Assembly (NCBI GenBank): GCA_019914945.1
Contig: CM034100.1
Span: forward strand, 10,861,096-10,925,095
Length of the DNA: 64,000 nt
Reading direction: 5' to 3'
Source: Typha latifolia
Taxonomy: Eukaryota > Streptophyta > Magnoliopsida > Poales > Typhaceae
The stretch's first letter is position 1, and every line of letters begins with the position of its first letter. Positions 1 to 64,000 of the stretch are shown here, piece by piece. Under the pieces are notes generated by a model, which searched no databases, was not told where the DNA came from, and worked only from the letters and a program-made list of their open reading frames with translations. A program made the position numbers and the translations under genes.

Positions 1-799
1 TGGGTACCAAGTTACAATTCAGCACTGCCTATCATCCTCAGACTGACGGTCAGTCAGAGCGGACGATCCAGACCTTGGAGGACATGCTACGTGCCTCAGT
101 TGCAGACTTCGGACTTAGTTGGGACCGACACATTCTCCTAATTGAGTTCGCCTATAATAATAGTCATCACTCCAGCATTGGGATGCCCCCCTATGAAGCT
201 TTATATGGATGAAAATGTCGGACACCTGTCAGTTGGGATGAAGTGGGGGAACGGAAGATAGAGAACTCAGAGCTGATACAGGAGACCGTTAACAAGGTGC
301 GGAAGGTACGGGAACACTTGCAGGTTGCCCAGAGTCGACAGAAGAGTTATGCTGACCGTCGACGTCGAGACCTAGAGTTTCTAGTCGGGGACAAAGTCTT
401 CCTCAAGGTCTCGCCGTGGAAAGGGGTATTTCGGTTTTGGGAAGAAGGGCAACTGAGCCCTTGATATATAGGCCCTTATGAGATCTTGGCACGGATAGGA
501 CCGGTTGCTTACCTGGTGGATTTGCCATCAGAGCTATCATAGATTCATAATGTATTCCATGTGTCAGTGTTGAGGAAGTACCTGTATGACCCGTCACATG
601 TCTTGAGGGAAGACCTATCCAACTGAGAAAGGACTTGTCCTATGAGGAGCAACCAGTACGGATCATTGATAGATGCGTGAAGATGCTCCGAAGAAGAGTC
701 GTACCTCTGGTCAAGGTCCTTTGGCGGCATCATGGAGTAGAGGAAGCTACATGGGAGCCTGAGGAAGAGATTCAGTCTACTTGGGGCCATTTGGAGTAG
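1..799 (+). pseudogene. Tekay pol 3' fragment: integrase C-terminal half plus chromodomain
   Basis: Translation gives the integrase motif [14 protein letters not shown], which carries the catalytic glutamate, then [20 protein letters not shown], then a basic region with GDKVFLKVSPWKG and FHVSVLRKY, typical of the GPF/Y module. The end reads RRRVVPLVKVLWRHHGVEEA, a chromodomain core expected to bind methylated histone tails and steer integration to heterochromatin. It is broken: TGA at 210-212 and 462-464, another stop near 540, and a frameshift between about 600 and 640 before the chromodomain. The stop at 797-799 looks like the natural end. It cannot encode a working integrase. Confidence 0.85.
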
Positions 800-2632
800 A
801 GGAAGCTACCCATTGCCTCTAGCCTAGCCCATTTGGGGCCATTTGGACCCTATAACCTTGTTTATCTTTTTCAACTGATTTAATTAGCCTGATCCCTCGT
901 AATGATAATTTAGTATCATGTGAATTTTAGGATAACATGAGACTCGCCCTAGGAGACCCTTGACTCATGTAATTGCCAACCATAAATACGCTAATATGAT
1001 AATTAATTCTATTAGTTCGCTAATCTTACATATGGCTTACTTGCGTGAATTAATAGGATTGACACCGCGTGAGGAGGATTTTGGGCTTCCGGAGGAGCCG
1101 GCTAACTGACGAGTTTGACCATACTGTGGAGACACCCCCCAGGCGAGTAGAGTTATACAAATCTAGAATAACATAATTACAGTCATTATACATGTCATGA
1201 CACTGTAGGAAATGTCAATATTAATGCATGCAGTTAGTACACCATGTTATATCCTTGCATATGTGGTTATTGATAACTTGCTCATCATAACATTATGAGA
1301 ATGTTAATGTAGCATAAACATTAGTGCGATAATGCTTTACATGTGTCCTGTATGGTATACTATTGCATAGATGTATGATTGCTGTGAATATAGAATGTAA
1401 TGATCATGATGACTATAACATGCTTTATACACTCATAGACACTGCACCACTTCCACCTATTATTAGTAGTCGAATTCTGACTATGCAGTACCCTTACTCA
1501 CTCAGCCCAGGGTTAAGGGTAGAGTGTATCTTATATAACTATACTATTAGCGGCCTACACCTGAGGTCGGGAAGCCTGTGTGTTATTCAGGCAGTTATAC
1601 TGCATAGTTAGGACTAGATTATGATGATAGAAGAATATGATTGTGAGGCGGGGATATAACTCTAGCAGTACCCGACGATGTAGGGTTAGGGCGTCTGTGG
1701 ATGAGCCAAGGGCTCCTGATTCTCCCGCTGAGAGCGGTGATGATTTAGAGAGAGTGAGATACGGGCTTACGACTGAGGTCCTTAGTTTGATGGCCATAGA
1801 CAACCGGTCACATGTAGTGTCGCCATACACGTGTAGGTGACATTACCGCTAGATGTGTATATATTCCCCCCTCGAAGGATGATTATATGATGGATGATTG
1901 TTTCTTGAGAGTATTTACCCTGTGTGGTGAATAGCTCAGTGAGTGATGATAAGTATGATTAATGCTTTGGTAGGCCTGAGATGACTAAACTGCTATTTTA
2001 TTGCTATGCATAGCATGTAAAACCTATGATTGAGATGTGTACGAATAAGAGATTGCATCAAGCTATATATCTGTGTGAACTTATCATGATACGTTTAGGA
2101 ACTAGCATGTTCCAGGATAGTGACTGGTAATCTTTATCGACTGCATTGATTCGGTAAATTATGGTAAATCTTTTCAATAAGCATGTCGTTATCGTTAGCA
2201 AGTATAGGCATACATTGGATATACACATGTGTTTTCATTATTTTTTGGATTGTATGGATTCTACTCGCTAGGCTGTAAGCTCACCACCTCGTGGTGGTAT
2301 TATTTTCAGAGCTAGGGGACGCAGGTACGGGTAGCGAGGAGTAGCTGCTTTTCCTTTTCAATAGGCTTGTTGGTTTTGTTAAGCCACTGCGAGGGCATGA
2401 TGACGATGTTGTATTTTGGACTTTAGCATTGTATTTTGGATGTATATTTGGAAGGCTTGTTGTGGCATGTGGACTTGTATTAGGACTCTTATAATTGAGT
2501 TTATTTATGATGAAATTGTGCTGTTGTGTGTCTTGTGAAATCCTTGTACTGACAGGTCATGTGATACACCGCGTGGGAGGATTTACCCACGCGGTTTACA
2601 CGTGTATTTGGAGGTTTGGGTGTTTCAACACA
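800..2632 (+). repeat. 3' LTR of the Tekay element (family-B-like)
   Basis: Non-coding sequence after the chromodomain. Several blocks align with the B LTRs: the block near 1665-1690 matches 18268-18290, and the part from about 2270 to 2350 matches 21775-21840. The right end near 2626-2632 matches the terminal TGTTACA of the other B copies. The left boundary is approximate because no clear polypurine tract could be fixed. Confidence 0.6.
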
Positions 2633-3167
2633 TATCCTTCACGTCCATCGATCAATCATCACAAATCACTAGCAAGGTCCATAGGGTCTCAAATAAGGGG
2701 ATTGAGATCTGAAAATATTTAAGTAATATAAGGTTAGTTATTTATCCAATTAGAATCTGTTTGTGTAATATATGATGATTTATTAGGTTTAAAATTTCTT
2801 CATTTATTTTTATTAAATAATTTGATCTATATCATATATTTAATTATAATAATATTAGTATGTTATTATTCTAATGGTAGATTTATTTAGAAAACCATAC
2901 TTTGCTAATTATATATTAAGTATATAATAGTCAATCTCTTTTGATAAAAAAAAGAGTAAAAGAGCTCCATGTACAATAATATAATTTAAGATACAAGCAC
3001 ATATATTATATAATATTATATAATTATACTTTAATTACTTTGTCACTACTACCCTTACTAAACAAATTAAGAGTCGCATATAAAATAATCTTTACTTAAT
3101 CATGTAATATAAACATTAAGTAAGCCTACTATTATATTACATGCATAATAATGTATAATAAGTTGTA

Positions 3168-3175
3168 CATATATA

Positions 3176-3267
<92 letters not shown>
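3168..3267. repeat. (TA)n microsatellite
   Basis: About 100 bp of TA dinucleotides with two GTGT interruptions, inside the AT-rich part of the truncated A LTR. The other two A copies lack an expansion of this size at the matching place, so it probably grew after insertion. Confidence 0.9.
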
Positions 3268-3270
<3 letters not shown>

Positions 3271-3493
3271 AATTATAAAGACATGTATTAATCTTATAAA
3301 ATATATGAAGTTAAAAATATATTTATGTACAAATATTTATAATTATAATTAACTAAAATTATACTAATTACACTTACCATGTTACTAAATATATCTATTC
3401 TTGACAAATTAAACTAAAAATCTAATTTAGATTAACTAAATAACATAAGTACTCTACATGTGTTTTATTACCAAAGAAGGTAAAACGAATAGA

Positions 3494-3550
3494 GGAAGAA
3501 GAAGAAGAAGAAGAAGAAGAAGAAGAAGGAGAAGAAGAAGGAGAAGAAGA
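3494..3550. repeat. (GAA)n purine tract
   Basis: Simple GAA/GGA repeat inside the A LTR. The matching region of the other copies is also a long purine or pyrimidine tract (45360-45560, and 18700-18780 as its complement), so the purine tract belongs to the A LTR while its unit and length vary. Confidence 0.85.
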
Positions 3551-4105
3551 GAAGGGAAGGGAGGGAGGCTCACCTTGGTCGTAGCGGCGGCGGCGGCAAC
3601 GGCGACGGCGACAGCGGCAGGCCGACGTTGATAAGCGAAGGAGAGAAAGAGAGAACTCGAAAGAGAAAGAGAGGTGATTGGGAGAGAGAGGAGGGTAAGA
3701 GAGAGAGAACGAATCTTTAGAGAGAGACAGAGCTATAGAGAGAGACGGTGAGGATGGTGTTGCGGCGATGACGGCAACGATGGCAGCGACGACGGCGGTA
3801 GGCCGACGTCGGCAAGAAAATATCTGAGAGAGAGGAGGGAGAGAGAGAGGGAGAGAGAGAGAGAATATGTGAGAGAAAGAGAGAGAGATAAAAGGGAAGA
3901 GAGAGGCGATGGGGACGTCGGTGTTGCGGCTACGACGCCGGCGGGCCCACCGGAGCTAGCTGGCCCAGCCTAGTTGGCCGGGCCAGCAGTTGGGAGTGCA
4001 TGGCACCCCAGCCTGCGCCAGCAACATGGCACGAGGTCGGCCACATTGTGGCCGACCACGTCGTGCCATGCATAAATCTTTTTTTTTTTATGTTAGGTTA
4101 TTACT

Positions 4106-4281
4106 CATCTATTCGGAAAGAAACCTAAACATAGCTTGAACACTAGGCTCTTCCGTATTCAGATTTGGTCGGGCGATTCCACGGGTGGAAGTCCCCGCAA
4201 CCGTTTCCCCCTCCTCTATTAAGGAAATTCATCTTCCTCATCTCCTCGTGTAGCCATGGCTCTAGTTGTCGTCATAGGAAG
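4106..4281 (-). pseudogene. Family-C gag N-terminus fragment
   Basis: Aligns to the first part of the C gag at 52237 onward: a short acidic N-terminus after the start, then a Thr/Arg/Ser-rich stretch and the conserved EEPSVQAM-like segment. It stops where the A LTR begins. Only about 55 residues remain, with damage, so it is non-functional. Confidence 0.65.
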
Positions 4282-4316
4282 CACGTGTCTGAGGAACGTT
4301 GGCTCTGATACCAGCT

Positions 4317-5247
4317 TGATACAATCTCACCTTTAGGTGAAGGTTCAATCTATCCCGATTTTCAGATTTGGACAGGATCTGACTCGACATTTTAAAATTT
4401 GATCCCAAAAGATGCAGCCGTTGGATCGACGTAAAATTTTGATATGTTGTAGCCCTCGAAAAGCTCTTTCCAAAACATCTAGTGTCAGCTAAATCGGACG
4501 GTGGGATCTAAAGATGTCGTCTGATTAGTAGACAAACATCAAGGAGTCCGTCTTTGGATCCGTCGATGGAGGCTACAATGGGGTGGAAGGGTTATGAATG
4601 ATGATGGTGGATTAGCGACAATGGGGTGGCACCGATGAGTAAATGGAGGTGGAAGGCTAATGAATGATGGAAGGGTTAGGGCAAAGTGATAGATAGATTG
4701 GAAGAAGGGGGAGGAGTGGGCTGCCCCTAAGGGACTAGGGTGATTAGCCTGTTGAGGGAGGCTAGAAGCGGCGTTGCTAGGGAATGAGAGAACGAGAGAG
4801 AAGAAGATGAAGGAGACAAGGACAAAACTCAATTCATTCAATAATGACTCTTTGGTTGTCATCCACACCTTTAAAGGCTAATCAAACAATTCAAAAATCG
4901 CTATTATTAACCCTAAAATAGTAGATTTTCGTCGATCGCGTTCGAACGCGCCTGATCGCATCGGGCGTATTCGAACACATATTTTGCGTTCTCTGTATTT
5001 GCAAACTTGATGCAGGCGTTAACAAGCGCATTCAAACGCGCCCGATCGAGTTCGAACCCACATTTCGTGTTCTTTGTTTCTGCGAACGTGATGGAGGCGT
5101 TCACAAGCGCTTTCGAATGCACTCCATCCACGTTCGAACGCGACATACAGAAAACTTATTTTTCTATGAAATAAACACTAAAATAAAAAGATACCCCTAA
5201 TGTGTATCCATGCTCGAGACATCATCGGTGAAGTCTGAATCGTATCA
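4317..5247 (-). repeat. Family-C 5' LTR, 931 bp
   Basis: Minus-strand ends are TGATAC and GTATCA. The interior matches the C LTRs at 51281-52195 and 55600-56519. It carries TTCGAACGC-type repeats at about 4935-5140. The usual TATA box has decayed to TTTAAAGG near 4868. A primer-binding site of the TGGTATCAGAGCC type lies directly inside it. Confidence 0.8.
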
Positions 5248-5514
5248 GATTAGGATTAATTATTGTTATTAGGGCTTGTTGGCTAGCCTCTATGAAGATG
5301 TGGATGGTAGCCAAAATCATTATGCTATTAGAATATTGGGTTCTTGCCTCTCTATCTTCTCTCTACTCTAATCTCCCTCCTCCCTCTTTACTAACCTACC
5401 ACCTCTACCGTTGGCAAGGTCTCTCATAACTTCTAATTTCCCTCGTCTGTCGAATCCTCCCTCTTCTTTGGGATCTCGACCAGGTCTTCCTGTTCGTCTT
5501 TATCCCTTAAACCA
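5248..5514 (+). repeat. Family-D 5' LTR, left remnant
   Basis: Aligns with 16180-16445 of the D 3' LTR, including the block around the former TATA box (TATGAAG here, TATAAAG there) and a CT-rich leader. The final AACCA (5510-5514) is one copy of the target-site duplication made by element E. Confidence 0.8.
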
Positions 5515-6814
5515 TGTTAGGTTTTTATTTTTTAGCAATTGTGTACAAAATATTCTAAGTGTATTTTTTTCATATATATGAGCTTTACACAAGTCTAGAA
5601 TATCTCTGGTTTAAAGAATTGCAAGATTATTGGAGAAAAGCCGTTGAGTTCACACCGCGTTCACAAACGCGTTCAAATGGAGAATCTGCGTTTACACAGA
5701 CAGAGAGCCACGTTCACAAACGCGTTCGGACGCGGGTACTGCGTTCACACAGACAGAGAGCCGCGTTCACAAACGTGTTCGAACACGGGTACTACGTTCA
5801 CATAGATCGAGAGCTGCGTTCACAAACGCGTTCGAACACAACCTGAATAATTCAAGATGTCACGTTCGAACACACTCGGGCCCGTTCGAACGCACCTGAG
5901 ATCAAGTCATGCCGTTCGAACGCACTCGGGCCGCATTCGAACGCACTCGGGCTGCGTTCGAACGCACCAACGAAGTTTGATAAAATTGGACTTTCGTGAG
6001 TATAGATAAGACTTGGATTTGACTCTATCTTGGAGATCATATATAAGGATTATAATGCCCTATCTCTAGGGTGGTTGAAGAAGCATTATTGAAGGAGACT
6101 TCTTGAGGCTACATCGGTTCTTCAACTAACAAGGTTCCACTTATCATTAAAAAGTTAATCTTTCGTCTTAAGGGTTATCTAGACAAAAGATCAATCTCGA
6201 GAGTTACTGAGGTTGGACTTCAATCACAAGAAGCAGTAAATCGTGGGTTCTAGCGAGCAAGACTGAGAAGAACAAAGTCGTTTGGATCGACGGGTTATTT
6301 TGTGAGTCAGTCTTGTAACTGCTACTATTCTAGTGATTGGTTTTGATCCGAGTTTGGATCCGTGGTTTTTTCCCGTTTGGGTTTTTCTATGTTAAAATCT
6401 TGGCGTTCATCTCTGCTTTCGTTCTTAATATTTCTACGGACTTTTACTTAAGCGAGCGAGTGATATCATTGCCTAGTATTTAGATACATACTTCTGTTTA
6501 GGGGTTTTTCAAACCACATTGACAATCCACCCTCATCTCCATTAATATCCATAACCTTAACATCCACTCCACCCGTCACCATCACCATCATCCACACTAT
6601 ATCATAATTTCGTCCCAGTTGCAGTTCAAAACTACGAAGGACGTAAATACAAAGCAAGGAGTTGAGGATCGATTCCCATTTGAGTTTTTCCATGTTAAAA
6701 TCTTGGCGTTCATCTCTGCTTTCGTTCTTAATATTTCTACGAACGTTTACTTAAGCGAACGAGTGATATCATTGCCTAGTATTTAGATACATACTTGTGT
6801 TTAGGGGTTTTTCA
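5515..6814 (+). repeat. 5' LTR of element E, with an internal duplication
   Basis: 5515-6511 is a full LTR copy (997 bp) matching 9734-10764. It is followed by about 165 bp of family-D LTR sequence (6512 to about 6677), and then by a second copy of the last 135 bp of the E LTR (to 6814). The primer-binding site follows only the second copy. The D-like insert matches the DNA that flanks the 3' LTR at 10765-10930, so it looks copied from there. Confidence 0.85.
5645..6048 (+). promoter_or_regulatory. U3 array of TTCGAA palindromes followed by TATA box
   Basis: Tandem units of about 53 bp with GCGTTCACACAGACAGAGAG and GCGTTCACAAACGCGTTCGA blocks, then single CGTTCGAACGC boxes, ending about 65 bp before TATATAAGG (6040-6048). 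Position and composition suggest an enhancer upstream of the core promoter; no transcription data are available. Confidence 0.6.
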
Positions 6815-6816
6815 AT

Positions 6817-6831
6817 TGGTATCAGAGTAGG
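6817..6831 (+). other. Primer-binding site, initiator-Met tRNA type
   Basis: TGGTATCAGAGTAGG lies 2 bp after the LTR terminal CA. It matches the 3' end complement of plant initiator methionine tRNA over the first 11 bases, the usual primer for these elements. Confidence 0.85.
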
Positions 6832-6879
6832 TTCTCTCACCCTTTGAGAGAGATCAGATAGGCATAGATTTTCATAGAG

Positions 6880-8275
6880 ATGGACGATCATCTATTAGAC
6901 CTCCTATCCTAGATGGATCAAATTATGGATATTGGAAAGCTAGGATGAGAGCTTACTAAAAGTCTATAGATGAACAAGTATGGTTTGCCGTTGTGAATTG
7001 TTGGAGTCCACCAATGTACATGGTGGATGATAAACTTGTTGATAAACTGATAGAGTCATAGGATAGGTCAGACTATGAAAAAGTTAGATGGAATAGCAAG
7101 GCAATAAATGCAATTTTTAGTTGTGTTTCCTCAAAAGAATTTAGAAGAATTTCTACTTGTGAGATAGCAAAAGAAGCTTGGACGATCTTAGAAACTACTC
7201 ACGAAGGAACTATGGCTGTAAAACTTTCTAAACTTCAGAGGTTGATTACTAGTTTTGAAACTCTACGTATGGAGGAGAATGAGACATTTGATGAGTTCTA
7301 TGCAAAGCTGAGTGATATAGTCAACTCCAGTTTTAACCTAGGAGAGAAAATTCCTGAAAATAGAATTGTCCGTAAGATCCTTAGATCTCTTCCAAAGAGG
7401 TTTCAGGCGAAAATTACAGCTATTGAGGAAAGTAAGGACATCGATTCTATGAAAGTTGAACAATTGGTAGGAAATCTACAAACATTTGAGTCCAGTCTTT
7501 CAAAATCGAGGAAGTCCAAAGGGATTGCTCTATCCACAGTTGAAGAAATTATAGAGGAGTCTGATGATGAAGGTGATTTAGATGTTGAGATGTTGGCCAT
7601 GTTCATCAAAAAGTTTTATAAATACTTTCGGAAGCCAAACAAGTTGAATGCTGAAAAACTTGAGAAAAGCAAAGTCTTTGTGAAAAAGAAGAATACTGCG
7701 AGTTTGAATATAGGTGTGAACAACAATAGTGTCAAACAGAAAAATAAGAATTCTGAGAATAAAGTTCGATGTTTTGAATGTTCTGATTTTGGACACATAG
7801 CACAAGAATGCCCTAATCGCCTTAAGAAGAAGGGTAAAGCTATGAAAGTTACTTGGGATGACTCAGATTAATCTGATGATGATTCTAGAAAAGACGAAGA
7901 AAACTTTGTTGCCTTTGCATCTTCTCTACTTAATATCGATTATATTGTTGATACTGATAGTACAAATGATCAGGATATGTTACCAGCTGAGGAAGATGAA
8001 TCTGAAATTCAAAAGGCATATAATGACCTGTACCTGGAGTCATTTAAACTCAAGAAAAGCAATCTTAGACTACTTCAACGACTCAAGGTAATCGAACTAG
8101 AAAGAATTCAATTTAAGGAGAAGTACAAATTGGAACTTGAACGTGTCAAAGACCTTTCTGAACAACTTGACAATGCAAAAAATAAAATGAAGGCTGATGA
8201 AATTGAACTAGAGCGGCTGAATAAGGAAGTGACATTTCTAAAAGGGAAGAACAAACTTGACGAGATTCTAAAGGC
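6880..8275 (+). pseudogene. Copia gag (UBN2-type) with zinc knuckle and coiled coil
   Basis: Structural protein that would package element RNA. After the ATG at 6880 the recognisable frame begins near 6897 with the LDGSNYGYWKARM motif. The UBN2-type core includes MEENETFDEFYAKLSDIVNS at about residue 115-135, followed by a CCHC zinc knuckle CFECSDFGHIAQEC (7770-7812) and an acidic tail. A long charged coiled-coil segment covers 7977-8270 and ends at KGKNKLDEIL. Three stops interrupt one frame (6957-6959, 7059-7061, 7869-7871). The homologous minus-strand copy at 35843-37183 continues past this point toward pol, so the join near 8275 marks an internal deletion. Confidence 0.85.
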
Positions 8276-8325
8276 TCACCTACTTCGGCATGTATTGAAT
8301 CTTGCATCTTGTTTCTTTCTCAAGA

Positions 8326-9375
8326 ATGCCTAGAAAAGCTGCAGTTTCCAAGAAACCTAGGCCGCCTTCCTCACCTACTTCGGCTCCCAAGTTTTCGACA
8401 TCTACGGCTGCGGGGCGTTACAAACATAATTTTGGCACCCGTCCTGTTATCTGTGAATGACCCGTGGTCATTTCCAATTTTTCTTTTTTGGGGATAGAAC
8501 AGATATTTACTGAGCGAGGATGGTTATCGGTGTGTCGGATGAGCGGGACTGCTTATGTGGAAGTTGTTCAGGAATTTTTTAGTAATGCCACAGTTTTAGA
8601 CCGCTGTATACATTCTACTGTTCGTGGGGTGTCTGTATACTTGGACTTAGATGTTATTCGCGCTGAACTTCATCTTCCTGATGGTGAGTTCCAGTATCCA
8701 ACGTCTGCTCCACTTCCTGATGTCAATGAATATGCTGGCACTGTACTGATCAAAGGGGAACGTTGGAAGGGAAACATGATGCCGCATGAGAAACTGACAT
8801 CAGTGGTTCGCATGCTTCACCTGCTTTGTCTGTACAACGTCACCCCCAAGACTCACCATTCCAGTATTAGTCCTGATCGTGCCTTCCTCCTTCATGCAAT
8901 GTTATCTGGAGTCTCTGTTGATTTGACTCCGGCTATCTATGATTCGATTTTGACAGCTACATAAAAAGAAGCACCTCGTGAGGAGTTACCGTTTGGCATC
9001 TTTATTACAAATTTGTGCACTCATAGTGGGGTGCGTGTGGATGCTTCAGAACCTTCCTTTACTTCGCAAAAACCGTTGGATCGGATTACTCTTAAGCGGA
9101 GTCAAGCTCACGACCAGTCGTCTCCTCTTAAGCCATCATCTTCCGCCGCTAATTGTTCATCGCACCTCAACAGTTTTGATGATAGCTCTGACGGTGACAC
9201 ATCTCACACCGAGGGGGAGTTACCACAGTACTCTGACTGTTTCGATCAGCTTAGTACTCAAGTGCAGGATCTCCATTCGGTAGTGAATGATTTACGAGCT
9301 GAGCAAGCTCGTCAGGGGACTGTACTTGACTCTGTGTTGACGATTCTTCATCGTCAGTTTCCTCCGACTTCCTAG
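8326..9375 (+). pseudogene. Sirevirus env-like / 'putative plant transposon protein' ORF
   Basis: Starts at ATG 8326 (MPRKAAVSKKPRPPSSP) with a basic Pro/Ser-rich head. A globular region carries FTERGWLSVCRMSG and CIHSTVRGVS, and an acidic Ser-rich linker leads to a C-terminal heptad region (LSTQVQDLHSVVNDLR, about residues 305-330) that looks coiled. It resembles the extra ORF found after pol in SIRE/Maximus-type elements, often called envelope-like; its role is unknown and I see no clear signal peptide or membrane segment. In-frame stops at 8458-8460 and 8962-8964 break it. A pyrimidine-rich tract ending in CAAG lies just before the start and could be a splice acceptor. Confidence 0.7.
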
Positions 9376-9733
9376 TCTTTGGCATTTGTGTCAAAAACGG
9401 GGAGAGTGTCTAGGTGTCTAGGTGTGTAGGGGGAGTATGGGAATAGGAGGAGTTTATTAGAGTCTTTAGAGTCTTTATAACCTTGCTTATAACTTTGCTT
9501 GGAGTAATTGTGAACTTTGTCTGCTTAAGTACTTTTGAACTTATGCTCCATTGATAACTTATGTTTGGATTGTTTATTCATTTCAAGTTATTTTCACTTG
9601 ATCTTGGATTGGTATATGTTTATTTGCAGGGATTGATGTGCAAAATATTCTATACTTGTTGATTGCTCAGTTTGAAGTCTTTATAATATCTTGTAACTTA
9701 GGTGTTTTGTCACAAATTGCCAAAGGGGGAGAT
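9376..9733 (+). other. 3' untranslated spacer with polypurine tract of element E
   Basis: Non-coding stretch between the env-like ORF and the 3' LTR. It ends in CAAAGGGGGAGAT (9721-9733), the plus-strand priming tract. A weaker purine run, AAAAACGGGGAGAG, lies near 9392-9405; repeated purine tracts before the LTR are typical of Sireviruses. Confidence 0.75.
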
Positions 9734-10764
9734 TGTTAGGTTTTTATTTGTTAGCAATTGTGTACAAAATATTCTAAGTGTATTTTTTTTTATGTATATG
9801 AGCTTTACACAAGTCTATAATATCTCTGGTTTGAAGAATTGCAAGATTATTAGAGAAAAGCCGTTCAGTTCACACCGCGTTCAGAAACGTGTTCGAACGC
9901 AGAATCTGCGTTCACACAGACAGAGAGCCGCATTCACAAACGCGTTCGAACGCGGGTATTGCGTTCACACAGACAGAGAGCCACGTTCACAAACGCATTC
10001 GAATGCGGGTACTACGTTCACAAAGACAGAGAGCCGCATCCACAAACGCGTTCGAACGCGCGTACTGCGTTCACACAGATCGAGAGCTGCGTTCACAAAT
10101 GCGTTCGAACGCAACCTGGAGAATTCAAGATGTCGCGTTCAAACGCACTCGGGCCCGTTCGAACGCACTTGACATCAAGTCATGCCGTTCGAACGCACTC
10201 AGGCTGCGTTCGAACGCACCAACGAAGTTTGATAAAATTGGACTTTCGTGAGTACGGATAAGACTTGGATTTGGCTCTATCTTGGAGATCATATATAAGG
10301 ATTGTGATGCCCTATCTCTAGGGTGGTTGAAGAAGCATTATTGAAGGAGACTTCTTGAGGCTACATTGATTTTTCAACTAACAAGGTTCCACTTATCATT
10401 AAAAAGTTAATCTTTCGTCTTAAGGGTTATCTAGACGAAAGATCAATCTCGAGGGTTACTGAGGTTGGACTTCAATCACGAGAAGCAGTAAATCGTGGGT
10501 TCTAGCGAGCAAGACGGAGAAGAACAAAGTCGTTTGGATCGACGGGTTATTTTGTGAGTCAGTCTTTGTAACTGCTACTATTCTATTGATTGGTTTTGAT
10601 CCGAGTTTGGATCCGTGGTTTTTTCTCGTTTGGGTTTTTCCATGTTAAAATCTTGGCGTTCATCTCTGCTTTCGTTCTTAATATTTCTACGGACTTTTAC
10701 TTAAGCGAACGAGTGATATCATTGCCTAGTATTTAGATACATACTTGTGTCTAGGGATTTTTCA
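9734..10764 (+). repeat. 3' LTR of element E, 1031 bp
   Basis: Begins TGTTAGG directly after the polypurine tract and ends TTCA before AACCA. It differs from the first 5' LTR copy by scattered substitutions and by repeat-array length. Confidence 0.92.
9880..10300 (+). promoter_or_regulatory. 53-bp tandem repeats with GCGTTCGAACGC boxes and TATA
   Basis: Successive units start at 9908, 9961, 10014 and 10067, exactly 53 bp apart. Perfect 12-bp palindromes GCGTTCGAACGC lie at 9942-9953, 10048-10059, 10101-10112 and 10206-10217, with near-perfect ones between. TATATAAGG follows at 10292-10300. The layout parallels the C and D LTRs. Confidence 0.65.
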
Positions 10765-11048
10765 AACCACATCGACAATCCACCCTCATCTCCATTAATA
10801 TCCATAACATTAACATCCACTCCACCCGTCACCATCACCATCATCCACACTATATCATAATTTCGTCCTAGTTGCAGTTCGAAACTGCGAAGGACGTAAA
10901 TACAAAGAAGGGAGTTAAGGATCGATTCCACTTAGTTTCATAATTTTATAACTATAGAAGAATATTTGGTGAATATTCTCCCTCGGTTGCGCAAACTGCT
11001 TTCTACAATAAATTCAAATCTTGAAAGAATTAATCTGTGACCTATCCA
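10765..11048 (+). repeat. Family-D 5' LTR, right remnant
   Basis: Resumes the D LTR after the second AACCA copy; it aligns with about 16445-16667 of the 3' LTR and ends CCTATCCA. A decayed primer-binding site (TGTATCAAAGCC) follows at about 11050-11063. Confidence 0.8.
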
Positions 11049-11124
11049 GTTGTATCAAAGCCAGGCGAACCTCAGACCTCCATTAATGGTGGAAACAAGG
11101 AAAATAACATGAAGAAGGAGACCA

Positions 11125-12392
11125 ATGGAGAGCACACTAACAAGGGAAGACTCATTCCACGATAACCCTAATTGTGAGGCCGATTCTTTTGGAGCGACCA
11201 CGGCTGGACCAAGTCAACCAACGTCCATGGGTGTGAACATGGGCTTGGCAGAAGAACTTATGGGCATGCTCCAAACATTGCTCGATAGAGTTGACACAAT
11301 GCAGAATGATCATAATGCTTAAAAGGAATATGTCATGAACCAATCGGCTTCGTCATCTCCTCGATGAAGATCGGCACCGAACTAATACCCCATAGGTCCA
11401 GGTGCGACATGTTAGTGTCAATGATCCTCTTTTACCTATGCCTACACATCATCCCCCACCTCTGATACGAAACTCAAGACTAGCAGTAGTGGAACCCGAG
11501 AGGTGTGCGCCAGTGCGCTTCATCGATGAGGAGGATTGACACTTTGAGGACGATGTTGATCCCTTCGGAGATGGTGATGGTCGAACGCAAGGATTTAGAG
11601 AAGGAGATCAACATGCACATAGGTTCATACCTGAACAAAGGATCTTTCGCGAACTCGACAATGCTATTCTGGGGAGAACCACACGCTTGGACTTTGAAAA
11701 ATTTCAAGGCGGTGATCCAATGGATTGGGTGTTTCAAGTGGAGCAATACTTTGATTGCCAAGGGACAGCGGAGAACACAAAGGTTTAGATGGCAAGCTTT
11801 CACCTCCAAGGAACGGCATTGCATTAGTATCGATCGGTTATTCGTGGTGGAGGATTTACTAGTTGGGCTGACTTTTGTAGGAGGATTACACGCAGATTTG
11901 GAATAGCGGCATATGAAGATTTTTCTGCCACTTTAAGCAAGATGGTTCAGAAGACGACCGTTTTGGAGTATAAGGCTGAATTTGAAAGAGTTGGTAGTCA
12001 TTGTGAGCCATCTTAGCCTGAACCGACATTGAAGAGCACATTCATGTTCGTGCTCTTTGTCCTACAACTTTTGAGGAAGCCTTTGAGAAGGCTATGAGGA
12101 TGGAGCAAAACATAAGACTCTCCAGATGGCAGCAAAAATAAGTTGTGGCAGCCAAGATGGGCGGTTTGCGCTTAGGACGCCGGTTGGAAATTTTGCGGGT
12201 TCAAAGACAGCGGCTACTAGTACTAGACCATGACCACCTTTGAAACCTTTTTCTGATGTTAGAGGAGGAACATGACCTCCTGTTCGAACTCTCACACCTG
12301 CCCAGGTGGAGGAGCGAAGAGTGAAAAGCCTTTGCTTTCGATGTGATGAACGTTTCACCCCCGGTCATCGGTGTTCCAAATAGATCGGGAGT
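11125..12392 (+). pseudogene. Family-D gag with zinc-knuckle remnant
   Basis: Starts at a plausible ATG (MESTLTREDSF...). The retrotransposon-gag core appears from about 11680 in pieces: LDFEKFQGGDPMDW, then ITRRFGIAAYEDFSATLSKM near 11890-11945. The end reads VEERRVKSLCFRCDERFTPG with CSK, a CCHC-like knuckle. Several stops and at least two frameshifts separate the pieces. It corresponds to the C gag at 52800-53540. Confidence 0.8.
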
Positions 12393-12900
12393 GTGATGCT
12401 CATCGACTGTCTCAAGAAGGACGATGAGATTGTTGGTGATGGAGATTGTTCAGAGGAGGTCCATGAGGAGGCCGTGGAGAAGGGTGCAGAGGAAGATATC
12501 CAAGCTAAAATATTGATGCACGCATATTTGGATACTTCCACGCCGAGGACATTGCGGGTTGATGGACTCCTTAGAAAGCATTGTGTGTATATCCTCATCG
12601 ATTCGGGGAGTACACACGATTTTCTAGATGAGAGGTTAGTAAGGAGATTGGGCTTGGACGCTGAACCGACTTCGGGGTTTGACGTTGCCATTGGAGATGG
12701 CACGAAGCTTAAGCCAAAGAGCTTGTGTTACTGGTTCGGTATATGGGTGCAAGGACACTACATCATTGTGGACTTGTATCCATTAGCGCTGTGAGGAGTG
12801 GACATTGTCCTTGGCACTCAGTTGTTACAGAGTTTGGGACCCATCACATTTGATTTTCGGAGCATGTGGATGAAATTTAAACAAGGAAACAAAGATGTGC
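12393..12900 (+). pseudogene. Family-D retropepsin (protease)
   Basis: Contains ILIDSGSTHDFLDERLVRRL near 12590-12650, where DSG is the catalytic Asp triad of an aspartic protease (usually DTG). Later come VDLYPLAL and the flap-side ILGTQ-like segment VDIVLGTQLLQSL. One stop at 12792-12794 separates them. It would process the Gag-Pol polyprotein. Confidence 0.82.
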
Positions 12901-12999
12901 GACTTGATGGCGTTCGTTCTCCACCGATTCCTGCAATGTAGCCGATGGTGGGGTTGCCTTGTGCGAGTGATTTGGACTATCTTTCTTCAGTTAGGACTA

Positions 13000-14340
13000 G
13001 CAAGAGATGAACCTCAAATGAGTCCAGATACTACCATCGAGTTATCTAATTTATTAGATAAATTTGACGGACTATTTGAGGAACCAAATGATTTGCCACC
13101 AAGGCGAACGGTGGACCATTGCATAGAGATTGTGCCCGGGGCTACACCAGCGAACGTGCAGCCATATCAGTATCCACATGTGCAAAAAGAAGTTATCTCC
13201 AAGATGGTAGCTGACATGTTGAAGCAATGCCTCATATAACCAAATCATAGCTCTTACTCATCGCCCGTGCTATTGGTATGAAAGAAGGACGAGATATAGT
13301 ATTTTTGTGTTGACTGTCGGGCACTAAACGCTATCACTGTCAAAGACTGGTATCCCATTTCGGTCATAGAGGAGCTGTTGGACGAGCTTGTAGGGGCAAC
13401 CATATTCAACAAGCTTGACTTGAGGGTTGGGTACCATCAAATTAGAGCTCACCTGGCGGATGTGCATAAAACTGTATTTCTAACTTTGAATGGCCATTAC
13501 GAGTTCCGGGTGATGCCCTTTGGTCTTACCAATGCTCTAGCTACTTTTCAAGGCCTCATAAATGATATTTTTCAGCCTCTACTGCGAAGGTATGTGTCTT
13601 GGTATTCTTTGACGATATTTTAGTGTATAGTAGGACTGAATTGAAGCATCGACGCATTTGGAGGATGTGCTGAATTTGTTGAAGCAAAACCAGTTAAATA
13701 TTAAGAAGTTCAAGTGCCTATGGGGAGTACCACAAGTGGAGTATTTAGGCCACATCATCTCAATAGAAGGTGTAGCGGTGGATCCTCAAAAGGTAGCATG
13801 CATGACCACTTGGTCGATACCTACTACTACCACAGGATTGAGAGGATTCTTGGGACTGACCGGGTATTATTGCTGCTTCATCGCCGGGTATGGCAAGATC
13901 GCTGCTCCTCTCACTTTTTTGTTGAAGAAGGACTCTTTTAGATGGACGGATGAGCCACTACGGCTTTTGAAAAACTGAAAAACAGCAATGACAATGACGC
14001 TCATTCTAGCTCTACCGTACTTCACTAAGGATTTATTGTCGAATATGATGCGTCGAAAGTTGGCATAGGAGCTGTACTAATGCAAGGAGGACGTCCTATA
14101 GCCTTTCTTAGCAAGGATTTATCACAAAAATCCCAGCAATTATTGACCTACGAGAGAGAGATGTTGGCAATTCTGTATGTGGTGACAAAGTTGAGGCCTT
14201 ATTTGATCGGTAGGCGATTCATTATCCGAACTGATCAAAGGAGATAGGTCATAAGATTGTTGGGGTATGATTATGAAATTCAATATAAGAAGGGAGCGGA
14301 AAATAGAGCGACGGATACATTATCGCGCCAACTCGATGCC
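13000..14340 (+). pseudogene. Family-D reverse transcriptase and RNase H
   Basis: RT begins at PPRRTVDHCIEIVPGA and proceeds through [34 protein letters not shown] and [20 protein letters not shown]. The FFDDIL catalytic motif lies near 13600-13620 but in a shifted frame. VEYLGHI and RGFLGLTGYY follow (13735-13870). RNase H is marked by VEYDASKVGIGAV-like sequence (14037-14070), LTYEREMLAI and YLIGRRF, and ends with KKGAENRATDTLSRQ (14287-14330). Stops and frameshifts destroy the frame. Confidence 0.85.
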
Positions 14341-14640
14341 GCTGAGCTCGCAGCATATTCTTCTCCTATCTTTCCCTTCCTTGACGAGTTGAGGTATGCA
14401 TGTACATCTGACCCAGATATTTTGAGATTGTTACAGGAGGTGTTGGATGATTCGGAGCGCCATCCAAAGTTGGAGAATCGAGGCGGTTTGCAACTGGACT
14501 GCAGATGCACAGATATTTTGTGATTGTTACAGAAGGTGTTGGATGATCTGGAGCGCCATCCAGAGTTGGAGAATAGAGGCGGTTTGCAATTGGACCGCGG
14601 ATGCATTCGGGTGCCCGTAAATGATAGATTGTGATGGAAA
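14341..14640 (+). other. Linker between RNase H and integrase with a local duplication
   Basis: A block of about 110 bp around 14410-14505 is repeated at 14511-14605 (DSERHPKLENRGGLQLD and its second copy), a tandem duplication inside the D polyprotein linker. Copies differ by several substitutions and the second is out of frame. Confidence 0.7.
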
Positions 14641-15910
14641 TTGTTGGAGCACTTCCGCCAAACTCCAGAGGCTAGCCATGAGGGTGTCTGGAGGACTTAT
14701 AGGAGGATATCTCAGAGTTGCACGTGGCCGGGATTAAGACGAGATATGAGGAATTTTGTCCGTGCTTGCGAAGTTTGTCAAAGGGCTAAGACAACCACAT
14801 TGAAATCGGCCGAATTACTATAGTCTCTACAGATACTGGATAGTGTTTGGGAAGACATTTCTATGGATTTCATAGAAGGTCTTTTGCTGGTACATCGTTA
14901 TTCCATTATTTTTGTGGTGGTTGACAGATTGAGCAAGTATGCACACTTTTCTGCATTGTCACATCCATTTTCAGCCAAGTCAATGGCTGAAATTTTTATT
15001 AGAGATGTTGCTCGGTTACATGGCATGCCATGCACGATTGTCTCAGATCGTGATCGTGTATTTATGAGTGACTTTTGGATGGAGTTTTTCATAATATAGG
15101 GGACCTGATTGAACTTCAGTTCAGCCTACCATCCACAAACGGATGGCCAAACCGAGGTGGTCAATGAAGACATTGAGCAATGCTTGATGTGCTTTGTTGG
15201 AGAGATGCCGAGACGATGGTTGGAGTTCTTACTGGTGGACGGAGTGGTCTTACAACACTGCCTACCACAGTAGCATTGAAATAACTCCCTATGAGGCGGT
15301 GTATGGGCACACGGCTCCGACATTACGCGTTTATGACCTAGTGGCATCTACAGATCGGACAGAGATGGACTTAGCTTTGATGGATAGAAATGCCACATTG
15401 AGAAGGTTGCGTACCCATCTTAAACTTTCTCAAAACCGCATGATGCGAGTTTATAAACGTAGCCATCGAGAGTAGGAGTTCGACATCGATAGTTGGGTGT
15501 TTGTGAGGGTACAACCGTATCGACAGGTTACCTTGCATCCTGATGTGACGTCCGATGTGTAACCAAAAGTTAGCACATCGCTACTTTGGTCCATTTCAGG
15601 TGTTAGAGAGTATCGATCCAATTGCATATCGTTTGGAGCTGTCGGAGGGGTCAAGAGTGCTCCTGTCTTCCATGTTTTATCGTTGAGGGAGCGGATTGGT
15701 GATCATGAGGTCGTTGGATTAGCTCTACCGGAGCCATTGGAAGAGACAGAGATCGTAGAGCTAGTTCACGTACTTGCTAGGCGCCGACGACGTCATGGTA
15801 CCAGATTAGAGATGGAGATTCTAGTTGAGTGGCTTGGCAAGCCATCCGATGAGGCTACATAGGAGTTGGAGACGGACATCTTGGAGTGTTTCCCCGACTT
15901 TACATCTTTA
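14641..15910 (+). pseudogene. Family-D integrase and chromodomain
   Basis: The HHCC zinc-binding end shows HFRQTPEASHEG and CEVCQRAK (14650-14790). The core shows MDFIEG (first Asp, 14863), IVSDRDRVF (second Asp, about 15037) and TDGQTEVVNE (Glu, about 15142). After a frameshift near 15200 the tail continues to a chromodomain, RRHGTRLEMEILVEWLGKPS (15790-15850). Stops occur at 14821, 15097 and beyond. Confidence 0.85.
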
Positions 15911-15937
15911 GGGCAAGGTGGAGAAAGCGTGGTGGGC

Positions 15938-16667
15938 TCATACACTATGTTTGAGTCTTTTCTTATTGCATTAGTTATTTATTTTCATTAAAGTAAAATT
16001 CTTGTAGGTCGCTTGTGAACGCCTGCATTAGGTTTGCAAAAATAGAGAACGTGAAATGCATGTTCGAACGTGGTCGGGCGCGTTCGAACGCCTGCATCGC
16101 GTTCGCATCGATAGAGAATGTTTTTTGTGCGTTCTTATGCGATCAGGCGCGTTCGAATACAATCGGCGGGATTCCACTAGGATTAGGGTTAATTATTGTT
16201 TTTAGAGCTTATTGGCTAGCCTCTATAAAGATGTGGATGGCAGCCAAAATTATTATGCTATTGGAATATTGGGTTCTTACCTCTCTATCTTTTCTCTACC
16301 CTAATCTCCCTCCTCGCTCTTCACCAACCTACCACCTCTACAGTTGGCAAGGTCTCTCATAACTTCTAATCTCCTTCGTTTGTCGAGTCCTCCTTCTTCT
16401 TTGGGATCTTGACCACTTCTTCCCCTTCATCTTTATCCCTTAAGCGACATCGACAATCCACCCTCTTCTCCATTAACATCCATAACCTTAACATCCACTC
16501 CACCCGTCATCACCACTATGGATCAATTAGGGTGTTATGGATCAATTACACTTTGTTTCATAATTTTCGACTACGGGCAGAATATTTGGTAAATATTTTC
16601 CCTCGATTGCACGGGCTGCTTTCGTAATAAAATTCAGATCTTGAAGGAATTATTCCGTGACCTATCA
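15938..16667 (+). repeat. Family-D 3' LTR, 730 bp
   Basis: Begins TCATAC (from TGATAC) directly after the purine-rich GGAGAAAGCGTGGTGGGC and ends CCTATCA. The same polypurine context precedes the C 3' LTRs. Confidence 0.8.
16010..16230 (+). promoter_or_regulatory. TTCGAA palindrome cluster and TATA box in D LTR
   Basis: One perfect GCGTTCGAACGC (16080-16091) with imperfect neighbours near 16061 and 16150, followed by TATAAAG at 16224-16230. It is the sparsest of the three families. Confidence 0.55.
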
Positions 16668-19600
16668 GGTGCCGTCCCCGCTATAGGTGTCAACCGATGC
16701 ACCGACCTCGATTGCTGGCGGTGGTGCACGTTGGCAGCCACCTCATTCCTTTTGGTTGGTCTTCTATCGGGTGAGAGGAAGGAGGTGGCGAGGTGAGCGT
16801 TGTGGATTTGGGCTATCTTGCCCAGCTCGGGCTTAGTTAGGCTACGGGCAGCTCAAATCGAGTGGTGGGCTTAGGTCGTGGGCAACCCAACCCAAGTGGT
16901 TGGTTTGGGCTGTAGGTAGCCGTGCACAAACTTGGGCTGCAAGTAGCCTAGCCCAAGTTTGTTGGGGTAGCCAAGCCTAAGCGACTTTATTGGAAAATTT
17001 AGGGTTCGGGTCGAAGATTAATTGGTCAAGTTGGTGGTCTTTGGGTTGGTTGTAGCCTTGCCCATTTCTTTGGGCCTTGGGTTGACCTAAATAGATTACT
17101 TGCTTTTTATTTATTTTAATGTATTTTAAATGCTTTATCTAATTATCTGTCAATAGGAAATGTAATTAATTATTTTAGAGGGTCGCTTGCTAGTCATAAT
17201 AATTATTGTAAATTAATTTAATGGATTTAGACCGTGGCCTGAGAGTGTCGTTTCGTTACTAATTGCTCTAAATAGGGATTTAGTTCTAAGTAGCATTTAG
17301 CATGGTTGATTTTAATATTGGTTAAATTAATTATAGCAAAGGAGTCAGTGGTTTGAGTGTATCTGCATTAATTGCTCTTATTAGAGAAATAATATAGATC
17401 AGTGTAGAAAAATGCTATTAAGCAAGTTGCATTATTTAACGAAGCTTATTAATTAAATGTCATCTATGTGATCTATAAAATTGATAATAATGATTGCAAC
17501 GATAAATTAAAGTAAGTTATTTTAATTATGTTTAATAATGTGTCAAGCATCGGTACAGCTATGACATCTCTACCTAATTAATAAATATAAAAATTCTTAG
17601 ATGGACCTACCCAAGCCTATAGTAAACATTAAGAATATTTAATTAATTATTATAAGGAATATGGTGCTTATAGTTTTATTCATCTTTATTATTAAGGTGG
17701 GCTCTGTACCGTGCGATGATGATCCCGTGGCAAGTGACGATGGTATTAGAAAAGCGATATCAGGCAAGTGAAACTTCTATAATATAAGAGTAGTATAGAG
17801 AATGCAATAATTATCTTATGGTATCATCACAATCATATCATGCTTGTGCATATGTTTTTTTTACTATTATTATTGCACGTTATGCATGTTAATTTTATTT
17901 TACTGTTTGGCAAAATTTTGGGTATTATGTATATATGTTGGGCATGATTATGTGTGTTAGCACATAATACATGATAATAATGTGTGTTCTATTATACTTG
18001 TTGTATTGTATAATATCATGCCGCTTACACACGTATATGACCAAAAGGGAGTGACTTCTTCATCTCAATAGTACTCGACACTTTCCCAATTAGAATTAGC
18101 GGCGAGGATATTATTATACTTATATATTATGACCCATGCTTGAGGTCTCAATATGTTGATCATAAACAATTAGGCAGTCGTTTTGTCGGGCGATGGGCAA
18201 TTTGCTGTCAATTGATGAGGGTCAAACCCTTTAGGATATTTAAGTTAGATTGCAAAATGTAGGATAACGTAGACCTAGCAGTACCCGATGATGTAGGCTG
18301 AGTGCGTCCATGAGCGATGGCTCATGATTTCCTCACAATGGTGCGATGATGTTGAGTTGAAGGCTTGGATGATAGTATTAATGTAACAATTGGCCACGGT
18401 GGGCCCCAGCGTCACCGCAGCCGCCGCCAAACCCCCCCCCCCCCCACCGCCTCTCTCTCAACTTCTAAATATCTCTTTCTCTTTCTCTCTTGTTCTCTTT
18501 CTCTCTCTCTCCCTCTGTCGGCGTTGGCCTACAACCGCTGCCGCCTCCACTAACACGGTGAGCCCCCTCTCTCCCTCTCTCCCTCTCTCTCTCTCTCGCC
18601 TGAGCTCGGGCTCGTCGGAGCCGAGCCACCAGCAAGAGGCCGGCCACTGGCTAGCCAGCAACGGCCGGTGCCATCCCCGACGGCCAAAGTCCGGAACCTC
18701 CTCCCTTTCTTCTCTTCCTCTTCTCCTCCTCTTCTTCTTCTTCTTTCTTTCTTTCTTTCTTTCTTTTTCTCCTTCTTCCTCAGCTCCTTCTCGTTCTAAT
18801 TTAATTAATTTATTAATTAATTATTTTATTTATGTTAGGTATTTTTCTTCTTAATTAATGCAAATAGATTATTTAGACATTAATTATTTTAATAATAATA
18901 TATATTCTTCAATATGATTAGTATTAATTATAATTTGTATAATCAATGATTTATTTGGTATAAATATAAGTAATATTCATATTTATTTATATCTCTATCA
19001 GATTAATATATAGATTTGTAAATTATAATTATCAAATTTATATACTAATATTTTTATGAGATACATTTTAAATAATTCTAATAATTTATTATACATTATT
19101 ATTTTGTAGCAAATAAAATAATCGACTTATGTATTTATTTATTATTTTATAAAGTAATGACTATGTAGTTCTTAATTAATCAAGATACTGTATGAATTAT
19201 AAAATTAATTGTAATTAGACCTTGTCTATACTTATTTAGCTTTTTATTTTATAATTATATATTTAGAAATACTCTCATATAAAAGGAAACATGCATCTTC
19301 TCCTTATGTTATAACTAATATTTTATGATAATAATAGAATTATAGTATTTGAATCGTATCTATATTATAGACCTAGTTATGTAATCAAAAATAAAAAAAA
19401 GAAGTGATTCTAAACCTAATAAACCTTTATATTTTAATTAAATTAATTCTAATTAAATAAACGGCTAACATCATACTACTTGAATATTTTCATATTCCGA
19501 ATCTCTTATTTAAGACCCCGTGGACCTTGCTAGCGATGAGTGTCACTCGGTTAACTGATGGACGTGAGAGATGCATGGTTTGTGTCTTCTGATCAGACTG

Positions 19601-22134
19601 TGAGTAGTCTTATACCCTAGACGTCTTTCTTAAATTAGGTTATATATTATGTACATGCATGTTTTGGCCTCCAGCATGATTATAGGACTTTATCTAGAGA
19701 TAATTATAGTCGAGCATATTTTATAATGCATCTCATTAAGTTGATCTGGGATATGAGCACATTGGTGATATATAGAGATCATGAGAGATGATTATACTGT
19801 TATAATGTTATGTCCAGTTGATATGTAGCATAAGTATGCATGTAATAGATTAGCATGAGTATCCATGTGTTGACTACATGATCGGAGACTATATTGCATT
19901 ATTTTTCTCTTGATTCCTATTCAACCTAAATTCCTGTTATACATTGACTCGTTATCGTACTGGATATATGCATGTGATCTATCATTTAGAAGGAAAGCAT
20001 GGAATATGATTGATAGGATAGTTGATAGAAAGCGTGAGGATACCCGAGTGGGCGCGAGGGTTAGGACGCGCTTGGTGGATGATTGATCGCTCGACATAAT
20101 CACGATACTGTTGGCCTTACGTCTGAGGTCGTTAGTCTATGTGCGCAGCAGATATTTGGACACATGGCGTTCGCTAGGGCATATGTGGCGAGTTATCCTC
20201 ACGAGATTTCTATCAGCTAGATGGGTACCCGGTCTGGATAAATGTTAATACCCTTAGCAAGATGACAGGTATGATTATATTTGAGATACTCCTTGCGGAT
20301 GGCGAGTAGGCTTCTGAGCCTCTAGGCATGATGTTAAGACCGGGTACTAGGTGTTGACTGTGCACTATCTAGTATGATGATATTATACCGAGATGTCGGT
20401 GATGATTGAAATGTTGAGAAATGCATATGATTTTATTATCATTTGGTTACCTGATTATCGAGTGATCAATATGCATCATATATGGTTGTATTTGATATCA
20501 TAGCATGGTCATGGTCGGCATGCATCATTTGTCATATTTGAGAGAGAGTTATGATGATGATATGACATAGAGATTTATTTATACATTGTCGAGAATTATA
20601 TATTTTATCAATTATGACATGACATGTTATCTATTTTTCATTTATATATTATTGAGGAACATTCATATACTCATTCATGACATGATGCTCTTTTTAATTC
20701 ATATTATTCAATACATGATTTACTCTCTATTTGGCATCACTGATTCGGGGTAAGGTCTATTCACTGAGCCTTTTGCTTATGACTCTTTTTATTTATTTTC
20801 TAACCCTTGTAGATATGTAGTACATAATAGCGACTTGAGATATCTTGAGAAGATATTTTAGAACGATGATGAGGTATAGATGATAATTTAACCAGATATT
20901 GAGTTGTACCAGTATTTGATATTTGTATTCTTTTGTATTAGACGATGATTTGGATATTACAGGTCGAATTATAGTGTACTCTTGTATTAGTTATTTTAGT
21001 TGTATCTTGATAGTTTGTTGTGGCCTATGTGGGTCCTGCTAGATTATATAGTGGTCTAATGTATATTATTGTGGACTGGGATATTCATATGTTAACATGT
21101 TTATTTGGTTAATAGTATGCCTTTTTTGGTGACGAATTATGTGATCGTAGATAGGTTAGCAGGTTTTATTTGATAATATCATGATTATATGTGCGCAGGG
21201 ACTATCTATGCGTGACGGGCCCCGCCCAACCTGTCGTGTGCGCCGCGCGTGCCGTGTAGGCGTGTGTGCGTGCACGTGCCTATGCCGGGCGGGGGCATGA
21301 TAATTAATATGCAATACTGACCTATGTGATGGGTTTATAACTCAGATTCTTAGTTTGCAATGGCGGACAATCGATCATGTTATTCGTCGAGTGAAAGGCT
21401 AGCGAGTCACCACTAGGATCTACCCTCCCTTGTGGGTATTATGTGGTCAGGTGTGAGTGTTGTTAAGGCCTAATGGCATGACTTTGTATGAGCCTATGTT
21501 GAAGGGCTGATAGTCTGAAAAGAGGTATATGTATCATATTGTATATTGTTAACATGGCCTATAAGCGGAGCTCGGTGTAAGCTCAAGTTTGAGGACATAA
21601 TAGTTCAAATTAATGCATGTCATATTATAGATTGCTAGTGTATGTGTGCATTAGATGAGCATGATAAGTATGTGCTACTGATGCATTGATTTGATCATGA
21701 TGTGCATATTTATATTTACCTATTATGACATCCTTAATTGTACTACTTTTAAACTATAGTAGTGGATATTTGTTGGGCTTTATACTCACCACCTTTTAAT
21801 AGAAATATTTTCAGAGTAGTAGATGGCCCCGAGCCCGTGGAGAATCTAGCGAAGACTAGTTTATAGTTTTTTAAATTTATTTTATTCATATAAATTAAAC
21901 TAGATGGTATGTAGCCCCCTTGCATGGGCAATTGCATCTGTCTATAGTTATGTATTTTAAAGCTTGTTATGGCCTATGGTGTTTTGTGCTTCTTTTTATT
22001 TTATATTATTTGTAGAAATGTGGGTTTTTCTTCTCTTTATTGTGTTGAAATCTTGACTAATATGTCACGTAAAAATCACATGGGTTCTACCTACGTAAGG
22101 GACACGTGTATTTGCTAGAAAGTGTTACATAAGA
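16668..22134 (+). repeat. Family-B long LTR, split by an A solo LTR
   Basis: 16668-18381 plus 21303-22134 form one B LTR of about 2.5 kb; both halves align in order with the minus-strand B copy at 37794-39787. Homology is clear from about 16890; the 220 bp before that may be B or unrelated flank. It ends GTGTTACA at 22134, like the copy ending at 37793. There is no coding capacity, so it is a solo LTR or LTR fragment of a Tekay-like element. Confidence 0.75.
18382..21302 (+). repeat. Family-A solo LTR, 2921 bp, TSD ATTAA
   Basis: Begins TGTAACA and ends GGGGGCATGATA, with ATTAA on both sides (18377-18381 and 21303-21307). Removing it rejoins the B LTR exactly. It carries a CT/GA-rich stretch, a poly-pyrimidine tract at 18700-18780, AT-rich middle sequence and a GC-rich end. 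It aligns in reverse with 42695-46081. No internal domain is present, so recombination between LTRs has removed it. Confidence 0.9.
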
Positions 22135-22590
22135 TATGGTGGTGATGATGGAAGGAGAGAGATAAGAGGCACGAGAGTGTTGACGTCCCTAAGGGACTAG
22201 GAGGATCATCGATCAAGAGGAGAGGAAGGCTAGCCGATGGCCAAGGTATTGGTGGCTAGGGTTTGAGGAAAGTGCTAAGGTTAAGGAGAAAAGCAAGAGG
22301 GAGAGAGAGGTAGAAGATAAGCTTAATCAATCAATTCTTTAACTTGGTTGCATTCAATAATATTTAAACTTTAAAAGAGGCTAATCGATTTGACCCAACT
22401 AGTTAATTAAACAAGACTCAACTATCTATTTAAACAACTTAAGTCATAACAAGCTGAAATAAAAATTGACTCAATTGAAATGGAACTTGGCTAACTCAAC
22501 TGAAAGAGAAATTGACTAATTAAGAAAACTGACTCGACCTAGTGAGTCCAATGTGTCGTGAAGAAGTCTAATCTGACCTAGATCACATCA
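22135..22590 (-). repeat. Truncated family-F LTR
   Basis: Read on the minus strand it starts TGATGTGATC at 22590 and follows the order of the F solo LTR at 40265-41032, with shared short blocks around CACATTGG and the purine-rich middle. It is cut at 22135 by the end of the B LTR, so about the last third is missing. Divergence is high. Confidence 0.5.
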
Positions 22591-22828
22591 TTTTAAATCT
22601 AATTCAGTTTTAATTATGATTGATTAAATTTAACTAAAGAATAATAGTTTTGAAAGAATACAAAGATTTCGGTGGCATTATGATATTTTATAAAAATATA
22701 GTAGTAATTATAATATTTTAAAAGTTTAAGGGGCAATTATATAAAGATCCATATAATCATTCCTACCTCTCCTCGCATGAAAAAACCACGCTGTCTCTCC
22801 CTTCTTTTCCAAAGCTTTAATAGTCTAT

Positions 22829-23059
22829 TTGCTTGCCACCAAGGGGTTTCCCTTGCACGTGATGTTTGAGTGTGACTCGACTTCGCTGTTTCATATTCTT
22901 AACAAAAAGGTCCCCATGGCACTGGCCACCATAAGGTGGCGGAACCTAGGGGGAGGTTATAGAGGTGGTCGTTGTGAAGGCGGCGGCGACGGTGGAGGAG
23001 GGTACGATGGTGGATCCCACTACTCAAAGGGTGCTTCAGACGTGAACTCGAGGAATTGA
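22829..23059 (+). other. Small glycine-rich ORF, unproven
   Basis: A 76-codon ORF whose second half is glycine-rich (GGGYRGGRCEGGGDGGGGYD). A possible polyadenylation signal AATAAA lies about 90 bp downstream (near 23150). The first half has no recognisable domain. It could be a remnant of a host glycine-rich protein exon or a chance ORF on a GGT/GGA-rich stretch. The adjoining 22591-22828 and 23060-23668 are AT-rich with nothing recognised. Confidence 0.25.
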
Positions 23060-23668
23060 GTTGGTAGTAGTAGTGAAGTCGGATTTCGATTTTGTGGTTT
23101 AGTTTGAGTTCTGCTTTGTTTCTTCTGAGAAGGATATGGTACTTAAATCAATAATAAATGGGATTATAAGATGCCTTGTTTGGTATAAAAAAACAAAATA
23201 AAAAATAGAAAAAAAAAACAAAAAGTCTCGACCTAGGAGGATTTACAACATTATTAGGAAAAAAAATTTAGTGCGACTCTTTTCCTATAATATATTTAAT
23301 GCCAATAAAACAGCATGACAGATTGACCAACAAACTTTGACAGAAATTCTGGTCATTCTTTTTTAAAAATAAAATAAAATAAAAGAGATCCCCTCCCATA
23401 CAACCACTTTCTTTTTTCTTAGTACTTTTGCCACTCGTCAGCCTGGAATTTTAAATAGTTGAGTTTCAGCTCTTTTATATAATAATTAAAGAAATACTCA
23501 AATAAAAATTAAACTCCTCCATTACTAGTTTGGCGATATAACCATGAGATGATGAGATGACATGAACAAAGAAAAATGCGACCACCAACTACTATGTAAT
23601 TGCATGAAAAAACCATTTAATTATGATATTGACAATGTTGAGCTCTTCAATTTTTGGATTACACTTTA

Positions 23669-23922
23669 GGACTTTTTTTACTCATTTAGCTTTAACAAAA
23701 TAAAAGAAAGACTATCGTGTTTTAAAACTATACGCAAAGATTATGCAAAAAATTATGCTTTCAAGTTTGTCAAGGTATACATCTAAATCTAATAAAAATT
23801 ATCACACATTACTTATCTAAATATTATACGCATGAAGTGTATAAAATATACACTTTCAATTTTGCCAATTTATACATCTAAATATACACTTTCAATAAGG
23901 GCTAAATGAGTAAAAAAAACTC
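23669..23922. mobile_element. Possible MITE with ~25-bp inverted repeats
   Basis: ACTTTTTTTACTCATTTAGC near 23671-23690 is mirrored by GCTAAATGAGTAAAAAAAAC near 23901-23920. The interior also repeats a TATACATCTAAAT block. No clear target-site duplication was found, so the family is not assigned. Confidence 0.4.
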
Positions 23923-23949
23923 AAATTTATAATTTGAAAATTAACTAAT

Positions 23950-24425
23950 GCATATCGAGTCGGATTATGAAGACATTGGTCTCGATTGATCGAATCTATT
24001 TATTTTTTAATTGATTCATGCTAATATCTTATATAAGCCCTAAAGACAAGTATAGTTATGTTATGTAAACTCTTAAATCAAATCTAATTAAGTCATGCAA
24101 GTCACTAATGCAAGCTCAATTAAGTTATGTAAACTTCTAAGGCAAGTACAAGTATATCATGTAAATCTTTAAGGCAAGTCTAATTAAGTCATATAAGTTT
24201 ATAAGATAAGTCTTAGTTTGAGTCGTGTAAGCATTTATGACTAATTCTAATATGACTCATTATTTCAGATCTCTCTATATATAAAGGGTTGAGCTCTTTT
24301 GTCTAATCATCTAAGCATCCAATGAAGAATTAAGAATTATGTTTTAGCCTTAAACTATATCAAAAGTAAAAATAAGATATTCTAGGAGTAGAAGTGATTA
24401 ATCATTGCTGTTTATGTTCGTAGTT
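23950..24425 (+). repeat. Family-G LTR remnant
   Basis: Reverse-complement match to 47050-47440 in the G LTR. Shared blocks are the CTCGATTGATCGA segment, repeated 'taagtcatgtaa'-like modules, TATATATAAAGG near 24280 in the TATA position, and AAGCATCCAA after it. Ends are not defined and divergence is substantial. Confidence 0.5.
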
Positions 24426-27015
<2,590 letters not shown>

Positions 27016-27837
27016 TAATATGAACTGGGTCAGATCAGATCACATCAAAGAGAGATTGGGCTTAATGGATTGAGTCTAATTATCTTATTTGGTTATTTGG
27101 TTTAGTTAGAACATTAGTAGGTTAGGATTTTATTTAATTAGCTAAATCTAACTCTATGCAATTTCGGAAAAATATTCGCAGAATATTCTACAAACATCTG
27201 AATAATATCAAACTAGTTGCATAAAATTATCAATATTCAGATCTACAACTTTGGTATTCACAACTTCTCTTGATTTTGAATCTATCTGCGGAAAAATGAT
27301 AGGTTAATCTGAGAAGATTAGGAAGACTAGTTTAGTTTGTTTGTTAGGGTTTTAACTTATTTGTTTGGGTCCATAGGGTGAGCCTCTATAAAATGTTGAG
27401 AAAACCCTAATTGGAGGAGAATCTGATAATTGAAAATGGTATTGTGCCTTTATCTCCTTCTCTTCTTGCTCTACCCATTGGCGCCTTCTCCCACCTCCTT
27501 CCTTCCATCGCCCAAGTCTTTGGTCGACTTTCTCTAACACCTAATCCCCCTCTTCTATAACAACTTCTCCCCTTTCACACCCAGGAATTAACCTAGCACC
27601 AATCTAGCCATTGAAGGGCTATCAAGCTAGGGTTTACTTGACTTTCGGCCATTGTTTAGCCAATATGTCAAGATCTAGCCATCCAAACCCTACGATCTTG
27701 GATTCGTTGGAAAGCTGTGACAACATATCAAAAATTTAGAAAGATCCAACAGTTAGATTATCTGCAGCTATCTTCGAAAGTCACGTCCTCAATCTAGTCT
27801 AGAACTATTTCAGATCGATTAAAGCTGGTTCGTAACA
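27016..27837 (+). repeat. Family-F solo LTR, 822 bp
   Basis: Begins TAATATGAACTGGGTC, aligning with TGATACAACTCGGTC of the other F copy, and ends TTCGTAACA. The flanks AACTC and CACTC match at 4 of 5 positions. TATA-like CTATAAAA lies near 27384, followed by a CT-rich leader and the conserved GTTGGAAAGCT-type block shared with the C LTR. No internal domain. Confidence 0.7.
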
Positions 27838-27842
27838 CACTC

Positions 27843-28028
27843 ATTACCTTTGCAAACTGTATTGAGATTTTAAAAAAAGGTACATATCACCTATGTAATT
27901 TATAAGCATAGCTTATGCAAAATGGATGCTCTAAGTTAAAAAAAAATATCACGCAATATCTATGTAATATATATACATTGCCTATGTAAAATGTATGCTG
28001 TAATTTTCAACGAGGTGTGCATCGAGAT
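27843..28028. other. Short AT-rich flank of element E
   Basis: Two imperfect copies of a roughly 60-bp module with ATCACCTATGTAAT / ATATCTATGTAATA words. It ends in GAGAT (28024-28028), directly at the E LTR. Confidence 0.4.
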
Positions 28029-29056
28029 TGAAAAACCCCTAGACACAAGTATGTATCTAAATACTAGGCAATGATATCACTCGTTCGCTTAAGTAAAAGT
28101 TCGTAGAAATATTAAAAATGAAAGCAGAGATGAACGCCAAGATTTTAACGTGGAAAAACCCAAACGGGAAAAAACCACGGATCCAAACTCGGATCAAAAC
28201 CAATCACTAGAATAGTAGCAGTTGCAAGACTGACTCACAAAATAACCCGTCGATCCAAACGACTTTGTTCCTCTCAGTCTTGCTCGCTAGAACCCACGAT
28301 TTACTGCTTCTTGTGATTGAAGTCTAACCTCAGTAACCCTCGAGATTGATCTTTGGTTTAGATAGCCCTTAAGACGAAAGATTAACTTTTTTAGATGAGT
28401 GGAACCTTGTTAGTTGAAGAACCGATGTAGCCTCAAGGAGTCTCCTTCAATCATGCTTCTTCAACCACCCTAGAGATAGGGCATCACAATCCTTATATAT
28501 GATCTCCAAGATAGAGCCAAATCCAAGTCTTATCTGTACTCACAAAAGTCCAATTTTTTCAAACTTCGTTGGTGCGTTCGAACGCGGCTCAGGTGCATTC
28601 GAACGGCATGACTTGATCTCAGGTGCGTTCGAACGGGCCCGAGTGCATTCGAACGTGACAACTTGAATTCTTCAGGTTGCGTTCGAACGTGTTTGTGAAT
28701 GCAACTCTCGGTGTGTGTGAACGCAGTACCCGCGTTCGAACGCGTTTGTGAACGCAGCTCTCGGTCTGTGTGAACGTAGTACCCGCGTTCGAACGTATTT
28801 ATGAACGCAGCTCTCGGTTTGTGTGAACACAAGTACCCATGTTCGAACGCGTTTGTGAATGCAACTCTCGGTCTGTGTGAACGCAGTACCCGCATTCGAA
28901 CGCATTTGTGAACGTGGTGTGAACTCAACATCTTTTCTCTAATAATTTTGCAATTATTCAAACCAGAGATATTCTAGACTTGTATAAAGCTCGTATACAA
29001 GTAAAACTACACTTAGAATATTTTGTACACAATTGCCAATAATTAAAAACCTAACA
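28029..29056 (-). repeat. 3' LTR of minus-strand E, 1028 bp
   Basis: Minus-strand start TGTTAGG at 29056, just after the purine tract (CCCCCTTTGG complement at 29061-29070), and end TTCA at 28029. It carries the 53-bp tandem array with CGTTCGAACGC boxes (about 28570-28915) and a TATATAAGG box (28491-28499, complement). Confidence 0.9.
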
Positions 29057-29438
29057 ATCTCCCCCTTTGGCAATTTGTGACAAAACATCTAGTTTACAAG
29101 ATATTACAAAGAATTCAAAATGAGCATTCAACAAGTCTAGTACTTGTAGCACATCAATCCTTGCAAATGAAAATATACCAAACCAATATTAAGTGAAAAT
29201 AACTTGAAATGAATAACAATCCAAACACAAATTATCAAATAAGCAGTTCACAAGTACTCAAGCAAACAAAGTTCACAAGTATTCACGCAAAGGTATTTAA
29301 GCAGTAAACAAAACCTAGTAAACTCCCCCTATGCCATTACTCCCTCTTCACAAGTAAACTTCTAAACTCCAAACACACGTCTAAACACACGTCTAAACTC
29401 ACACTCACTCTCTCCCTTTTTGGCAAAAATGCCAAAGC

Positions 29439-30490
29439 CTAGGAACTCGGAGGGAATTGACGATGAAGAATCGACAAGACAGAGTCAAGAACGGTCCCTT
29501 GACGTGCTTGCTCAGCTCGTAAATCATTCACGATTGAATGGAGGTCCTGCACCTGAGTGCTAAGCTGATCGAAACGATCAGAGAACTGTGGTAACTCCCC
29601 CTCAGTGTGAGATGAGTCATCATCCGAACTGTCGTCAGAAATATCAAGGTGTGAGGAACGTCCAGCGGCGGAAGAAGACGGCTTGAGAGGAGACGACTGA
29701 TCATGAGCTTGACTTCGCTTAAGAGTAATTTGATCCAATGGTTTTTTTGCGAAGTAAGAGAAGGTTCCGTGGCATTCACGCGCACCCCACTCTGAGTGCG
29801 CAAATTTGTAATAAATATGCCAAACGGCAACCCTTCACAGGACGCTTCTTTCTATGCAGCTGTTAGAATGGAATCTTAGATCACCGCAGCCAAAATAACA
29901 GAAACTCTCGACAACATCGCATGAAGGAGGAAGGCACGATCAGGACTAATACTAGAATGGCGAGTCTTGGGGGTGACGTTGTACAGACAAAGCATGTGAA
30001 GCATGCGAGCCACTAATGTCAGTTTCGCATGAGGCATCATATTGCCCTTCCAACGTTACCCTTTGATTAACAAAATACCGGTAAATTCATTGACATCAGA
30101 GAGTGGAGCAGACGACGGATACTGGAACTCACCATCAGGAAGTTGGAGTTCTGCATGAATAACATCGGAGTTTAAGTAGATCGAAACTCTACGGACAGTA
30201 GAACATATACAGCGTTCTAAAACTGTGGCATTATTGAAAAATTCCCTAATCACTTCCACATATGCAGTCCCGCTCATCCGACACACAGATAACCATCCTC
30301 TTTCAGTAAAGATTTGTTCGATCCCCAAGGTAGAAAAATCAAAAATGACCACGGGCCGTTCACAAATAACAGGTCAAGTGCCAAAATTATGTTTGTAACG
30401 CCTCGTAGCCGTAGATGTAGAAAACTTGGGAGCCGAAGTAGGTGAGGAAGGCGGCCTAGGTTTCTTGGAAACTGCAGCTTTTCTAGGCAT
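29439..30490 (-). pseudogene. Env-like ORF of minus-strand E
   Basis: Starts at ATG 30490 (MPRKAAVSKK...) and shows the same domains as 8326-9375: FTERGWLSVCRMSG, the PKTRHSSISPDRAFLLHAML region and the C-terminal heptad segment ending HRQFPPSS. It has a stop after VLLIKG (about 30056) and a frameshift near 29740. Having the same ORF in both E copies shows it belongs to the family. Function unknown. Confidence 0.7.
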
Positions 30491-30524
30491 TCTTGAGAAA
30501 GAAACAAGATGCAAGATTCAATAC

Positions 30525-31080
30525 ACGGATGCCATTGTCTCGTTCCGGATCATGTCCTTGTCTAACCGGGGGAGGATGCACCATGAAGGGTTGATGATCC
30601 CTCCTTCGGTTTTGATTAACTTGCCATGGTTTCGGATCGTATTGACCCGCCCACGGATCTTGATCTCCAAGGCGGTCTCCATAGTGGTTCACCCGTCGGA
30701 TGGGTTCACCTGCAACTGGACCTGGTGTAACCATCCTTGCTTGCCTCTGCCCATAGGGTGGTGGTAGCACCGGCTCTTGTGGTTGCAAAGGCTGAACCGG
30801 TGGCGGTGGGTTCAAGGGGGTGGACTCGCGTCGTGGGGTCGATGGTGCTTTCCCGTTCGCCATTGCTTCCCTTCTCGCCCGTAGTTCCCGCATCATCTCC
30901 ATCATCGTCTAGTTGTCGATGGCCATTTGCTCTGAAAGAGACCCCAACACGGCTTGAACGCTAGGTTCTTCCGTATTCTAATTAGATCGGGCGGTTCCAC
31001 GGGTGGAAGTCCCTGCAATCGTTTCTCCCTCCTCTATTGGGAGAATCTCTTCTTCATCATCTCGCCGTGCAGCCATGGAT
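30525..31080 (-). pseudogene. Family-C gag N-terminal fragment
   Basis: Matches the first 180 residues of the C gag at 52237: an acidic N-terminus, MMEMMRELRARREAMANGK, a Pro-rich segment (PLNPPPPVQPLQPQEP) and QDPWAGQYDPKP. Here DPERDNG is intact where the plus-strand copy has a stop. A stop lies in the early part near 30907. Confidence 0.75.
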
Positions 31081-31135
31081 CTGGTTGTCGTTATTGGAAG
31101 CGCTTGTCCGAGGAATGGTGGCTCTGATACCAGCT

Positions 31136-32114
31136 TGATACGATCACACCTCTGGCTATGGAGCTCTGATACCAGCTTGATACGATCTCGCCTTTTTGGT
31201 GAAGGGTCGATCTCTTCCAATTCTTGATCTGGACTAGATCTGGCATGGAACTTTGAAATAAGATCCCGAAATATGCCGCTGTCGGATCGACGTGAAACTC
31301 TGATATGTTGTAGCCCCAGAAAAGAGCTTTCCAACAAATCTAATTGCAGGCGAATCGGATGTGAGGATCTCGAGATATCGTCCGATTTGTGGACAAAGGT
31401 CAGATGGTCTATTTTGGATCCGTGGATGGAAGCACGTGATCCTAGGTAATGGTGGTTGAAGGTGGACCGGCGTTAATGTGGTGGCACCAATGAAAAGTGA
31501 TGGTGGGAGGGTTGTGGTTGATGGAAGGATTAGAGCAAGTGTTGGATAGATTGGACGAAGGGGGAGAAGAGGGCCACCCCTAAGGGACTAGGGTGATTAG
31601 CCGGACGAGGGAGGTTAAAAGCGGCGTCGCCGGGGATTGAGAGAACGGGAGGGAAGAAGACGAAGGAGGCAAGGCAAAACTCAATCTCAATAATCAATAA
31701 TCAATTTGGTTGCCTACCACATCCTTTTATAGGCTGACCAACAACTCAAATTAACCCTAAAAACACAATTTTCGTCGACCGCGTTCGAACTCGCCCGACC
31801 GCGTTCGAACGCACCGAGTTCACTCTTCTGGATTTGCGAACGCGATGCAGGCATTCGAACGCGCGATCGAACGCGCCTATCGGTATTTGCGAACGCGATG
31901 CAGGCGTTCATAGTGCGTTCGAACGCACAGTACATTCTCTTCACCACGTTCACAACCCCGTTCACAAACCGCGTTCGAACTCACTCCACCCGCGTTCGAA
32001 TACGACTTACAGAAAACTTATTTTAATGGAAATTAAACACTAAAACATGAAATAAAAACACTCCTAAAGTGAATCCATGCTCGAGACGACGTCGGTGAAA
32101 TCTGAATCGTATCA
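31136..32114 (-). repeat. Family-C LTR, 979 bp
   Basis: TGATAC...GTATCA ends, TTCGAACGC cluster at about 31780-32010 and a TATA box (complement of CCTTTTATAGG near 31726). Primer-binding-site-like TCTGATACCAGC occurs both outside and inside the inner LTR end (31124-31135 and 31164-31176). Confidence 0.85.
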
Positions 32115-33050
32115 GAGATGCACTTCTAGAAATTCAAAATAGATTCAAAATATAGAATATGACAATCGAATGAAATAAGTCATACATAGATCAATCAAAT
32201 CATCAAAAGCATATTATAATCAATTCTAATACATCACTCAAAATTAAATTAATCTTGATTGATCATAACAATATGCATATGCAACGTGAGCATAGATAAC
32301 ATGAAACATTCTTCTTAAATAAACTTTCCTATTTAAACAATGATACAACACAGTAATCAAACCGACTTAGTATTCAAATTTGCACTTTTCAACTTATTCT
32401 CCATAACCGAACAGGAATTTTTCCTATATTATTTTTTTAATACATAAACCATCTAGGTGCAATGATGGCTTTCACACATGAGTAGGTAGCCCTTTTCTTG
32501 TAGTATATATCAAACAATGTGCAAGAAGATATTTACAAACATCAAAAAAAATTTATTTAATTTGCAAGCATTGTACTGAGTCAAACTGGACTCTAAACAA
32601 GATAGCTTTCACACTAACTCATTGTAGCCCTTTTCATTGATCTTTTATGAATACAGTTGTGATGACTAAGCATGAGGTCAAACTGTGCAAATCAACGTCA
32701 ATAGTGAGCTATTTAAACAAAATTTCATGATGTCATGCTCACTCAAGAATATACACACGTTATAAGTGCATTAAATTTAGTTTAATTATCATAGAAGTCG
32801 AAGAGTGAACAAATCAGAAATGATACAATATACTGCAAGATGACAAAATTGACTATAATAACTCATAATCAAGAGAAAAATTATATTTATATGTCAAGAG
32901 TATATTATTGAATCTAGGAGTGCATCAAATTTTTTTTTATGACGAAACCAAAGAAAAGTTCAGAGTAAAGAAAACCTAAAAAGAAACGAAAAGAAATAAA
33001 AAAACCACTTAAACCAAACCACGCAAACCAAAACACAAAAATATCAATCC
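32115..33050 (-). other. Non-coding spacer between pol and env-like region
   Basis: AT-rich, no ORF. On the minus strand it follows the end of pol and contains two similar segments with 'aaaagggcta...gtgtgaaagc' wording (about 32470-32510 and 32605-32640). A spacer here is usual in Sireviruses before the extra ORF. Confidence 0.5.
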
Positions 33051-35650
33051 AAAGGACAAATCCCTAAAGAAGTACGAAGATACTCAAATCTCTGTAAATC
33101 CAAAGGTTTTGTAAATAGATCACCCAACTATTTCTCCGTCTCAACATGTTCTAGTGCTATTGTTTTGTCTTCAACTAACTCGCGTATAAAATGATGTCGG
33201 ATATTAATATGTTTTGAACAGGATTTTTCGATATATTAATAGCACTCATGTTGTCACAATAAAGCACCATAGTATCTTGTTCAATGTCGTAATCTTTGAC
33301 CATCTGTTTCATCCATAGTAACTGAGAACAACAACTTCCCACTGTAATATACTCGGCCTCTACAGTAGATAAAGATATCGAGTTTTGTTTCTTACTGTGC
33401 CAAGCAACCAAATTGTTTCCAATATAAAAACATCCACCTGAGGTAGTTTTTCTATCATCACATGAACCTGCCCAATCAGAATCCGTGTATTCAGATATGA
33501 TAGCTCCCGAGTCATACGTAAACTAGATACCTAAGTCAACTGTGCCACCGACATATTTTATGATACATTTCACAGCAAACAAATGTGTCTCCTTAGGTTC
33601 AGACTGAAACCTAGCACACACACCGACACTAAATGCAATGTCAGGTCTACTAGCAGTTAAGTACAAAAGACTACCAATCATGCTCCTATACAGTGTCTGA
33701 TCAACACTTTTTCCTGAAATATCCTTACCTAGTTTGGTAGTTGTACTCATACGAGTTCTAACATGTTTTGCATTTTCTAAACCGAATTTAGTCACAAGAT
33801 TCTTAGCATACTTGGTTTGAGCGATAAATATATCTCTTTCCAATTGAGTAATTTGAAGTCTCAAAAAGAACTTCAACTCACCCATCATGCTCATCTCAAA
33901 ATGACTATGCATAAGATCTGCAAACTCCTTAGCTAATGATTGACTCGTTGCCCCGAAGACAATGTTATCCACATATATTTGTGCCACAACTAAATTCTTG
34001 TTCGACCGTCTAATGAAAAATGTCTTGTCCACTCCCCCTCGAGTGAACCCCGCATCCACTAAAAAAGTGGTCAACTTCTCATACCAAGCTCTTGGAGCTT
34101 GTTTTAGCCCGTAGAGGGCCTTTTTCAGTTTAAACACATGAGAAGGAAATTTTTGATCTTCGAACCCTTTCGGTTGTTCTACATAAACATCTTCATTCAG
34201 AGTACTATTCAAGAAAGCACTTTTAACATCCATTTGAAATAATTTAAATTTTAAGTGACAAGCAATAGCAAACAGTATACGAATAGATTCTAATCTAGCA
34301 ACAGGAGCAAATGTCTCATCAAAATATATACCCTCAACCTGAGTATATCCCTATGCTACGAGTCTAGCTTTATTTCGAACTATATTGCCATATTCATCAC
34401 TTTTATTCTTATAAATCCATTTTGCTCCAATGACGTTCACATTCTTAGGTCTAGGAACTAAATACCAAACATCATTCCTAGAAAAATCCTCTAATTCCTC
34501 ATGCATAGCATTAACCCAAGAATCGTCTAACAATGCTTCTTTCACATTTTTAGGTTCAAAAGAAGATGTATAACAAATAAATGATACCTCACTTTGGATT
34601 TGTCGTCTTGTCTTAATTGGTTCATTCACGTCTCCGATCACTTGTGATAGTAGATGATTTGATTTCACTCTGGCAGATGATTCCGATACATTGCAGTCAT
34701 ATTTGTTCATTTCAACTTTGTCCTCGTCCTAATTCTCAATTTTCAGATCAAGCTCTTTTCCTATTTCTTCGTCATATGTATCTGCAGAAACAGAAATAGA
34801 AGTAGCTTTAGTTAAATCAATCGTGGATTCATCTATCATGACATTAGAAGATTCCATAATAGTAGAAGTGTCAAGATTAAATACTCGTAGGCTCCTGCTA
34901 TTATTCGAATACCCTAAGAAGATGCCTTCGCTACTTCTAGTGTCAAATTTAGTCAAATATTCTTCATCACGCAAGATATAACATTTACTACCAAAAACTC
35001 AAAAATATTTAACACTAAGTTTCTTACCTTTCCAAATTTTATAAGCAGTCATTTTTGTACCTGGTCTTTGATAAATACGATTTATCACATGTACCATTGT
35101 ATTGACCGCCTCTGCCCAAAACCTAACCTTTTTAGCGTGAAGCATAACCCTAGCCATTTCCTGCACAACTCAGTTTTTTCTTTTAACAATCTCGTTCTAT
35201 TGTGGAGTTATAGGAGCTGAAAACTCATGTTGAATACCAAGAGAATCGCAAAATGTAAAAAAAATTTCATTTTCAAATTCTCTACCATGATCAGAACGAA
35301 TCCTAACTAGGGTTGTAGATTTTTCATTCTGCAATTTTAAGCATAGTGATTTAAAAACTTCAAAGGTTTGAAACTTCTCACGTAGAAAGGCAACCCAGGT
35401 ATATCTGGAGTAATCATCGATCATTAAGAATATATAGCGTTTACCTCCAAGACTTTTTGTTTTTGTTGGACCCATCAAGTCCATATGAACTAATTGAAGC
35501 ACACGGTCGGTGGAAGCTGCATTTACCTTCTTGTGTGAGATCCGAATTTGTTTTCCAATTTGACACGAACCGCACACTCTTTTTGATATTTCTTTCATCT
35601 AAGGTATTCCTCTTACCACTTCTTGTTTGGACAGAGTAAATAATTCCTTA
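33050..35650 (-). pseudogene. Copia pol: pre-integrase, integrase, RT, RNase H
   Basis: From 35598: CGSCQIGKQIRISHKKVNAA (pre-integrase zinc end), then the integrase core with HMDLMGP (first Asp), MIDDYSRYTW and RSDHGREFEN (second Asp and Glu context). RT runs from VIGAKWIYKNKSDEYGN (about 34430) through MDVKSAFLNSTLNEDVYVEQ and KALYGLKQAPRAWYEKL to YVDNIVFG, where the usual YVDD has become YVDN. RNase H shows SRPDIAFSVGV, DSDWAG, LSTVEAEYI and LYCDNMSAI. The segments share one frame, broken by stops at about 34974-35197, 34710-34729, 34348 and 33520, and by a frameshift near the end. No protease motif was found between gag and pre-integrase. Confidence 0.87.
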
Positions 35651-35699
35651 TGATTCAATTTGCAATAAAGCAGTTCTAGGTTTTTGCAAAAATTTGCAA

Positions 35700-37183
35700 T
35701 GAGGTCAAATATGCTCTAGAATGCCGCAATGATAGCATGTCGGAACAAACCTTTTCTACTCACCTTTTGTCAAGGAGTGTGACTAAAGTTTACCTTTAGT
35801 GCCGTTGACGATTCAGATATTCTTCAGTTTAGAAGCATTCATCTAGGATTGCTTTGTAAATGCAGTTGATGACTTCAGATATTCTTCCTTTTGTATACCT
35901 GCAGAAACGAAGACAGTTTTATTATTATTTGAATTACTAATGTATCCAACACTATACTTGTCTTTTCCAGAGATCTGAGCATTTAGAATCTCGTCAAGTT
36001 TGTTCTTCCCTTTTAGAAATGTCACTTCCTTATTTAGTCGCTCTAGTTCAATTTCATCAGCCTTCATTTTATTTTTTGCATTGTCAAGTTGTTCAGAAAG
36101 TCTTTGACACGTTCAACTTCCAATTTGTACTTCTCCTCAAATTGAATTCTTTCTAGTTCGATTACCTTGAGTCGTTGAAATAGTCTAAGATTGCTTTTTT
36201 TGAGTTTAAACGACTCCAGGTACATGTCATTATATGCCTTTTGAATTTCAGAGTCATCTTCCTCAACTGGTAACATATCTTGACCATCTGTACTATAGTA
36301 TCAACAACAGAATCAATATTAAGTAGAGAAGAGGCAAAAGCAACAAAGTTTTCTTCGTCTTTTTCGGAATCATCATCAGATTCATCTGAGTCATCCTAAG
36401 TAACTTTCATAGATTTACCCTTCTTCTTAAGGCGATTAGGGCATTCTTGTGCTATGTGTCCAAAACTAGAACATTCAAAACATCGAACTTTATTCTTAGA
36501 ATTCTTATTTTTCTATTTGACACTATTGTTTCTCACACCTATATTCGAACTCGCAGTATTCTTCTTTTTCACAAAGGCTTTGCTTTTCTTAAGTTTTTCA
36601 GCATTCAACTTGTTCGGCTTCCAAAAGAATTTATTAACATTTTGACGAACATGGCCAATATCTCAACATCTAAATCACCTTCATCATTAGACTCATCTAT
36701 ATTTTGTTCAACTGTGGATAGAGCAATCCCTTTGGACTTCCTCGGTTTTGAAAGACTAGACTCAAATGTTTATAGATTTCCTACCAATTGTTCAACTTTC
36801 ATAGAATCGATGTCCTTACTTTCCTCAATAGCTGTAACTTTCGCCTGAAACCTCTCTGGAAGAGACATAAGGATCTTACGGACAATTCTGTTTTCAGGAA
36901 TTTTCTCTCCTAGGTTGAAATTGGAGTTGACTATATCACTCAGCTTTGCATAGAACTCATCAAATGTCTCATTCTCCTCCATACGTAGAGTTTCAAAACT
37001 AGTAGTCAACCTCTGAAGTTTAGACAGTTTTACAGCCATAGTTCCTTCGTGAGTAGTTTCTAAGATCGTCCAAGCTTCTTTTGCTATCTCACAAGTAGAA
37101 ATTCTTCTAAATTCTTTCGAGGAAACACAACTAAAAATTGCATTTATTGCCTTGATATTCCATCCAACTTTTTCATAGTCTGA
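35700..37183 (-). pseudogene. Copia gag of minus-strand E (5'-truncated)
   Basis: The UBN2-type core (SFETLRMEENETFDEFYAKL) is followed by a CCHC knuckle (CFECSSFGHIAQEC near 36440-36485), a charged coiled coil (35990-36276) and a second knuckle, CYHCGILEHI..HC, near 35700-35745. The N-terminal part ends at 37183 in the segment matching position 7075 of the plus-strand copy. Stops and frameshifts are present. Confidence 0.82.
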
Positions 37184-37793
37184 AATGATGTATATCCAGT
37201 TGTATAGTGTTAATATGGCCTTTGGGTGGAGCTCGATGTGACCTTGAGTTTGAGGACATGATAGTCTGGATTGACTGATGTCATATTGTGGATTGCTAAT
37301 ACATGTGCGTATTAGCTGAACATGATAAGTATATGATACTGTTGCATTGATTGTGATTATGATGTACATATTCATTTACTTCGTTATTGCATCTTTATTT
37401 ACACTACTTTTAGACTGTAGAAGTAAACACTTGCTAAGCTTTATGTTTACCACCTTTTGGTGGAAATATTTTCATATTAGTATATGAGTCGGAGTTCGTG
37501 GAGGAGCTTGCAAAGAATTCTCTTATTTTTCTCTTATTTATTTACTTTGTAAATTAAGCTAAATGACTTGTGGCCCCTATGTGGGCATTGATACTCATTT
37601 ATAAATATACATTTTGGGGCTTGTTGTGGCCTTTTGATTTAAGGGCTTTTTTCGTCTGTTTTATTTGTTAAAGCTAAGGCTTTTTTTTGTATATTGTATT
37701 AAACTTTGACTAGCAGGTCACGTGAAAATTACGTTGGTTCCACGCACATGAGGGGCAGGTGTATTTGGTGGCGAGTGTTACAGCAACACTTGA
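37184..37793 (+). repeat. Family-B LTR 3' fragment, plus strand
   Basis: Aligns with about 21530-22134, including the CACCTTTTGGTGG block and terminal GAGTGTTACA. Its left end directly joins truncated E gag, with neither element complete, so a deletion or rearrangement made the junction. Confidence 0.75.
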
Positions 37794-39787
37794 GTTGGGC
37801 CACATCTAACCCAAGTTCACAATCTTCCCTACCTATTCTCTTATTTAATAGAATAAATAAAAAGAAAAACTATAAACTAGTCTTCGCCAGATCCTCCATA
37901 GGCTTGGGGCCATCTACAAATCTAAAACTATTTCCACCAAATGATGGTAAGCATAAAGCCCAGTAGGTACCTTCTTCTACAGTCTAGAAGTAGTTTATAC
38001 AAGGATGCAACCATAGGTAAATAATAAAATGCACATCAGTACCACATACTCAACATGTTCATCTAATATGCATAGACAATAGTAATCAATAACCTAACAT
38101 GCATCAATCTAGACTATTAAGTACTCAAACTCGAGCTCACACTGAGCTCTACCCATAGGCCATGTCAACACTACACTACACAATATATATCACCTCAAAC
38201 TATCAAATCTGTAACTTGGACTCATGAAGAGTTACGCTAGTGGGCCACATCAATACTCACACTCGACCACACAGATACCCTCAAGGGAGGGTAGACTATA
38301 GCGATAGAATCATTAGCCCATCACCCGACAAACAACCTGATCGATTGTTCCCCCGCAGACTGCAGACTAAGGACCTCAATCATAAGCCCATCACATGAGT
38401 CGGTATCACACTCGATACTACCCTTTATACCCTCGGTTCCACATCATCATAACACCAAGTAGAAAATTATGAGCCGTCGTTCACAGACGTCCTCACCCTA
38501 CGTCATCAGGTATTGCTAGGTCTACGTCATCCTACATTTTTCTCTCTATCTTAAATATCCTAAAGGGAATGACTCTCGTTGATCGATACTAAATCGCCAA
38601 TCACTCGAGGAAATGGCTGCTTGATTATCTATGATCAATAGATTAAGACCTCAAGCGTGGACACTAATATATAAGTATAATAATATCCTCAGGCCCTAAC
38701 CTTGGCTAGAGAGGTATCGGGTGTTGTTGAGATGCAGAAATCAACCCCTTTATGGTCATACATGTGTGCAAGTGGCATGATATTATATAACACAATAAGC
38801 ATAATAGAACACACATCATTATCATACATTACGTACTATCACATATGATCATACCCAATAAATATGCATCAAAATCATAATACATGTAATTTTACTAAGC
38901 ATCAAATAAAATTAACATGCATAACATGCATTACAAACACTAAGGAAAATATATGCACATACATGATATGGATGCAACGATGCCATAAGGTAAGACATTG
39001 CATTCTTTACACTATTCCTAGATATAAAAGTTTCACTTTTCTGATATCGCTTTTCAAATTATTGATTATAATTGTGCCACTAGATCATTCTTGCATAGCA
39101 TAGAGTCCACCTTGATATGAAGACAATAAAACATGAGCGCCACATTTCCATCACTAAGTAATTAAATAATCCTACTAACGTCCACTACATGCTTAGGTAG
39201 GTCTAGTTAAGAATTCTTTGCTTTAATAAGTATGCACAATTGGTAAAGCTATACCAACGCCTAAACATAATTAAAATATTTTAGCTCAAATTATGCTCAA
39301 ATTGTTATTATCCTATTGGAGTAAACCATAAGACAACCTTTAATTAATTATCATCGTTAAATAATGCAATTTGCTTAATACCATTTTCCTATACTGATCT
39401 ATATTAATTCTTTGGTAAGAGAAATTAATACAAATATACTCAGATCACTGACTCCTTTGCTAAAATTAATTTAACCAATATTAAAATCAACCATGCTAAA
39501 TGCTTAGAACTAAATCACTATTAAGAGCAATTAGTAACGACACTCTCAAGCCACGATCTAAATCCATTAAAATTAATTTACAATAATTATTATGACTAGC
39601 AAGCGACCCTCTAAAATAATTAATTAAATTTTATGTTGACATACATAATTAGATAAATGATTTAAAAGACCACCAACTTGACTAACTAAGCTTGGACCCG
39701 AAGCTTCAATTCTCCAATAAAGCTACTTGGGGCAGGCTACCCCCACAAACTTATGCTAGGCTGCCTACAGCCCAAGTTTGGGTTGGG
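37794..39787 (-). repeat. Family-B LTR, minus strand
   Basis: Reverse complement aligns with 16890-18381 plus 21303-21880 and lacks the A insertion, giving an empty-site reference for the nested A LTR. Its last ~200 bp are replaced by about 55 bp rich in AACTTGGGTT/CCCAACTC words next to the plus-strand B fragment. The other end interrupts the RNase H of element G. Confidence 0.75.
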
Positions 39788-40264
39788 CTGCTTTGAACCG
39801 CCTTTCGATCAAGTATAGGCGCCACTTGCTAACAGTGTGGACCACGGCTAACATCTCTCCCTTGTACATCGACAATTGGGGTGACCATTATGAGAGGGCC
39901 TTGCTCATATAGGCTATGGGTCGCCCTTTCTGCATCAAAATAGCATTAATCCCAAACCTAGATGCGTCACACTCAACAACAAAGGTCTTGGTAAAATCTA
40001 GTAGGGCTAACATGGGAGACTCGGTCATGGCTTGCTTGAGTTCTTCAAATGTCCATTCCACTTTGTCATTCCACTCAAACCCGTTTTTGAGGAGTAGGGC
40101 AATCAATGAGGCTGCAATCTTCCTGTAGCCTTGGATGAATCAATGGTAGTAGTCGGTGAGGCCGAGGAAGCCTCGGAGCTCCTTAGGCATCTTCGGTTGT
40201 GACCAGCGCACCATGTTAGCCATCTTCGTAGGATAAACCTCCACACTTGTGGAAGAGATAAAGT
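39788..40264 (-). pseudogene. Family-G RT end and RNase H
   Basis: Shows PKELRGFLGLTDYY, IALLLKNGFEWNDKVEWTFE, FVVECDASRFGINAILMQKG (RNase H first Asp) and RPIAYMSKALS, then MYKGEMLAVVH and YLIERRF, where the B LTR cuts in. A frameshift lies near 40105 and a stop follows KALS. Confidence 0.83.
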
Positions 40265-41032
40265 TGATACAACTCGGTCGAATTGGATCCATTCGTGGCA
40301 CATTGGGTTCATTGGGATGAGCCTATTTACTTATTAATTAGTTAATTGAGTCTAGACTAGTCAATAAATTATTTTAGTTGAGTCATGAGATGCATGGTGG
40401 ACCCGAGTTCGACTCAGGCGAGTCCTTATTTAGGTCGGTCCAGGGTTAGCCTCTATAACTATGTGGAGGAAACCATAATTTGATCATAATCTAATTATTG
40501 GAGCATTATCGCCCCTATCTCTCTCTCTATAGTTGTCGGCTCTCCTTCCTCCTCCCTCCTTGCCCACCGCTCCATCACTCCATTAGTTTGGTCTCTCCTA
40601 GCTTTTAGTCCTCCTCTTCTATATCCTCTACTCCTTTAAATCTCTCTACCATCGCCCTAACCTCTACACCATCCCTAACATTCCACCACCATCATCCCTC
40701 TAGTGCCACCCTATCACTATCGACCTACCACCACCATACCTCACCTTGGAGTCCGTGCCTCCACCCACAGATCTCAAATCCTGTGCAGACTTGAATCTCA
40801 TAGGTCTGACCCTCTGACCTTTATCTACCATTTTAAAGATATCTTCTAATCTACACATCTGATTTATATGAAACTAGACTCGATGGAAAGTTCTCTCCCA
40901 GGACTACCTCATATCAAAATTTCATATTGATCTAATAGCTAGATCCTCCGAAATATCTCTATAAAGTTTCATATAAATTCTATCCAGAACTAGTTGCGAG
41001 ATGATCAAACTTTTTGAGGGGAGATCGTAACA
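40265..41032 (+). repeat. Family-F solo LTR, 768 bp, in G RT
   Basis: Begins TGATACAACTCGG and ends GATCGTAACA. Flanks AAAGT (40260-40264) and TAAGT (41033-41037) match at 4 of 5. Removing it rejoins the RT segment VEYLGH...VEVYPTK. It contains a CTATAA box near 40456, a CT-rich leader and a GATGGAAAG block shared with C LTRs. Confidence 0.8.
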
Positions 41033-41640
41033 TAAGTGCCCTAGGTACTCAACTCATGGCTGTCCCCAAAGACACTTTCTTTTCTTCACCTTCAGCCCAT
41101 GCATCTGTAGTATTTCCATGACTGTCCATAGGTGTCCAATAATTCATCGATAACTAGTATTCGATACCGGTCCATGATGGTGATGGCATTTAGTGCTCAA
41201 TAATCCACATAGAATCGCCATGGATTATCCTTCTTCTACACCAATAGCATCAGCGAAAGAGTAGGCGCTATGGCTTGGCTTAATAATGCCTTAATCCAAC
41301 ATCTCCTGTACCAGCCTCATCATTTTAAGCATGTGGATACTGGTGGGGCGTCACGTTCGTAGTCCGACTCTCGGTGTGATCTCGATCCGATGATCGTGGT
41401 CTTAGATCAACGGTAGTCCATGCGGCTCTTCGAAGACTTGATTAAACACTTGGAGAAGTGAGTCCAAACGTCATGGCAGCTGGCTTGTTGTAACCCGGTT
41501 AGGGCTTGAAGACTATCCCTAGGTTCTTGCCGCAACCCTTTGAGTCGAATTGGTCTCCCCTCACACTCGAAGTTCATCCACATCATGCCGAAATTAACTA
41601 GGATTGGGCCTAAAGCCCTGAAGCCATTGAACTCCTAGGA
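41033..41640 (-). pseudogene. Family-G protease-RT linker and RT with internal deletion
   Basis: GLPLI..HRIEITP and EMLD*GIIKPSHSAYS mark the RT start. DRYPIPVIDELL-like sequence then jumps to MEILQMHGLKVKK and VEYLGH, skipping the palm region with the catalytic Asp pair. RT activity is therefore impossible. Stops are numerous. Confidence 0.7.
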
Positions 41641-42694
41641 CTAAGTCGGCCCCCCTTGAGAGCCAATAGGTGCAGGTCCAACTGGAATATCTCACCTTGG
41701 ATCTACACCTCAACTCCATCGCACCTACTATCGGTCCGCAAGACTGTGTCATCTCTGATGGCTACATCGAATCCGATAGTTGGAGTCACCCCCAACCCAA
41801 TTTGTCGCACTAACTTCTCATCCATGAAATTATGTGTGCTACACGAGTCGGTTAGTATCTCAACTCAGTGCTTCTTGATTGAACCCTCTACCTATAGGGT
41901 TCGGGGTGCTCGCAAGCCCAAATAGGTAGGTATGCTCAACTCGACCGTATCTGCTACCTCCTCTTCATCACCACACGGCTCCATTTTGCCCTCCTTGCCT
42001 CCTCCAAGGAACATGACTATCGCGCAGTTGTTTTCCACACTTGTGACCTAGAGCAAAATTCTCATTATAGTAGAAGCACAAAACCTTGGCCTTCCTTTCC
42101 TCAATTTGTAACAGGGTTAGTCATCAAGAGAAGCTCTTCCGTTGCCCTCCGAAGTCAATGACAGGAGCACTAGGTGGTACGAACTTCTCCCCTTGCAGTC
42201 GAGTGGGAGGACCAAATCTAGCACTGCTCGATGGAGTCGGCCGGGATTCTCTCCAGTTTGTAGGGCTCCATGGCACCTTGGAGCTTCTTCGTAGCTCCTT
42301 GACCTTCTCCTCCATCATGGCTGTAGAAAAGGCCTTCGATAATATCCTAGGCCTCATGGCCTTGATCTCCGCTTGTATGTTGGACCTGAGTACATTGATG
42401 AAGGTGCTGGGGAGGGTTAAGCCTGAACAACCCGGTATACGATTGCAAATTCTCTCAAACTCTTCTTAATAAGCTCAGATCGTGATCTGTTCAGTTCACT
42501 TAGTCAAGATTGCTTGGAAATCTTCATACTCAGTCGGACTGAACTGAGTACATATGGCAGATACAAACTCATCCTAAGGCAAAAATGGTTGAGTTTGTTG
42601 TGCCACTTGGAACCATCTGATCACAACACCTTTCAAGTGGAATGAGGCTATTAGGACTTTCTAGTGGTATGGGGTCGCTTGGTAGGTGAAGAAC
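41641..42694 (-). pseudogene. Family-G gag C-terminal half, zinc knuckle remnant and protease
   Basis: gag resumes after the A LTR with FFTYQATPYH, then STFINVLRSNIQAEIKAMRP and the ILSKAFSTAMMEEKVKEL segment equivalent to LKEAFEDAVLMEDKH in C. The zinc knuckle is degraded. Protease shows LTDSCSTHNFMDEKLVRQIG (41780-41840), with DSC in place of DTG or DSG, which would abolish the usual catalytic motif. GFDVAIRDDT and LDLHLLAL follow. Confidence 0.78.
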
Positions 42695-45658
42695 TATAAC
42701 GCCCCCGCTCGGCATGGGCACGTGCATGCCCATGCGCCCACACGGCACGCGCGGCGCACGCGACAAGACGAGCGGGACCCATCACGCACAAATACTCTCC
42801 TATACACATACAATCATGACATCATCAAATACTACCTAATAGCATATCCATAATCACATAACCCATCACTAATTAAATCATATTATTAATCAAATAAACC
42901 TGTTAACATATGAATATCCCAATCTACAATAATATACATTAAACCACTACATAATCCGGCAGGACCCACACAGGCCATAACAAACCATCAAGATACAACT
43001 AAAACGACTAATATAAGAGTACACTATGATTCGACCTGTATTATACAATTCATCGTCTAATACAACAGAGTACAAATATCAAATACTGGTACAACTCAAT
43101 TCCTATATAAATTATCATCTATATCATCTCGCATCTATAGCTCACCTCATCATCGCTCTAAAATATATTCTCAAGATATCTCAAGTCGCTATCACATACG
43201 ACGTATCTGAGGGGGTTAGAAAAGAAATAAAGAGAGTCATAAGCAAAAGGCTCAGTAAATAGACCTTACCCCGAATTAGTGATGTCAAACAAAGAGTAAA
43301 TCATGTACTAGATAATATGAATCAGAAAGAGCATCATGTCATGAATGAGTATATGAATGTTCCTCAATAATACATAAATAAAAAATAAATAACATGTCAT
43401 GTCATAACTAGTAGAATATATAATCATCGACAATGTATAAATAAATCTCCATGTCATATCATCATTATAACTCTCTCTCAAATATGACACATGATGCATG
43501 CCGACCATGACCATGCTATGATATCAAATGCAACCATATATAATGCATATTGATCACTCAATAATCAGGTAACCAAAAAATAATAAAATCATATGCATTT
43601 CTCAACATCACAATCATCAATCATCACCGACATCTCGGTATAATATCATCATACTAGACCACTCTGCACAGTCAACACTCGATATCCGGTCTCAACATCA
43701 TGCCTGAAGGCTCAGAGCATACTCTGCCATCCGCAAGGAGTATCTCAAATATAATCATACCCTGCCATCCGCTAAGGGTATCAACATCCATCCAGACCGG
43801 GCACCCTCATAGTTGATAGAAACCTCGTGAGAATAACTCGCCATATATGCCCTGGCGAACGGCATGTGTCCGAATGTCTGCTGCGCACACATATTAATGA
43901 CCTCGGACGTAAGGCCAACAGGATTGCGACTATGTCGAGCGATCAATCATCCACCAAGAGCGTCCTAACCCTCGCGCCCACTCGAATATCCTCACGCTTT
44001 CTATCAACTATCCTATTAATCACATTTCATGCTTTCTTTCTAAATGACAGATCGAATGCATATATCCAGTACGATAACAAGTCAATGCATAACAGGAATT
44101 TAGGTGGAATAGGAATCAAGAGAAAATGATGCAATGTAGTCTCCAACTGTATCGTCAACATATGCATACTCATGCTAATCTATTACATGCATACTCATGC
44201 TACAGATCAACTCGGTAAATAATCATAACAGTAGAATCATCTCTCATGATCTCTATATATCACCAATGTGCTCATATCCCAGATCAACCTAATCAGATGC
44301 ATGATAAAATATGCTCGACTGTAATCATCTCTAGATAAAGTCATATAATCATGCTGGAGGCCAAAACATGCATGTACATAATATATAATATAACCTAATT
44401 TGAGAAAGGCATCTAAGGGATAAGACTACTCACCGTTTGATCAGAAGACACAAATCACGCATCTCTCACGTCTGTCAGGTAACCGAGTGATACTCATCGC
44501 TAGCAAGTTCCACGGTGTCTTAAATAAGGGGGTTCTGGATCTGAAATATTTAAGTAGTATGATGTTAGTCGTTTATCTAATTAGAATTAATTCAGTTAAA
44601 ATATTAAGGTTTATAAGGTGTAGAATCACTTTTCTTTATTTTTGATTACATAACTAGGTCTACAATATAGATACGATTCAAATATTATAATTCTATTATT
44701 ATTATAAATGTTAGTTATAACATAAAGAGAAGAGGTCTATTTCCTTTTATATGAGAGTATTTCTAAATATATAATTATAAAATAAAATAAAATAAAAGGC
44801 TACATAAGTATAGACAAGGTCTAATTATAATTAATTTTATAATCCATACACTATCTTGATTAATTAGGGACAATGCAGTCTTTACTCGATAAAATAATAA
44901 ATAAATAACTAAATAAGCTTAGTATTTTATTTGTTGCAGAATAATCATAAAATTAATAGAAATACCTAAAATATATATGATGAGGGTATTAGAATATAAA
45001 TCTAATAATTATAATTTACAAATCTATCTATTAATCTAATAGATATATAAATAAATAAATAAATATAAGTATTACCTATATTTATACCTAATTAATCATT
45101 AATTATAAAATTATCATTAATAAAATTATATTGAAGAATATATAATATTATTAAAATAGTTAATGTCTAAATAATCTATTTGCATTAATTAAGAAGAAAA
45201 ATACCTAAATAAATAACCTAAATAAAATAATTAATTAATTAATTAATTAAATCTGCCATAAGTGTTGTGCTCGGCCCAGCACTGCTTGCCCTGAGCCCAG
45301 CACTGTGCAGAGAAGAAAAAAGAAGTAGAAGCCGAGGAGGAAGAAGAAAAAGAAGGAAAGCATAAGAAGAAGAAGGAGGAGGAGGAGGAGGAGGAGGAGG
45401 AGGAGAAGAAGAAGAAGGGAGGAGAAGGAGAAGAAGAAGAGGGGGAGGGGAGCTGAGGGAAAAGAAAGGAAGAAGAAATAGAAATAAGAAATAAGAAGAA
45501 GAAAGAGGAAGAAGAAGAAAAAGAAGAGAAGAGGAAGAGAAGAAAGAGAGAAGGTGAGGGAGGAGCTTACGGACCTGGGTAGGCAGGGAGGGCACCGACC
45601 GCTGCTGGCCAGCCAGCGGCCGGCCTCTTGCCGACGGCTCAACTCCGACGAGCTCGGG

Positions 45659-45725
<67 letters not shown>

Positions 45726-46081
45726 GCTTCTCATTGGTGGTGGCGGCTTCGGGAAGGTGGCGGCGGGCCGACATCGGCGATGAGGAGTGCGAAAGATATT
45801 GGAGAGTGGAGTGAGAGAGAGACCGAGAGAGATAAATAGATAAAGAGAGAGATTTAGAGATAGAGAGAGAGAGAGAAAGAGAAAAAGAGAGAGGAGGCGG
45901 TGGAGGGGGTTGCGGCGGCGCCGGAGCCCGTCGTGGCCAGTTGGTCGCAGCTCGTTGGCAGCGACAGCGGGCACGTGGCGCCCCCACCACGCAAGCTGCA
46001 TGCGTAGCTTGCATGGGCACGAGGCCGGCCACAGTGTGGCCGTTCGTGCCCATAATTTTTTTTTAAGATTGGTTTGTTACA
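42695..46081 (-). repeat. Family-A solo LTR, 3387 bp, TSD AGAAC
   Basis: Minus-strand start TGTAACA at 46081 and end GGGGGCGTTATA at 42695. AGAAC flanks both sides (42690-42694 and 46082-46086). Removal rejoins the G gag (FPKFVGGDPLD ... FFTYQ). It is longer than the plus-strand copy, partly from GA and GGA expansions at 45350-45900. Long Ser-Leu or Pro-rich ORFs across 45239-46053 come from these simple repeats. Confidence 0.9.
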
Positions 46082-46890
46082 AGAACTAATCCGCTCGATA
46101 GAACTAGTCTAGTGGATCGCCTCCAACGAACTTAGGGAAATCAAGTCATATGGTTCGAACTTGAGCCCCTATAAATGGCCCATCTTCATGGATGGCATGT
46201 CCTTATTCTTCGCGTGGGTCTCTTCTACCATGTGGAAGGGGTCTCATTGTGGCATCGGCTCTATGACCCATTGGTTTAGACCATTGCTTGCCCTAGTCGT
46301 GGGTTGCTCAAGCCATAGTTTTAGTGTAGGCGGTTCATGCCAAGGTCTATTGTACTCAGTTTCGGGCCAAACCCTAGCTATTGGCAACTCAGTTTAAGCC
46401 CTAGGCGCATGTAGTTCAGGCCAAGCTCTAGGCACCATCGGGTCAGATTAAGCCCTAGCCATTGGATGGGGTAGAGTTTCAATGCGCTGAACTCTATCTC
46501 GTGCACCTAACCATGGTGGGTTCGGCCATTGGTGTGCACACCTAAGGGATGGGTCCACCCCAAATCCTACAGCATCCTTCTCTTGAACCAGTTCAATTCT
46601 CATTAGTTTGGGAGCCACAACACTCCTCTCTATTTGTGCTTGTTGTGTCAATTCATCATGGAGTTCATGAATAGTGGACACTGTCTCAGCCATGAATGCT
46701 CGTATTGATTGTAAGGATTGCAGCATCTCCGGCTAAGCTGTCGAGGGTGGTGGGGTCGGCGGTTTTGATGGTGGACTTATATTCTCTGATAGTCGAGTAG
46801 TCATCGCCGACGGTGGATCCCTAACCATAAAAGGCTTCCCGATTACTCTTGCTGCCATCCCTCTTATGGTTGTCATCTAGTCCGAGGATA
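46082..46890 (-). pseudogene. Family-G gag N-terminal half
   Basis: Pro-rich N-terminus (SPPSKPPTPPPSTA), then MLQSLQSIRAFMAETVSTIH with heptad spacing, a linker, and LDFPKFVGGDPLD where the A LTR interrupts. Same layout as the C gag (MLGSISEQLAINNQMMMEMM). Stops and a frameshift are present. Confidence 0.75.
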
Positions 46891-46910
46891 ATGATGGCTC
46901 TAATATAAGT

Positions 46911-47544
46911 TGTTACGGACCGACTAGAGAAGATTCGCAATAAAGAAGTGTAGGCTTCGATTAGGGTAAATGATGGTAGATGGAGAGGTTGGAAAGAGGG
47001 ATGATGGAGGCGGTGATGGTGAGGAAGATGATGGGCAGCAATGGCGATGATGAAGGGAAATTAATTTACTTTTACTCCTAGGTTATTTTACTCTTACTCT
47101 TAAGATAAAATCAAGGCTAGAATAATTTCTTAATGGTTGGATGCTTCAGAAAGGAGTCAAGCTCATTTATATATAGAGGTCGAGTATAATGAGTCCCACT
47201 AGGATTAGCCCTAAATGCTGACATGACTCAAATTAGGATTTGTCTTAAAGATTTACATGACTTAATTAGATTTGCCTTAAAAACTTACTTGAATTAATTA
47301 AACTTATCTTAAGGGCTATCATAATTTATTTGGACTTATCTTAATGGCTCATATGCCTAAACTAGTCTTGTCTAAAAGATTTACATTATGAAATAATTAA
47401 AGGATAAATAGACTCGATCAATCGAGCCCTAGGAGTTTATGACTTACTAGATCACATCACCAGACTAGGCTCAACTCATTGAACCAACCCACCAAGTGAG
47501 TTTATGACTTACTAGACTAATTAGCTTTGGGCTGGTTCACAACA
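46911..47544 (-). repeat. Family-G 5' LTR, 634 bp
   Basis: Minus-strand start TGTTGTGAACC at 47544, end GTAACA at 46911. A decayed primer-binding site (TTATATTAGAGCC) follows at about 46897-46910. TATATATAGAGG (complement, about 47166-47178) is the likely TATA box. Flanking 5 bp is AATCT; the partner copy was not found. Confidence 0.7.
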
Positions 47545-48489
47545 AATCTCAATAAAGATAGATAGTTCCTTTGTACTATTTGGCCTTTCTTAACTCACTT
47601 GCTTGGGTAGAAAAAATGATTAACAACCTATGAAGGTCTTTTCTTTGGAGGGGCACTTGTGAAGATAAGAAAAAGATATGCTATGCCGAATTGGATCAAA
47701 TTTTATATGAAAAAAGAATTTAGAAGTATGAGAATCATTAATCTAAGAGATATGAATAAGGCCCTAGTTCCAAACTGATGTTGGAGGTTATTAAATTTTG
47801 AGAATTAGCTTTGGTACGAAGTTATTAGGTTCTAAGAATCAACTTTGGTTTGAGATGATTATGAGCAAATATTATAAGAAAATTAAAGTTGAATCTTTTA
47901 CGTTGCATAATCGAGAGTAACTTAAATTTTCATAATTTTTTTAAGAACGGATAGTTCCATATCTGGTTCGTAACATATTATTTCTCAAAGTATGCCAAAG
48001 ATTTGGAAATTAAAGAACCCTTTGGAGGTACAAACTTTCCCATAGTTAATGTGTCATAACAAAATTTTGACAAGAGACAATTTGGTGAAAAAAGATTAGG
48101 TATACTAGTGCCTTTTGCAATAAGGATGAGACGGTTGATCTTTTTTTTTTTTTTTGAGGTGAGGTGGAGAACCCTTTGTTCACAGTTTCGGTTTCTGCTG
48201 GCTGTGGATACTTCGTTGATAGTAGTGTTTTTATGAAGGTATTGTATTATATTTTGTTGGTAAGCTGGTATGTATCTGTGATACTGTGGTTAGTTGCTGG
48301 ATATTATTTTTGTTTGGATGTTGGTTGAAACTGACCTCTAACATATATTCTTATTTTGCTGTGTGGGGGACAGATATTCTGTCTGGGGTTTAAATTTTAC
48401 TTGCTTGGATACAAATGTTTTGTTAATCTACTGATTTAAGTTTTAATGATAATTGAGCTGCGGTCTTTCTTTCTGTAAAGAAAAAAAAA
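47545..48489 (+). pseudogene. LINE 3' end: RT C-terminus, zf-RVT, 3' UTR, poly(A)
   Basis: Translation in pieces gives INNL*RSFLWRGTCEDKKK, MNKALVPKWCWRLLN and FENQLWYEV, the C-terminal RT region of plant L1-like elements, then VQTFP*LMCHNKILTRDNLV and FCNKDETVDLFF, a zf-RVT zinc motif. From about 48160 it is a T/G-rich 3' UTR ending CTGTAAAG and nine A (48481-48489). It is 5'-truncated, with element G abutting on the left. Confidence 0.68.
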
Positions 48490-49031
48490 TCAAAGAAATG
48501 TTCAACAAAATTTTTGTCATTTCTTGAGAAAAGTGTGGACCAAGATTTTCTTTTTCATATTTTGACGTCTACCTGCTTTTATAATTCTCGTGGATTTTTG
48601 TCAATCAATCATTATAAACCTCTCATTTATCTCCCATCTTTGTTGCTTGATTAAGTAATAATTTGTCGCATTTATAGGTCTTTTCCATGTCGGCGGCTAA
48701 TAATTAAGTCTTAATGTTCACATAACACTTGTCTCTTCTTCATTGTACTGCTGATCAATTAGTGATAGAAAGTTGTCATTATATATGGATATAATTTGTT
48801 CCGTACTATAAACTATTTCAGATTATCAAATTTTTAAAAGCTAACGGGTTGAAAGCGAGGTTAAGCCCTGCCATTGAACACTATTTTATCTCATCCAACT
48901 ACTTAGATATCTATGATAAAATAAATATTGGCGCTCTGTTGGTTCTTATGTTAGTGTGGGTTTGTAAATAATAGGGTAAGGTGTTACGATTATAGAAGAT
49001 GAGGAATAAAGGGTGAAGTGTTATTTTATTT
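48490..49031. other. AT-rich intergenic sequence
   Basis: No coding, repeat or terminal-repeat signal recognised. Confidence 0.5.
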
Positions 49032-49267
49032 GAGATAATTTTATTTAGACACTAAATTATTACTATTTTTTATATACACTTTTTTTTTTATCACATACAC
49101 CTTTTGACCTAATTTTTTTTTTTTAGATTGGATGTCCGTATAATTACTTTTTTACCTTGGTTCAAAATAATATATATATATATATATTTTTTTTTTTAGC
49201 TCAGGGAATGTAAGTAAATAATAAAAATGTTTAGTAATAGTTCATGGGGTTTAAGTGATATTATCCC
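49032..49267. mobile_element. Possible MITE with imperfect inverted ends
   Basis: Left end GAGATAATTTTATTTAGACA and the complement of the right end GGGATAATATCACTTAAACC share about two thirds of positions, each continuing to ATTATTAC or CTATTACT. The interior is AT-rich with T-runs. 'gggataatatcactt' ends recur in plant MITE-like repeats, but the target duplication is not clear. Confidence 0.4.
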
Positions 49268-50010
49268 TTTTTATTATAGTGTTTGATTTCAAAATACAAG
49301 TGTAAATTGTTATGATTATAGAAAACCAGAAGAGGATTAAATTTAGACATGCTTAAATTTATTTATATATTTCAAATAGTTTATTTTATTATAAACATGT
49401 ATATCGGAAGCTAATGACAAAGCTAATTGGTCTCCATAATTATTATTTTTTATTTTTCTAATAATGTTGATCAAGCTAATTATATTATTGAATTATTGAG
49501 GAAATATAAAAAATTTTCTTTCTTTTAAAGAAGTGGGAACCTAGTGCTATTGGGATTTGAACGTGGCAACATTTAACTAATTGAGCACTATCTAGATGAA
49601 AACGGGTCGGATTAAGTAATTATTCTGAGCTCCTGGAATGATTGCGTCTATTTTCTATTTGAAAAGATACAAAGAAAAGATTGCAAGTGGACAAAGGTAA
49701 ATTACAATTTTCCCTCTTATATACGCTTATAGCTAAAATCAAATTACACCCTACAATTTTATTTATATCACATTGTCCCATTTTTATTTCCACTAGTATA
49801 AAAAACTGGATGGCTGTTAATGGACCCTAAACTACTATAATACTTCTCTCATTTTGTGCGACTATGAATTTTCTACCCATAATTTTAAGAAGATATATAT
49901 TTTTTATAATCATACATTTGAACGGAATTACATAATGATAAAGAGATAATGACTAAAACTTGAAGTTTGTAATCTTTAGGTATGAGAGGGTAAAAGATAG
50001 ACAAAATAGA
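49268..50010. other. AT-rich intergenic sequence
   Basis: Low-complexity AT-rich DNA up to the LINE poly(A) end. No gene recognised. Confidence 0.5.
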
Positions 50011-50099
50011 ATTTTTTTTTTTTGAATGAATGTCCATAGACAAAGTTCATTGGTCAGTCATTGTTACAGATTTGATCTAAAAAAAAAAAAAGCCCGCCC

Positions 50100-51280
50100 A
50101 AACTATTGTTTTTTTGCAGCGGTTGGCATGACAGGCAGGTGAGCATACATGTTGGAACGGCTGGTATATCCTAGCCTAATGGAAGGAGTGAGGGAGATTA
50201 GCTCCCTACATTTGTGAAGGAACTGTTGAAATTGCCGGTCGATCATTATACTATATTTATTAATTGCGAGGACAGCAAAGTGGCAGTAAGAAAACAATCC
50301 ACTACATTGCATCCTCGCGAGTCTTGGGTAGTAGTTTGATGGCTTCCAAAATGGCTCCAAGTGCGCCAAAAAGTGCATTGGCGCAGCTGGATAGGAGAAT
50401 GGTCTATCAAATCTAACTCTATGATTGTAACCAAAAACATATAGGACCAGCCCGCCTTTGAGTCCTCCATCCCATGCAGTGTTTGTCCAATAGACGATAG
50501 CATTGTCGTCCAGACTAGAGCTCATAATGACTTGACAAACATTGGGTTGCTGCTGGGGATCCTCAATATGCAAATCCTCTACTTGTACACTAATTGTGGC
50601 CTTGGCTCACCATTATTGGCCTTGATTCCATTAAAGGCATGCTTGCAGCGGGCTTTCCAGACTTCCCAAAGTACTGAGAAGCAAAGCACCAACTCGGACT
50701 TGGAGAAACAACAACTAAGCTTGAGAAACCAGGCATCAAATTTGCTTGGAAGCTGCTTCGTCCTGAAGCCAAACTGGTAGCTAAACTAGATGGCCCGAGC
50801 AAAGTTGCACTCTAGAAATAGGCTTCACTTGATAGTGGATTTGGCTTGCAAGCACAAAGGGTACAGGTATCATCCAAACCGGTTAGCCTTCACTTGATAG
50901 TAGATTTGATGGGGAGAGCTCCAGCGAAACACTTCTAGAGAAAGATCTTGATCCTAAGAGCAGTGAAGGGATTCTTCCATATAGCCTTCCAAATTTTGAC
51001 GAAGCTTCACCTCGAGGAGCTATACTCCCAGAGGCTACTCGAGGCAAACTTTTATGCCAATTTGGAGGTGAAGGTGTCAATTCTTACTGGCATCCAGACA
51101 AGGGTGTCAAGACGGTAGTGGGAGTCTGAGCTTAAGAACATGTTTGAGATATGAGTTGCAGTAGTAGGAGGAAATATGAATCTCACTAAGGGTACGTTCT
51201 AGTAGTTGTTTTGACGTAAATCTTTCACTCAAGAGATCCCAGGTGGAAGGCTGATCGACTCCCTTAGGATAGGTGGCAAC
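50100..51280 (-). pseudogene. LINE zf-RVT and RNase H-like domains
   Basis: After the C insertion the minus strand reads WKAIWKNPFTALRIKIFL*K, LTGLDDTCTLC and LFLECNFARAIW, a zf-RVT zinc-binding domain that follows LINE RT in plants. Next comes VWKARCKHAFNG, then an RNase H-like (RVT_3) start, IVYWTNTAWDGGLKGGLVLY, running to 50103 with CRELISLTPSIRLGYTSR near the end. Stops and at least two frameshifts are present. Confidence 0.8.
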
Positions 51281-52195
51281 TAATACGATTCGGACTTCAC
51301 CGACGTCGTCTCGAGCATGGATTCACTTTAGGAGTGTTTTTATTTCATGTTTTAGTGTTTAATTTCCATTAAAATAAGTTTTCTGTAAGTCACGTTCGAA
51401 CGCGGGTGGAGTGAGTTCGAACGCGGTTTGTGAACGGGGTTGTGAACGTGGAGAAGAGAATGTACTGTGCGTTCGAACGCCTGCATCGAGTTCGCAAATA
51501 CCGACAGGCGCGTTCGATCACACGTTCGAACGCCTGCATCGCGTTCGCAAATCCAGAAGAGCTAATTCGGTGCGTTCGAACGCGGTCGGGCGAGTTCGAA
51601 CGCGGTCAGCAAAAATTGTGTTTTAGGGTTAATGTGAGTTGTTGGTTAGCCTATAAAACGATGTGTAGGGCAACCAAAATGGGTATTGATTATTGAGATT
51701 GAGTTTTGCCTTGCCTCCTTCGTCTTCTTCGCTCCCGTTCTCTCAATCCCCGGCGACGCCGCTTCTAACCTCCCTTGTCCGGCTAATCACCCTAGTCCCT
51801 TAGGGGTGGCCCTCTTCTCCCCCTTCGTCCAATCTATCCAACACTTGCCCTAATCCTTCCATCAACCACAACCGTTCCACCATCACTTTTCACCGGTGCC
51901 ACCACATTAACGTCGGTCCACCACCATCCACCATTACCTAGGATATCGTGCCTCCATCCACGAATCCAAAACAAAGCATCCTGATGTTTGTCCACTAAAC
52001 GAACGATACCTTGAGATCCCCAACTCCGATTCGCCTGTAACTAGATTTGTTGGAAAGCTCTTTTACGAGGCTACAACATATCGAAATATCACGTCGATCC
52101 GACGACTGCATATTTCGGGATCTAATTTCAAAGTTCCGTGCCTGATCGTAACAAGCTGGTATCAGAGCCTTAGCCCCAAAGAGAAGATCGTATCA
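51281..52195 (+). repeat. 5' LTR of plus-strand C, 915 bp
   Basis: Starts TAATAC (3' copy TGATAC) and ends GTATCA. It is nearly identical to the 3' LTR outside the palindrome array, where small insertions and deletions occur. The last 45 bp contain an extra primer-binding-site copy. Confidence 0.93.
51393..51658 (+). promoter_or_regulatory. GCGTTCGAACGC palindrome array and TATA box, 5' LTR of C
   Basis: About six GTTCGAACGC boxes in 215 bp (perfect 12-mers at 51469-51480 and 51572-51583), with GCGTTCGCAAAT spacers, then TATAAAA at 51652-51658. The array is placed as an upstream enhancer of the LTR promoter would be. It is CpG-rich and so a likely methylation target. Confidence 0.65.
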
Positions 52196-52198
52196 ATC

Positions 52199-52211
52199 TG
52201 GTATCAGAGCC
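52199..52211 (+). other. Primer-binding site, initiator-Met tRNA type
   Basis: TGGTATCAGAGCC, 3 bp after the LTR end. The same 13-mer occurs at 52157-52169 inside the LTR and at 56480-56492 in the 3' LTR. Confidence 0.9.
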
Positions 52212-52236
52212 ACCATTCCTCGGACAAGCGCTTCCA

Positions 52237-55200
52237 ATGACGACAACCAGATCCATGGCTGCACGGCGAGATGATGAAGAAGAGATTCTCCCAATAGAGG
52301 AGGGAGAAACGATTGCAAGGACTTCCACCCATGGAACCGCCCGATCTAATCAGAATACGGAAGAACCTAGCGTTCAAGCCATGTTGGGGTCTATTTCAGA
52401 GCAATTGGCCATCAACAACCAGATGATGATGGAGATGATGCGGGAACTACGGGCGAACGGGAAAGCACCATCGACCCCAAGACGCGAGTCCACCCCCTTG
52501 AACCCACCGCCACCGGTTCAGCCTTTGCAACCACAAGAGCCGTTGCTACCACCACCCTATGGGCAGAGACAAGCAAGGATGGTTACACCAGGTCCAGTTG
52601 CAGGTGAACCCATCCGACGGGTGAACCACTATGGAGACCGCCTTGGAGATCAAGATCCGTTGGCGGGTCAATACGATCCGGAACCACAACAAGTTAATCA
52701 AAACCAAAGGAGGGATCATCAACCCTTCTTGATGCATCCTCCCCCGGTTAGACAAGGACATGATCCGGAATGAGACAATGGCATCCGTGGACAAGTCGTG
52801 CGTCTCGAATTCCCCAAGTTCAAAGGTGGCGACCCGATTGATTGGTTGTATAGGGTCTCGAATTCCTTTGCATACCAAGGAACGGCAGAAGAGTTCAAGG
52901 TGACGCTTGCGAGCTTCCACCTTAAGGATGCGGCGCTTCATTGGTTTCGAGCAGCCAATGCCACTGAGGCTATCGAAACTTGGGCTGAATTTTGCGCCGA
53001 TATCACACGGCAATTTGGAGCATCGGGATATGAAGACTTTGATGCTCTCCTCTCAAAGACGGTGCAAAAGACCACGGTTGGGTCATACCAAGAAGAATTT
53101 GAGAAGATTAGTACCTGATGTCATCCACCATGGACGGATCAGCAACTTCGCAGCACCTTCATCTCCGGATTGCAAGGTGACATACAAGCCGATGTGAGGG
53201 CTTTAAGGCCTAGAACTTTAAAGGAGGCCTTCGAAGATGCGGTGCTTATGGAAGACAAACATAGGGCCATGAATATACACTTGAAACAGAGTTGGATGAG
53301 CCAAGGAAGCCGCAATCAAGCTCAACCAAACATAGCGGCGGGAAATACTATTGGAGTACCAAGGGTTGCTGCTACAGTGGTACCTCCTCGAGCACCCTTG
53401 AAGCCATCCCAAGATGTGAAGTATGCACCTAGAGGTCCGGGACGAGCACTCACACCAGCCCAAGTAGAAGAAAGAAGAGCCAAGGGCCTAAGCTTCCGTT
53501 GTGATGAAAAGTTTGTACCCGGGCATCGCTGCGCTAAACCGATGGGATCGGTGATGCTAATCGATGGATTGGAGGAAGCGGAGGACGAGTTTGCAGCTGA
53601 AGGTGGAGGTGTGGCTGGACATCAAGGAGAAGAAACTGAGGAGCAACCCGTGGAGGATATGATAGCTGAAATCTCCCTCCACGCCTATTCGGGGACAGCT
53701 GCGCCAAAAACCTTGCGGGTAAACGGGGTAGTCAAGAAAACCACAATGAGAATCTTGATTGACACCGGATCCACCCACAACTTCATTGACAAGAGGCTCC
53801 TTAGGAAGATTAGGCTCGAGTCGGAACCCACGGAAGGGTTCGATGTGACGATCGGAGATGGCACCGCATTGCGAGCGGATTCTATTTGTGGAGGTGTGGA
53901 ATTGAAGGTGCAAGGCCAAACTTTCACATTGGATCTTTATCCGTTGGCCTTGCAAGGTGCCGATATTGTTTTGGGGACCCAATGGCTTCGAAGCTTGGGG
54001 CCCGTGACATTTGATTTTACAAGCCTCACATTGACATTTTGGAGAAAAGACAAGAGAGTGCTGCTAGATGGAAGCCAACCGCTACTTGAACTTCCAAATG
54101 AAGGGGTCGCAAGGGAGCTCGCTTCTTTCTCGGCGCCCACCGTTCCTTTCTTCTCAGATCTGCGGAAAGCTAGTGCAGAGGATAGTGAGCTGGTCCAACT
54201 CATGGAGGAGTTGAGAGAGAACCCCTCAACCCACCCCGAGCACGAGGAGCGCGATGGGTTAGTACTAGAGTGCGGGCGAATCAAGGTACCCCGGAACGAA
54301 GAGCTACGGAGACTATTGATGGCACACTTCCATGATACTCCTATAGCAGGGCATGAAGGGGTATTACGTACCTACAAGCGGCTGGCCCAGAACTGTACAT
54401 GGACAACGATGAAGACGGACGTGAAGAAGTATGTGCGTGAATGTCAAATCTGCCAACGAGTCAAATCGGAGGCACTCAAGCCTAGCGGGCTGCTACAACC
54501 ACTACCTATACCATAGCGTATTTGGGAGGATATCTCCATGGACTTTATCGAGGGGCTGCCGGAGGTTCGGGGACAATCGGTGGTGTTGGTTGTGGTGGAT
54601 AGACTGAGCAAATATGCTCATTTCATAATATTGTCTCACCCGTTTTCAGCAAAAAGGGTTGCTGAAATTTTTGTTCGGGAAGTGGCACGCTTGCATGGGA
54701 TGCCTAGGACGATCGTGTCAGATCGAGATCGCATCTTCATCAGTGAATTTTGGTCCGAGTTCTTCAGATTGCAAGGGACTCAAATCAACCTGAGTTCAGC
54801 TTATCACCCCGAGACAGATGGCCAAACCGAGGTGGTGAATCGTGGACTGGAGCAATACTTGCGATGCTTTGTGGCGGAACGACCAAGGAATTGGGTCAAA
54901 TTCCTTCCATGGGTTGAGTGGTCATACAATATGGCTCATCACTCTAGCATCGGCATGGCCCCCTTTGAGGCGGTTTATGGGCGCACTCCCCCTGTCTTGC
55001 GTGCCTATGATAGACTCGCGGCGGCGGATAGGACCGAGCTTGACTTGGAGCTTGCTGATCGAGATGAAACATTGAGACTGCTCAAGACTCACCTAGCCAC
55101 AGCCCAAAACCGCATGAAGCAAACTCATGACAAAGGCCGACGTGAGCGAGAATTTGAGGTGGATCAATTGGTGTTCGTTCGAGCTCAACCGTATCAGCAA

Positions 55201-55572
55201 TCCACATTGAGACCAATTTTGAACCAAAAGTTGGGTTACAAGTACTACGGTCCGTACTGAGTGCTACAACGAATCGGTCCAGTAGCTTACCGGTTGGACC
55301 TACCTGAAGGAACCAGGATACATCCGGTCTTCCATGTATCAGCATTGAAGGCCCAGATCGGGCCTAACCAGGTGGTGGGTTCGGCCTTACCCGAACTAAT
55401 GAAGGAGGATGGCCCCACTGAACCGGTCTGAGTATTAGACCGTAGGAGAAGACGCCATGGGACCAGATTAGAGACGGAAGTGCTAATTGAGTGGCTGGGC
55501 AAATCTACTAACGAGTCTACCTGGGAGCTAGAGTCAGATATCATGGATCGCTTTCCAAACTTCAAACCTTGA
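52237..55572 (+). pseudogene. C-family gag-protease-integrase-chromodomain frame, RT/RNase H deleted
   Basis: One frame of 1,112 codons from ATG 52237 with no frameshift. gag: acidic N-terminus, MMMEMMRELR, Pro-rich segment, LEFPKFKGGDPIDWLYRVSN and LKEAFEDAVLMEDKH. Knuckle: FRCDEKFVPGHRCAK (53512-53540). Protease: ILIDTGSTHNFIDKRLLRKI (53752-53811). After TLTFWRKDKRVLLDG and LELPN it passes directly to SFSAPTVPFFSDLRKA, a segment that follows RNase H in the minus-strand copy, then the integrase HHCC (HFHDT..GHEG, CQICQRVK), MDFIEG, IVSDRDRIF and TDGQTEVVNR, and the chromodomain VLIEWLGKSTNESTWELE. Premature stops: 52771, 53116, 54514, 55258, 55429 (TGA or TAG). Confidence 0.92.
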
Positions 55573-55599
55573 GGACAAGGTTGCGGAAGCGTGGTGGAT
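55573..55599 (+). other. Polypurine tract region of C
   Basis: Purine-rich GGACAAGG and GCGGAAGCGTGGTGGAT immediately before the 3' LTR. The same string precedes the minus-strand C 3' LTR (58256-58285, complement). Confidence 0.7.
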
Positions 55600-56519
55600 T
55601 GATACGATTCGGACTTCACCGACGTCATCTCGAGCATGGATTCACTTTAGGAGTGTTTTTATTTCATGTTTTAGTGTTTAATTTCCATTAAAATAAGTTT
55701 TCTGTAAGTCGCGTTCGAACGCGGGTGGAGTGAGTTCGAACGCGGTTTGTGAACGGGGTTGTGAACGTGGAGAAGAGAATGTACTGTGCGTTCGAACGCG
55801 GTGCGTTCGAACGCACTGTGAACGCCTGCATCGCGTTCGCAAATACCGACAGGCGCGTTCGATCACGCGTTCGAATGCCTACATCGCGTTCGCAAATCCA
55901 GAAGAGCTAATTCGGTACGTTCGAACGTGGTCGGCGAAAATTGTGTTTTAGGGTTAATGTGAGTTGTTGGTTAGCCTATAAAAGGATGTGTAGGGCAACC
56001 AAAATGGGTATTGATTATTGAGATTGAGTTTTGCCTTGCCTCCTTCGTCTTCTTCGCTCCCGTTCTCTCAATCCCCGGCGACGCCGCTTCTAACCTCCCT
56101 CGTCCGGCTAATCACCCTAGTCCCTTAGGGGTGGCCCTCTTCTCCCCCTTCGTCCAATCTATCCAACACTTGCCCTAATCCTTCCATCAACCACAACCGT
56201 TCCACCATCACTTTTCACCGGTGCCACCACATTAACGCCGGTCCACCACCATCCACCATTACCTAGGATCTCGTGCCCCATCCACGAATCTAAAACAGAG
56301 CATCCTGACGTTCGTCCACTAAACGAACGATATCTCGAGATCCCCAACTCCGATTCGCCTGTAACTAGATTTGTTGGAAAGCTCTTTTACGAGGCTACAA
56401 CATATAGAAATCTCACGTCGATCCGACGACAGCATATTTCGGAATCTAATTTCAAAGTTCCGTGCCTGATCGTAACAAGCTGGTATCAGAGCCTTAGCCC
56501 CAAAGAGAAGATCGTATCA
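55600..56519 (+). repeat. 3' LTR of plus-strand C, 920 bp
   Basis: TGATAC...GTATCA ends, followed by GCAAC. It carries the palindrome array (perfect copies at 55711-55722, 55788-55799 and 55803-55814) and TATAAAA at 55977-55983. Confidence 0.93.
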
Positions 56520-56524
56520 GCAAC

Positions 56525-57350
56525 TAGAGATCATTCTTGATTTCTGATATATGTAGATGCCCCATTACTGATAACTATCTTGCAATTATCGAACAAGGAG
56601 TCCTTCAGTTTTAGAATAGCTCCCCCATGCCCTAGTGGCTCTTGGTTTAGTTTTGGATCACCAGAAGGTCCCATGAGGAAACTATTTTGCCTTTAGCACC
56701 ATAGTCCAATTGGAACTAGGGTTGCATACCAAACTCCACATAAGCTTAAGAATAAGTGCTTCATTTACAAACTTAGTACTTGATTCCAAGGCTGCCTTGG
56801 AGAAGCGGTTTGAAAAGGCTTCCAATTGCATAGTTGCATTTGCCCTACCCCATCCTTGGCTCCCCACCAAAAGTTGCTCGTGATCGAGGCCACGTTTGTT
56901 GATCACTTAGGCTACGAGGAGAGACGTCTCCATGAAGTAGACTAGGATTGAGCTTAAGGCACATTTGATTCAAATCTTGCGAGGGAAGCTTTCCTTTCTA
57001 AAGAGAGCATTTTTTTGTAGTTTTTTTAATGAGGAACTGGAGCTCCTGCTTGCTTCTCCCAAACATGAGGAGAGGGTTGCCAAGGTGTAGGTCCCCTTTG
57101 TCAAGGTTTTTGGAGTGGAGGATGGTTTTGACCGCCGAGATGTTATCCAAGTCTACAAGTTTGCTGAAGTGTATGGCATATTTGCTTAGGTTGATCTCCT
57201 AACCCAAGATCTTGCTAAAAGCCATAATGACAATGTTGATATTATTAGCTTCTTTTGCTAATGCTGCTTCAAAAATGAGGAGATCATCCGCGAATATTAG
57301 GTGGGTGAAAGTTGGCTCTAGTGAGCTAACCTGATGCCTTGCAGATTTTC
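56525..57350 (-). pseudogene. LINE reverse transcriptase, catalytic end and C-terminus
   Basis: Minus strand begins next to the C LTR with LEPTFTHLIFADDLLIFEAA (57235-57310), the FADD catalytic motif of non-LTR RT. It continues through VNLSKYAIHFSK to NEALILKLMWSLVCNPSSNW, VLKAK*FPHGTFW and RAWGSYSKTE. Stops and frameshifts are frequent. Confidence 0.82.
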
Positions 57351-58255
57351 TAGTACGATCTTCCCTTTTTGGGCCAAGGCTCGATCTATTCCGATTTTCA
57401 GATTTGGACAGGATCTGATACGAAACTTTAAAAATTAATCCAAAATGATGCCATCGTCGGATGGATGTGAGATTTTGATATGTCATAGCTCTAGAAAAGA
57501 TATTTCTAACAAATCAATTTTAGGCGAATCGGATGTAGGGATATCGAGATATCGTCCAATTAGTGGATGAACATTAGGGGTCTGTCTTAGGATCCGTGGA
57601 TGGAGGCACGAGATCCTATTCCCTAGTTGATTGTGGATGGTGGTGGACCGGCGTTAATGGGGTGGCACTGGAGAATAAGTAATGGTGGAAGGGTTATGGG
57701 TGATGGAATGGTAAGGGCAAGTGTTGGATAGATTGGAAGATGGGGGAGGAGTGGGCCGCCCCTAAGAGACTAGGGTGATTGGCCGATCGAGGGAAGCTAG
57801 AAGCGGTGTCGCCGGGAATCAGGGGACCGGGAGCGAAGAAGACGAAGGAGATAAGGCAAAAACTCAATTCATCAATAATGACTCCATGGTTGCCATCCAT
57901 ACCTTTAGAGGCTAACCAAACAATTCAAAATAACCCTAAATAATACATTTTAATCGACCGCGTTCGAACACGCCCGATCGCGTTTGAATGCACATATTTC
58001 TCACTTCTCTGGATTTGCAAACGTGATGTAGGCGTTCGCAGCGCGTTCAAACGCACAATTCGCAATCTCTGGATGTGCGAACCTAATATAGGCATTCACA
58101 AGCGCGTTCGAACGCACTCCACCCGCGTTCGAACGCGACATACAGAAAACATATTATTATTATTATTGTAGAATTAAACACTAAAACAAGAAACAAAGAC
58201 ACTCCTAAAATGTACCCATGCTCGAGACGACATCGGTGAAGTCCGAATTGTATGA
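57351..58255 (-). repeat. 3' LTR of minus-strand C, 905 bp
   Basis: Minus-strand start TCATACAATTCGG (decayed TGATACGATTCGG) at 58255 and end near TAGTACGATC at 57351. TTCGAACGC boxes lie at about 57957-58135. The TATA position reads CTCTAAAGG. More diverged than the plus-strand C LTRs. Confidence 0.82.
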
Positions 58256-59640
58256 ATCCACCATGCTTCCGCAACCTTGTCCTCAAGGTTTAAAATTAGA
58301 GAACCGATCTTTGAATTCTGACTCAAGCTCCTCCATGATTTGATTCTCAGCATTGGTTCCCCACATATCTAAAAATGGAGGAAAGGTTGGTGCTGAAAAA
58401 GATGCGAGCTCACTTGTGTCTGATTGGCACGAAAGGGCATCGACCGCTTGGTTCTCAATCCCCTTTTTTATATACTAGTCCGTAGTCATACCCAAGGAGT
58501 TTCGTGACCTACTGTTGATGTGCTAGGGTGTGCACACGTTGCTCCATGAAGTATAGTAAGCTACGCTGGTCCGTGCGGATACTAAACCGTTGGCCAATCA
58601 AGTAGGGTCACCATTTGGTGACGGCATGTAGAATTGCTAGCATTTCGTGCTCGTAGGTGGATAGCTGTCGTGACCGGTTTGACAATGCCTTGCTCATATA
58701 TGCCACGGGCCCTCTTGCATCAATACGGCTCCAATACCCTCATCCGAAGCGTCGCATTCCACCACAAAGGGCTTACTAAAATCCGGTAGTGCTAGAACTA
58801 GTGCAATAGATATGGCTATATTCAATGCTTTGAAGCCTCCATCACCTTGCCCGTCCATTGAAACCCATCTTTTCTGAGTAAGGAGGTTAGCGGGGCAGCA
58901 ATCTTGTCATAGTTGGCAACGAATCATCAATAGTACCCAGTCAACTCAAGGAATCCCCTCAATTCCCGCTGATTAGTGGGAATTGGCCAGTCCATCATAT
59001 TCTTGATCTTGCTTGGATCGTCTTCCACTCCTCTCGTTGAGATTATATGTCCCAAGTATTCCACTCGTGGCTCTCCCGAAAGGCATTTGCTCATCTTAAC
59101 TTTTAATTGTTTTTGTTGCAAGATATTCAACACCTCACGCACATGCCGTAAGTGCTCCTTCCAATTCCTGCTATACACTAGAATATCGTCAAAGAAGATG
59201 AGCACGTACCGACGCAAGAGCAGGCGGAAAAGGTCATTCATCAGTCCTTGGAAGGTAGCCGGTGCATTGGTGAGACCAAACTGCATGACTCGGAATTCAT
59301 AGTGGCCATCGTGAGTTCGGAACACCGTTTTGTGCATATCTTCCAGGTCGATGCGGATTTGATGGTACCCCGCTCTTAAGTCAAGTTTGCTGAAGTAAGC
59401 CGACCCTGTGAGTTCATCCAGCAACTCCTCGATCACCGATATTGGATATCGGTCTTTGACGGTGATCACATTCAAGGCTCGGTAATCGATGCAAAATTGC
59501 CAACTCCCGTCTTTCTTCCGAACCAGCAGCTCCGGCGATAAGTAGGCACTTCTACTCGGTTGAATAATCCCTTGCTCGAGCATTTCCACCACAATTTGTT
59601 GATCTCTTCCTTCTAGACATGTGGGTACCGATAGGGCCGG
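58256..59640 (-). pseudogene. C-family RT and RNase H joined to the 3' polyprotein end
   Basis: RT motifs in order: [72 protein letters not shown] (catalytic Asp pair) and VEYLGHIIST, in an open stretch 59592-58927. RNase H follows with frameshifts, ending in KKGIENQAVDALS. Then ASFSAPTFPPFLDMWG passes directly to LESEFKDRFSNF, the chromodomain end, so the integrase has been deleted. Confidence 0.88.
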
Positions 59641-59993
59641 ACATTTGCTGGTTCAGCCCCTAGAATGATTTGGATGCGATGGTTGTGCTAACGGGTCGGC
59701 GGTAGTCCTTGGGGTTCCTCAAAGAGATCCTTGAATTTCTGCAGCAGCTCTTGCATGTTAGTAGCTATTTCCCTTGGTGGTGGATGTTCTGGTTCAGCAA
59801 CAGCCATTTGCAATAGTAGAGCTCGATCCCCTGCATAAGGAAGCCCCAAAAGTGGTTGCAACGTCGATCATTACCGCGGTTGATTTCCATCCAGTAGCAC
59901 CCTTCGACCATTCCTCCAAAATGTCAATGTGAGGTTTGAAAAATCAGGCCCTAAGCTTTGAAGCCATTAGGTCCTTAAGATAATGCTGGCACC
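59641..59993 (-). other. Protease-RT linker remnant
   Basis: Degraded connection with MDLIEEWSKGATGWKS-like and SLCRGSSSTIANGCC-like pieces from the segment following the protease; no intact domain. Confidence 0.45.
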
Positions 59994-60290
59994 TCACAAG
60001 GCCAACGGATAAATATCCAATGTGAAAGTTTTACCTTGCACTTTCAATTCCACACCTTCACAAATAAAATCCACTCGCAATGTGGTGCCATCTCCAATCA
60101 TCACATCGAACCCTTTCGTGGGTTCTGACTCGAGCTCAATGTTCCTAAGGAGCCTCTTGTCAATGAAGTTGTGGGTAGACCTAGTATCGGTCAAGATTCT
60201 TACTGTGGTTTTCTTGACTACACCGTTCACCCACAAGATCTTTAGCGCGGCTGTCCCTGAATAGGCGTGGAGGGAGATTTTGGCTATCAT
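59994..60290 (-). pseudogene. Second protease copy of minus-strand C
   Basis: ISLHAYSGTAALK, ILTDTRSTHNFIDKRLLRNI and GFDVMIGDGTTLRVDFICEG give a retropepsin; DTR replaces DTG at the active site, which should inactivate it. It lies only about 270 bp beyond the first protease segment and is joined to the RT-containing half. Confidence 0.85.
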
Positions 60291-60560
60291 GTCCTGCTAT
60301 AGGAGTATCATGGAAGTGTGCTATCAATAGTCTTCGTAGCTATTCGTTCCCGAGTACCTTGATCCACTCGCACTCGAGCACTAACCCATCACACTTCTCA
60401 TGCTCGGGATGGCTTGATAGGTTCTCTCTCAGCTCCTCGATGAGCCAGACTAGATCACTATCCTTTGCACTAGGGAAGGTAGGTGCCGAGAAAACGCAAG
60501 CTCCCTTGTGTCCCCTACATTTGGAAGTTCAAACAGCAGTTGACTTCCATCCAACAACAC
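60291..60560 (-). pseudogene. Linker and integrase N-terminal stub
   Basis: Minus strand reads NLSSHPEHEKCDGLVLECEW then LRRLLIAHFHDTPIAGHD, the start of the integrase zinc domain as in the plus-strand copy (54240-54350). It breaks off at 'AGH' and jumps into the second protease. Confidence 0.75.
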
Positions 60561-62330
60561 TCTCTAGTTATTCCTCCAAAATGTCAATGTGAGGTTTGTA
60601 ATATCAAATGTCACGGGCCCCAAGCTTCGAAGCCATTGATTCTCCAACATAATGTTGGCACCTTGCAAGGCCAACGGATAAAAATCCAATGTGAAAAATT
60701 GGCCTTGCACCTTCAATTCCACACCTCCACAAATAAAATCTGCCCGCAACATGGTGCCGTCTCCAATCATCACGTCGAACCCTTTCGTGGATTTCGACTC
60801 AAGCCCAATCTTCCTAAGGAGCCTCTGGTCAATGAAGTTGTGGGTGGACCCGATGTCGATCAAGATTCTCACTATAGATGTCTTGATTACACCGTTCACC
60901 CGCAAAGTCCTGGGTGCGGTTGTCCCGAAATAGGCGTGGAGAGAGATCTCGGCCATCTTGTCCTCCATAGGTTGCTCCTCACCTACTCCTCCTTGATGTC
61001 CAGCTACACCTTCATCTTCAGCTGCAAACTCTTCATCCATATCCTCCAATCCATCTATTAGCATCACTGATCCCATCGATTTAGCACAGCGATGTCCGAG
61101 TACAAACTTCTCATCACAATGAAAGCAAAAACTTTTGGCTCTTCGTTCCTCCACTTGAGCACATATGAGTGCTCGTCCCGGACCTCTAGGTGCGTACTTC
61201 ACATCTTTAGATGGCTTTAGGGGTGGTCGAGGAGGTACCATTGCAACAGCGATCCTTGGTACGTCGGTAACATTTCCTGTCGCTATGGTTGGTTGAGCTT
61301 GATTGCGGCTTCTTTGGCTCGTCCAATTTAATTTCAGGTGTAACTTCATGACCCTATGTTTGTCTTCAATGAGCACCATATCTTTGAAGGCCTCTTTTAA
61401 TGTTCTAGGCCTTAAAGCCCTCACGTCGGCTTGTATATCTCCCCGCAGCCCAGAGATGAAGGTGTTGCGAAGTTGCTGATCCGTCCATGAGGTTAGCATC
61501 AACTACTTATCCTCTCAAATTCTTCTTGGTATGCCCTAACCGTGGTCTTTTACATCGTCTTTGAGAGGAGAGCATCGAAGTCTTCATACTCCGACGCTCC
61601 AAATCGCCCCGTGATATCGACGCAAAAGTCAGCCCCCAAGTTTTGATAGCCTCATTGGCATTGATTGCTGGAAACCAATGAAGTGTTGCATCTTCAAGGT
61701 GGAAGCTCGCAAGCGTCACCTTATATTCTTCTGTCGTACCCTGGTATGTGAAGAATTGTTCCGCCTTATACAACCAATCAATCGGATTGCCACCTTTGAA
61801 CTTGGAGAATTCGAGACACACGATTTGCCCACGGATGCCGTTGTCTTGATCCGAATCATGTCCAAGTCCATGTCTAACTGGAGGAGGATGCACCATGAAT
61901 GGTTGATGATCCCTCCTTCAATTTTGATTAACTTGCCATGGTTCAGGTTTGTATTGTCCCGCCCACGGATTAGATCTCCAAGGTGATCTCCATAGTAATT
62001 CACTCGTCGGATGGGTTCACCTGCAACTGACCCTGGTGGAACCATCCTTGCTTGTCTTTGCCCATAGGGTGGTGGCAGCAACGGCTCTTGTGGTTGCAAA
62101 TTCTGAACCGGTGGCGGTGAGTTCATGGGAGTGGACTCACGTCGTGGGGTCGATTGTGCATTCTCGTTCGCCATAGCTTCCCTTGTCGCCCGTAATTCCT
62201 GCATCATCTAGTTGTTGATGGCCATTTGTTCGGAAAGAGACCCCAACATGGCTTGAACACTAGGTTCTTCCGTATTCCGATTTGATCGGGCGGTTTCGCG
62301 GGTGGAAGTCCCTACAACCGTTTCCCCCGC
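60561..62330 (-). pseudogene. C-family gag, zinc knuckle and first protease
   Basis: gag in pieces: EEPSVQAMLGSLSEQMAINN, ELRATREAMANENAQSTPRR, LEFSKFKGGNPIDWLYKAEQ, then an open stretch from 61502 with LRNTFISGLRGDIQADVRAL and the knuckle FHCDEKFVLGHRCAK. The protease has ILIDIGSTHNFIDQRLLRKI, where DIG replaces DTG. Open to 60564. Frameshifts and stops lie in the N-terminal half. Confidence 0.85.
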
Positions 62331-62377
62331 CTCTATTGGGAGCGCGTGTCCAAGGAAACAGTGGCTCGATACGAGCT

Positions 62378-63118
62378 TGATACAATCTTGATACAATCTC
62401 CCCTTTTTGGGCCAAGGCTCGATCTATTCCGATTTTCAAATATGGACAAGATCTAACACGGAACTTTGAAAATAGATCTCAAATGATGCCGTTGTCAGAT
62501 GGATGTGAGATTTTGATATGTTGTAGCTCGGAAAATAGCTTTCCAACAAATCAAGTTTTAAGCAAATCGGATATAGGGATCTCGAGATATCATTCAATTA
62601 GTGGACGAACGTCAGGGGATCTGTCTTAGGATCCGTGGATGGAGGCACGAGATCCTAGATGATGGTGGATGGTGGTGGACCGACGTTAATGGGGTGGCAC
62701 CGGTGAATAAGTGGTGGTGGAAGGGTTATGGGTGATGGAAGGGTTAGGACAAGTGTTGGATAGATTGGAAAAAGGGGGAGGAGTGGGTCGCCCTAAGGGA
62801 CTAGGGTGATTGGCCGGTCGAGGGAGGCTAGAAGCGATGTCGCCGGGGATCGAGAGAACGGGAGCAAAGAAGACAAAGGAGACAAGGCAAAAACTCAATT
62901 CATCAATAATGACTATGGTTGCCATCCATACCTTTAGAGGCTAACCAAACAATTCAAAATAACCCTAAATAGTACATTTTCGCCGACCATGTTCGAACGC
63001 GCCCGATCACATTTAAACGCACATATTTCTCACTTCTCTGGATTTGAGAACGTGATGCAGGCATTCGCAGTGCATTCAAACGCGGCGTTTGCAAGGCGTT
63101 CGAACGCGGCATTCGTAG
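62378..63118 (-). repeat. Truncated 5' LTR of minus-strand C
   Basis: Same layout as the other C LTRs from the palindrome cluster (62985-63115) to the inner end, where TGATACAATCT is repeated twice (62378 and 62389). The first ~130 bp (U3 start) are missing. Confidence 0.78.
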
Positions 63119-64000
63119 GCATTGGACAAAGGCTTCCACTACTAACATAGATGTAGTGATGCATTCTTTATTCAGTTGGACGAAGGCTTTGGGGAAGCCA
63201 TTGAGCTAGAGGCTGTCCAGGATGAAGGACCATTCTATCCTATCTAAGGCTTTCGAGAAATTGGCTTTTAGAAGGAAAGCATCTTTGTAGTTTTTTGAAA
63301 CCTTAAGGTAGTGAAATGTTTCCTTGGCGATGATCTAGTTGTCGGCAATATTTCTCCCTGGCAAATAGGCACTTTGCAACCCACATATGACATTGGATAG
63401 GAGTGGCTTCGTACGTAATGCTGAAAACTTAGTGATGATCTTGTATTAGATGTTACAGAGGCTTAACGGTGTAAAGTCATTAACTATGCTAGGGGCATCA
63501 CACTTCGGTACTAGGACGATCGAATTTATATTCATCACAATATCCATAATCTTATCACTGAAGAATCTTTGGATAGAGAGACACATTCCATCAAACCCAT
63601 CTTTGATGTCATCCTTGAAGAGGTGGAAGAACTTTGCAGTTAGGCCGTCAGGGCTTGGCGCTTTGCCCTAATTGAGACTTTTTATCACTCGGTGGATCTC
63701 TACTTCATCTGGTGTATTCCAGAGGTCTTCCACCATCTCTACCGGGACTTTTGGAACAGCTTGAAGAATGTCTTGGTGTAGAGTCGTGATTGGTGGAGGC
63801 TCAGATGAGCAAAAGACGGTTCTAAAGTGATTAACAAGTTCAGCTCTTATACGTTTGTCCTTATAGGTCCACACATCCTGGCCCAATTTGAGACAGTGGA
63901 TGGTGTTCCTTCTTTTGTGAGAAGAGGTTGTTGCACAAAAGAATTTGCTGCTATAGTCGCCCCACAAAAGCCAGTTAATCCTCGACTACTGCTTCTAGTA
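63119..64000 (-). pseudogene. LINE linker and start of reverse transcriptase
   Basis: Minus strand shows WGDYSSKFFCATTSSHKRRN, VWTYKDKRIRAELVNHFRTV and FCSSEPPP, the segment between endonuclease and RT. DLWNTPDEVEIHRVIKSLN follows, then a stop and ALSPDGLTAKFFHLFKDDIK, INSIVLVPKCDAPSIVNDFT and LQSAYLPGRNIADN, the fingers region of a non-LTR RT. It stops at GFPKAFVQLNKECITTSM, where the truncated C LTR begins. Confidence 0.85.

Follow-up and report, generated by a model that had tools for sequence, protein, structure and literature searches.

In the LTR retrotransposons of Typha latifolia, some Ty1/copia and gypsy-type arrays of a 12-bp palindrome are alike beyond the palindrome itself, up to an exact 21-mer, while the remainder of their LTRs is dissimilar, an observation which is new here. 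With modest confidence, the arrays are read as a promoter-proximal U3 module of sites for a dimeric host factor, gained in a modular fashion, the copia E and gypsy-type versions of which would have one origin through exchange. Within this reading, it is inferred that a protein binds the sites and activates transcription, that this factor belongs to the host, and by which route the exchange took place.

Palindrome arrays and their position relative to the TATA box

The window, i.e., the whole 64-kb stretch of DNA that was analysed, contains 45 sites of GCGTTCGAACGC at up to one mismatch, 19 of which are exact, against an expectation from dinucleotide shuffles of 0.02 sites (up to one mismatch, maximum 1). 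All 45 fall inside ten LTR arrays of about 2.6 kb in total, the limits of which were set after the hits were known, and the remaining ~61 kb contain none at this threshold. This is in line with the preliminary description, which had reported the palindrome as clustered in LTRs and had named its density in non-LTR sequence as a check. At up to three mismatches, 69 of the 78 window sites lay within arrays, letter shuffles of the whole window giving 13 on average. Over the assembly searched (214 Mb, 62 contigs), exact GCGTTCGAACGC was found 14,944 times and the reversed word was never found. Among the 17,294 occurrences of the GCGNNCGNNCGC class, GCGTTCGAACGC represented 86%, the other 255 words together reaching 2,350. 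Chance as the source of the motif is ruled out by these window and genome-wide counts.

The ten arrays belong to six C-type, one D and three E LTRs, and are given below with the TATA box of the C 5' LTR.

51392..51603, + strand: palindrome array in the 5' LTR (51283-about 52145) of gypsy element C, six sites at up to one mismatch
51652..51658, + strand: TATA box of the C 5' LTR, read from the sequence, 48 bp past the last palindrome
55711..55928, + strand: array in the 3' LTR of the C element 51283-56519 (motif sites, self-comparison)
4938..5141, - strand: array in a C-type LTR (motif sites, self-comparison)
31781..32003, - strand: array in a C-type LTR within the right-hand E element (by self-comparison)
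57960..58136, - strand: array in a C-type LTR (motif sites)
62989..63107, - strand: weak and short array in a C-type LTR (motif sites)
16060..16160, + strand: array of the gypsy D LTR, followed by TATA near 16224 (motif sites)
5669..5965, + strand: array of the left E (copia) LTR, including a 53-bp tandem unit
9889..10217, + strand: array in the right LTR of the left-hand E element, TATA at about 10292
28574..28903, - strand: array in an E LTR

The arrays announced for C were thus recovered, in six array-bearing LTRs instead of five. The D cluster described at 16010-16160 is present too, but with a single site at up to one mismatch (16080), the others being weaker. At up to three mismatches, the successive spacings in the array at 51392..51603 are 21, 56, 41, 12, 50 and 20. 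Between 5248 and 16666, the E copia (5515 to about 10900) is apparently nested within a D gypsy LTR, the parts of which match 16181-16443 and 16529-16666. The window also includes a perfect (AG) dinucleotide run of 97.5 units at 25220-25414.

Position relative to the promoter was determined in 30 C and 30 E copies picked by similarity to the window LTRs, a choice which biases them to complete arrays. The last palindrome lies 74 bp from the TATA box in 28 of the 30 E copies (13 bp in one, no TATA in another), 48 bp from it in 28 of the 30 C copies (68 bp in the other two), and 63 bp from it, by eye, in the D LTR of the window. At 15 other loci, a TATA box was found within 200 bp in nine cases: one each at 31, 51 and 88 bp and three each at 63 and 74 bp, giving a range of 31-88 bp. 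These values correct the distance of roughly 25-75 bp before the TATA box that had been given earlier for C, D and E. The array itself was present in all 30 fetched E LTRs, a point raised earlier for E LTRs elsewhere in the genome; this sample is non-random, its members, one of which is the window's own, having been retrieved as similar to an E LTR of the window with the array included. One trait of U3 enhancer arrays, a short site that recurs within U3 ahead of the TATA box, is present.

Within arrays, the palindromes are frequently paired. Genome-wide, 5,084 GTTCGAAC pairs were counted at a start-to-start spacing of 19-21 bp and 587 at 12-18 bp, corresponding to ~1,695 and 84 pairs per spacing, respectively; the 19-21 bp spacing is frequent in this comparison, which is against 12-18 bp only. 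E arrays also have spacings of 30, 34 and 53 bp, and helical phasing across all spacings was dropped as an explanation since spacings of 30, 34 and 53-56 bp are also common. Copy number differs among these tandem arrays. The tandem unit is 53 or 55 bp long in the copia E types, and a block of about 70-83 bp is duplicated, by eye, in several gypsy-type LTRs.

This architecture also bears on a role at the RNA level, in which U3 palindromes in the genomic RNA would drive dimerisation or hairpin formation. Retroviral RNAs are known to dimerise via palindromes, and the 12-mer is perfectly self-complementary and repeated several times. However, the arrays are TATA-proximal, the common pair spacing of 19-21 bp fits DNA helical geometry, and a search of the whole window against Rfam at gathering thresholds gave no match, which makes such a role very improbable.

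Element classes and LTR groups

E elements belong to Ty1/copia, as indicated by matches to copia-type reverse transcriptase and gag profiles.

33523..34347, - strand: copia reverse transcriptase fragment (PF07727 RVT_2, E 3.7e-54), given to the right-hand E element by position
7062..7868, + strand: copia-type gag of the left E element (PF14223, E 1.4e-25)

The E gag is 81% identical to a Typha angustifolia protein over 51% of the query. An ORF of the E element downstream of the gag region (8461-8964) matched PF20167 (Transposase_32, putative plant transposon protein; E 8.7e-23). Membership of E in the SIRE lineage of copia is suggested by a single feature, the polypurine-like string before the LTR, which we take to be a mark of that lineage.

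C-type copies are Ty3/gypsy, with matches to RVT_1, rve (integrase core) and H2C2. In the C copy at 51283-56519, protease, H2C2 and integrase core were found in ORFs and no reverse transcriptase match was found between them; this element looks internally deleted. D is also Ty3/gypsy, RVT_1 (13300-13620) being followed by rve (14824-15096, below its cut-off), and this succession of reverse transcriptase before integrase is the order by which Ty3/gypsy is recognised. G is likewise assigned to Ty3/gypsy, from an RVT_1 match below its cut-off backed by tblastn at 52%. No coding domain was found beside the F LTR L070 in the stretch searched (L080), and F is counted as gypsy-type from weak LTR similarity only (z 0.1-5.8 to C and D), its LTRs downstream of the array reaching z 3.0-5.8 to D and 0.1-2.7 to C.

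Beyond the window, genome searches with two window LTRs gave, among the matches listed, contigs C1 to C15. A sample was drawn from C1, consisting of 17 of the first 18 motif clusters (L001, L003, L004 and L065-L078; one near 7.434 Mb was left out). At 16 of these 17 places the motif formed an array of at least three palindromes (up to two mismatches), L067 having a single site and no array. The C1 loci were considered LTRs from their context and from their resemblance to one another or to LTRs of the window. On this basis, L003, L004, L065, L073 and L074 are copia E types, L001, L068-L071 and L075-L078 are gypsy-type (C/D/I, F, G), and L066 and L072 represent a third LTR type, H. CTCTGT-type words were seen in the gypsy-type arrays of L076, L001 and L070, and presumably resemble the motif of the plant demethylase REF6.

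In the LTR part that follows the array, E, E2 and E3 cluster together (z 58-179), C, D and I form one group (z 7-148), and the two H LTRs, L066 and L072, go together (z 24); G and F are tied more weakly to D (z 3.0-5.8), G reaching 9.4 to I. As a further correction, C and D are related to each other in this region (z 7.4 and 12.6) and both are gypsy. Hence, the independent comparison is gypsy versus copia.

H LTRs gave z>4 in three of 14 pairs with gypsy-type LTRs, a weak similarity, and in none of six pairs with copia LTRs. The sequence beside L072 was without any retroelement protein match. The neighbouring stretch L079 (C1:5376700-5380199) is host-gene-like by eye, which makes L072 a candidate solo LTR located within a gene or close to one. 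A query with H returned 253 candidates, of which 40 were scored and four further copies were fetched. These copies, 73-75% identical to L072, contain 3, 1, 0 and 1 palindromes at two mismatches and, in the same order, 5, 2, 6 and 5 at three mismatches.

Sequence common to copia and gypsy-type arrays

Similarity between arrays was scored after masking the palindromes, against first-order Markov resamples. Under these conditions, five of the 18 copia versus gypsy-type array pairs exceeded z 4, two of the 12 with C, D or G (5.5 and 6.0) and three of the six with F (up to 11.5). In the remaining LTR, none of the same 18 pairs exceeded this value (mean z -0.1), and the highest score downstream of the array was 2.4 over 21 copia versus gypsy-type pairs. 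These values agree with the earlier statement that the two superfamilies have no common LTR ancestry.

The longest common sequence is the 21-mer ACGTTCGCACATACAGAGAAC, exact in the copia L003 (E3) and the gypsy L071 (D) and located outside the palindromes. The match continues past the 21-mer, 27 of 29 letters being identical, and in both arrays the TTCGAA core that follows is in register. Downstream of their arrays the two LTRs are of their own types, L003 being E-type (z 64 to E, 58 to E2) and L071 D-type (z 148). A second word, the 17-mer GTTCRCAMAKACAGAGA, has 2,597 exact copies genome-wide, the reversed control having none. At up to two mismatches it was found in 9/9 copia, 13/19 gypsy-type and 0/2 H arrays, these counts being post hoc as the word was defined from the very sequences compared. 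In addition, the linker TCGGGC occurs in the same register in both copia E and gypsy-type arrays. For E, the 8-bp linker of the 20-bp pairs is ACTCGGGC; for C/D it is GATCGGGC or GGTCGGGC, other variants also occurring. The composite P-NNTCGGGC-P, where P is the palindrome, was found 439 times genome-wide, the 100 occurrences listed including ACTCGGGC, as in copia, along with GATCGGGC and GGTCGGGC, as in gypsy.

The preliminary description had left convergent capture and exchange between superfamilies side by side. For copia E and gypsy-type arrays, the 21-mer, the 17-mer and the common register of TCGGGC make the balance lean toward exchange or common origin, although this is clear in five of the 18 pairs only. 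From these sequence comparisons, the module was probably swapped between copia and gypsy at least once. Against a shared origin, 13 of the 18 array pairs would speak through their lack of any z>4, as would the strongest scores, which come from F, a weakly gypsy group.

These results have to be weighed against pure convergence, in which each superfamily would have captured and multiplied the sites of one host factor complex, the 17-mer and TCGGGC being parts of a composite site. Much of the extra similarity between copia and gypsy arrays is indeed centred on half-sites. In a 300-shuffle test with palindromes masked, seven of 17 copia versus gypsy-type pairs beat all shuffles, and when the half-sites were masked too, one of 17 did so and five of 17 had p below 0.02. 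The H arrays point the same way, since their palindrome pairs, at 19 or 20-21 bp, have other linkers than the copia and gypsy-type ones and the 17-mer is found in neither array. Two of six copia-H array pairs exceeded z 4 (4.2 and 4.0), against none of 12 gypsy-H array pairs; in the remaining LTR, one of 12 gypsy-H pairs was above z 4 and another was at 4.0. The H palindromes look more like an independent capture, with the reservation of the weak similarity of H to gypsy-type LTRs (three of 14 pairs). Independent gain of heat-responsive elements by several COPIA families offers a precedent (PMC5059998). Nevertheless, an exact 21-mer within 27/29 identical letters, with the core in register, exceeds the needs of a simple dimer site, and convergence throughout is considered a serious rival, though the less likely reading.

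Two promoters of the window, which match family F from their TATA region downstream, show no array in the upstream stretches covered and provide a further comparison.

27374..27630, + strand: gypsy-type LTR promoter and R/U5, array-less, TATA about 27387, 79% to L001 over 262 bp
40442..40483, + strand: second gypsy-type promoter, array-less, TATA about 40454, 90% to L001 over 42 bp

The first is related to the F LTR of L001 (z 74.8) and to C (z 6.1), and no 12-mer at up to four mismatches was found in the ~480 bp at 26900-27380. The second scored z 18.5 and 7.7, respectively, and the ~200 bp at 40250-40454 were likewise devoid of the 12-mer at up to four mismatches. F- and C-related promoters thus occur without palindromes upstream, which indicates that the array was gained or lost apart from the promoter.

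Taken as a whole, the preferred reading, a module exchanged between copia E and gypsy-type LTRs, would work as follows. A symmetric, probably homodimeric host DNA-binding protein would recognise nCGTTCGAACGn, often as palindrome pairs with a spacing of 19-21 bp (some two turns of the helix), and would aid the start of transcription at a TATA box located mostly 31-88 bp downstream. Copies of the motif would multiply by tandem duplication (unit of 53/55 bp in copia E, block of ~70-83 bp in gypsy-type), and the module would be gained and lost separately from the remaining LTR. The copia E and gypsy-type modules would share one origin through exchange between the superfamilies, either at the DNA level or by template switching.

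Conservation, known systems and significance

Evidence for selection on the palindromes is mixed. In the 30 C and 30 E copies, mismatch was 0.002-0.046 at the core TT/AA and 0.044-0.201 at the three outer positions, the first T of the C copies being as variable as the outermost base. Variants present in at least two copies were absent from core A/T cells (0/2,008), against 202/23,356 outside the array and 57/4,884 in spacers; alignment cells are non-independent and such counts overstate the signal. By column, shared variants were found in 0/67 core A/T columns versus 38/780 outside (p=0.065) and 10/163 in spacers (p=0.037). Private variants amounted to 5/2,008 in core A/T cells versus 107/23,356 outside (p=0.22) and 34/4,884 in spacers (p=0.022). 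Relative to the outside, a lack of shared variants with no clear reduction of private ones is what constraint acting on transposing lineages, and not on resident copies, would give; the contrast with spacers does not tell the two apart. Among more diverged LTRs, no excess conservation of the non-CpG palindrome positions over the rest of the LTR was found, either in six diverged C-type LTRs (0.836 vs 0.835) or in seven E types (0.861 vs 0.891); these positions were above the array spacers (0.797 in C-type, 0.770 in E types).

The lack of better conservation among diverged copies, the tandem arrays of varying copy number and the existence of related LTRs devoid of them would all suit a satellite-like passenger sequence of LTRs, neutral, without function and dispersed by recombination. 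Such a sequence accounts poorly for the TATA-proximal position in several families, for the frequent pair spacing and for a core that varies little, nor does it readily explain the remnants in the older H copies. Hence, we regard neutrality as unlikely.

Nothing in the resident copies points to durable protection against methylation-linked decay, since the CpGs of the palindromes decay much as those elsewhere in the LTR do. Indeed, CpG transitions in C were 3.2% in palindromes, 3.6% outside and 2.4% in spacers, and in E 8.4, 9.2 and 11.1%, respectively.

Several known systems were compared with these arrays. The Tnt1 BII boxes and similar U3 activators are tandem repeats next to the promoter of one family. 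The present arrays are likewise a tandem U3 element by a promoter, but differ in sequence and are not confined to one family. Compared with ordinary plant Ty1/copia and Ty3/gypsy elements, the coding domains are alike and the U3 module in common is unlike. Three identities were rejected. The heat-shock element has the consensus nTTCnnGAAn / nGAAnnTTCn, and the core TTCGAA is without the 2-bp gap between TTC and GAA. The tRNA B box (GWTCRANNC), and with it a pol III promoter, does not fit GTTCGAACG, the ninth base of which is G instead of C on either strand. The VOZ/NAC palindrome is GCGTN7ACGC, and the gap here is N4 (GCGT-TCGA-ACGC).

In open-licence full texts, mostly represented by their title or the start of their abstract, no use of TTCGAAC, CGTTCGAACG or the TTCGAA palindrome as an LTR motif was recognised. 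At the matching passages of two texts, TTCGAA simply opens a longer senescence box (PMC4385054) and TTCGAAC is confined to a Silene satellite probe (PMC3212565). Likewise, no report of a U3 module common to copia and gypsy was found in the open-licence literature, again mostly as titles or abstract openings. According to PMC5059998, heat-responsive elements of ONSEN and other COPIA LTRs are clustered sites of several independent origins bound by a host factor, and an over-representation of GYPSY elements responsive to heat is also mentioned for A. thaliana. The Typha arrays resemble these COPIA LTRs in that clustered short LTR sites recur across families; they differ in that the families analysed in that article are COPIA, whereas here copia and gypsy are both concerned and have extra sequence in common.

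The closest likeness outside LTRs is with VANC targets, where, according to PMC5735166, a short motif tandemly multiplied in non-coding VANDAL sequence is bound by an anti-silencing protein encoded by the transposon. By analogy, the Typha arrays could be targets of a sequence-specific anti-silencing or silencing factor, acting on methylation and not as a classical enhancer. A dense tandem short motif in non-coding transposon sequence is common to both systems, and the Typha motif contains three CpGs. However, the VANC targets are VANDAL-bound and the VANC21 motif is described in that article as rare in other transposons, whereas the present motif is shared by unlike LTRs of two superfamilies, beside TATA. 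This placement, together with palindrome CpG decay that resembles decay elsewhere, argues against a methylation factor, and there is little likelihood of such a role.

A broader proposal, put forward tentatively, is that a promoter module was exchanged between Ty1/copia and Ty3/gypsy while H captured the palindrome independently, so that a large share of the LTRs in this genome may be under the control of a single host regulator. To look for such a factor, the 12-mer can serve directly as bait, and the array-less relatives are natural controls. If one host factor drives many LTR families, removal of the factor or of its sites would be a direct test of how transposon bursts start. Besides, if the regulatory exchange between copia and gypsy is true, LTR promoters evolve partly as interchangeable cassettes.
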